A DNA stretch of 64,000 nt, from NCBI RefSeq assembly GCF_021917145.1, contig NC_061062.1, forward strand, positions 6,337,160 to 6,401,159. Direction: 5' to 3'. The DNA comes from Hypomesus transpacificus (Eukaryota; Chordata; Actinopteri; Osmeriformes; Osmeridae). The notes below the pieces were generated by a model. The model did not search any database. It saw only the letters and a program-made list of their open reading frames with translations, and was not told the DNA's origin. Of this stretch, positions 1-64,000 are shown piece after piece. Made by a program: the position numbers and the translations under genes. The number at the start of each line of letters is the position of its first letter. The first letter of the stretch is position 1.

Positions 1-510
1 GATTCGTTCATTTTACTGAACGAGATTCAAAGAACCGAATCAGTAAAAAGAACCGAACTTCCCATCACTAGTCCACGTGTATCAACGTGTGAGAGGATCT
101 GTTCCTCAACGTCTGTATTCCCTTCAACCTATTGGTCTGTCGTGTTTGTTCTCTGGCTGTTCGTCCTCAATAAACTGTTTCCCTCAACTACATCTGTGTT
201 TGCCAGTCCCGTGACACTCTCTCTCTTCCGGTTCTCTGTGGGGGGATAGGCTGTTACTGACTCCATCATTTAGTAATTTGTCTCAGTAGATATGATACAG
301 AAGGCTAATGAGCTTCAATGTGGAGGTGTCTCTGTTTTTTTTTTTTTTTTCTGAGATGTTATTTTGTTAGTTGCTTTGTGGATCCTTTTGGATTAGTCAA
401 ACTGCTAAATGTGTGTTTCCAGTCTTTTTTATATTCTCTGTGAACAAGGGGTTTTGGTTTATCTGATTCAGCAGGATAACTGTAGCCTGGCTCTGCCTTC
501 CTACGTACTT
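1..510. other. repeat-like left edge, no gene seen
   Basis: No coding feature is supported here. The first 70 bases (ATTCGTTCATTTTACTGAAC and onward) look like the end of a dispersed transposable element, and an AATAAA-containing stretch followed by GTGACACTC around 165-225 could be the tail of an LTR. A run of about 16 T lies near 333-350. These identifications are inference only. Confidence 0.25.
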
Positions 511-665
511 CCGCTCAATTTGGATTTTGCTTCTGTACTAGGTCTGGGATGTCGGTTCTGAAGTCGGTTTCCAGAAACACATTTTTTGTAGGTCCAATCA
601 GCGAACAGAGGTAGTGGCTGAGAACGATGACGTTAATGTCGTGCACTTGTTTGAGTAGTTCAGTA

Positions 666-855
666 ATGGCGGCGGAGAAAGATGCGAGCGAAACTATGCT
701 GCGGTTGTGGCAACGCTGCCGAATATAGGTTAAAGCCGGAGCAAGAACATTCCTTGCTGAGTTTTGTTGGTGGCCATGATGTTGTGGCCCTCCTCCCCAC
801 GGGGTTCGGGAAAAGTTTGATTTTCCAGCTACGGCAGCTAGCTCCGTTACAGTAG
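666..855 (+). pseudogene. RecQ-like helicase N-terminal fragment
   Basis: A short open stretch beginning with ATG at 666 continues in a second frame from 721 to a TAG at 853-855. The second frame reads LKPEQEHSLLSF followed by VVALLPTGFGKSLIFQ, which resembles helicase motif 0/I (Walker A, GFGKS) of RecQ-family ATP-dependent DNA helicases. The two parts are offset by one base at about 720, and nothing recognisable as helicase follows the stop. I read it as a broken fragment, either a decayed retrocopy or a piece of a helicase-bearing repeat. The antisense reading frame over the same bases is treated as a shadow. Confidence 0.45.
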
Positions 856-1929
856 TGGTGAAGGAGTTGGCTAAGGCGAACACTTGCGATTGGTTATGGC
901 AAATCAGAGTGGCTCTGGGCGGATCCAATAGTTTTTAACTTCAACAGAGGACCCGCCTTCAAGGAAGTTAACGTTTGTCAATCGAGAGATCCCAGACCCT
1001 CAGTACAAATGAAATGTACGAGGGTCTGGTTAGGACCAGGCTAGGATAACTGAATGCTCATTAATGAATGATTTTTTTTTTTATGTTCTAGTATATAATC
1101 ATATTGTTGTTTGGATACGTTTGAGTATTTTTTGTATGGCGAACACAATTGATTTTTGAGGGGTTTGGCAGTTATTTTACTCTCAGTTTCATAAACAGGT
1201 TTTAGGCATGTTTGGTATGCAGTCTGTTTGTTGCATTCTGGGTGTTTGATTGGGTGTTATATGACTCTCTGCAGTTTCTCCTGGTCCATCAGGACCTGAG
1301 TAGGGTGACATAAGTGCACATGCGCTGGTAATGAGGGGTAGTAAATCACACGGTAACCGGTGGAGCCCCTGGGGCACATTTAGAAGGCTGAACTGAGCGT
1401 GGACCAAAAAGAGTCACCATTACACTGATTTGTGGCTGTGGCTTTTGTATAAACGCTAACACCTTTTGGTCACATGTGAAGGGCGTCCACACGGCTCTCC
1501 CGAGTCTTTACTCCAAGGAAACACTAGCACACAAACGCACACATTCACACATGGTTGAACCGTCCATGGAATGCACACGGAGAATTCACGCAACATGCCA
1601 CCCAGTGGCGTTTCTACATTAGGGGCACGTGGTGAGCGTGAACCACACCGGCCAAAGTTAACATTGGGAGATGGGGCACTTTCAGATGTGCCCCATGAAA
1701 TCTGCCTAGCAACTGAAATATTGCGAAAACCGCGAAAACTGTACCCCGTGACCAAGAAATAAAACATAGGCAGATCATATCAGACAGAGTAATGCCAATA
1801 ACGTAACTGCTAGTTAGCTATCGCTAGTTTTCGAGTATTTTGGAAGTGTTCAGACTTCTCTGTGATGTCAAGCTCTCCATCTTTCCTTCCCTCTGACACC
1901 AACACCTTATCTGCAAGTGTGCTGTCTCC

Positions 1930-2183
1930 CTTCATCTCGCTGAGGTTCAGGAGAGCCATGTTGAGGAAATCGTCAGCAAAATGAAATCCTGTACCTTGGA
2001 CCCCATCCCCACTGCTCTGCTCAAGTCACACATCCCCACTCTCAGTCCTTTCATCACCAAAGTTGTTAACCTTTCCCTTCAGTCTGGCTGTGTCCCACCG
2101 GCTCTCAAGGTTGCAGTCATCCGTCCCCTTCTCAAGAAGCCCACACTGGACCCGGAGGTTCTAGCAAACTACAGGCCTACAAG
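1930..2183 (+). mobile_element. LINE reverse transcriptase fragment (L2-like)
   Basis: The plus strand encodes EESHVEEIVSKM-like sequence followed by SCTLDPIPTALLK, FITKVVNLSLQSG and VIRPLLKKPTLDPEVLANYRP, the stretch just before the catalytic palm of L2/CR1-type LINE reverse transcriptases. It stops abruptly at about 2183, where an unrelated charged coiled-coil frame begins, so neither the catalytic aspartates nor the 3' end are present. It is a truncated fossil. Confidence 0.7.
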
Positions 2184-2525
2184 ACAGAGCAACAACAAGT
2201 GGTCACTGAGGAAAAAAGGGGTGAGGTTGGAGAAATGGATCAAATTGAGCAAGACAGTGAGCAAGAAAGGAAAAGGCTCGAGACGGAAAGCCAAGAGGAG
2301 GGAAGAAAAAGAGAGATGGAAAGAAAAATGGAGGAGAGGAGGCAAAGAGAAGAGCATAGAAAAGCCATGGAGCTGAGATGGAGACAAAAAGGAGACAGGA
2401 GATGGAAAGAGAAAGAACTGAAGAGACAGAAAGAGCTTGAGAAAAAGTCAGAGGAAGAGGTCACTCACTAAAAAAGAGAGGGACTAAAAGAGAGGGACAA
2501 AACCCAGTTGGCCAGGTTATATGAC

Positions 2526-3360
2526 ATGAGAGAAAAAGCTGCAGATAACTTTTGGCTCCAAACAACATTGGACAAGCAAATAGAGTTGGTTAAAGATAGG
2601 GAGAGAATTATGAGAGAGGATGCGAAAATGAAAGAATCAGAGAAGAGATGGGAGGAGGAGGAAAGACAACGGCAGGAATGCGGACAAGAGTCTGATGAGG
2701 CAAGACGACAGTGGCAGGAGAAGCATAGACTAGCAGTCATGAGGAGAAAGGAGAAAGAGAATAGGAAAACCATCGAGGAAAGGAGTCAGTACAGGAGAGA
2801 AGAGGAGCAAAGAATAAAAGAGATGGAACTAGAAATGAAAAGGCAAGAGAAACTCAAGGAGGAGAAAATAGCAGATACAAAGGAGGATTGCACAGTCGTA
2901 AAGAAGGACGATGCAGAAATGAAACGCAAAAGCAGAGAGAAGGTTAAGAATGCGTGGGGGCCAGAGAAGGAAGCTACAGAGAAGGAAGTGTCAGAGAAGG
3001 AAGTGACAGAGAAGGAAGTGTCAGAGAAGGAACAGTCAGCGACAAGTAAGAAATGTTTTTTGTGATGTGAAAGTGTACTATATAATAATGTCAGAATGAT
3101 TTCATTGAGACACTGTTGTAGGCTTGACAATCGTTATTCTTTGTGCCGTAAACCACGTTGAAGTATTTAATGCTTGTCTCTTGTAAACAGACATGGAGAA
3201 GAAACGTGGTTTCTGGAGACAGTTCTGGCAGAAAGTAAAACCAAAAAAGAAGGCAACAAAAGAGGAGAAGAAAAGAGCCAGACTGGCTGAAATTGAAGCG
3301 TATGTGGAGAAACTGAACAAAGAGGCCGACCGTAACATAAAGGCCTTTGAGGATACGTAG
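2526..3360 (+). CDS. Lys/Glu-rich coiled-coil protein, two exons, unrecognised
   Basis: Exon 1 runs from ATG 2526 to 3045 (donor GTAAGA at 3046) and exon 2 from 3191 (acceptor AACAG) to TAG 3358-3360. The phases match (one base plus two), giving 229 residues. The protein is almost entirely charged helix (EEEERQRQECGQES, EKEVSEKEVTEKEVSEKE), so it should form a long coiled coil; exon 2 is basic and ends KAFEDT. No domain or membrane segment is visible. The same frame is open upstream (2184-2468, also coiled coil) but is separated by TAA 2469-2471, so the gene may be a truncated or decayed copy of a longer one. AATAAA signals follow at 3650 and 3700. Function unknown. Confidence 0.45.
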
Positions 3361-4080
3361 TCTACACCTTCAGTTGGGGCCTCAGATCAGTCATGGCGGC
3401 CGCCTGGAGGGAAATCAAGATAGGGTCAAATTAAAAATTCCCTTCAACCCGTTTTTTAATCTAACTTGTAAAAGGAAGGATACTTACCCATTGCTCTCCC
3501 CTGCAACAGCTCTATATCGTGTCTAGAAGGATGGATGACATTCTGCTGCTGACCTTGATCACCAGGACCTCTACAACATCTCCACTACATATACAGGCTT
3601 TTCCTCAAACGAACGAATGAACCTTATCAACCTTGAACTAATGAACCTTAATAAAGTTGACATATTGACCACATGCTTTTACAGTGCAATGTTGATTCAA
3701 ATAAAGGTTTTATTGATGCATGGCAACAACAACAAACAACATCATCAACCGTTAACCTAAGCTAACCAACACTTCCTTCTTCATGAACTACCATGTGATG
3801 ACACAGATGGGGTTGGGTTTAGCTCAGTGCAAGACAGCCTGGAAGAAACCAGGCTAACCACATTGTGGATGATCACCCTCTCCCTGAATGTGCTGCTTTG
3901 GATTTAAAGCTGTGAAATGTTAGATTGTGTGTATGTAATGAGGAGATGGGTTGAACACTGTGCCAGCAGGGGGAGACAGACCTAAACTTTTGAAGATTAA
4001 GAATGTTGGTACTGATGTCACACTGGTAGCCCCGCCCTCCTCTTCTTCATGTACAGGACCATGCTGAATGCCAGCAGGTC
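3361..4080. other. 3' flank of coiled-coil gene and V1 upstream region
   Basis: No gene is seen. AATAAA polyadenylation signals occur at 3650-3655 and 3700-3705. A stretch at 3809-3835 (GGGTTTAGCTCAGTGCAAGA) resembles the A-box half of a tRNA-derived SINE. The decamer ACTGATGTCA at 4011-4020 lies 94 bp before the V1 start codon and resembles the T-cell receptor beta V promoter element. Confidence 0.4.
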
Positions 4081-4113
4081 ATCAGGTCGTCACACAACAG
4101 AAGACTGTTCACC

Positions 4114-4545
4114 ATGATCCTAGCCTTCATCCTCTGCTCTCTCTGTCTGCCCTGCATCAAGGGTGAGCAGAACAACATTTCAGAGAGAAAAACAGAATCA
4201 TGGTTTTAGTTTATCTCATCACCACTGTTTCTCTCCACAGGTTCCTCTGCCAGTCAGTCAGTTCAGCAGACCCCCTCTGCTCTGATCAAGAACCTGGGAG
4301 ACTCTGTTGACAAAGAGATCCTTTGTTCACACAGCGTTCAAAACTATGATTGTATCCTCTGGTACAAACAACATTTAGATGGGGCTCTCCAGCTACTTGG
4401 TTATCTGAATCTTAAGTTTCCATATCCAGAAGAAGATGTGAAAGGACAAATCAGCTTTGAGGGAGATGGGCGTAGCGAGTCAAAACTCTCCATCTCCAAA
4501 CTCTCTCCAAGTGACGGAGCAGTGTATTTCTGTGCTGCTAGTCTG
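4114..4545 (+). CDS. TRBV segment 1 (V1)
   Basis: T-cell receptor beta variable segment, supplying the N-terminal Ig V domain of the beta chain after joining to D and J. Leader exon 4114-4162 (49 nt, hydrophobic, ends after one codon base); V exon 4241-4545 after acceptor CTCTCCACAG. Conserved points seen: first Cys in EILCSHS, Trp in ILWYKQ, second Cys in AVYFCAAS. The V exon has no in-frame ATG, so it is easily missed. RSS: heptamer CACAGTG 4546-4552, 22-bp spacer, nonamer ACAAAAACC 4575-4583. It pairs with V3 as one subfamily (CAASLHS end). It looks intact. Confidence 0.9.
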
Positions 4546-4928
4546 CACAGTGATGCACCCTCCCTCTCTCCTCTACAAAAACCCTCCTGTGATAAGAGTG
4601 GTGATCAGTGTGTGTGAGCAGCCAGTCTGAGACTGGCTCCCTCTCAACACCTGGGGCTAACGTCTGCCAGGGAATCAGGAGCAGCACTTTGATCAACGCT
4701 CACACACCACCACACTGGTGATCTGCTGATAAAGGTTCAACTGCAGTCTGACTTGTTCTGAGGACACACAGAGAAACAGCATCTAACCTGGTGGAGGAGG
4801 TGACAGGACTGGAGGTGGAGATCAGGAGGGCTTCTTCAGAGTCACGTCATTTCCTCCCTCCAGAGAGAGAAGCACAGTCATGTTTCTGGTCAGTTGCTGA
4901 GATGTGTTCAGCTCTGACATCCTCATCC

Positions 4929-5413
4929 ATGATCTCTCTTGTCATCCCAGTCTCTGTGTCGCTACTGTGGGCTGCAGGTACTTTCCAGGAACTGTTCTCT
5001 CTGCTACAGTGTGGAGAGATTCATTCTCAGGTCTAGCTGAGCTGGTGGACCTCAACGGTGGTTCATCAAGTCATCCTCATGTCCTGGTTTTGGTCTCTGT
5101 GTCTCCAGGTCTCTCTGAGGGGAGTGATGTCACCCAGACCCCCAGCATCCTCTGGTCAATCAAGGGGCAGCCTGCTGAGATGGACTGCAGTCACACCAAG
5201 GGTGTTGGGTACTACCAGATGTACTGGTACAGACAGCTACCAGGACAGGGGATGAAGCAGGTTGCGTTCACTGTTGCCAGCAGCAAGCCTGACTATGGAG
5301 AGTTCAGTGAAGTCAAATTCTCTGCAAACAAGACTGTAGCAGAGAGAGGGTCTTTCACAGTGAAGAACTCTTTACCAGAAGACAACGGCATGTACTTCTG
5401 TGCTGTTTATGAA
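4929..5413 (+). CDS. TRBV segment 2 (V2)
   Basis: Leader exon 4929-4977 (MISLVIPVSVSLLWAA) and V exon 5109-5413. Framework landmarks are MDCSH (first Cys), YYQMYWYRQ (Trp) and MYFCAVY (second Cys). The junction codes CAVYE, unlike the CAAS end of most neighbours, and this matches V4, with which it shares the SDVTQ start. RSS: CACAGTG 5414-5420, 23-bp spacer, ACAAAAACC 5444-5452, essentially consensus. A CRE-like TCACGTCA at 4842-4849 lies about 80 bp before the start codon. No defect is seen. Confidence 0.9.
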
Positions 5414-5596
5414 CACAGTGATACAGACATCATGTGCAGCTGCACAAAAACCCCCTGTGAGTTTTGATCTTCATTCAGAATGATGAACCATCTGATGATG
5501 TTTATCCCCATTATGGACTGTAGGGGGCACTCTAGTTCCATTAATCCTCACGTCTCTAATGTTGCTGTTGCCTCAGACTTCTCCTGAAAGGTCCTG

Positions 5597-5606
5597 AGTG
5601 ACGTCA
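5597..5606 (+). promoter_or_regulatory. AGTGACGTCA, CRE-type decamer between V2 and V3
   Basis: The ten bases match the TRBV promoter decamer consensus AGTGAYRTCA exactly. It lies 319 bp before the V3 start codon, further than the 75-105 bp seen for other V segments here, so its assignment to V3 is uncertain. Confidence 0.4.
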
Positions 5607-5924
5607 TGTGAGATGACAGTGTGTTCTGCTGACACTCCCTCCATCCACCTCCTCTGGGCAGAGTCACTGTGACACAGCAGGGGGTGGGTGTAGCTCAGTG
5701 GTAGACAGCCTCCTCCCTCTCAGTCAGTAAGCAGACTTCATGTGAACAGAACTTTTCAAACCGTTACAAAGTGCTTTCCTGCACATTTATCAATCCAACA
5801 AACCAACACAGAATCAAAGCCAGTCCCAGTAAAGACAACAGTGGTCCAGCAGTAACAGGTCAGAACAAGTCCCTGATTATCTGAGTGAAGCCTCACTGGT
5901 AGAGCTTCAGCAGACAGGAGCACC

Positions 5925-6355
5925 ATGATCATCCTGCTCATCAGCATATCCATTCATGCTGTCTGGGGTTCAAGTGAGTTTACATTCATAAGATTATTAA
6001 TTCCTTTGGTTACTTAAAAAAAAAAATAAAGGCAATAACATCTTGTCTTACCTCATCTGCAGGTTCGTCTCTGAGTGACCAAGTTCACCAGACTCCTGCA
6101 GCCTTGATTAAGGACCTGGGAGATTCTACTGAGCTGAACTGCAGACATCATATCCAAAGTTACAGTGTTATCCTCTGGTACAAACAATCTGACACAGGAG
6201 AACTAGTGTATCTGGGATACATGCAAGGGACAACTGGATTTCCTGAAGCTGGGTTCAAAATCACAGGAAATGCAAACCAAGGCCAAACCTGCACATTAAC
6301 AATAGAGCAGCTCCCTTCAGACAGCAGTGCAGTGTATTTCTGTGCTGCTAGTCTC
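5925..6355 (+). CDS. TRBV segment 3 (V3)
   Basis: Leader exon 5925-5973 (MIILLISISIHAVWGS) and V exon 6063-6355, starting SSLSDQVHQTPAALIK. First Cys in ELNCRHH, Trp in VILWYKQ, second Cys in AVYFCAAS. Same subfamily as V1. RSS heptamer CACAGTG 6356-6362 with 22-bp spacer; the nonamer ACATAAACG (6385-6393) departs from ACAAAAACC at several positions, so recombination efficiency may be reduced. Otherwise the reading frame is open throughout and splice phases match. Confidence 0.88.
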
Positions 6356-6665
6356 CACAGTGGTGTATTTCCCCTCTGTTCAATACATAAACGTCTCCCA
6401 GACTGTGCTGTCTGTGTGGTAGGACTCCTCCACACACCTGCATGAAGCCACCGTCACCAATTTTGATCCAGGGCCAGAACTCTGCTCAGCTATGAGGAGA
6501 GGAGGAGCTTTCCGATGCACCTCAGGTGATGCAGGCCTTTCACTCACAAACACAGACACACACACACACATCCTCCCGCCCTCCCAGTTCTAGTGAAGCT
6601 CAGTTTGGAGAAGGTACACCAGTGGTTCTGTTCAGAGTAGCTCTCTCCAGATCTAGAGGGCCAGC

Positions 6666-7146
6666 ATGACTCTCCAAGCTCTCCTCCCAGTGTCTCTCTC
6701 TCTACTCTGGCTCACAGGTACTGTAGGGTCAGTGGCTACATAGGAAACATCTCCATGATGGACTACATAACGCTCACACGGTGTAGATGTTTACAAGAGC
6801 ATCACTTCCACTCTGCTATGATTATAATCTCCATCCCACAGGTCACTGCCAGAAGAGTGATGTCACACAGCAGCCAGGAACGATCTGGAGTCTTGCCCAG
6901 AAAACTGCAGAGATGAACTGCAGCCATGAGAAAGACGCGAGTTACTATCAGATGTACTGGTTCAGACAGCGTCCAGGGGAGTCCATGATGCTCATCGTGT
7001 TCACAAGCGTTGGTATGCAGCCGGACTACGGAGATCTCAGTAAAACCAAATACTCAGCTGTTAAATCTGTAGCTCAGAACGGAGCATTCACCGTGAACGA
7101 CTTGACACCAGAGGACAGCGGGCTGTATTTCTGTGCTGTCAGCCAA
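6666..7146 (+). CDS. TRBV segment 4 (V4)
   Basis: Leader exon 6666-6717 (MTLQALLPVSLSLLWLT, 52 nt) and V exon 6842-7146. Landmarks are MNCSHE (first Cys), YYQMYWFRQ (Trp) and LYFCAVS (second Cys). It is close to V2 (SDVTQ start, CAV end). RSS: CACAGTG 7147-7153, 23-bp spacer, ACAAAAACT 7177-7185. It appears intact, and is the last segment before the V5-V12 cassette array. Confidence 0.9.
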
Positions 7147-7368
7147 CACAGTGATACAAACTGATTGTACAGCTGAACAAAAACTGGTTTGTGTAAGCCT
7201 TGGGTTTGTTTTCCTGAATCATCAGAACAGATGTGGTGTCTGTCCTGTAGGTGGAGCTACAGCTCAACAAGTCCTCCAGCACCAGACTGGGGGTGAAGTC
7301 TTGTTCTGGATCACACCAGAGCTCAGAGCTCCTCAGAGTCCCTGAACATTTCTGGACTGGGAGTCAAC

Positions 7369-7867
7369 ATGATCACATGTCTCATGTTCACAGTGATTTT
7401 TCTTCATCCTGACCGGTAAATGTCATATATTCCTCTCAGAGTCATTACTGTTTAGAAATGCTAAATGTGACTGATTTCTATATAGTAATAAAGTGTTTTG
7501 ATGTCTTGTGTGTCCATGTGGTGGTAATATCTTCTCTCTGTCTGTCCAGTTGTGTGTCAGACAGTGGAGGTCCACCAGACTCCCTCTGATCTCCTCAGCA
7601 GAGATGGAGATACTGTGCAGCTCGTCTGCACCCACGGCCAGACTGACTACAGAGTGATGCTCTGGTACTTCCAGAAACCAGGGGACACAGCTCTCACACT
7701 CATCGGGTACTTGAATTATGGGGCTCCAAACTTTGAAGGTTCAAATAAAGAACATTTTAGTTTCACTGGGGATCTCAGCAGTGACAAGGCAAAGAACGCC
7801 TCTTTTGTTATTAAGAACCTGAGTGTAAACAGTCACAGTGCAGTTTATTACTGTGCTGCCAGCTATG
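7369..7867 (+). pseudogene. TRBV segment 5 (V5), leader frameshift
   Basis: V exon 7550-7867 is open and typical: VCQTVEVHQTPSDLL start, VQLVCTHG (first Cys), VMLWYFQ (Trp), AVYYCAASYA (second Cys). RSS CACAGTG 7868-7874, 22-bp spacer, ACAAAAACC 7897-7905. The leader 7369-7415 is 47 nt, whereas sister segments V7, V9 and V11 have 46. An extra T in the run at 7396-7401 shifts the frame so the leader no longer joins in phase, and the first base of the V exon is T, not G. As written the joined product would hit an early stop. Either a true pseudogene or a one-base sequencing error in a T run. Confidence 0.8.
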
Positions 7868-8058
7868 CACAGTGCTACAGATCCCGTCTGTTTTCTACAA
7901 AAACCCTCAGAGTGAAACACCTGAATTTGAGGTATGAATTAAATCCAGCAACATCATATCAGCACATTCGGATTACATCACTTCCTGTTCCTGCTCAAAC
8001 TCCAGGAAGTGATGCTAAGTCCTCAGTTGGTCTTCAAGGCTCAGCACTGATAGTCACC

Positions 8059-8554
8059 ATGATCAGACTTCTCATTATCTTCTTTGTTCCTTTGTTCTGG
8101 ATTACAGGTAACCTTGCTGACATCACAGGACATTACACTTTGACACTGCTACTTAAATGCCTTTAAACTGTAGTGTAGTAACATGATTAATTAAATATGT
8201 GTGGCAAGCTTTATATAAATCAGAGTTACTCTCCTTTTCTTTCCACAGGAGTGTCACTCAGTCAAGAGGTGATCCAGACTCCCTCTACTCTCCTGGGGAA
8301 GCCAGAAGATAAGATCCAACTGAGCTGTAGACATAACATTCCTAATTACGACACTATACTCTGGTACCAGCGTTCAGTGGGAGACACTGCCCTGAAACTA
8401 ATAGCGTATGTTTCATACAAAAGTCCCATTGTTGAGTCTCCACATCAGGATATCTTCGATGTGAGTGGAGATGGTGAGAAAGAAGCCCACCTTCATCTCC
8501 TCAAACTGAGGCAACCTGAAGATGATGGACAATATTTCTGTGCAGCTTATATGA
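8059..8554 (+). CDS. TRBV segment 6 (V6)
   Basis: Leader exon 8059-8107 (MIRLLIIFFVPLFWIT) and V exon 8249-8554, starting GVSLSQEVIQTPSTLL. First Cys in LSCRHN, Trp in ILWYQRS, second Cys in QYFCAAYM. RSS: CACAGTG 8555-8561, 22-bp spacer, ACAAAAACC 8584-8592. Second member of the first two-gene cassette (V5-V6). An inverted AGTGATGTAA decamer lies about 75 bp before the start codon (TTACATCACT near 7973-7982). Intact. Confidence 0.9.
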
Positions 8555-8816
8555 CACAGTGGTACAGAACTCTGCTCTGCTTTACAAAAACCTTCCAGAC
8601 ACTATCAAGGCACACCTGTATCAAACCACAATAACAGGCCTGTACTCAGACGAGATGGGTATCGTCACCACAAATATACATCTGTCATCTGTCCTGTAGG
8701 TGGAGTTACAGCTCAACAAGTCCTCCAGCACCAGACTGGGGGTGAAGTCTTGTTCTGGATCAACCAGAGCTCAGAGCTCCTCAGAGTCCCTGAACATTTC
8801 TGGACTGGGAGTCAAC

Positions 8817-9320
8817 ATGATCACATGTCTCATACTCACTGTGATGTTCTTCATCCTGACTGGTAAATGTTATATATTCCTCTTAGTCATTACTGTTTAG
8901 ATATGCTAAATGTGAAAGATTTCTATATTGTAAGTGTATTATTAAGTGTTTTGATGTCTTGTGTTTCCATGTGGTGGTAATATCTTCTCTCTGTCTGTCC
9001 AGGTGTGTGTCAGACTGTGGAGGTCCACCAGACTCCCTCTGATCTCCTCAGCAGAGATGGAGATACTGTGCAGCTCGTCTGCACCCACAGTAAAACAGAT
9101 TATACCGTGATGCTCTGGTACTTCCAGAAACCAGGGGACACAGCTCTCACACTTATCGGGTATTTGAATTATGGGATTCCAAACTTTGAAGGTTCAAATG
9201 ATGAACATTTCAGTTTCACTGGTGATCTCGGTGGTGACAAGGCAAAGAACGCCTCTCTTGTCATTAAGAAACTGAGTGTAAACAGCCACAGTGCAGTTTA
9301 TTACTGTGCTGCCAGCTATG
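8817..9320 (+). CDS. TRBV segment 7 (V7)
   Basis: Leader exon 8817-8862 (MITCLILTVMFFILT) and V exon 9003-9320. Landmarks are VQLVCTHS, VMLWYFQK and AVYYCAASYA. Nearly identical to V5 and V9 but with a 46-nt in-phase leader. RSS: CACAGTG 9321-9327, 22-bp spacer, ACAAAAACC 9350-9358. The partner V8 is separated from it by a LINE insertion (9461-10712). The upstream 8690-8816 stretch (AGCTCAACAAGTCCTCCAGC) is shared with V5, V9 and V11 and is probably their common promoter region. Confidence 0.9.
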
Positions 9321-9460
9321 CACAGTGCTACAGATCCACTCTGTTCTCTACAAAAACCCTCATCTCTCATCCAGGAGTGGTTTGTGTGTCAGAGTGAAAC
9401 ACCTGCATCTGAGGTCTGAATTAGATCCAGCAACATCATGTCAGCAGAGCTGGATTACAT

Positions 9461-10712
9461 AATAATAACAATAATAATAATAAATGTTATTTATATAGCG
9501 CTCTTCAAAGTGCTCAATGTCACTGTACATGGTTAAAATAAACATAAAACAAGTACATCATATAAAATCACAGCATTAATTACACATTAAAAGCAGATCT
9601 AAAAAGGTGCGTTTTGACTAGTGATTTAAAAGTTGACACGTTGGTGCAGTCTCTGATGGGTTTGGGGAGTGAGTTCCAAAGGGAGGGAGCGGCGATGGAA
9701 AAAGCTCTGTCACCCCAGGTTCGGTGCTTGGTCCTGAGTGGGTTGGACAGGAGGTTGGCATCAGAGGAACGGAGGGAGCGGGAGGGAGTGTGTTGGTGGA
9801 GCAGGTCGGTGAGGTAGCGGGGGGCCTGGTTGTGAAGGGCTTTGTGAGTGAGAAGAAGGACTTTAAAGTGAATGCGTTGTGGGACGGAGCCAGTGGAGGT
9901 TCTGGAGGACGGGGGTGATGTGGTCACAGGAGCGGGTGTGAGTGAGCAGACGTGCGGCGGAGTTCTGGATGTACTGGAGTTTATTGAGGATTTTGGATGG
10001 TGAGCCGTAAAGGATGCTATTGCAGTAATCGAGTCTGGAAGTGATGAACGAGTGGATCAGAATCTCGGCAGAGGAAGAGGAGAGTGATGGACGGAGGCGT
10101 GCAATGTTTTTGAGATGGAAGAATGCAGTGCAGGTGATGTTATTGATGTGGCGTTCGAAGGTGAGGTGACTATCAAAAATGATGCCAAGGTTGAGGATTT
10201 GAGGGGAGGGGAACAGAGTGGCGTTGTCAATGTTGATGGTGAGGTTGTGGGTGGTTTTGGTGAGGGATTTCGGACCGATGATGATGAAGTCTGTTTTGTC
10301 ACAGTTGAGTTTGAGAAAGTTTATTTGCATCCAGGATTTAATTTCACTGAGACAGTTGGTGAGGGTGAAGATTGTAGCAGGGGTGATGGAGGTAGTGGAA
10401 ATGGTTGGATGGTAAAGTTGGATGTCATCGGCGTAGCAGTGAAAGCAGAGTCCATGACGGCGTATGATGTTGCCGAGATGAAGCAGGTAAAGGATGAATA
10501 GGAAGGGACCAAGCACCGAACCCTGGGGGACGCCTTGGGACAAAGGGGCAGGGGAGGAGGTGCAGTTGTTGATGTGCGGTGATATTAATGGTGGATTGAA
10601 GGCGGGAGAGGAGGATAGAGTGGTTAACACTGTCAAAGGCTGCAGTGAGGTCGAGAAGGATGAGGATGTTTAGATGGCCGGAGTCTGAAGAGAGGAGGAG
10701 ATCGTTGACACG
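9461..10712 (-). mobile_element. 5'-truncated L2-type LINE between V7 and V8
   Basis: On the minus strand, broken frames encode reverse-transcriptase landmarks: [10 protein letters not shown] (first catalytic Asp), [20 protein letters not shown] (catalytic YADD), [12 protein letters not shown], and LHWL/KVLLLTHKALH near the C-terminus. At least one frameshift separates the parts near 9863-9927. The 3' end is an ATT-type short repeat (9461-9484, read as TTATTATTATT on minus). A target duplication TACAT is visible at 9456-9460 and 10713-10717, and sister cassettes have the uninterrupted sequence GGATTACATCACTTCC. Inactive. Confidence 0.85.
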
Positions 10713-10797
10713 TACATCACTTCCTGTTCCTGCTACAACTCCAGGAAGTGATGCTAAGTCCTCAGTTGGTCCTCCAGGCTCAGCACTGATGGTCGTC

Positions 10798-11304
10798 ATG
10801 ATCAGACTTCTCACTATCTTCTCTGTTCCTTTGTTCTGGATCACAGGTAAGCCTGCTGAATTTACAGGACATTACACTGTGACACTGCTACTAAAATGCA
10901 TATAAACTGTAGTGTTTTACAGAAATAATGAAATCTGTGTGGAAAGCTTTAAGGATTGTATGATTCAGTATTAAAAAGTAATACCCTTGTCTCTCCACAG
11001 GAGTGTCACTCAGTCAGGAGGTGAACCAGACTCCCTCTACTCTCCTGTGGAAGCCAGAAGAGAAGATCCAACTGAGCTGCCGTCATAAGATTCCAAGTTA
11101 CAACAATATTCTCTGGTACCAGCGCTCAGTGGGAGACACTGCTCTGAAACTAATAGGGTTTGTTTATTACAAAAATCCCACTGTTGAGTCTCCATATCAG
11201 GGCATCTTCAATGTGAGTGGAGATGGTGAGAAAGAAGCCCACCTTCATCTCCTCAAACTGAGGCATCCTGAAGATGATGGACAATATTTCTGTGCAGCCA
11301 GCTA
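10798..11304 (+). CDS. TRBV segment 8 (V8)
   Basis: Leader exon 10798-10846 (MIRLLTIFSVPLFWIT) and V exon 11001-11304, starting GVSLSQEVNQTPSTLL. First Cys LSCRHK, Trp ILWYQRS, second Cys QYFCAASY. RSS: CACAGTG 11305-11311, 22-bp spacer, ACAAAAACC 11334-11342. The LINE insertion point is about 85 bp upstream of the start codon, right at the inverted promoter decamer, part of which (TACATCACTT) remains. The coding part is intact; whether the promoter still works is unclear. Confidence 0.9.
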
Positions 11305-11442
11305 CACAGTGGTACAGAGCTCAGCTCCGCTCTACAAAAACCTTTCAGAGATTAACAGGCCCTTCTTCACACCTGTATTAAACCACAATAACAGGCCTGT
11401 ACTAATACATGATGGGTATTGTCATCACAGCTGCAAATGTTA

Positions 11443-12067
11443 ATTTGAGGGTTTACTTTGAGAGGATGCAAAGCATGAAAGGTAGTTACAGATGTTAGTC
11501 TACAGGGGGTGGTAGACTGCTTTGAATGTAAATGTTATTTTTGAGAGCATTAACAGGGCAGAAATCAACCATGACATTGCTTTTGAATGGCGTTTATTGG
11601 GGATCTTTGACATTCCTCACAATTACATAGAGATTTCACACATTTGCGTTCTGTATCATTGCATTTGTAGAGGATTGAAATTGGGCCACTAGACATCCTG
11701 TCACAATTCTCAGTCTCTGAACCCAAACGCAGACCAGGACAAGGTAGGTGGTGAAAAAGGTGAGGCGTTACTGACGACTGAAGAGGTGTAGCCAGGTGTG
11801 TACGGGTGATTGGGTGCTGGTGAATGGTTCTGGTTGCCAGGCCGGAGTGAGGGGAATTGCAGGGTGAAGGTACTGAAACAGAGGAACAGGAATCCGATAA
11901 CATAAACAAGCATCAAAGAGCGACGCAAACAGAGACTGACTAGCGAAACGATATAGGCTGACACGCAAGCACAAGATACAAGTTTAGCTGACGATCCGGC
12001 AGGGACTGGATGTCAGGCCACAGCTTAAATTCTGTTGTGAGTATGATGATCAGGACTAGGTGTGTTT
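11443..12067. other. no gene seen between V8 and a LINE fragment
   Basis: Minus-strand open frames at 11565-11974 overlap each other, lack any recognisable domain and look incidental. A similar flank (TGACATTGCTTT, CACATTTGCGTTC) recurs downstream of V10 at 15740-15840, so this is duplicated V-cassette flank. Confidence 0.4.
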
Positions 12068-13028
12068 ACATTACATTACATTTATTCTTTTTACAGACGC
12101 TTTTATCCAAAGCGACTTTCAAGAGAGAGCTTTACAAAAGTGCATAGGTCACTGATCATAACACCGAGATATCCCCAAACATTGCAGGTAGCCAAACATG
12201 AAGCATACATTGTGAAAAAAACTAACATTTAAAAATAAGTGACAGTCAGTGTCTCTGATGGAGGTGGGGAGTTGATTCCACCACTGGGGGGCCAGACAGG
12301 AGAATAGCTTGTGTTGAGACCGGGCGGTCTTGAGCGGTGGGACCACCAGACGGTTGTCAGAAGAAGACGGCGGGTGGGGGTGTAAGGTTGCAGGAGAGAC
12401 TTGATGTAGTCGGGTGCAGTCCCATTCACCGCTCGGAAGGTCAGTACCAGGGTCTTGAATCTGATACGTGCCGTGATGGGTAGCCAGTGAAGTGAGATGA
12501 GGAGCGGGCTAACATGGGAGCGTCTGGGTAGGTTGAAGACCAGGCGGGCTGCTGCGTTCTGAATCTGTGCGGGTTGCGCATGCTGGGAGGCCGGCGAGCA
12601 GCGAGTTGCAGTAGTGCAACTTGGAGAGGACAAGTGCTTGGACTAGCAGCTGGGTGGAATGCTCAGACAGGTATCTCCTGATCTTCCGGATGTTGTAGAA
12701 GGTGAACCTACACGACCAGGAGACCGCAGCAATGTGGGCTGTGAGGGAGAGCTCTTCATCCATGGTCACCCCGAGGTTCCTAGCAGAGGATGAGGGGGTC
12801 ACCGTCGCCGATCCCAGGGTGATTGAGAGATCGTGGGAGATGGAGGGTTTGGCCGGGATGATGAGAAGTTCTGTTTTGGCGAGGTTCAGCTGGAGCTGGT
12901 GCTTGGTCATCCAAGCGGAGATGTCTGTGAGGCAGGCCTCAATCCTAGCTGAGATCTCCGGATCAGTCGGGGGGAACGACAGGTACAGCTGCGTGTCATC
13001 AGCGTAGCAGTAGATGCATTCGATATGG
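12068..13028 (-). mobile_element. 5'-truncated L2 LINE, 3' half
   Basis: Minus-strand frames give CIYCYADDTQLYLSFPP (catalytic YADD), MTKHQLQLNLAKTELL, ARNLGVTMDEELSL, KLHYCNSLLAGLPA and LHWLPITARIRFKTL, the classical order in L2 reverse transcriptases. Frames are interrupted near 12600. The 3' end (12068-12130) reads, on minus, AAAGTCGCTTTGGATAAAAG then GCGTCTG and an ATGTAA-type tail. This tail is shared with the SINE inserted in V12, the expected sign of a SINE using L2 machinery. Confidence 0.85.
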
Positions 13029-13970
13029 ACTGTGGCTGCATATAATGACCGGCGAGAGTAGCCGCTTGCAGTCGGGGAGGAGTTAAAAAAGGCTCTGTGA
13101 AGTCGGACATTTCAGCTTCTCGTGGTTTGTTGCGTTGACGTCAGTCACGGCCGATTAAGCGCTGATTGCTTACTTTACTTTATTTATAATTAAACATAGT
13201 CTTTTTGTTAGTGAAAAGGCGGACTAAAACCCTTTCTTTAACAAATGTTTTATTCAATTAAACAGTTTGGTCGGGATTTGAGCATTGGCGAAACTGAAGG
13301 TGTCAGAATAATTACAAAACACGCGTCAAAGTTGTCGTGTGTGAGTCTAGCCAATCATGAAATAGCTGTGTCGTCATTAGAACCAGTGCAGTTGCTCTTG
13401 AGAAAATGCGCTCGGCTACACAGCCGACAGTTTTCAAATCGATCTCACGGTACTTTGATGGCTACGTCACAGGGACCTAGCCTCGGCGCCGTCTCAAGTC
13501 GGACAAAAAGTTTAACCAGAATTCACTGTTTCAAGTCAGCCGCCTGTAGCTGGCTGCAGTGCTGCATGAAGTCAGTCCATGTCGAACACACCTAGTGGTA
13601 GAAGAAGCCATGGGAGGGGATTATGTTGATTGCTGATGAGGAACAGGTGAGAGCAGATTCAAGATCCCGCCTTGCACTCGTTGCCCGGCAACCAGAACGG
13701 GGTACGTTCAGGGACGTAACAGAAGAACAAACCAGACAGACAGACAGGGAAAACATGCTCAAGGGGATGGGGTCGTGACACATTCTTTCCTCTTTGTCTG
13801 CCCCATGGCTGGGTAGTTCAACTGGAGATAGTGTAGCATCAACAAGTAATAAATAATAAACTGAGGTAAATAATTGCATGCTAACCCAAATAGTTTTACA
13901 GTTGTTACCTTATAACCTTTTTTTCCTAACACTTCCCCAATTAAGTTTTAACCAGACTAGTGTAAAGAGG
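13029..13970. other. unrecognised, likely repeat-derived
   Basis: Open frames on both strands are short and carry no recognisable domain. GTTGCCCGGCAACCAG and the purine/pyrimidine-balanced sequence suggest old transposon sequence, but I could not define ends or target duplications. Confidence 0.25.
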
Positions 13971-13972
13971 TG

Positions 13973-14063
13973 ACATGGCTCATTGGTAGAGCACGTCAAT
14001 GTAGGTCAAGAGATCCCAGGTTCAAATATCTCCTGAATGCGGTGCTTTGGATTAAAGATGTTC
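13973..14063 (+). repeat. tRNA-derived SINE fragment
   Basis: TGGCTCATTGGTAGAGCACG (A-box like) is followed by CCCAGGTTCAAATA (B-box like) and TGCTTTGGATTAAAG. It lies just before the V9 promoter stretch. A sister copy lies before V11, so it was carried by the cassette duplication. It is not a functional tRNA gene: no cloverleaf 3' half. Confidence 0.6.
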
Positions 14064-14253
14064 AATGAAAACCTAGATAATGTGTGTGTAATGAGGAATG
14101 GGTATCGTCATCACAAATATACATCTGTCATCTGTCCTGTAGGTAGAGCTACAGCTCAACAAGTCCTCCAGCAGCAGACTGGGGGTGAAGTCTTGTTCTA
14201 TATCACTCCAGAGCTCCTCAGAGTCCCTGAACATTTCTGGACTGAGAGTCAAC

Positions 14254-14751
14254 ATGATCACATGTCTCATAGGCACAGTGATTTTCTTCATCCTGACCGG
14301 TAAATGTTATAAATTCCTCTCAGAGTCAAGACTGTTTAGATGTGCTAAATGTGAATGATTTCTAGAGAGTAATAAAGTGTTTCTATGTCTTGTGTGTCCA
14401 TGTGGTGGTAATATCTTCTCTCTGTCTGTCCAGGTGTGTGTCAGACAGTGGATGTCCACCAGACTCCCTCTGATCTCCTCAGCAGAGATGGAGATACTGT
14501 GCAGCTCGTCTGCACCCACGGCCAGACTGACTACAGAGTGATGCTCTGGTACTTCCAGAAACCAGGGGACACAGCGCTCACACTCATCGGGTATTTGAAT
14601 TATGGGACTCCAAACATTGAAGGTTCCAATGAAGAACACTTCAATTTCGTTGGGAATCTCGGTGGTGACAAGGCAAAGAATGCCTCTCTTGTCATTAAGA
14701 AACTGAGTGTAAACAGCCACAGTGCAGTTTATTACTGTGCTGCCAGCTATG
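14254..14751 (+). CDS. TRBV segment 9 (V9)
   Basis: Leader exon 14254-14299 (MITCLIGTVIFFILT) and V exon 14434-14751, starting GVCQTVDVHQTPSDLL. First Cys VQLVCTHG, Trp VMLWYFQK, second Cys AVYYCAASYA. RSS: CACAGTG 14752-14758, 22-bp spacer, ACAAAAACC 14781-14789. First gene of the third cassette copy. Leader length and phase are correct, unlike V5. Intact. Confidence 0.9.
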
Positions 14752-14971
14752 CACAGTGCTACAGATCCCCTCTGTTCTCTACAAAAACCCTCATCTCTCA
14801 TCCAGGAGTGGTTTGTGTGTCAGAGTGAAACACCTGCATCTGAGGTCTGAATTAGATCCAGCAACATCTTATCAGCACAGTCGGATGACATCACTTCCTG
14901 TTCCTGCTCCAACTCCACTAAGTGATGTTAAGTCCTCAGTTGGTCCTCCAGGCTCAGCACTGATGGTCACC

Positions 14972-15489
14972 ATGATCAGACTTCTCACTATCTTCTCTGT
15001 TCCTTTGTTCTGGATTACAGGTAAGCCTGCTGACCTTAAAGGACATTACACTGCAACGCTGCTACAAAAAAATACCTTTAAACTGTAGTGTTGTAGTTTT
15101 ACAGGAATAATCAAATCTGTATGGCAAATTTTAAGAATTGTAAAAATCATTATTACAGTCATACACTCTCCTTCTCACTCCACAGGAGTGTCACTCAGTC
15201 AAGAGGTGAACCAAACTCCCTCTACTCTCCTGGGGAAGCCAGGAGCGAAGATTCAACTGAGCTGCAGTCATAACATTCCAAGTTACTACATGATTCTCTG
15301 GTACCAGCGCTCAGTGGGAGACACTGCTCTGAAACTAATAGCGTATGTTTCATACAAAAGTCCCACTGTTGAGTCTCCATATCAGGGCATGTTCAATGTG
15401 ACTGGAGATGGTGCGAAACTAGCCTACCTTCATTTCCTCAAACTGAGGCAACCTGAAGATGATGGACAATATTTCTGTGCAGCCAGCTA
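14972..15489 (+). CDS. TRBV segment 10 (V10)
   Basis: Leader exon 14972-15020 (MIRLLTIFSVPLFWIT) and V exon 15186-15489, starting GVSLSQEVNQTPSTLL. First Cys LSCSHN, Trp ILWYQRS, second Cys QYFCAASY. RSS: CACAGTG 15490-15496, 22-bp spacer, ACAAAAACC 15519-15527. TGACATCACT at 14886-14895 is an exact inverted match to the V-beta decamer AGTGATGTCA, 77 bp before the start. Intact. Confidence 0.9.
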
Positions 15490-16051
15490 CACAGTGGTAA
15501 AGAGCTCAGCTCCGCTCTACAAAAACCTTTGAGAGATCAACAAGCCCTTCTTCACACCTGTATCAAACCACAATAACAGTAATGTACTCAGAGGAGGTGG
15601 ATATCGTCATCACAACTACAGATGTTACTTCGTTTGAGGGTTCCTACTTTGAGAGGATGCGATGCATGATGGGTAGTTAAAGATGTTAGTCTGTAGGGGG
15701 TGCTTTGAATGTGAAAGTTGTTTTTGAGACCGTGCACTGGGCATAAATTAACCATGACATTGCTTTCAACTGGTGTTTATTGGTCACCTGTGACATTCCT
15801 TATAATTACATATAGAGATTTCACACATTTGCGTTCATAATTCTGGACTTTTAAGAGTCTGCATTGGGAAAACAGTCGTTCTTCACGCCTCTGTCTGCTA
15901 CACAGATAGGTGGCTTGACAATAGTGTAGCATCAACCAGCAATAAGAATATACTTCTGTAAATAATTCCACCCTCACCCAAATGGTTTTACAGTTATAAT
16001 GTTTTTAACCGACTTGTCCACACTGAATGTAAAAACCAAACAAGTGTAAAG

Positions 16052-16143
16052 ACTTGATATGTCTCAGTGGTTGAGCAATTGAATGCAGATCATGAAATCC
16101 CAGGTTCAAATAACCACCTGGATGAGATGCTTTAGATTAAAGA
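16052..16143 (+). repeat. tRNA-derived SINE fragment
   Basis: ATGTCTCAGTGGTTGAGCAATTG followed by CCCAGGTTCAAATA and TGCTTTAGATTAAAG; a diverged sister of the copy at 13973-14063, in the same position relative to V11 as that copy is to V9. Confidence 0.55.
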
Positions 16144-16345
16144 TGTTCAATGAAAACCTAGATAACGTGTGTGAAATGAGGAGATGGGTATCGTCATCAC
16201 AAATATACATCTGTCATCTGTCCTGTAGGTGGAGTTACAGCTCAACAAGTCCTCCAGCACCAGACTGGGGGTGAAGTCTTGTTCTGGATCAACCAGAGCT
16301 CAGAGCTCCTCAGAGTCCCTGAACATTTCTGGACTGGGAGTCAAC

Positions 16346-16843
16346 ATGATTACATGTCTCAGAGGCACAGTGATTTTCTTCATCCTGACCGGTAAATGTT
16401 ATATATTCCTCTCAGAGACATTACTGTGTATATATGCTAAATGTGAACGATTTCTATATTGTAATAAAGTGTTTTGATGTCTTGTGTGTCCATGTGGTGG
16501 TAATATCTTCTCTCTGTCTGTCCAGGTGTGTGTCAGACTGTGGAGGTCCACCAGACTCCCTCTGATCTCCTCAGCAGAGATGGAGATACTGTGCAGCTCG
16601 TCTGCACCCACGACCAGGCTGACTACAGAGTGATGCTCTGGTACTTCCAGAAACCAGGGGACACAGCGCTCACACTCATTGGATATATTTACTTTCAGAG
16701 TCCCACATATGAGGGTTCATACAACAAATATTTTACAATGACGGGTGATTTCAGTGGGAGTGGAACCAAGAAGGGCTTTCTGTCTATTAGAAGCCTGTCT
16801 ATGTCTGAAGATAGTGCAGTTTATTACTGTGCTGCTAGCAAAG
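16346..16843 (+). CDS. TRBV segment 11 (V11), chimeric-looking
   Basis: Leader exon 16346-16391 and V exon 16526-16843. The first half (VCQTVEVHQTPSDLL to GDTALTLIGY) is nearly identical to V5, V7 and V9. The second half (IYFQSPTYEGSYNKYF, then LSIRSLSMSEDSAVYYCAAS) is different, replacing the FSFTGDL...NASLVIKKLSVN type found in its sisters. This suggests gene conversion or an unequal crossover. RSS: CACAGTG 16844-16850, 22-bp spacer, ACAAAAACC 16873-16881. Leader phase and reading frame are intact. Confidence 0.9.
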
Positions 16844-17063
16844 CACAGTGCTGCAGATCCCCTCTGTTCTCTACAAAAACCCTCCTCTCTCCTCCAAGAG
16901 TGGTTTGTGTGTCATAGTGAAACACCTGCATCTGAGGTCTGAATTAGATCCAGCAACATCATATCAGCACAGTCGGATTACATCATTTCCTGTTCCTGCT
17001 ACAACTCCAGTAAGTGATGCTAAGTCCTCAGTTGGTCCTCCAGGCTCAGCACTGATGGTCACC

Positions 17064-17796
17064 ATGATCAGACTTCTCACTATCTTCTCTGTTCCTTTGT
17101 TCTGGATCACAGGTAAGCCTGCTGACCTCACAGGACATTACACATTGACGCTGCTACTAAAATGCCTTTAAACTGTAGTGTTGTAGTTTTACAGAAATAA
17201 CAAAATCTGCATGGCAAATGTTAAGGATCGTATAAATCATTATTACAGTAATACCCTCTCCTTCTCTCTCCACAGGAGTGTCACTCAGTCAAGAGGTGAA
17301 CCAGACTCCCTCTACTCTACTACTGACATGAGAGTCAGGTTGTTGAGCGGTTAGGGAATCGGGCTAGTAATCTGAAGGTGGCCAGTTCGATTCCCGGCTG
17401 TGCCAAATGACGTTGTGTCCTTGGGCAAGGCACTTCACCCTACTTGCCTCGGGGGAATGTCCCTGTACTTACTGTAAGTCGCTCTGGATAAGAGCGTCTG
17501 CTAAATGACTAAATGTAAATGTAAATGTACTCTCCTGTGGAAGCCAGAAGAGAAGATCCAACTGAGCTGCCGTCATAAGATTCCTGATTACTACACTATA
17601 CTCTGGTACCAGCGCTCAGTGGGAGACACTGCCCTGAAACTTATAGGGTTTGTTTATTACAAAACTATTACCGTTGAGTCTCCGTATCAGGACATCTTCG
17701 ATGTGAGTGGAGATGGTGAGAAAGAAGCCTACCTTCATCTCTTCAAACTGAGGCAACCTAAAGATGATGGACGATATTTCTGTGCAGCTTATATGA
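17064..17796 (+). pseudogene. TRBV segment 12 (V12), disrupted by SINE
   Basis: Leader exon 17064-17112 is intact and the V exon begins at 17276 (GVSLSQEVNQTPSTL), but after about 14 codons a 209-bp SINE (17319-17527) interrupts it. The V sequence resumes at 17528 and runs LLWKPEEKIQLSCRHK, ILWYQRS and RYFCAAYM to 17796. RSS is intact: CACAGTG 17797-17803, 22-bp spacer, ACAAAAACC 17826-17834. The SINE introduces an in-frame TGA (codon at about 17323), so no receptor chain can be made although recombination could still occur. Confidence 0.92.
17319..17527 (+). mobile_element. tRNA-derived SINE inside V12
   Basis: tRNA-like head with TTGAGCGGTTAGGGAATC and B-box GGCCAGTTCGATTCCCGG, a central body (CTTGGGCAAGGCACTTCACC), and a tail GTCGCTCTGGATAAGAGCG ending in repeated AAATGT units. 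The target duplication TACTCT is at 17313-17318 and 17528-17533. The tail matches the end of the L2 LINE at 12068-12130. Two minus-strand copies are at 39771-39976 and 48720-48914. The family is active enough to have hit a V gene after the cassette duplication. Confidence 0.9.
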
Positions 17797-17834
17797 CACA
17801 GTGGTACAGAGCTCAGCTCCGCTCTACAAAAACC

Positions 17835-18340
17835 TTTCAGTGATCAACAGGCCCTTCAGTACACCTGTATCAAACCACAATAACAGTCCTGAACTCAGAG
17901 GAGAGAGAAAGAGGGAGACAGAGAGAGGGGCGGAGTGACAGAGATAGAGTGAGTTGAAGAAAAAGAGATAGAGACAGAAAGCATCACTAGGGATATCATA
18001 TCCTGTCTTCACCAATAAGAACCATGAAGCAGTGTATGTTAGTTGGTGTAGGTTAGCTAGTGTAGGTTAGCTAGTGTAGGGTAGCTGGTGTAGGTTTGCT
18101 TGTGTATTGCAAGTGGCAGATCATAATGTCTGCTCTTCTTGTTCCTATGGCCGCAGAAGGCTGTTTACGTTTTGGAACTCTGTTTGCTGTATTCAAGTTT
18201 TTTTTAAATTGTGTGTCCACTTTTTAAAAAGAGGCCTGGGGCCCACCGTCAGTTGGCTTTACTAAATAAAGGATAAATAATTTATTCATAATTAATTTAT
18301 TTTATAAACACATCAAATGGAGATCTGAATACACACACTG
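17835..18340. other. no gene seen; short GTAGGTTAGCTA repeats
   Basis: Apart from purine-rich simple sequence (17895-17970) and a few direct repeats of GTGTAGGTTAGCTA at about 18047-18100, nothing is recognised. Confidence 0.4.
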
Positions 18341-18707
18341 TGACAAGGGGGCCTTGTCAACCATGGTCCTGGCAGCATGTTGGCCTCGTTACCGACGCAA
18401 AGCCTCAACGAAGCACACCTGTTGCACATCTACCCCACTCCTGGTGAGTACAAAAGGGGACAAAAAGGGGTGATATGGTGGTTGATGTGGACATGTTCTA
18501 TGCTACATAGACTCGCCCCAAGGAGAGAAGCACCCTAACGCTTGAGGCAGGCGGGCCAGAGGCTACGACCCGTGGAGACCGAAGAGACACGCCGACATAG
18601 TTCTCATTTTCCTTAGTACTGTTTTTGTTTTACCCCAAAAGGGGCTATTAAAAAACCTTTGGCTTACCTTCTCTTTCATTAGTCTGGCTCAGTGCTTCAC
18701 CACAACC
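18341..18707 (+). mobile_element. possible solo LTR
   Basis: The block starts TGTGACAAGG and ends CTTCACCACA, giving short inverted TG...CA-type termini. Inside are TTTTACCCCAAAAGGGGC, an ATTAAAAAACC stretch that could act as a polyadenylation region, and a following GT-rich part. Target duplications are not clear, and no gag or pol is present. Inference only. Confidence 0.3.
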
Positions 18708-18951
18708 ACACATTACCACTGGTCAACTTGTTTGGTCAGCTAAATTAACTCACAGTATTCTGTAATGTTATGTCTACCTTGGAACATCACTTCCTTCTTA
18801 GCAACACAGTAATTTAACACATCCAGTAGAGAGCAGTAGCACAACACTAGCTGTGACGCTGTAGCAGCTATAACTCTCTCCCACACCAGGAAGTATGAAG
18901 ATCCAATAGAGTTTAGGTCCCTTAGCTCCTCCCACGTCAAAAAGTTTAAAG

Positions 18952-19472
18952 ATGAAACTGAGTTTAGTTGTGTTTCTGATCTACTCCCCTATCTGTGAAG
19001 CTGACAATCACCATGACTACAGCTCTTGTGGTGGCCTGTGTCTGGAGACTGGGGGTCCCAGGGGGAGGTTCTGTGTCATGTCCCACGGTCAGGACTGGTA
19101 CCGGATTAGAACTGTTGGGAGCTGTCCTCCCTCTCTTCTGGATCGCCACGGCATCCGGCTTCTCAACCAACTTCGTTCAACAGTCGCCACGGGGACTCGT
19201 TGTGAAGCTAGGAGATGCCATCAACCTCACCTGCAGCCACCATGATAAAAAATACGATAAAATGTACTGGTACAGGCAGGGGTCTGGGCAGGGGCTTCAG
19301 CTCCTGGGCTTTCTGACCTTCAAGCAGATGTTTCTAGAAAGTATGTTCCAGAACACAGAAGACGCTCCAGAACCCTTCACCATGTCAGGTGACGCTGAGG
19401 CCGAGGGCTTCCTGGAGGCGTCTGCAGTGAGAGCTGAGGACAGGGCCGTGTACTACTGTGCTGTGGGTAGAG
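18952..19472 (+). CDS. TRBV segment 13 (V13), unusual leader
   Basis: The V domain reads INLTCSHHDKKY (first Cys), KMYWYRQGSG (Trp) and AVYYCAVGRA (second Cys), ending at 19472. The leader is odd. A hydrophobic GAVLPLFWIATASG, like the leader of V6/V8, is directly continuous with the V domain in one frame from ATG 19013, so the usual leader intron may be absent. Alternatively ATG 18952 starts a 43-nt leader exon (MKLSLVVFLIYSPI, donor GTGAAG at 18995) that could splice in phase to an AG at 19111-19112. RSS: heptamer CACGGTG 19473-19479 (one change), 23-bp spacer, nonamer CACAAAACC 19503-19511. Confidence 0.8.
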
Positions 19473-19747
19473 CACGGTGAGGCAGCTCCTCTCTCCACGT
19501 TACACAAAACCTCAGTCCTCCCCCTACTCCTCCCCCCTCTACTGCCCCTCCTCTTCCCTTATCTCCTCCCCCTCTCTCCTCCCCCTCTCTCATCTTCCCT
19601 TCCCACATTAAACACCAGCCGACTGCTGAACCCAGATGGAGACAGCAGCCGTCTGTCTACCACCCACTCATCAGTTAATGACAACGGAAAACCGTTCAAC
19701 TGAATTCATAAAGCTCAAATACATCTAGCTGTCTCTGAAGTCACACA

Positions 19748-20401
19748 ATGTTCTCAGTCTTTCTCTCTGTGTTTATTTCCCTGTCCCTCTACTTTACAGG
19801 TAAGTGTGACAGAAACATCCCCTTTCTGTCCAGGGAAGTGTCTCTCCACCCTGGCCCTCTCAGCTGGTGTTGTCTCTGTGTCTCTCCGCCCTGGCCCTCT
19901 CAGCTGGTGTTGTCTTTGTGTCTGTTTGCCCTGGCCCTCTCAGCTGGTGTTGTCTCTGTGTCTCTCCGCCCTGGCCCTCTCAGCTGGTGTTGTCTCTGTG
20001 TCTCTCCACCCTGGCCCTCTCAGCTGGTGTTGTCTCTGTGTCTCTCCACCCTGGCCCTCTCAGCTGGTGTTGTCTCTGTGTCTCTTGCAGAGGAAGTGCT
20101 CTCAGCCCTCATCATCCAGCAGACCCCTCAGCATCTTCTGGTGACGCCTGAACGCCAGCAGACACGGCTCGATTGTCACCACGGCGACAACAGCTACCCT
20201 TACATGCTGTGGTACCAACAAAGAGATGGCCAGGGGACCATGGAGCTGGTTGGGTTGCTACACTATGAAAACGCAAACCTGGAGAAGAAATTCCACTCAG
20301 GACGCTTCAACATAACGGGCCACTCTAAGGGCAAGGCCGCCCTGGTCATCTCCAACATGGCCGCGGATGACAGCGCTGTGTATTTCTGTGCAGCGAGTCA
20401 G
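19748..20401 (+). CDS. TRBV segment 14 (V14), defective heptamer
   Basis: Leader exon 19748-19799 (MFSVFLSVFISLSLYFT) and V exon 20091-20401 with LDCHHGDN (first Cys), YMLWYQQRD (Trp) and AVYFCAASQ (second Cys). The coding part is intact. The heptamer position reads AACAGTG (20402-20408), so the essential first bases CAC are lost; a 22-bp spacer and ACAAAAAGT (20431-20439) follow. Recombination should be poor or absent. The leader intron holds six 40-bp repeats (19841-20080). Confidence 0.85.
19841..20080 (+). repeat. 40-bp minisatellite, six copies, in V14 leader intron
   Basis: Six head-to-tail copies of a 40-bp unit beginning TCTCTCCACCCTGGCCCTCT and continuing CAGCTGGTGTTGTCTCTGTG. Each copy carries a pyrimidine tract ending CCCTCTCAG, a plausible decoy splice acceptor. 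All three forward frames stay open across it, so long reading frames here are not genes. Confidence 0.95.
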
Positions 20402-20733
20402 AACAGTGTTACATCTCTGTTTCCTCTGTGACAAAAAGTCAGTGCCAAAGCCACATGCCTGACAAGCCACCACCGTTCTAAAACTGCACTGATAGTGTGG
20501 TGGAGTCAGTTTAGTCTTTCACGATGAACACAGCATGGGCTACATACCTAAATAACTCAACATGGTGTCCAGCAGTCTGCTAACTAACAGAGAGAATGTG
20601 TGTAATAATGAATAAAAAGAAACATAGGTAAGAGACAGCATTGCAGATTTAAATAATCCGTTTTCAACATATACAAAAAGTAGTTACCAGAAGGGGGCAG
20701 GCACAGCCCCAAGTTTTTTCATGACATCCCAGT

Positions 20734-22969
20734 ATGGAAGCAAATCGTGACCAAAATTCAAATGAAAATGCATTTCCAGAAATGCATTTTCATTTTAAGA
20801 ATGTGGCTGCATTATTTGACTCATAAATCAAATTAGTATTCAATCATCCTATTTGCATTTTCATTTTCTTCTTTAAGACTGCTCATTCTTTCCCTTAATT
20901 AAAATGAAAACGAAAAAGACATTTGAAATTTAATTTTCAAAATATGCCCCAGCAAATAGATACCAAAATTCAATTTGAAATGTAAAATTTGAAAATGAAA
21001 ATGCATTTCCAGAAATGCATTTTCATTTTAAGAACGTGGCTGCAAAATCGTGACCACAATTCAAATTCAAATGCATTTCCAGAATTGCATTTTCATTTTC
21101 AAGAACGTGGCTGCAAAATCGTGACCACAATTCAAATTCAAATGCATTTCCAGAAATGCATTTTCATTTTTAGAACGTGGCTGCAAAATCGTGACCACAA
21201 TTCAAATTCAAATGTATTTCCAGAAATGCATTTTCATTTTAAGAATGTGGCTGCATTATTTGACTCATAAATCAAATTAGTACTGATTAGTACTGAGCGG
21301 ACATTGCATTTTCATTTTCATGTTCTGCCCGCAAAGAACTGCCCATAATTCGAAAACGAAAATGCATTCTGAGCGGCGCAGTAGAGTGACGTCAGTAGCC
21401 GCTCTTCTTCAGCTCCCTGCTGACCGAGCTACCCATCTTGTTCGGTAGGGGGCGGTGTGCACATACGCATTGCATTACATGACAAATGTGCCTGGAAATT
21501 GATTGAATTGCCGGGTCTTTAGAGGACGCATCATAGATCATGGCGCTCCCTCAAATTGTGCAGACACTGATAGAATTAGCTGAGCTGGTAGAAACTAATA
21601 ATATATCTGAGTCTGATGCCCGTGACCGAGTAGAACAAGTCACAGAGAGCTTGGCTGCATACTCTGCCGTCACAGACGTACACATTAATGAGGTTGCCAT
21701 AGTAAACCTCTCTTCAGTCCTGGAACGGCTGGATGCTGTGGAGCCTCAAATGGGACGGGGACGACCAACCATCCACATCCCGTTCGAGTCCATCGAAAAC
21801 TATTTATTAAATGGTCTACTTTTTCCTGTGAAAGCAAGCTGTTTCACCTTTGGCCTGGTTCAGACAAAATCTGAATTTCCGCAATCTGAATTTGAATTTC
21901 CTCAATCTGAATTTCAAGAATCTGAATTCCTGCAATCTGAATTTTAGAATGTTTTATTTTTGGATCAAAATAATTCAGTTGTATTAAATTTGGCATACAA
22001 ATAATTCAGATATTATATATTCAACAGCAATATATTTAAGTTTTATGAAATTCAACACACAAATATTTCAGATCTTTCATATTCAAATTCAGGTACTTTT
22101 GTCAGCTTTCTAGCTCCATAAATCCGTTGCTTTGCATCCTCCGACGGATGGTCTGGTGGCCGACAACAGCTCCGCTATGTCCTTTATTTTTAAACCATTT
22201 AATAAATAGTTTTCGATGGACTCGAACGGGATGTGGATGGTTGGTCGTCCCCGTCCCATTTGAGGCTCCACAGCATCCAGCCGTTCCAGGACTTAAGAGA
22301 GGTTTACTGACGTCACTCTACTGCGCCGCTCAGAATGCATTTTCGTTTTCGAATTATGGGCAGTTCTTTGCGGGCAGAACATGAAAATGAAAATGTAATG
22401 TCCGCTCAGTACTAATCAGTACTAATTTGATTTATGAGTCAAATAATGCAGCCACATTCTTAAAATGAAAATGCATTTCTGGAAATACATTTGAATTTGA
22501 ATTATGGTCACGATTTTGCAGCCACGTTCTTAAAATGAAAATGCATTTCTGGAAATGCATTTGAATTTGAATTGTGGTCACGATTTTGCAGCCACGTTCT
22601 TGAAAATGAAAATGCAATTCTGGTAATGCATTTGAATTTGAATTGTGGTCACGATTTTGCAGCCACGTTCTTAAAATGAAAATGCATTTCTGGAAATGCA
22701 TTTTCATTTTCAAATTTTACATTTCAAATTGAATTTTGGTATCTATTTGCTGGGGCATATTTTGAAAATTAAATTTCAAATGTCTTTTTCGTTTTCATTT
22801 TAATTAAGGGAAAGAATGAGCAGTCTTAAAGAAGAAAATGAAAATGCAAATAGGATGATTGAATACTAATTTGATTTATGAGTCAAATAATGCAGCCACA
22901 TTCTTAAAATGAAAATGCATTTCTGGAAATGCATTTTCATTTGAATTTTGGTCACGATTTGCTTCCATA
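20734..22969. mobile_element. 2.2-kb foldback element, hAT-like target duplication
   Basis: The two ends are long inverted repeats: TGGAAGCAAATCGTGACC at 20735 onward and its reverse complement at 22950-22967. Both arms carry repeated AAATGCATTTCCAGAAATGC blocks, an AAGAACGTGGCTGCAAAATC block and CATAAATCAAATTAGTA. ATCCCAGT at 20726-20733 and 22970-22977 is an 8-bp target duplication, the length typical of hAT elements. The core (21300-22330) carries part of a captured or ancestral reading frame, present in both arms but with deletions in the right arm. No transposase is recognised. Confidence 0.85.
21540..21947 (+). CDS. small ORF inside foldback element, unrecognised
   Basis: A 135-residue frame from ATG 21540: MALPQIVQTLIELAEL, an acidic helical middle (SESDARDRVEQVTESL), a GRGRPTIHIPFESIENYL stretch, and a terminal tandem FPQSEFE-type repeat. 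The GRGRP-x-IxIP motif faintly recalls N-terminal parts of DDE-integrase-like fish repeat proteins, but this is weak. Part of the frame (about 21690-21810) recurs inverted at 22185-22310. Probably a captured exon or an element remnant, not a host gene. Confidence 0.3.
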   Translation: MALPQIVQTLIELAELVETNNISESDARDRVEQVTESLAAYSAVTDVHINEVAIVNLSSVLERLDAVEPQMGRGRPTIHIPFESIENYLLNGLLFPVKASCFTFGLVQTKSEFPQSEFEFPQSEFQESEFLQSEF

Positions 22970-23035
22970 ATCCCAGTGCCAACATCCAGCTATGTGTACA
23001 AATAGGACTGAATGTCATGTTCACATCCATCAGCC

Positions 23036-23518
23036 ATGACAATGTCTAAAGCTGGCCTTCTCGTCCTTCTTGTCTTCTCTTTTCTCCTGGCTACAGGTAA
23101 ACAACATAAGCAACACTACACATTTGAAGACAACAGTTTTAGATACACTTTCATAGTAACTCACTGCATGAGTAATGTTAATCTGAAAGACGTATATGAT
23201 CATTATTTATGTCCCAGGTTGTTCCTCCGTGACTAGCAAGGTGTACCAGATCCCACACGCTTTAATTAGTGACCCTGGAGAGAATGTCGAGCTACGCTGC
23301 AATCACAAGCAGACAGGCGCTGATTGTATTTACTGGTACCAGCAATCTGTGATAGGAGAACTCCAATTCCTTGGCAGACTCTTCTACTCGGAGCACATCA
23401 TGGAAAAGGACGTCGATAAGCGGTTATCCATGGCCGGGACGACTACTTCCAGCGGCTTGTTGCTCATTTCAAACGCCTCAGTAAAGGACAGCGGTGTTTA
23501 TTTTTGAACAGCAACGAC
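23036..23518 (+). pseudogene. TRBV segment 15 (V15), second Cys changed to stop
   Basis: Leader exon 23036-23096 (in-frame ATGs at 23036 and 23042) and V exon from 23218. The first Cys is in ELRCNHK, Trp in CIYWYQQS. At the conserved second Cys the sequence reads GVYF then TGA (23505-23507) where TGT or TGC is expected; a single base change kills the segment. The RSS remains good: heptamer CACTGTG 23519-23525, 23-bp spacer, ACAAAAACT 23549-23557. It could still rearrange but not encode a chain. Confidence 0.88.
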
Positions 23519-24199
23519 CACTGTGAAACCAATCCTCCACTTCCCTTAACAAAAACTCAACTGGTCCAAACTTGTATCCGTGAACATATGGTTATTTTAG
23601 GATGAAACGATTTAGGTTTTAGGTTTAGTTTAATGGCAAAGATTGATGAAGCTTAACCAATGGTGCGTGGCTTTTAGCTCAATGTATTCGTGCGTGGTCT
23701 TTTGTGTGGGAAATTGTGGTTCTGATCTCGCTCAATGCGCTAGGCAATACTGTTTGCTAGCGGCTATAGGAGCCCATGGTGGAGTCTTGCCCAGCTGCCT
23801 CTCGTCTTGCCTCTTCTGGGCATGCTGTACCCTCTCCAGCCTTAAACCACAGCCAACATCAGCCTCCAGGGCCGTGTACACGCACACATCTCAAGGCTCA
23901 CTATAGTCCTCCTGTGCAGTCAGTCGAGGGCACTGTTAAAGATGCCCCACTTCCTCAACATAAACCCCTTCTATGATGTTGGTTTCAGGAGGACTGACTA
24001 GTGCACTTGCGGAGCATGATGAAAGTGTTCTTTTCATAAATGTTCGCTAGTATTTGGTGTATGTGGGCAGCTCCTCTGTATCATTTTTATTCAGGAAGTG
24101 ACGTGTTTTACTGTTGTGGTTGAACTGATTATGTTATTTCCTGCCTGTTGTGTTCTGTACTTGTCAGTGTTTACTGTGTTTGTCTCTGACTGAGTCAAC

Positions 24200-24736
24200 A
24201 TGTTCCCAGCCCTCACCATCAGTGTCTTTGCCCTCTGGCACACAGGTACAACAAGCATTCACCCTCTGCCTTTACAACACTGAATTACCTCATTCTTTGT
24301 CTTGTGCTTGAGACAGAAGAAGTTTGAGACTCACTTGGACCAAACTCCTGGTTCTCATCTACCTTCGGTTCTGAGTGTCTAACTTCTGGTTCTCATCTAC
24401 CTCCGGTTCTGAGTGTCTAACTCCTGGTTCTCCTCAGGTTGGAGCCAGACTGTGCTGATCACCCAGTGGCCAGGCTACATCTCCAGCCAGCCTGACGCCT
24501 CGGTGGAGATGCACTGTTATCAGAACAACACAGACCATCCCTACATGTTGTGGTACAGGCAGCAGAGAGGGAAGGAGCCCGTGCTGATGGCTACTCTCGT
24601 AGCTGGGTCTCCGAGCTACGAACCTGGGTTTGATTCTGGCTTTGGAGTGTCAAGCTCGGAGAAAAAGATGTGGTCTCTGGCCGTGAAGGCGGTGCGCAGT
24701 ACTGACGAGGCGGTGTATCTGTGCGCTGCCAGTCAG
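24200..24736 (+). CDS. TRBV segment 16 (V16)
   Basis: Leader exon 24200-24245 (MFPALTISVFALWHT) and V exon 24438-24736 starting GWSQTVLITQWPGY. First Cys MHCYQN, Trp YMLWYRQQR, second Cys AVYLCAASQ. RSS: CACGGTG 24737-24743 (one change from CACAGTG), 23-bp spacer, ACAATATCC 24767-24775 (weaker nonamer). AGTGACGTGT at 24097-24106, 94 bp before the start, resembles the V-beta promoter decamer. The leader intron contains a duplicated CTGGTTCTCATCTACCT stretch (24348-24433). Coding part intact. Confidence 0.88.
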
Positions 24737-24906
24737 CACGGTGCTGCAGAGTCACGGAGCTCTGAGACAATATCCCTCCCTGGGAGGCTGCCAGGAGGCT
24801 CTGACACCTGCTGTTCATGGCCCAGCCTGCTCACTGGTGGTGGGAAAGAATGCGTCTTCCTAAGTAGGCAGTTACCTTATCTACCTCCGGAGGGGGAAAA
24901 AAGTTG

Positions 24907-25620
24907 ATTTATTTTTATTCTGACTTAAAGCCAGTACATGTTTGGGCAGAAACCAACCATGGACAAATCCTCTTGGATGATGACTTTCTGTAGCCATGAG
25001 GAACAGGACAACATGGGTCATGTATCTGTGTTACTTCACACGTTATTCATTCAGCAGATGCTTTAATCCAAAATGACATATAAACACTACATTTAGACCC
25101 TAAATTTAACCCTAACAGCAGATCAAGGATCTGAATTACAGTATTCTAACTTCATTTCAGGGGTTAGTCAAGGAACAGTCTGTATTTACCAGGCACAATG
25201 CAAAGTAACATCTCAGTTCAACAATAATATATATCCACTACAGGACACTACAGGATATCTCAAGTACAATATGACATAGTCCAATCACCAATACCATCTC
25301 AACTATATTACATAGTACAAGCAACAAAACCATCTCAACTATATTACATAGTACAAGCAACAAAACCTTCTCAACTATATTACATAGTACAAGCAACAAT
25401 AACATCTCAACCATATTACATGGTAGTGCAACAATAACATTTCAAGGACAACATTACTGTTGCCTTACTATGTGAAATGTGCCCTTGGGTGTCTTGAAAG
25501 GCACAGTAAATGTAAGTTATTATCATTAGTGTAGTACAACAATAACGTGTCAACGACAATAGAGGGAGCCCAGATGCTGTCATGTGGAGTATGTGGTTAA
25601 GGATTAAACATCTCTATCTG
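24907..25620. other. no gene; 36-bp-type tandem repeats
   Basis: About four imperfect copies of CATCTCAACTATATTACATA GTACAAGCAACAAAAC lie at 25290-25450. An L2/SINE-like tail fragment (CAGCAGATGCTTTAATCC) lies at 25053-25070. No coding feature is seen. Confidence 0.5.
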
Positions 25621-25623
25621 GTG

Positions 25624-25845
25624 ACTGTGAGTCTCTCTACAGACAGCAGAGGTGTCTAACTGTGAGTCTCTCTACAGACAGCAGAGGTGTCTAACTGTGA
25701 GTCTCTACAGACAGCAGAGGTGTCTAACTGTGAGTCTCTACATACAGCAGAAGTGTCTAACTGTGAGTCTCTCTACATACAGCAGAAGTGTCTAGCTGTG
25801 AGTCTCTCTACAGACAGCAGAAGTGTCTAACTGTGAGTCTCCAGA
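25624..25845 (+). repeat. about 35-bp minisatellite upstream of V17
   Basis: Six to seven copies of a unit GTGAGTCTCTCTACAGACAG followed by CAGAGGTGTCTAACT, with some units shortened by a CT. It ends just 20 bp before the V17 start codon and so occupies the expected promoter position. Confidence 0.9.
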
Positions 25846-25866
25846 CCTGCTGATGCCCTCGTGGCC

Positions 25867-26363
25867 ATGATTGTTCTGAGATGTCTCGGTTTCTTCATCT
25901 TATTTCCATGTAAGCTTTTTCTCAGGCTACCAAAGCTCTGACTTATTGCTTCAAGAGAGGCCAGGACAAACCTTTATTAAAAGGTATGCTGGTAGAATAC
26001 ATTGCTTTCTCTCTCCATGTCCTGTTTGTCTCCTTCTCTGTGTTCATCCTGTTATCTCCGTAGGTGCTGTGAAGAGCGTGACCTTCCAGCAGTCTCCGTC
26101 TGTCATGGTTACAGAGAACGCCAGCGTAGAAATCTTGTGTAGCCATGACGACAACAGCTTGTTGGTCATGCTGTGGTACCAGCAGCGACCTGTCTCTCGG
26201 GATATGACCCTCATCGGGTACGGTTATGCCTCCTCCGAGCCCAGCTACGAGGGTCAGTTCCAGGAGAGCTTCCAGCTCACCAGAGAGGACACCCTGAGAG
26301 GAGCGCTCCTCCTCCCCCGCGCAGCTCCTGCAGACTCGGCCGTGTATTTCTGTGCTGCCAGTA
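25867..26363 (+). CDS. TRBV segment 17 (V17)
   Basis: Leader exon 25867-25909 (MIVLRCLGFFILFP, donor GTAAGC) and V exon 26064-26363. First Cys EILCSHD, Trp VMLWYQQRP, second Cys AVYFCAAS. RSS: CACAGTG 26364-26370, 23-bp spacer, ACCAAAACC 26394-26402. The reading frame is open and phases match. The immediate 5' flank is a minisatellite instead of the usual promoter region, so transcription of this segment is uncertain. Confidence 0.9.
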
Positions 26364-26403
26364 CACAGTGATGTGGCTTGATGCCACCGCCTCACCAAAA
26401 CCC

Positions 26404-27106
26404 TGGTGCGCTCAGTCACACAGGAAAACCACCTCACTGTTGTTAGGGAGTTTGGTTGTTTTGTTTTAGACGTTTCTGTGGAGGGATAGGCAAAGTTGTA
26501 TTCTCAGTGTGAATTATGTTATATCGATATCATATTAAAATACTTGGAGTTAACTCACATTAGTTTTGTTCACAACTTTTCCCGACAACAAACTGAAATG
26601 AATCTTGTGTTCCCATGAGGAGTGAGGGAGAGCCTGCTGAGTGGTCGTAACTTTACGCTGGAGCCAGTTCTAACTCATTTAGTCTTTCTAACCTCTGTAC
26701 CTCTCTTCCTTTTCCCTTTATAACTGAGCATGTCATGTAACATATTAATCCAGCAGGTGTTTCTATCCAACGCAACGTACAGAAGGTATTTGAACCTGCA
26801 ACCTCTTGACCTGCAGTCACATACTCTAACCTTTAGGCCTATCCTCAGATTCATGTCCAACAGTACCCCTACCAAGCACCAACCCTCAGACCCTAACACA
26901 GCAAGACCCTGCATTACTACATTCATGTCACTGATCCATCACCTCACTGCACCAGACACAAGAGCCACAGGGCACCACAAAGCAAGAGCTAGTCTCCAAG
27001 CAACACCGACTATTGGTCACGTGACCTGCCGGTTGGTTTACTGTGAACTGGTGAGACCGTGATGTGGATGTAACATCATTCAGCAGGGGAAGTGGTTAAC
27101 AGCAAC
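26404..27106. other. V17-V18 spacer; SINE fragment and E-box palindrome
   Basis: A minus-strand tRNA-type SINE remnant lies at about 26760-26850 (TTGAACCTGCAACCTCTTGA). GGTCACGTGACC, a perfect E-box/CRE-like palindrome, lies at 27015-27026, 81 bp before the V18 start codon, where other segments carry the V-beta decamer. No gene is seen. Confidence 0.45.
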
Positions 27107-27653
27107 ATGCTAGTCACAGTCCTGGGACTTCTTCTGACTCTGATCTACTCATGTGAGTGCAGGAAAGGAATGTTCTGGTACTTTTCCAAACAAAACAATT
27201 AACACAACTTTGTTAATGGAGCATACACAGTACTGCATACTAAACTGGAAATGCTGAAATCATATTTCATCCACAGATTCGAGAATGTTTTTCCATCCTC
27301 CACATCTGTTATACCTGATCTCCTGAATGCTGTTTCTTCTTCTCTGGTGTTGTGTAGGTGAGGGTTCAGGCCCCACGGTCCTCCAGGCACCCAGACAGAT
27401 TGTCCTCCACGCTGGGCAGACCGACCAGGTGACCCTGCAGTGCAGCGTGGGTCCCGGCTTCAGCATGAGCAGCTACACCATGCTATGGTACCGCCAGGCT
27501 GGCTCCGGGGCTCCGATAGAGTTCCTCACCAAGGAGTACGAGACTCCCGAGGGCCACCTCCAGCCCTCTATCGACACGTCCAGCAACAGCTTCACCCTGC
27601 GGATATCAGAGCTGTCTCCGGATGACAGCAGCACCTACCTCTGTGCTGCCAGT
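27107..27653 (+). CDS. TRBV segment 18 (V18)
   Basis: Leader exon 27107-27152 (MLVTVLGLLLTLIYS) and V exon 27358-27653 starting CEGSGPTVLQAPRQIVL. First Cys LQCSVG, Trp TMLWYRQAG, second Cys TYLCAAS. RSS heptamer CACAGTG 27654-27660, 23-bp spacer, weak nonamer GCAAATACA 27684-27692. It has a distinct framework (GFSMSSYTM loop) and higher GC than its neighbours, so it is a separate subfamily. No defect in coding sequence. Confidence 0.9.
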
Positions 27654-27692
27654 CACAGTGCTGCCAAGTAGACTGGGAGCCATGCAAATACA

Positions 27693-28397
27693 TCATCTGA
27701 AGCTAATGACATTAGGATGACATGAAAGGCTGATCAGAGATGTGCAGGAAGGTGTTGTGGCTCTTCTGGTTTTGTTAGTGAGCGGGCTGGTGTAACGGTG
27801 TGTTGGCGGCGCGTTTGTCTGTATGTTTAGCTGGGAACTTTCTGAGGGGCGTTTCATTGTGATAGAGGAGGAGAAGATTTTGAGGTTGTTGGGCCAGCAT
27901 AGGAGGCAAATGGGTTACAGCCACCTCAGTATTGTCAACAATGTCAACAAAAACTGATGTGACAGCATGAACTAGCCCCTCTAGAGGATCCACGAGTCAT
28001 ACTTATATACATACTTATACTGATACATCATTTTCATTACCGGGGGAGGAGTAAAGACATTGTTGGTGGAGAACAGAAAGGAGTCTAGTGGAACCTACTT
28101 GTATTAATCATTTTCACTCAGTATAGCTCAGTGGTAGGGCATGAGGATGGGTATAGCTCAGGGGCAGAACATTTGGGCACAGAACCACAATTGCAACCAC
28201 TTAGAGGCAATTTTGCCAAATATTGCTTTGGATGAAAGGCTCTGCTAAATCAACACACATCTTTTTTCACACACATTTTTACACACAACTTTGCTAAAAT
28301 CCAGCAACGTCTGAATTTCCCATCTCTGAGGTGTGACCACATGACCCCCCCCCCACACACACACACCCCTCCCCCCTCCCGTGTGTATCAGTTTCCT
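27693..28397. other. no gene between V18 and V19
   Basis: A tRNA-like A-box fragment (AGTATAGCTCAGTGGTAGG) lies at 28120-28140, and a C/CA-rich tract at 28345-28380. Nothing else is recognised. Confidence 0.4.
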
Positions 28398-28407
28398 GGT
28401 GATGTCA
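28398..28407 (+). promoter_or_regulatory. V-beta type decamer before V19
   Basis: GGTGATGTCA differs from the consensus AGTGAYRTCA at one position and lies about 105 bp upstream of the V19 start codon. Confidence 0.5.
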
Positions 28408-28511
28408 GTAGACAACCTCCCTCTAGGCATGGGGAGGCAGTGAGGATGCAGGAAGGAGGCAGAGCAGGGCTGGGGAACAGAGACCTGGACGTTCTCTCTC
28501 TCTCTGACACC

Positions 28512-28942
28512 ATGGAGCTGCTCTGTGTGTTAGTAGCTCTCCACCTCACTACCGGTAATAGCAACCCTCTTCTCACACACAGCGGGTTATGTGCCCATCT
28601 AAAAAGTGTGTTCAGATATACATTATATACGTTATTTCATTTCCCAGAGTTCTGCTCAGCTGTGAATGTTCAGCAGAGGCCCCGACACGCAGCGCTACGT
28701 CAAGCAGAGTCCGTGACTCTGGACTGTGAACACGATGACAGCAACTTTTACTACATGTTCTGGTACCGACAAACAGGCAGCCAGATGCGCATGCTTGCTT
28801 CCTCCATGGGCAAGAATGTGTCAACGGTGGAGGCTGGACCCAGATATGCCATGTCTCGTCCTAACCTGACTTACTCCTCCCTGGAGATCAGACAGCTGGA
28901 AGGGCAGGACTCTGCGGTGTATCTCTGTGCCTCCAGAACTGG
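28512..28942 (+). CDS. TRBV segment 19 (V19), D-proximal
   Basis: Leader exon 28512-28554 (MELLCVLVALHLTT) and V exon 28648-28942 starting EFCSAVNVQQRPRHAAL. First Cys LDCEHD, Trp YMFWYRQTG, second Cys AVYLCASR; it ends CAS-R, close to the mammalian CASS pattern, instead of CAAS. RSS: heptamer CACGCTG 28943-28949 (two changes, CAC kept), 23-bp spacer, nonamer ACAACAACC 28973-28981 (one change). It is the closest forward V to D. Recombination strength may be reduced. Confidence 0.85.
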
Positions 28943-28989
28943 CACGCTGACTCAGAGCAACCACATGGTGCGACAACAACCTAGAAACC

Positions 28990-30491
28990 ACACCGTGGAG
29001 TGTGTGTGTGTGGGGGGGGGGGGGGGGGAGGAGGAGGGGACAGGAAGGATGGGTGCGCTAGGTGGGGGGAGAGGAGGGAGAAGTGGGGGAGGAGGATGGG
29101 AGGGGGGGAGGATGTATGAAGACAGAGCTGTCATTCTAAAAAGTAACATTCTGATTACATCGTTATGTTGCTATGTAATTTCTATGTAAAAACCTTCCCA
29201 TCAATTTTCATATCAAACTTCGACTTCTCACTCTAATGACAGGTGACAGGTCTGATAGCACAGGTGTTTACCTGAACAGGAACAGGCCCTCAGTACATGC
29301 TGGAGAGGGGCACGCTACAGTCTCTTAGCAACACGTCAGTGAACCAGCTGTCTCAACTGTCAGCTCAACTAGATTCACGTCAGAAAACATCTCAATCATG
29401 ATCATAGACTGACCTCTATGGGAGAAGTATGTAATTACATGAAAAACGTTTTTGATATGTTTATAGAGTTTTATATGACAGGATATACTGTAGTTCCGAA
29501 GTTGAGCATTTGTCTGCAGGTCAAGAAGCCACAGGTTAAAACTGCTTTTGATAAAAGCGTTGAAATTCAGCTGTTCCTCCTCTTCCTGGTTCCCTTCTCA
29601 CCTCTCAGAGGGGTCCGTTTTAGAGGGCCTGTTCAACTTGAGAATACAAACAGGTTCAGGGTCAGTAATATGAATAACTTTTGATCTGGATTTGATTGGA
29701 CTGTATGAGGCTTTTTATTCCATTAGAGAGACCAAAGGATGTAGTCTACAACTAGAAAAATCTGCTTGAGATACTAAAAAAGCATCTGAACGATCCACAC
29801 ACTGTTTTGTAAAGGTAAAACATCTGAGATAACATCTAAATACTCGGATTGGAATGGATTTCTAAGCAACTTATAACCATACCATGTCTCTGTCAGGCAG
29901 TACCGGTAGTGTTTATACAATTGATACCAACCAAAACAATGGAATGTTTCAGTATGATTTAGTACTGTGTACTGTATGTGGTCCTATTGTTGGATGTAAG
30001 CTGTACCAGGGTGGTGGGGGTGTTAACAGGGTGACAGCTGTCAATTCCTTTGTAGCAGGAAAAGAAACACACAACATGTACCTGTCCTCCCCTCCTCCTC
30101 CTTCCTTCCTCCTCTCTTACTCTCCCTCCATCCTCCCCTATCCTCCCTCCCTTCCCTTCTCTCCTCCCCCTTTCCTCTCCTCCTTCCCTTTACCCTTTGT
30201 CCTTCCCTCCTTCCCTCCTCCCCTCCTCGTCTTCTCCCCCCACCTCCCCTGTCCTACCCTATCCTCTCCTCCCCTCCTATTCTCCTCCCTTGTTCTCCCC
30301 TCCTCTCTGTTGCTTTTCTTAGCACTCACAGAAATAGAAGCAGTCCATGCAGAGGTGTCTCTCACCTCAGAGGCTCCTGCCAGCGCACCTGCTCTCAGCG
30401 GCGGCCTCAGAGAGATGGAGGGGTTGATATGGAAGAGTGTGGAGAGGAGGGGGGTAGGGAGGAGTGATACTGTTGCAAAAGAGAGAAACTG
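28990..30491. other. V19-D spacer, no gene seen
   Basis: The stretch contains a G-rich low-complexity tract (29008-29115) and a pyrimidine-rich tract (30080-30310). Open frames across them are compositional. No J- or D-like RSS pair other than that at 30492 was found by eye. Possible D promoter elements directly upstream of 30492 were not identified. Confidence 0.4.
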
Positions 30492-30570
30492 TGTTTTTGT
30501 GTGATGGTTTAACACCGTGGGGACAGGGGGCCACGGTGATATATTCCTATTGAGCCGCCGTACAAAAACC
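30492..30570 (+). other. TRBD segment with both RSSs
   Basis: Core D GGGACAGGGGGC at 30520-30531. On its 5' side: nonamer TGTTTTTGT 30492-30500, 12-bp spacer, heptamer CACCGTG 30513-30519. On its 3' side: heptamer CACGGTG 30532-30538, 23-bp spacer, nonamer ACAAAAACC 30562-30570. This is the classic TRBD arrangement, 12-RSS upstream and 23-RSS downstream, allowing V-to-D and D-to-J joining. From memory the 12-base core equals human TRBD1; G-rich in all three frames. Only one D was found. Confidence 0.95.
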
Positions 30571-30911
30571 TCCTGCCATCAACTTCTATAGAGGAGAGCG
30601 CTGCAGCGGCCTGGGGCGGACGGATGCATGGACTTGCTTAGTGACCAGGGAGCCTACAACAACTAAGACCTCTGACATTTATAAAATAAACTTTAAAAGT
30701 GAATATTTGGAATAATCTGCAGAATTGTTGGAGATTCTATCAGACAGGTACAAGTGTTTGTATCCCTTCTGTCTCACAACATCTACTTCTGTTTGTAATG
30801 AACAAATACATTTTTTCAGTTGGTCGTAGATACCAACAGTCTTGAAACATCCAGCCAAGTATTGATTTTGGAGTGACCTGGGCCTTTTTGGAAGAGGACG
30901 TTTTCAATGTG

Positions 30912-30962
30912 ACACTGGAAGTCAAGCCTACTTTGGGAATGGAACAAAACTCACTGTTTTAG
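30912..30962 (+). CDS. TRBJ segment 1
   Basis: Encodes QAYFGNGTKLTVL, with the FGxG motif, and ends after one codon base at donor GTAAGT. RSS heptamer CAATGTG 30905-30911 (GTG, the J-side critical part, is kept); a T-rich nonamer-like CCTTTTTGG lies about 13 bp upstream of it. Confidence 0.9.
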   Translation, partial: TLEVKPTLGMEQNSLF

Positions 30963-31092
30963 GTAAGTTCAGGTCCTTCAAAGTCACAACACTGTAATTA
31001 ATCTAAAACACTGGAAAGAATAATGAAGTTGTCATGAGAGATGTTGGGTTCTGTCAAAAGTTCCACTAATGGGTTGGTGTGAAAACACTGTG

Positions 31093-31141
31093 ACCAATCA
31101 ACCAGCCTTCTTTGGCAACGGAACCAAACTCACAGTTTTAG
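31093..31141 (+). CDS. TRBJ segment 2
   Basis: Reads TNQPAFFGNGTKLTVL with the FGxG motif and donor GTAAAT. Heptamer CACTGTG 31086-31092 is consensus; no clear nonamer at 12 bp, GGGTTGGTGT being the nearest T/G-rich stretch. Confidence 0.9.
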
Positions 31142-31295
31142 GTAAATATGTTGAAAATGCTTGAAAACATTTGTCCTTATTTCCCATGTCTGTCAGGGGC
31201 TTGTTAGTGTGGAGTTAGGGATGGGACTGTAGTAGGACAGGAAGTTAGAGAAGACGGGGCATAGTTAGCATATTATGCTAAACTCCACCAGTGTG

Positions 31296-31347
31296 TACAA
31301 TGCCAACCCAGCATACTTTGGAGCTGGAACCAAACTGACCGTTTTGG
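31296..31347 (+). CDS. TRBJ segment 3
   Basis: Reads YNANPAYFGAGTKLTVL, donor GTAAGA. Heptamer CAGTGTG 31289-31295 (one change outside GTG). Confidence 0.9.
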
Positions 31348-31475
31348 GTAAGAAACTGCACAATGTCTCTTTGTTTGGAGTAGTTGAACTGCGATGTGGG
31401 GGACTGATACTGTATGGTGAAGGATGCTTGAAGATTTCCACTTGGCACTTTTTGATGTTAAGCTTGTGCACTGTG

Positions 31476-31523
31476 CCAATTATGAAGCCTACTTTGGTCA
31501 AGGCACAAAACTGACGGTTCTGG
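31476..31523 (+). CDS. TRBJ segment 4
   Basis: Reads NYEAYFGQGTKLTVL, close to mammalian J-beta with FGQGT; donor GTGAGT. Heptamer CACTGTG 31469-31475, with CTTTTTGAT about 12 bp further upstream as nonamer. Confidence 0.92.
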
Positions 31524-31795
31524 GTGAGTAATCCTTACAAAATATGTGGGTTTTAACTACAGGTATACAGTAGGTGAGCTGAAATACCCAAACATAGCTA
31601 AATATTTCTGTTGAAAAATTAGCATTTCAGTTTGTATCCGTTTGTGTTTGGCAGTGGTTGTACTGTATCGTGGTGTTGTAGGAGTCTGTCAAGAGAATAA
31701 CATGATTAAAATGCAAACGGGATCAAATGTACTGTAGAGAGAGGAAGGCAGCTGGGAGAGATGGGTGAATTAGAGTTGAGGTCTGGAGAGCTGTG

Positions 31796-31846
31796 ACTCT
31801 GGTAGAGAAGCTTACTTTGGTGGAGGAACCAGGCTGACTGTCCTAG
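31796..31846 (+). CDS. TRBJ segment 5
   Basis: Reads SGREAYFGGGTRLTVL, donor GTGAGA. Heptamer position AGCTGTG 31789-31795 keeps the CTGTG end but not the outer bases; no good nonamer, so use may be low. Confidence 0.85.
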
Positions 31847-32224
31847 GTGAGACCAGATTTCCTGTCAATCCTGTTCACAGCCAACACAGGATAGTATGAT
31901 TAAAATATGTAAATTGGACTCCTTTGTGTTGTATAATAACAATATGTTGTGACAATCTGGAAGCAGGTTGACTGATAGATTGTGACATGGGGATTGCTAG
32001 ATACAAAAAAAACTGCAACAACAACACAAACATTTACCAAATTAAATATAAATTTACAAATGTATAAATTGCAGTAAAGGAAGGCTGACTTCTGTCAGAT
32101 CATACTCTGATCTCATGGATCTTGTCCCTCAGAGAGTCACAAAGACTGAGAACGTTTTCTAAAGGTAGAGTGACATCAGGACAATTTGTAAAGATGGTTT
32201 TTGTAACAGCGTAGACACTCTGTG

Positions 32225-32274
32225 CTCGTACTCCCAGGCATACTTTGGAGCTGGAACGAAACTTACAGTTTTAG
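32225..32274 (+). CDS. TRBJ segment 6
   Basis: Reads SYSQAYFGAGTKLTVL, donor GTAAGA. Perfect nonamer GGTTTTTGT 32196-32204, 13-bp spacer, heptamer CTCTGTG 32218-32224. Confidence 0.92.
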
Positions 32275-32584
32275 GTAAGAAAAGATGCTGTAAATTGTTA
32301 TGATATGTGTGTAAAGCTCTCCGATAAGGTAACAGTCTTGGCATAATCACTATTGTACAAACCTTTAGCTGATTACGACCATTTATTTGGTTGAAATGAC
32401 ATACGGATGTTGCATTTTGAAACTGTAAAAATAAATGTCAAAGTCTTGTAGGATTTATAAACTATAGGAAGCACTGCCTGTGCTCTGCCATCATATTGGG
32501 TTTTGCGGTGATTATGTGCTAGAGTTGGCTCTATGCCCAGATCCTGGTACACAATGAGTTGATATCTCCGTTATAGCGACTGTG

Positions 32585-32633
32585 GGTTTCAATGAGGCTT
32601 ATTTTGGGAAAGGAACCAAACTCACCGTCTTAG
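32585..32633 (+). CDS. TRBJ segment 7
   Basis: Reads GFNEAYFGKGTKLTVL, donor GTAAGA. Heptamer GACTGTG 32578-32584 with one outer change; weak nonamer. Confidence 0.9.
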
Positions 32634-32965
32634 GTAAGACATGGACAAAAACGACTTAATTTTCTCATAAATGTCTCAGGGATAGCTTACTGTAGCCTTT
32701 TGCGGTGATCGAATAAGGCTGATAGAAGTTGGGAGGGTTACTAATATCCTTTTTGTTAAATATTTGTGGAAAACATTTGTCCTTCAATCAGGAAAACAAT
32801 ACAGCTGATCGTTGTTGTTAGTCAGATTATGAATCAAAATGTAAAATGTGAGGTTCTATCAGTTGTGTGGAATAGTGAGAAATTATATTACAATAAGAGC
32901 ACGCGGACGAGCATGTGGAGGAACAGAGGACGGAAAGTGTTTTACTGTAGCCGTTTATCAGTGTG

Positions 32966-33014
32966 AACTACGACCCTGCTTTCTTTGCCGGCGGGACCAA
33001 ACTCACGGTCCTAG
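32966..33014 (+). CDS. TRBJ segment 8, FAGG variant
   Basis: Reads NYDPAFFAGGTKLTVL, so the first Gly of FGxG is Ala. Donor GTGAGA. Heptamer CAGTGTG 32959-32965 with TGTTTTACT upstream. Its downstream flank is the diverged parent of the 289-bp units carrying J9 to J11. Confidence 0.85.
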
Positions 33015-33260
33015 GTGAGAAACGATTTGTGTATTTATGAACTGTGGCTGTGAGATATTTGAATTCCCATTAACGAGAGATTCTGGAACCGTCTATTAAT
33101 GTCTCAAATGAAGGGTCGGTGTTAAATTATGTGAAAGAGTAATAGACCCTATAGTTTCCTACACATGGTATGAATGTGATTATTCGAGAATAATGTTTTC
33201 TGAACAACCGTAACAATCGGGAACAGGCCTTTAGTTTTCTGCTGGTGCGCATGTGGTGTG

Positions 33261-33313
33261 CTCCGGTAGTTATCCTGCTTACTTCGGAGGGGGGACTAAG
33301 CTAACAGTGCTCG
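33261..33313 (+). CDS. TRBJ segment 9
   Basis: Reads SGSYPAYFGGGTKLTVL, donor GTAAGT. Heptamer TGGTGTG 33254-33260. First of three J segments spaced exactly 289 bp apart. Confidence 0.9.
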
Positions 33314-33881
33314 GTAAGTGAAATGTTAGAATGTTACTTTGGCTGTGAGATGTATGAATTCCCATTAACGAGAGATTCTGGAACCATCTATTAATCAGCC
33401 TATGTCTCAAATGAATGGTGAGTGTTAGAATGTGAAAGATAATATAGCGTTAGTTTCCTAGACATGGTAAGAATGTGATCATTCGAGAATAATCTGAACA
33501 GCCGTAGAAAACGGGTAGGCTAGTTATCTGCTGGTGCAAATGTGGTGTGCTCCAGTACTTATCCTGCTTACTTCGGAGGGGGGACTAAGCTAACAGTGCT
33601 CGGTAAGTGAAATGTTAGAATGTTACTTTGGCTGTGAGATGTATGAATTCCCATTAACGAGAGATTCTGGAACCATCTATTAATCAGCCTATGTCTCAAA
33701 TGAATGGTGAGTGTTAGAATGTGAAAGATAATATAGCGTTAGTTTCCTAGACATGGTAAGAATGTGATCATTCGAGAATAATCTGAACAGCCGTAGAAAA
33801 CGGGTAGGCTAGTTATCTGCTGGTGCAAATGTGGTGTGCTCCAGTACTTATCCTGCTTACTTCGGAGGGGGGACTAAGCTA
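33304..33881 (+). repeat. two tandem 289-bp J units
   Basis: Bases 33304-33592 and 33593-33881 read as identical copies, each running from the end of one J across its intron into the next J. The preceding J8-J9 interval (about 33015-33303) is an older, clearly diverged copy with the shared TGAATTCCCATTAACGAGAG and TTCGAGAATAAT blocks. Confidence 0.9.
33550..33602 (+). CDS. TRBJ segment 10
   Basis: Reads SSTYPAYFGGGTKLTVL, donor GTAAGT. Heptamer TGGTGTG 33543-33549. Identical to J11 as read, including flanks. Confidence 0.9.
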
Positions 33882-33891
33882 ACAGTGCTCG
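33839..33891 (+). CDS. TRBJ segment 11, C-proximal
   Basis: Same sequence as J10, SSTYPAYFGGGTKLTVL, donor GTAAGT, heptamer TGGTGTG 33832-33838. Only 114 bp separate it from the first constant exon, so splicing to C would use an unusually short intron. Confidence 0.9.
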
Positions 33892-34005
33892 GTAAGTGAA
33901 ATGTTAGAAAATAAATGTAATGCTCCTTTTTTTTCTCCCCAAAAACGTTTGGCGTAACAGAATGTGCTTATTCGACGTTGAAAATGTTGTATTCCCTCAT
34001 TGCAG

Positions 34006-35198
34006 ATCCCAATATACCAGTCAAAGCTCCGACCAAGGTCAGTATTCTGCCCCCCTCCAAACACGAGTGTAAGGATGCCAAAGACAACAAAAACAAGAAG
34101 ACCCTGGTGTGCGTGGCCACCGGCTTCTACCCGGATCACGTCAGCGTGTCCTGGACGATCAATGGCGTGAATGTAACCGATGGAGTGGGGACGGACCACT
34201 CGGCCGTGTGGGACAACGTAACGGAGAGGTACAGCATCACCAGCCGCTTGAGAGTGCCTGCCGGAGAGTGGTACACAGACACCAATCAGTTCAACTGTAC
34301 TGTCCTCTTCTTTGATGGTACAGAAGAAAAACCCTGTCCAGCTTCCATTATGGGAGATAAAGGTACGTTAAACGAATGACTTGAGATCTTAAAAATATAT
34401 CTAAAGGCTGAACGTAATGGTACTGTGTATTGTGTGTTATTGTGGCAAATATATTTAATGTAATATGATGGTGAATGTTACTGTATCAAAGGTTGGCTTT
34501 TGTTTGTCTTTGACAGCTCTGTCAACTGGAGGCATGACAACAGGTATGTTTCGCACATATATTTTTAACAAGCTCAAATTGTGTGAAAGAGGTAGACTAC
34601 TGTATTTTTGACTCTGCTATGGTAACACCACATTGCCACCCAGACTCATGGAAGTGTGTTGTTTTCCACAGAGAACTACGTGAAGAGCACTCAGACAGCT
34701 AAACTGGCGTACATCGTCTTCATCGCTAAAAGCAGCCTGTATGGGTTCTTTGTGGTCGTGTTTGTGTGGAAGCTCCAGGTGACTGTTCTACACTAACCAC
34801 TCCAGCCCTGCAACAGCTATGGAAACACAACACAGTTTATGCTATACTATAGTATGCTTAAGAGCCCTGATATTGCCTTGACAATAAAGGGCACACTAAT
34901 AATATAATGCCTAAATTATGACTACTACACTATTTTAGAAACTATATGCATGCATTTATGGGTTTGCTGAGTGGTCAGAGCATTTTAACAGCAGATCAAG
35001 AGGTTCGAATCCCCCTAACTACGCTTACATCAGTCTTCTTCTAAACAACACATTATTATCATTATGATTTCTGTTCTGTCATTCCTAGGCAGTTGATAAA
35101 AGGTTCTGTAATGTTTTGAAAGTAACAACAGACGATGTGTGCCTGCCACCTGTCTCCTCTCTCCTCCACAGGGTAAATCTGGGAAGCATTTCACCTGA
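34006..35198 (+). CDS. TRBC, T-cell receptor beta constant region
   Basis: Exon 1 (34006-34362) encodes a C1-type Ig domain: start DPNIPVKAPTKVSILPPS, first Cys in LVCVATGFYPDHV, Trp in SVSWTING, second Cys in NQFNCTVLFF, plus ECKDAK and KPCPAS cysteines. Exon 2 (34517-34543, 27 nt) encodes a short linker LSTGGMTT. Exon 3 (from 34672) encodes ENYVKSTQTAK and the membrane span LAYIVFIAKSSLYGFFVVV with the buried Lys that pairs with CD3. The tail either reads through to TAA 34794-34796 (KLQVTVLH) or splices at GTGACT (34780) to exon 4 (35172-35198, GKSGKHFT and stop). AATAAA at 35372. No Cys is seen in the connecting peptide, where mammals carry the interchain Cys. Confidence 0.95.
34964..35022 (+). 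repeat. tRNA-like SINE fragment in TRBC intron 3
   Basis: TTTGCTGAGTGGTCAGAGCA followed by AGAGGTTCGAATCCCCC gives A- and B-box-like blocks of a tRNA-derived SINE, truncated after the B box. Confidence 0.5.
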
Positions 35199-35371
35199 GG
35201 CCACAACAGGAAACCTGTGTTGACCGGGATGGTGATGGTGATGGTCTGGATGGTGTGGTGTTGCTGATGTTGGATTATAATATGCAGTATTTCTGTCTCC
35301 CTAGATGACCCATCTTTTCAGATCAACTAGTGTTCTGCAGTCTATAGACGCGCAGATGTAATGTGAATAGA

Positions 35372-35377
35372 AATAAA
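35372..35377 (+). terminator. TRBC polyadenylation signal
   Basis: AATAAA about 175 bp after the exon-4 stop, with the expected end of the 3' UTR near 35395. A second AATAAA lies at 35642. Confidence 0.7.
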
Positions 35378-35399
35378 ACCTGCTTGTCAACCTAAAATG

Positions 35400-36430
35400 T
35401 CACAGTTCATAAAGAAGTGATAACAGTTGGCTTGTACTGTATATAGAAATGATTGCAGAGTAAAGAGGGCTTTGTTAATAGGGATTTCTGAAATAACCTC
35501 AAGCCTGTATTGAAAGAACATTGTGAAGACAAACTTTTGTTCTCCAACTTTTTGAAATGAATTAACCATAATAGTGTATGTTTGTATTCAACATAGCAGC
35601 TGCATCTGCTAACATAATTCATATTCAGATATTTCATTGTTAATAAAGTTGTAACATACATTTTGAGTGATGGTTATTATTATTGTTATTCTGACATTTA
35701 GTCAATAATACCGTTTTAAATGAATGAAGAGTGGGTGAAACTTTCAATTCAATAATGAGTGTTCAAACTGATACAAAGGCCACTGGAAGGAAAGTAGGAC
35801 TCCTTCAACTTGTGTTCCAAGCTGTATAACAGTATTTCCACAGGAAGTGCACCTGAGAGCAGGATATTCAGAGCAGATGTTCTCATTCTGATGTGTGACT
35901 ACGTTTCTGAGAAACATGCCCTGCTCAGCGCCCACACGGCGATGCGGTTTCCTGGTAGCGCTGCAAAGTGCTGCAAAATGGTGCGAGGCACGATTACTCA
36001 CTGGGGCTTCGTCTAAGTTTTTCCACTAAGCTAAACCGGATCTCTGACATTTAGTTTGGGTATTGTGTTTTCATCACCACATATCTTTTCCATTTCGCCT
36101 AGCAGTCTTAAAAAGAAAATGACATGAGTTAAAGAATGGGAATCTGTTCACAAATAAATAAATATTCATTTGTATAATGAATATTTGATCTGTACCACTG
36201 GTGTACTCAGGGTGGGTGTGTGTGTATGCAGTGCTGTATAGGTTACTCCTACAGGTGAGAAAAACTTGCCTGATTTTGTGCTCCTCTAATGGATAAGTTC
36301 TCTGTCAGTGGATAACATGTGATGTGGTGCAATTTACAGTAGGTGTCCTTACAATGGGATAAACCTGAGGCTCCTTTCTAAAGCAAAAAGAAAAGATGAA
36401 TTAAATGCCCTTCCAAGTGAGAAAATATGA
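35400..36430. other. 3' flank of TRBC, no gene seen
   Basis: The mammalian TRB enhancer lies 3' of the constant gene, so this interval and the rest up to 38 kb are the obvious place for one, but I identified no specific cluster of ETS/RUNX sites. Open frames are short and AT-rich. Confidence 0.35.
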
Positions 36431-37392
36431 GTTTCAAGTTTTTATTGTCAGATGCACAGAACAACACAAGGTCATACTGGGCACTGAAAACTTTGGGACA
36501 AGACAACGTAAGCAACAATACGCAATATACATTTAATAATAATAAACCTCCTAAATATACAAAATAGTATGCAATACAATACAATATACTAGACCTCTAA
36601 TACACATAATGACCTATACTAACCTTATAGACCCAACTAACCTAAGACAAGACCTATACTAACCTAAGACAAGTGGGCTTAGTTAGTAGTGCAATCATGA
36701 ACTGAAAATGACAGTGTGTTACGTGACTAGAAAGAAATGTATCAATGTAAAGTGACCAGTGATACATGTATCAATGTCCATGTCAGTGTCCATTCAGAAG
36801 CCTGATGACCCTTGGATAGAAACTATTGTCCAGTCTGCTAGTGCGAGACCGAATTCTACGGTAGCGCCCGCCAGAAGGCAACGGGATAAAGAGACTGAAG
36901 GATTGGTGGTAACAGTCTTTTAGGATCCTGCCTGCTTTCCTGAGGCATCGTGTGTGGTAGGTGTCCTGTAGGGCTGGGAGCTTCCTGCCAACGATGAACT
37001 CAGCAGACCGGACTACGTAGGGCCTTGCGGTCCCTATCTGTACAGCTCCCATACCACACTGTGATGCAACCAGTCAGAATGCTCTCTAAAGTGCATCTGT
37101 AAAAGTTAGTGAGGATGACTGAGTCCATGCCCAACTTCATCAATCTCCTTAAGAAGAAGAGACCAGACCAGGGGAGGTCATTGCTGATGTTCACCCCGAG
37201 GAACCTGAAGCAGCTGACCTTCTCCACTTCGGAGCCGTTGATGTATAGGGCTGCATGCTCCTCCTTCTGCCGCCTCCTATAGTCCACAATCATCTCCTTG
37301 GTCTTGCTGACGTTGAGAGAGAGGTCACTGTCCTGACACCGCGATGTCAGGGTATCAATGATGAAGTGCTCTGGCAATGGAGAGACAAACAA
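36431..37392 (-). mobile_element. LINE 3' half, Rex1/CR1-like
   Basis: Minus-strand frames read LNVSKTKEMIVDYRRR, CFRFLGVNISNDLPWS, LTNFYRCTLESILTGC, ITVWYGSCTDRDRKAL and PLPSGGRYRRIRSRTSRLDN, the C-terminal half of a reverse transcriptase of the Rex1/CR1 type. The 3' end on plus starts at TTTTTATTGTCAGATGCACA (about 36437), a motif seen at the end of such fish elements. A frameshift lies near 37040. It sits between TRBC and the inverted V. Confidence 0.8.
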
Positions 37393-38316
37393 TTCCAGTG
37401 AAGAAAATGAAATGCTGCCCTCCAGTCATCCCTACAACGTGCCCTGTAGGACATGCTGTCCCATGTCCCATGACATAACTTAGGGTGCCGCTAAATACTT
37501 TGATAAGATATAGAATTTCTCTCAAACCCTGTTTACATTCATAACACATTGTATGGCGTCCTAACAAATCTTTTCAGAGATTTTGCCAGGGGTGGATAAG
37601 TCAGGCTAATATCTGCACTGTCCCGTGTATATTTCTTTTGATTACATGAACTCTTTATATTATAAAGAGGGTATGTTAGGTTAACTGTATTTGATAGTCA
37701 AAGACAAAATGATTGTTGCCAACAATGGACATCACTCTAGTTTAATACCTTGCTCTGGTGCATGAAGTCCCACAGAGTGTCTTAAGAAATAGGAATCTAG
37801 CCTTTAAATAAACTAATGTTGATCTGTATGATGAATGTTGATTTGAATAATTTTGGAAGAAAAAAAGTCAGTCTCCATTAACAGTGTGCCTTCAGTTTAG
37901 GTTCCTGAGTTATTCAAGGATAATATGAGAATAAAAAATGTGTTACAGTAATGAAGAACAGTTTGCTTTTCTTCCACAATTATTTTTGACCTGTATATTG
38001 AATGTTGATCTGTCTATTGAATGTTGATCTGTAGAACAGCTAGTGATCTACATATTTTTGAGACTGCCATGCACATGACTGTCGTAGTGTATCAAGCACA
38101 GAGTCGCACCTGACAACAGGAAGAAGATGTTCTCTTCCTGTCGAGCGCCAGCCAAGGCCAGGAAGTGGTCACAGAGTGCAGCGTAGCCTCAGGCCCATGT
38201 GCACAGAAACCTTGGGTGTGTGTGACCTTGCACCTCACCACCACCGCACACACACACACCTGCAGCCACGCAACTCTGCTCCTCCACCCACTATCTTCGT
38301 GCAGAAACAACTACAG
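37393..38316. other. no gene seen
   Basis: AT-rich sequence with tandem ATTGAATGTTGATCTGT repeats at 37997-38035. No domain or splice pattern was recognised. Confidence 0.4.
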
Positions 38317-38740
38317 CATGGTGAGACAGGGTGAGGCAGGGTGAAGCAGGGAGAGACAGGGTGAGACAGGGTGAGACAGGGTGAAGCAGGGAGAGAGAGG
38401 GTGAAGCAGGGTGAGGCAGGGAGAGACAGGGTGAGAGAGGGTGAAGCAGGGTGAGGCAGGGTGAGACAGGGTGAGGCAGGGTGAGGCAGGGAGAGGCAGG
38501 GAGAGGCAGGGTGAAGCAGGGAGAGATAAGGTGAGGCAGGGAGAGACAGGGTGAGGCAGGGTGAAGCAGGGAGAGAGAGGGTGAAGCAGGGAGAGAGAGG
38601 GTGAAGCAGGGTGAGGCAGGGTGAGACAGGGTGAGGCAGGGTGAGGCAGGGTGAGGCAGGGTGAGACAGGGTGAGGCAGGGCCGGTGAGACATGGGGGGC
38701 AGGGAGAGGCAGGGTGAGTCAAGGAAGGTGAGGCAGGGAG
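38317..38740 (+). repeat. 10-bp minisatellite, about 40 copies
   Basis: Variants of GTGAGACAGG, GTGAGGCAGG, GTGAAGCAGG and GAGAGACAGG repeat head to tail for about 420 bp. Long antisense frames rich in SPCLTL are an effect of this repeat. Confidence 0.95.
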
Positions 38741-38756
38741 AGGCAGATGGGGATGG

Positions 38757-38852
38757 GTACAGCTAAGGAGTTAGAAGATTTGATTACAGATCCAGAGGTC
38801 CCAGGTTCAAATCCCTCCCAGTATATTGCTTTGCATAAAAGTGACTCCTAAA
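38757..38852 (+). repeat. tRNA-derived SINE fragment
   Basis: GGTACAGCTAAGGAGTTAGA, then GGTCCCAGGTTCAAATCCC (B box) and a TTGCTTTGCATAAAAGTG tail, the same family as the fragments at 13973 and 59838. Confidence 0.55.
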
Positions 38853-39171
38853 TGAACACAACATATTACAGTATTAGATGAGGGGAGATGAGGCCTCCAG
38901 CTCCATTCCTGAGATGACAGTTGTGTTACACGACCCAGAGTGTCACACAGCCATCTGTGACACTGTACTAGTGTACTACACTCTACACTGCTAATAACAC
39001 TGGTTTCAATGCACAGAATACACCCATCCACCTCATCCCTTGGGACAGTGGTGTTTGTGGGAGGAAGGTGTGGGGCTTTCATGTTCTGTCCAGAAGACAG
39101 AGCTGTACAGTACATGACTGTAATGACACTGGGGTTTTTGTATGGCTCCCAGCCTGCTCTGCTATGCTGTG

Positions 39172-39604
39172 GGTACTGGCTGCACAGAACCACATGCTGG
39201 GCTCTGTCTGGGCCACACCGGACGACTGCAGAACCATCGTCTGGCTGTCGGGCTGCACGGCGCTAAACCCGTCCTTACTGGCTGGCTCTACAAACCCAGC
39301 AGTGACCGAGGTGAAGACCAGCCTCATACCGTCTGCCCTGGTCCAGCAGTACCAATAGAGGTAGGGGTCGCTGGTGCCAGAGACCGAGCAGGAGACCTTC
39401 ACGGGGGAGAGAGGAGACAGAACCTGGCTGGGAGGATGCTGCTGGACGTCCATGCCCGCTATGTCTGGAGGGGGAGAGGGACGAGTTAGTGTAACACTGT
39501 TGGAGAGAGAGGTGCGGATTTAAGACAAACTCTACTTGGTATGGTTATTATAGAGGATGTGTTTTCTTACATTTAAGCAGCAGGAAACAGAGAAGAGACT
39601 TCAT
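39172..39604 (-). CDS. inverted TRBV segment (V20) downstream of TRBC
   Basis: On the minus strand: leader exon 39604-39571 (MKSLLCFLLLK, donor GTAAGA) and V exon 39464-39172 after acceptor CCCCTCCAG, phases matching. Landmarks: VSCSVSGTS (first Cys), LYWYCWTRADG (Trp), MWFCAAST (second Cys). RSS on minus: heptamer CACAGCA (39171-39165, last two bases changed), 23-bp spacer, perfect nonamer ACAAAAACC (39141-39133). Its orientation means joining to D-J needs inversion, like human TRBV30. Its heptamer suggests weak but possible use. A decayed duplicate lies at 45.5-48.1 kb. Confidence 0.9.
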
Positions 39605-39770
39605 AGTTGGTCCAGGTGAACTGAATGACTGGCTGACTGTTGCATTTAGAAATAAACTATCTGGAACAGGACAGATTTGGGTTTTGGGTCTCGCAGGACC
39701 TCTAGTGGTGACAGGTGGTCTCCCTTCTAACCGCTTCTAAAACGTAGTTGGAGTATTGGTCAGGTGCAGA

Positions 39771-39976
39771 TACATTTACATTTCATTTACATTTAGTCAT
39801 TTAGCAGACGCTCTTATCCAGAGCGACGCACAGTAACTACAGGGACATTCCCCCCGAGGCAAGTAGGGTGAAATGCCTTGCCCAAGGACACAACGTAATT
39901 TGGTTCGGCTGGGAATCGAACTGGCGACCTTCAGATTACCAGCCCGATTCCCTCACTGTTCAGCCACCTGACTCCC
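39771..39976 (-). mobile_element. tRNA-derived SINE, same family as V12 insertion
   Basis: Reverse-complement copy: starts TTTAGCAGACGCTCTTATCC, contains AGGCAAGTAGGGTGAAATGC, and ends with GGGAATCGAACTGG (B box) and CAGCCACCTGACTCCCT. Confidence 0.9.
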
Positions 39977-40668
39977 TACACATGACATTGCATTTAAATT
40001 GCATTCATTTTTCAGATGCTTTTATCCAAAACGACATACTAGACAGAGGTGGACACTTAAAAACAAAAGAACAATGTCAAAACAGAGTAATCAAAATATT
40101 ATTTTATTTCCCAATAATTACAGAATAACGAAAGGATAAAAACATTGCAATGACTGTCATTCTGAGCCGGTATACTGTAAGATAATTTGTATCTTACTGT
40201 ATGTTCCTGACAAGTATTGATATAAAGTGATAAAACAAGAAAATAAACTGAATTTCCCTGGTAGGTCAAATGGAACGATGCAAGCTAGTTTTACAAGATC
40301 TTCAAATTCTCAGAACAAATTCAAACAAAAAAAGCAACTGATTCCATCCATTTAGACTAGAGCACCTGTAGCACTCTAAATGTTTGACAGATGCAGCGGT
40401 CTAGTGTGTGTGTGTGTGTCTGTCTGTCTGTGTGTGTGGGTGTGTGTGTGCCTGTGTGTGTGTGTGTTTGTTTGTGTCTGTGTCCATTAAATATTGGAGA
40501 TGTTAATTAACACACTGACCCGCCAACAGTTGTGGCTTTCTATTAGGAACATGCCGCAGGAAATGCAGTTAGGAAAATTAGGAAAGTCACTTAAGCTGGC
40601 TCAATGTTTCATTGATCCTTTCTGCATTACACCGATGGTATTTCCGGTTACCTACTGTTTATACTAAA

Positions 40669-40843
40669 CCAGGGGGGTATTCCAGAAAGCAGGTTATGCA
40701 ACATAACCAGGTAAGTTAACCCACCCACTGATTCACAATGTTGCAGCAACCTACTGGCAATGTTGCTACAACGCTGGGTGTCAGCTGGGGAGTAAACTTA
40801 CCCGGGTATGTCACATAACCTGCTTTCTGGAATACCCCCCTGG
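40669..40843. mobile_element. 175-bp palindromic MITE
   Basis: Begins CCAGGGGGGTATTCCAGAAA and ends with its exact reverse complement TTTCTGGAATACCCCCCTGG; the inverted match extends about 30 bp through GCAGGTTATG. Non-coding, typical of a miniature inverted-repeat element. A clear target duplication was not found. Confidence 0.85.
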
Positions 40844-40849
40844 TCTCTA

Positions 40850-42060
40850 AGAATAAATCCCATCCATCATAACTATTATAAACATACATGTATCTTTATT
40901 AAAACCTGTTGTCTCCTTTTGCTCCCGCAGTCAGACCTCCACCTCGACACATTGGAGGCTGGCCTGCGTACACAGTTCACTTCTGGCCACTAGAGGCCCC
41001 ATTGTCTTTTTTATGTTGGTTTGTCATCTCTATTACATATTAGGTGATACTGGTTTCACCTGTACCTTGTATGAAGAAAAAAAGTGCAGGCAAATATTTT
41101 TTTGTTTAGACTGTGATACATGGTCTTTATGATGGTAATTGGCTCAATGGTTTAGTGAGAATGGTTTACACTGACAATTTGTGTGCGTTAGCAATCACAT
41201 TTTTTTTTATCACTGCTTTCTACTTATTATATCCCTGCTCTCTCACTCTACTTATTAGTAAATCACTGCGCTCTCAATCACTGCTAACACAAATGTCTTG
41301 TATATAAGTAGTTTTATCCAAGGTAAGTCAAGAGTTTTCTCCACAATTAAACATAAACATAAATAAAATGGTTTTTGGTAAGGAATTGCCATTGATACTG
41401 TGTAGAAAAATCTAACACAGCAAATGAATAATGCAAGGGAGTTAATAACACAAATGCACACGTGTGCATGATGGAGCAGAGGTTGCATCAGGAATTAGCT
41501 CTGTGAAGCAATCCCATAGGATTATATTGAATTATTTTGTATTCTATATAGATTTTTTGAAACAGATATAGATATTTGTTTTATTCTCTAAATTGCTAGA
41601 GATAGTTTCACGTTTCTGTATGTAATTCAATAAAAAATCATAAAGGGTTGTTGTCACTTTCTTTTGCCTTTAATATGTAGTGTTGATGCAGCCCGGTTGT
41701 CCACGCTGCTTTTTAGACAAATGGATCATCAATCCAGTCAGCAGGAGGTGAGGTACAGGGAGGTGAGGTACAGGGAGGTGAGGTACAGGGAGGGGAAGTA
41801 CAGGAAGGCAAGGTACAGGGAGGTGAGGTACAGGGAGGTGAGGCTACAGGCTGAATATGAAGCAAGACTGTTTGGGAGTTTCTTTATTTTGCTGAGTCAG
41901 AAAATGTGTTTGTAGAGTGACCATGTATTTCTGTTTTCATGTTATTCTTTGCCCAACAATGCATCAGTTACACAGCTGCTAGAATAAACATACATAACCA
42001 GTCGGCTTAGACAAAGTTATACAATAACAGAAAATCAAGGCCATCTTATGTGGAATACCG
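40850..42060. other. upstream region of ENDOD1-like gene
   Basis: No gene is seen. About seven copies of a 15-bp unit AGGTGAGGTACAGGG (some variant) occur at 41745-41850. The rest is AT-rich. Confidence 0.45.
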
Positions 42061-42066
42061 AGGGAC

Positions 42067-42079
42067 TATATATATAAAG
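42067..42079 (+). promoter_or_regulatory. TATA box of ENDOD1-like gene
   Basis: TATATATATAAAG lies 52 bp before the predicted start codon, a suitable distance for a core promoter TATA element. Confidence 0.6.
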
Positions 42080-42118
42080 TGTTGTGTCAGTACAACAGGC
42101 AGGGTTTTCTATTTCTCA

Positions 42119-44238
42119 ATGGCTCCTCTGGTTCTGTTTCTCTTCTCAGCACTTGCTGCTTGGCCTCTTGGCTTTGAAGCTCGTGTGGTTACAGACTTTC
42201 AAACGTGTAATCAATTCTTTTACAAAAACACTGAACCCACAGGTATAGATCAGAATGCTGAAAAAATATGCCAGAAAAAAGGTTTCGACTACTACGCTTC
42301 CCTGTATTCCACAAGTCATCGGATACCAGTGTACAGTGCCTATACCATTGATCATACCTGCAGGAACAATGATTTACAGAGAAGAGGAGTCTGGTTTATT
42401 GAACCACAGGTAATATTGAGTGGATGATGTTATTAGTAGGCACAGTTATATTAAATATATTCTAATTATTAATGGAGTTATTGACTTTCATTTGTTTTTT
42501 TTGTTTTTTTACTTTATCGGTCAGTGCATTCATTTAGAATCTAAATGATTATCAATTATCTAAATTTTAGATTGATGATCTCGGAAAAATAATCGCAATC
42601 TAAGCTTTTAAAATCAACTCAGTTGAACCGAAAAACAGAAATTCCATGTCCTGTCAATGCACTGCATGTAATTGCTATACTCATGCTTATTTGTAGCCTA
42701 CATACAAAAATATTCAAATTTTGATGTCTTATTTTTAGATTTCTAACCTTGGCGAAGCAGACATGACTGTTGCAGGACAAAACAAAGACTTGATCAAACA
42801 AAATCAAGCACTCAACGAGGATTATGAACACACTGACTACGACCGCGGACACTTAAACCCAAATAGTTATCACTGTAACGAGGGCCGTGTCGCCACTTTC
42901 ACGCTGACCAACGCTGTGCCGATGGATGCGTGTTTCAATCGAGTCCATTGGAAAAAATATGAGGATTATTTGAGAACTATAGTACTAGGACTTCATGGGA
43001 TGGGAAGAGACTTTTTTGTAACAGGGGCTGTGCCTTCAATAAACAGAATCCCTGTGCCAGGGTTGGACACCACTGAAAATGTCCGGGAATTTAGTAGGGT
43101 TACAATTCCCAGTCACATGTGGACCGCTCTGTGCTTTGAGCACAATGATGAACAGTATTCATTTTCAATAGGTTACATAGGAGAGAATAAAGCAGATGCC
43201 ATCATCCAGGTCATGTCAGTCCCTGATCTTGTACACAGGCTGGGTGAGCTATACAACAGCAATAACCTGCAGATCTTTGACAATGACTGTTATTCTAATT
43301 CTCAGAAATCTAAAGAAGTTCTACAGCAACTGTTTAAAAAACTGGATCTCCCTCAGCTTCAAAGAATGTTTTTCTTAGATCAAAATGTCCAACATCTTTT
43401 ATCTGCAAGCTTATCGAAAAGACAGAGGCGCAGTGGCAGTCAAGAACCGATTAAAAAGCCCAGAATTTCTGAAATGACGTTGGAAATGAACTACAGGGAT
43501 ATGACAGAGTGGTTCGACAGTAACGAGTACATGAAGCTCAACGCCGAAACTACTTGTATGTTCGAACTCAATTCGAAAGTGCAGTCGTCCTGGCCGACAT
43601 TCATCAAAGATGAGCTTCGTATGAGACGTTCTGCTGAGAAACTTGACGATTACATCTGTAAACTCATCCCAGAGAAGTCTAGACCCGAGTCTGACATCAC
43701 GGCCGATGGTACTCATTGCAGAAAAGATACGAAGTGTTCAAGCGGCAGCTGTCCAACTGATAAAGGAAATAAAGAGTGCTGCACGTCACCCTGCCTGTAT
43801 GACCACTTCTCGAAAGATTTCATTTGCAGTTCGGGACAGCGAAAAATCAGGTGCTCCACCCAGTATTCCGCTGTGACTGTAAGCGGTAAAGCATGCAAAC
43901 ATGATCACCCATGTGGGACTTATGGAGAGGCGTATTATTGGTGTAACACGGACACTGATTGGGATTTCTGCAGCCCGCCTTATGTTAACAGTATAGGTAC
44001 AAATGGAAAAACTTGCCGAGACAACCATGAATGCAGCACCTATGGGGAAAGTTACCATTGGTGTTATACTGATCGAGCCAACCACTGGAGTGAGTGCTGC
44101 ACCGATAAAGATCCCTATGTAGCTGTGAATGGTAAAATATGCAAACCAGAAAAACCATGTGGCGCCTATGGAGAAAATTACCTATGGTGCTACACCACAG
44201 ATGGTTCGTGGGATTACTGCTGCACAAAATACAACTAA
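42119..44238 (+). CDS. ENDOD1-like secreted DNA/RNA non-specific endonuclease
   Basis: Exon 1 42119-42409, exon 2 42739-44238, phase 0 junction, about 596 residues. The N-terminus MAPLVLFLFSALAAWPLG is a signal peptide. The nuclease domain has VVTDFQTCNQFF, YDRGHLNPN (catalytic His near residue 135) and FTLTNAVPMDACFN, as in the endonuclease_NS/ENDOD1 family, which cuts DNA and RNA with a metal. After about residue 320 a linker and a Cys-rich part follow, then three tandem modules at about 480-596, each CGxYGExYxWC...W..CC (HPCGTYGEAYYWC, ECSTYGESYHWC, PCGAYGENYLWCY). Secreted, so likely extracellular; substrate or defence role is inference. Start chosen at the ATG beginning the signal peptide, not the upstream in-frame ATG 42050, which overlaps the TATA box. 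Confidence 0.88.
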
Positions 44239-45544
44239 GTTTCTGTGGTTGTCATTAGGTCGATAAGCTTTGCTGGTTTCTTTCTGTTGCTGCAAATAAT
44301 TAGATTATAAATGCAGGCAGACAGACTTTGATGTGCCCTGATGCATTTCTTTACCTGTCATTCTTTGCATGGCAATAACCTTTTCAGGTTTCATCTTTAA
44401 TTTATTATTACTCTGCCATCAGGAGATCATACCCTGTGTATATATTTTTTATAGTTTAATTTGGGGGGTATAAGTTTTGAGAACCGTTGCAGCAAGCAAA
44501 ACCTAAGTTATTAAAGACTAAAATGACAAAATGTAAAGAAGTTTTAAACAAACCTGGCAATGCTTGTATAATGAGTAAGATTGAAACATACATGGTTTCT
44601 TCATGGTGGTGACTAAAGACTAAGATTGCTTGTATTTTTGTTTATAACAATTGAAATATAATTGTTTAAGAAAGGGGGTGCATGGTTGGCTGAAATTGGT
44701 ACAACGATTGGAACAACAATTGTGAGATGAATAATATTCTGTTGTGTGTTAACATTGATCAAATTGTTCTTGATCCGAGCAACAATGAAGCAGATGACAG
44801 TGATTAAAGTGAATGGTCCAATGCAATACAATGATGGATGGATACCCTGGATGGACAGAAATACCAAATTGTGAGGGAAATGATTCCTCCAGTGAAGATA
44901 TGTATGGGGAGATGAATAATGAGCCATGCCATAAGTGCTAGCCTAAACTCTCCCCAGCAGTGGTACTCTACGTTATGCTAAGTGATTGGGTTGAAAATCT
45001 TTTGTTAACAGGACCTTTGAAAGAAAAAGTAACGTTTTAGTGATCTTATGCTGTCACATCAAATGTGCTGTCACTCAAATAAAAAAATATATTTTGAAAG
45101 GTGTTTTCTGTTGTATTCTATTTCACTGTGGATCGAAGGGTGCATAAACATTTGCACGCTCATTCTTATAACCAGTTACATTTTTGGCAGTGTAGGAATT
45201 AGGGAGACACAACCTTTTACTCTTTCAGACGAGTGCGGGGGAGATGTGTGGTCATTTGTAGGAGCCACTGACCCAGTCTCAGAAGGCAGGTTCTCCTTTT
45301 CCACACCCTTGCTTGTCCTTTCCACAGACAAGGGCACCCTTTAGGTTTTTGACGAGGTGGGGAACATCAGGCAAACATTTAGCAACCTGTCTGGTGTCAC
45401 AGGAAGTGACACAGAGGTTTGTATGTGACCCACAACAAAGCACCCCCACATGGCCTGGTTAGGACCCATGTCAGTGGTGACGGTGACATTTAAGATATGC
45501 AGCCTGATAGATGCTGCTCTATGGACAATGTCAAGGATCAGTGG
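44239..45544. other. 3' flank, no gene seen
   Basis: AATAAA occurs at 45078, but no further coding feature is supported. Open frames on both strands are short and lack domains. Confidence 0.4.
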
Positions 45545-45793
45545 TTTGTGACCTTGAGGCCTCCAGTTCCATTCCTGAGATGACGGTTACAGTGTTACAC
45601 GGCCCAGAGTATCACACGTTTCACACAGCCATCTTCTACATGTGACACTGTACTAGTGTACTACACTCTACACTGCTAATAACACTGGTTTGAATACATA
45701 CATTACACCCATCCAACTTCACGGGGGAGAGAGGAGACAGAACCTGGATGGGAGGATGCTGCTGGACCTCCATGCCCTCTATGTCTGGAGGGG

Positions 45794-46318
45794 TGAATCA
45801 AATCAAATGTATTTGAATAGCCCTTTTTACACGCAAGCATGTCACAGAGGGCTTCACATGCGCCCATAGAACTGCCCCTCAACCAACCTAAACCCTCAAG
45901 GAAGACAAGGAAAAACTCCCAGAAAAACTCCCGACAGGAGAAAAAATGGAAGAAACCTTGGGAGGAGCAATTCAGAGAGGGATCCCCTCCTCCAGAGACG
46001 GTTGGTGAGAATCATACAGTGTCAATGGGTTTTGAAACACCAAAATCCATTGTTCAACTTGGTAGATGTAGGAAGGGACCGGGACACTCGCTGTTGCCCG
46101 TCATGGAGACTGGTTTCTGGTTGGCGACCAGGTCCAGCGTTGGCAGACCGACGACCAGGCAGGTGCTGACAGCTCAAAGCCCCCACACCACAGGGGATGT
46201 GTGGAGGGGGGACAGAGAGGGGAGAGCAGGGATTAGAGAATCCCAGGAGCAGCTAACAGTTACAGTCATATTAGAATGAGATCCCCACCGGTCAAGTGTG
46301 GACTAGTAGGGGGACGGT
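45794..46318 (+). mobile_element. dispersed repeat in duplicated V relic
   Basis: Starts ATCAAATCAAATGTATTTGA and includes CAGAGGGCTTCACATGCGCC and AAACCCTCAAGGAAGACAAG, sequences I associate with a widespread fish interspersed repeat. It lies between the V-exon remnant and the leader of the duplicate and is absent from the 39.5-kb copy. Family not determined. Confidence 0.55.
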
Positions 46319-46607
46319 CAAATGGTAGAGGGACAAGTTAGTGTAACACTGATGGAGAGAGAGGTACGGATTTAAGACACTCTACTTGGTATGGTTATTA
46401 CAGTGGATGTGTTTTCTCACATTTAAGCAGCAGGAAACAGAGAAGAGACTTAATAATTGGTCCAGGGGAACTAAATGACTGACTGACTGTTTGCACTTAG
46501 AAATGGGTAAACCATCTGAAACAGGGCAAGAACCATATTAACTCTATGGTAAGAAAAGGTTTGGGTTCTGGGTCTCGCAGGACCTCTAGTGGTGACAGGT
46601 GGTATCT

Positions 46608-47629
46608 TATGGAGTTAGATTAGTTTCATAATTCAAACAAACAAACGCAACACGATTCAAACAAACTTAACACGATCCAAACAAACGTAACACGATTCAT
46701 ACAAACATGACACGATTCAAACAAACAAACGTAACACGATTCAAACAAACGTAACACGATTCACAAATGTATTTCGTGATTCACAATTGTAACGCGATTC
46801 ACAAATAAATGACCGTATTACATTCGTTTGCAACCTGACAAACACAAGTTACAAATCCCTGCATTCGTTGGTGTGAATCCTTGCATTCGTTCGTGTGGAT
46901 TTTTGGAACTTTCCTGACGCGCTTTGATCCACAAATGCATTTTTTCTAAAAGATATCCTCAGCAGCCTATCAGATCGTCTCTTCCAATTTTAGCCAATCA
47001 CATTAACGTGTCTGTGTGGACTTCAACAACCTGCCATAATGACGGACATCGTCTCCTTCAGATCATGAGCAATGTCGTCTGGTAGCATGTAGGTGAAATA
47101 TTGCTTGTTAATCTTATTAAACCGATGATCATACCTGATTAAATATTGTTGAGAATGGCAGGATTCATGTTTAGTCATTTTCCGTGTTTCCTAGGCTAAC
47201 GCAGAGCCCGTTCACCCATATTAGACATTCTCCGGTGATTGGCTCAAATTGGAAGAGACGATCTGATAGGCTGCTGAGGATATCTTTTAGAAAAAATGCA
47301 TTTGTGGATCAAAGCGCGTCAGGAAAGTTCCAAAAATCCACACGAACAAATGCAAGGATTCACACCAACGAATGCAGGGATTTGTAGCTTGTGTTTGTCA
47401 GGTTGCAAACGAATGTAATAGGGTCATTTATTTGTGAATCGCGTTACAATTGTGAATCACGAAATACATTTGTGAATCGTGTTACGTTTGTTTGAATCGT
47501 GTTACGTTTGTTTGTTTGAATTGTGTTATGTTTGTATGAATCGTGTTACGTTTGTTTGGATCGTGTTAAATTTGTTTGAATCGTGTTGCGTTTGTTTGTT
47601 TGAATTATGAAACTAATCTAACTCCATAG
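46608..47629. mobile_element. 1.0-kb foldback element with internal tandem repeats
   Basis: Ends are TATGGAGTTAGATTAGTTTC and its reverse complement. Each arm has several copies of a roughly 20-bp AACACGATTCAAACAAACGT repeat, then a unique arm sequence (TTTCTAAAAGATATCCTCAG and its inverse), around a central non-repeated spacer (about 46990-47235). TATCT flanks it on both sides (46603-46607, 47630-47634). The paralogous site at about 39710 is empty, proving insertion. No transposase frame. Confidence 0.88.
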
Positions 47630-48486
47630 TATCTCCCTTCTAAACGCTTCTAAAACGTAGCACTGTAAGGTGCAGATACACATGCCATTGCATTTACATT
47701 TAATTAATTTTACAGATGCTTTTATCCACAGCGACATCCTAGATAGAGGTGGACACTAAAAACAAAAGAACAATGTCAAAACAGAGTTAATCAAAATATC
47801 ATTTTATTTCACAATAATTACAGAGTAATGAAAGGATGAAAAGTGTGAAATGACAGTCATTCTGAGCTAGAACTAGATCATTTGTATCATCATGTTCCAT
47901 CCCAGCAGATATTGATTTAAAGTGATGAAACAGCATATAAACTGAATTTCCAAGGTAGGTCAAATGGAGCGATGCAAGCTAGTTTAACAAGATCTTCAGA
48001 TTCTCAGAACAAATTCAAAGAACAAAAAAGCAACTGATTCAGTTTAGACTAGAGCACCTGTAACACCCTACAGGTTTGACAGATGCAGCGGAAGACTGTG
48101 TGTGTGTCTGTTTGTTTGTATGTTTGTGTGTGTGTGTGTGTGTTCATCACTATGTACCAGTTCCACCCAGCTTAAGTGATGCTTCCTAATTAGTGGTTTC
48201 AACTGGACATGAAACTGAATATAAGAACAGTACAAAATATTCCCTGAACAACATCAACAGGCATGTCTCCTTGATTGAACATTTCTACCAGGACAGACAC
48301 ACTAATGTGGATCGTCCCAGTTAGATGAAACACCAGACTGAACAGACAGAACAGTGTCAGCATGTCAGTCTCAGTACCAACGACGGGACGTTCTGGGATC
48401 TGTGCAGGTTCAGAAGACAAGTCCTCCGGAAGGACCCCCCCCCTTGGCCTCCCCCTCCTTCCCATGATGCATCAGCGCTGGGCACC

Positions 48487-63534
<15,048 letters not shown>

Positions 63535-64000
63535 CTATCGGGTTTAGAAGAAAACACATTCAAACGAGCGTTCGGATGAAAAAACAAACAGCAAAGGGGC
63601 CAAGGAGGGGAGTCATCAGTCCTCACAAGCATCGTTAAGGACGTTTTTCAAAGACATCGTTAAGGACGTTTTCAAGGACATCGTTAAGGACGTTTTCAAG
63701 TGGTGGGGAAATATACCAGTCTAGATATGTATTAGACATGTGGAGGGTGACATCACTCTCTTCTGGGAATCAAACTGCCCTGGCTGTTCCGTTTCATCCC
63801 ACTATTTCCCAGAAACCCTGTGTAACATCTGTGACGTGTGTCTGGTGTGCATCTGCCGCTGGGGGGCAGGGGGGGTGGGGGGGGGGCAGGGCATGGGCAG
63901 GTCAGAGTGATGTAGGGGAGTTAGCTGCAGTGCAGGAGTGCAGGTGCGGCGTGTGACTAAGACGTCTCAGGAGACAGATGTGCACAGGGGCTGGCTGACT

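Follow-up and report, generated by a model that had tools for sequence, protein, structure and literature searches.

An inverted TRBV gene behind TRBC in Hypomesus transpacificus and its probable kinship with mammalian TRBV30

A V gene lying in inverted orientation behind TRBC has long been noted as an oddity of mammals. According to the available part of PMC11264764, mammalian V30 joins by inversion, the mode that we propose here for a fish gene; its RSS scores are lower than those of forward V on average, mouse and H. glaber excepted, and it is preferred in human, mouse, bats and Artiodactyla, and not in the rhesus macaque. Inverted V genes of a newt are mostly present in repertoires (PMC12698447, in the part available). 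For the inverted TRBV genes of amniotes, a common ancestral inversion predating amniotes has been proposed in the accessible text of PMC11754216, and in zebrafish and catfish TRBC is described as being followed by one V gene or a few in reverse orientation (PMC9247247, in part). The original prediction read the arrangement as implying rearrangement by inversion in fish, and either deep conservation or convergence; as a novelty, the arrangement is anticipated by these reports. An inverted V behind TRBC is already known in fish, and what is new here is a test of conservation versus convergence. In the literature searched, whose scope did not extend to the majority of subscription papers (the first reports on zebrafish and catfish probably among them), we found no study that sets an inverted V of a fish against TRBV30. 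The V tree of PMC11754216, as its Figure 3 legend describes it, has cod as its only teleost, a fish without an inverted V, and the Figure 6 legend also names zebrafish; the gene described below supplies a comparison of this missing kind.

The window, by which we mean the whole 64-kb stretch of H. transpacificus DNA that was analysed, contains the following features.

4243..28942, plus strand: forward TRBV cluster of 19 V-like exons (ORFs, RSS scan, BLASTN, tblastn)
27360..27692, plus strand: second-last forward V (V27654) with its RSS (RSS spacers, tblastn, trees)
28650..28942, plus strand: last forward V (V28943), TRBV29-like (reciprocal best with human TRBV29-1)
30520..30531, plus strand: TRBD, GGGACAGGGGGC, with a 5' 12-RSS and a 3' 23-RSS (RSS scan)
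30912..33891, plus strand: 11 TRBJ segments, one of which carries FAGG in place of FGxG
34006..34362, plus strand: TRBC exon 1, C1-set domain (Pfam, tblastn)
34517..35198, plus strand: TRBC exons 2 to 4 at 34517-34543, about 34672-34778 and 35172-35198 (by eye; exon 3 also by tblastn)
39133..39171, minus strand: 23-RSS of the inverted TRBV, composed of CACAGCA, a 23-bp spacer and ACAAAAACC (motif scan)
39172..39464, minus strand: V exon of the inverted TRBV, open and TRBV30-like (homology, PDB, trees, tblastn)
39465..39570, minus strand: leader intron of the inverted TRBV, 106 bp, with an acceptor, CCCTCCAG, that preserves the frame
39571..39604, minus strand: leader exon of the inverted TRBV (MKSLLCFLLLK), with ATG at 39604 and phase-1 donor GTAAGA
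45555..46606, minus strand: whole decayed duplicate of the inverted TRBV (BLASTN against the window)
45717..45785, minus strand: 5' part of this second, decayed inverted V exon, the remaining exon and the RSS being missing

Within the forward cluster, V23519 has a stop in place of 2nd-CYS and V17797 is interrupted by a repeat of about 0.2 kb. The two copies of this repeat (17332-17529 and 39777-39974) are 91% alike and lie in opposite orientation, one splitting the forward V at 17275-17795 and the other located just upstream of the inverted TRBV. Near-identical translated stretches at 20986-21270 (plus strand) and 22432-22716 (minus strand) flank, again in opposite orientation, an ORF at 21537-21947 that is without a Pfam match, an arrangement that looks like a mobile element within the V cluster. 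A short tandem repeat, recognized from ORF translations, occupies 19739-20151, immediately 5' of the V exon at 20090. The last three J segments (33256-33891) are near-identical copies at 289-bp spacing, with only some 115 bp separating the final one from TRBC exon 1. There is a single four-exon TRBC within the window (plus strand, 34006-35198), and the distance from it to the inverted RSS is 3.9 kb; a G-rich 20/30-bp minisatellite with about 21 copies of the 20-bp unit is found between TRBC and the inverted TRBV (38316-38746). The 3' neighbor beyond the inverted gene encodes an endonuclease (Pfam Endonuclease_NS), which we take to be ENDOD1-like, and is followed on the minus strand by exons with Ig, Kunitz and ADAMTS-spacer domains, presumably of a papilin-like gene.

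The inverted TRBV occupies 39604-39133 of the minus strand, where leader exon, intron, open V exon and 23-RSS are all present, so that the complete gene claimed in the original prediction, with its exon phases, was found beyond TRBC. The spliced frame, with a phase-1 splice, is open for 109 codons and gives the predicted product MKSLLCFLLLKYIAGMDVQQHPPSQVLSPLSPVKVSCSVSGTSDPYLYWYCWTRADGMRLVFTSVTAGFVEPASKDGFSAVQPDSQTMVLQSSGVAQTEPSMWFCAAST; an alternative pyrimidine-preceded AG in the leader intron (CCAACAG) would lead to a stop, as read from the sequence. The anchors 1st-CYS, conserved Trp and 2nd-CYS were all found. Trp replaces the usual Gln after WY., and the residue that follows WY is Cys. 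The V exon gave no Pfam V-set match at E up to 1, a profile matched by all five forward V tested (of 19) and by TRBV30; such a match is helpful, and lies outside the IMGT definition of a TRBV gene. An AlphaFold model, built on the alignment of window V, predicts an all-beta, V-like fold with a mean pLDDT of 83. A long open frame was considered as evidence for the gene and rejected, as 749 of 20,000 random window frames are open for 109 codons. Because an open frame alone is so common, the evidence for this gene is homology together with an RSS positioned exactly at the end of V.

The heptamer of this RSS, CACAGCA, starts at 39171 and is two positions off consensus, while the nonamer ACAAAAACC, which ends at 39133, is intact, as are the splice sites, the anchors and the frame. 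The window holds six 23-RSSs with at most two mismatches, five at V ends and one at the D end, against an expectation of 0.07 per 64 kb (100 dinucleotide shuffles). A literature search for a published Trbv31 RSS to serve as comparison found none. With regard to the forward V genes, the RSS spacer measures 22 bp, not 23 bp, in 11 of the 18 examined, those located from 4546 to 19473, and nine of these 11 have both a consensus heptamer and a consensus nonamer; spacers of 23 bp are those of the five D-nearest forward RSSs and of the inverted TRBV.

The original prediction that this V implies rearrangement by inversion agrees with the RSS geometry. The inverted 23-RSS and the 5' 12-RSS of D face the same direction, so that RAG cutting at 39171/39172 and 30519/30520 would flip the segment 30520-39171 (8,652 bp) instead of deleting it. 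The flip would put V beside D(J) with TRBC in sense, and the signal joint would stay on the chromosome. Inverting this segment in silico yields the sequence ...TGTGCAGCCAGTACC joined directly to GGGACAGGGGGC..., with V then D on the minus strand and J and C in sense after D, as well as a signal joint of head-to-head heptamers. No minus-strand J was detected in the window by tblastn with one J query, and tblastn with two C-exon queries gave only noise-level minus-strand C matches (E 3.7 or worse); D segments were sought solely through the RSS scan. No deletional partner is therefore seen within the window, and since the one D-J-C that was found lies on the plus strand, the inverted TRBV appears to be joinable within the window only by the 8,652-bp inversion, the sole mode found available there. 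In this animal the gene would be rearranged by inversion and expressed.

In order to place the inverted TRBV among known V genes, we compared the window V with 23 human TRBV and mouse Trbv31; these reference proteins do not come from database records, TRBV30 being the one whose sequence agrees with the PDB residues. In the comparison of 20 window V with the 23 human TRBV, the inverted TRBV and human TRBV30 are reciprocal best matches: the fish gene finds TRBV30 at 47.9 bits (next human V, 29.0), TRBV30 finds the fish gene at 47.5 bits (next window V, 33.1), and TRBV30 is among the top four for none of the other 19 window V. When the human proteins are searched by tblastn, there is just one V exon on which TRBV30 is the best, that of the inverted TRBV (55.8 bits, 2.5e-13). 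The fish V thus singles out TRBV30 from 23 human V.

A phmmer search of PDB gave a similar picture among the best 60 of 1329 matches. The top one is an scFv that matches through two domains (28.1 + 20.3 bits), and the second to fifth are TCR beta chains (45.4, 45.3, 37.0 and 36.9 bits). Two of these chains bear the name Mel5, and in all four we take the V to be TRBV30, save a few changed residues in two engineered ones. Chains of TRBV30 type are therefore the best single-domain matches of the inverted TRBV among these 60; next come a nanobody construct with 36.7 bits and a bispecific alpha/beta TCR with 36.1, and after them plain beta chains, which reach 34.7 bits at most. A Mel5/TRBV30 chain is absent from the best 60 for all three forward V tried (V28943, V19473 and V24737), and the ranks of V19473 and V24737, being swamped by multi-Ig constructs, were used solely for this absence.

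Maximum likelihood trees were built from 18 of the 20 window V (without V17797 and V23519), the 23 human V and mouse Trbv31, varying three models, the alignment settings and the taxa omitted. The inverted TRBV forms a clade with TRBV30, and with Trbv31 where included, in all eight runs, with SH-aLRT support of 87.8-95.5 and UFBoot support of 96-99; the runs are not independent, because one is a reseeded repeat and another gives identical values. Residues S16, P17, V24, P29, G52 and S77 are common to the inverted TRBV and TRBV30/Trbv31 and rare in the other aligned V.

The last forward V points in the same direction. In the human locus the forward V genes end with TRBV29-1, and the inverted one is TRBV30. 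V28943 and TRBV29-1 are reciprocal best matches among the same 20 window V and 23 human TRBV, the best plain TCR beta chain among the best 60 PDB matches of V28943 is named TRBV29-1 (51.5 bits), and in the trees V28943 groups with TRBV29/TRBV20 (support 75-92 / 76-93). Taken with the human order, this indicates that humans and this fish have in common the order TRBV29-like, D, J, C, inverted TRBV30-like.

These comparisons make the inverted TRBV a probable counterpart of TRBV30/Trbv31 in position as well as sequence, which would go back some 430 million years to the last ancestor that ray-finned fishes and tetrapods share. The two genes would then descend from one ancestral inverted gene, and the layout is suggested to be very old rather than reinvented. 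Of the two possibilities left by the original prediction, deep conservation is favoured over convergence by PDB matches, reciprocal best matches and trees; proof is another matter, as the AU test rejects only one of 11 alternatives. That one makes the tree's 18 window V monophyletic (p=0.0476). Ten placements are not rejected, with p from 0.0504 to 0.498: the inverted TRBV may be grouped with V27654 (0.498), V24737 (0.334), the TRBV6 group (0.30), V5414/V7147 (0.247), TRBV29/20 (0.198), V19473 (0.102), the main fish group (0.098), TRBV15 (0.085), V20400 (0.078) or V28943 (0.0504). The phylogenetic check against TRBV30 therefore yields a constant clade and alternatives that mostly survive. The inverted TRBV agrees with TRBV30 at 28 of 93 positions, and with TRBV6-5 and V24737 at 25 of 94 each.

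The surviving placement with V27654 counts in favour of a rival reading, a convergent origin. A J-proximal forward V, the V27654 lineage being the best candidate, would have been copied in reverse beyond TRBC within fishes, and the likeness to TRBV30 would reflect an old shared V family and not a shared inversion. The RSS spacer of the inverted TRBV is identical to that of V27654 at 17 of 23 positions (next best, 9), and no further 23-mer on either strand of the 64-kb window gets to 17 identities; V27654 is also sister to the TRBV30 clade (support 56-78 / 72-81) in the six runs containing it. The likeness of the spacers fits such a sister relationship, but also a fish-level copy or an exchange of RSSs. 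The inverted arrangement is not universal in teleosts, since the TRB genes of cod are all forward (PMC13149839, in part) and the salmonid V-D-J-C unit has almost all genes in a single orientation (PMC10464911). Position and lineage can also come apart, given that the family of the chicken inverted V has forward members (PMC10972964, in part). On the other hand, the best pairing is that of the inverted TRBV with TRBV30, V27654 is not the best window V of TRBV30, and BLASTN with 38500-40200 as query found nothing at 27.3-27.7 kb of the window (E 1e-3), so we hold a convergent inversion to be rather unlikely. As a separate observation, CDR1 of V27654 (27360-27653) seems long and CDR2 short by eye, as in salmonid TRBV6, which is described with three V exons versus the one here (PMC10464911).

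The remaining explanations concern the use of the gene and its setting. An intact-looking but idle gene (an IMGT ORF or young pseudogene), rarely or never joined or displayed, is a minor possibility that deserves to be taken seriously: it would fit the missing Pfam V-set match, the atypical W and C that follow the conserved Trp, the non-consensus heptamer and the decay of the tandem duplicate. That duplicate retains 81% identity to the inverted TRBV over 5' flank, leader and intron (230/285 with gaps), 96% over 77 bp around the start of the V exon (three differences from the intact copy) and 82% over the downstream flank; its leader and V exon are set apart by some 530 additional bp, and its ATG, most of its V exon and its RSS are lost. 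The splice sites, anchors, frame and nonamer of the inverted TRBV speak against idleness, as does the predicted V-like fold, and mammalian V30 is in use despite mostly lower RIC scores (PMC11264764, in part). It is quite improbable that the gene belongs to a minus-strand TRB unit placed head-to-head, with deletional joining to a D-J-C outside the window. Mirrored units do exist in pike and salmonids (PMC10464911), and the region to the left of base 1 lies outside the window; however, a minus-strand J or C above noise is absent from the window, a deletional join would remove the entire plus-strand cluster, and a head-to-head layout puts V between units, not behind TRBC. Least credible of all is an assembly error that turned a normally forward V round. 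TRB misassembly has been suspected in pink salmon (PMC10464911) and the orientation is that of the assembly, but the decayed duplicate 6 kb away shares the inverted orientation, which makes a local flip less likely, and an equal layout is published for other fish and for tetrapods (PMC9247247, PMC11754216 and PMC10972964, each in part).

Returning to common descent of the fish and mammalian genes, we lean on balance towards one V having been kept inverted behind TRBC since the fish-tetrapod ancestor, with a TRBV29-type V retained as the last forward V. If this is true, 'TRBV29 - D - J - C - inverted TRBV30' would be the ancestral layout of bony vertebrates, and its persistence would hint at selection for inversional joining itself. 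If the inverted V of other fish agree, the layout would be ancestral and its retention would beg for a functional reason. As inversion retains all forward V and turns round no more than 8.7 kb, this stretch of DNA would make a compact model in which to set inversional against deletional TRB joining.

Among described loci, the salmonid and pike TRB unit resembles that of H. transpacificus with its single D, its single TRBC and its J segments, up to ten in number, and trout TRBC likewise has four exons, whereas salmonids and pike differ in their duplicated head-to-head units (PMC10464911 and PMC9247247, in part); the single opposite-strand TRBV3 of salmon is located within the V cluster rather than behind TRBC (PMC9247247, in part). 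Zebrafish and channel catfish are alike in carrying the main V-D-J-C in one orientation followed by one or a few reverse V, a likeness drawn from the published layout, and differ in having dual TRBC versus one here (PMC9247247, in part). Human TRBV30 and mouse Trbv31 match in arrangement, as the original prediction had held: all are inverted 3' of TRBC, with a 23-RSS facing C-J-D, and TRBV30 is the reciprocal best match. The differences from TRBV30 are an identity of 30%, the one TRBC of H. transpacificus, and in its inverted gene the absence of the usual Gln after WY. and of a V-set match. The synteny expected with TRBV30 holds for the order from the TRBV29-like V to the inverted gene and not for the 3' neighbors, which are ENDOD1-like and papilin-like here, as opposed to EPHB6 or EPHB5 in several amniotes and a newt (PMC12698447, in part). 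The amniote 3'-inverted TRBV clade has the same position as the gene described here (PMC11754216, in part). We therefore class the H. transpacificus gene as a 3'-inverted TRBV, its descent from the same gene as TRBV30 being favoured but unproven.
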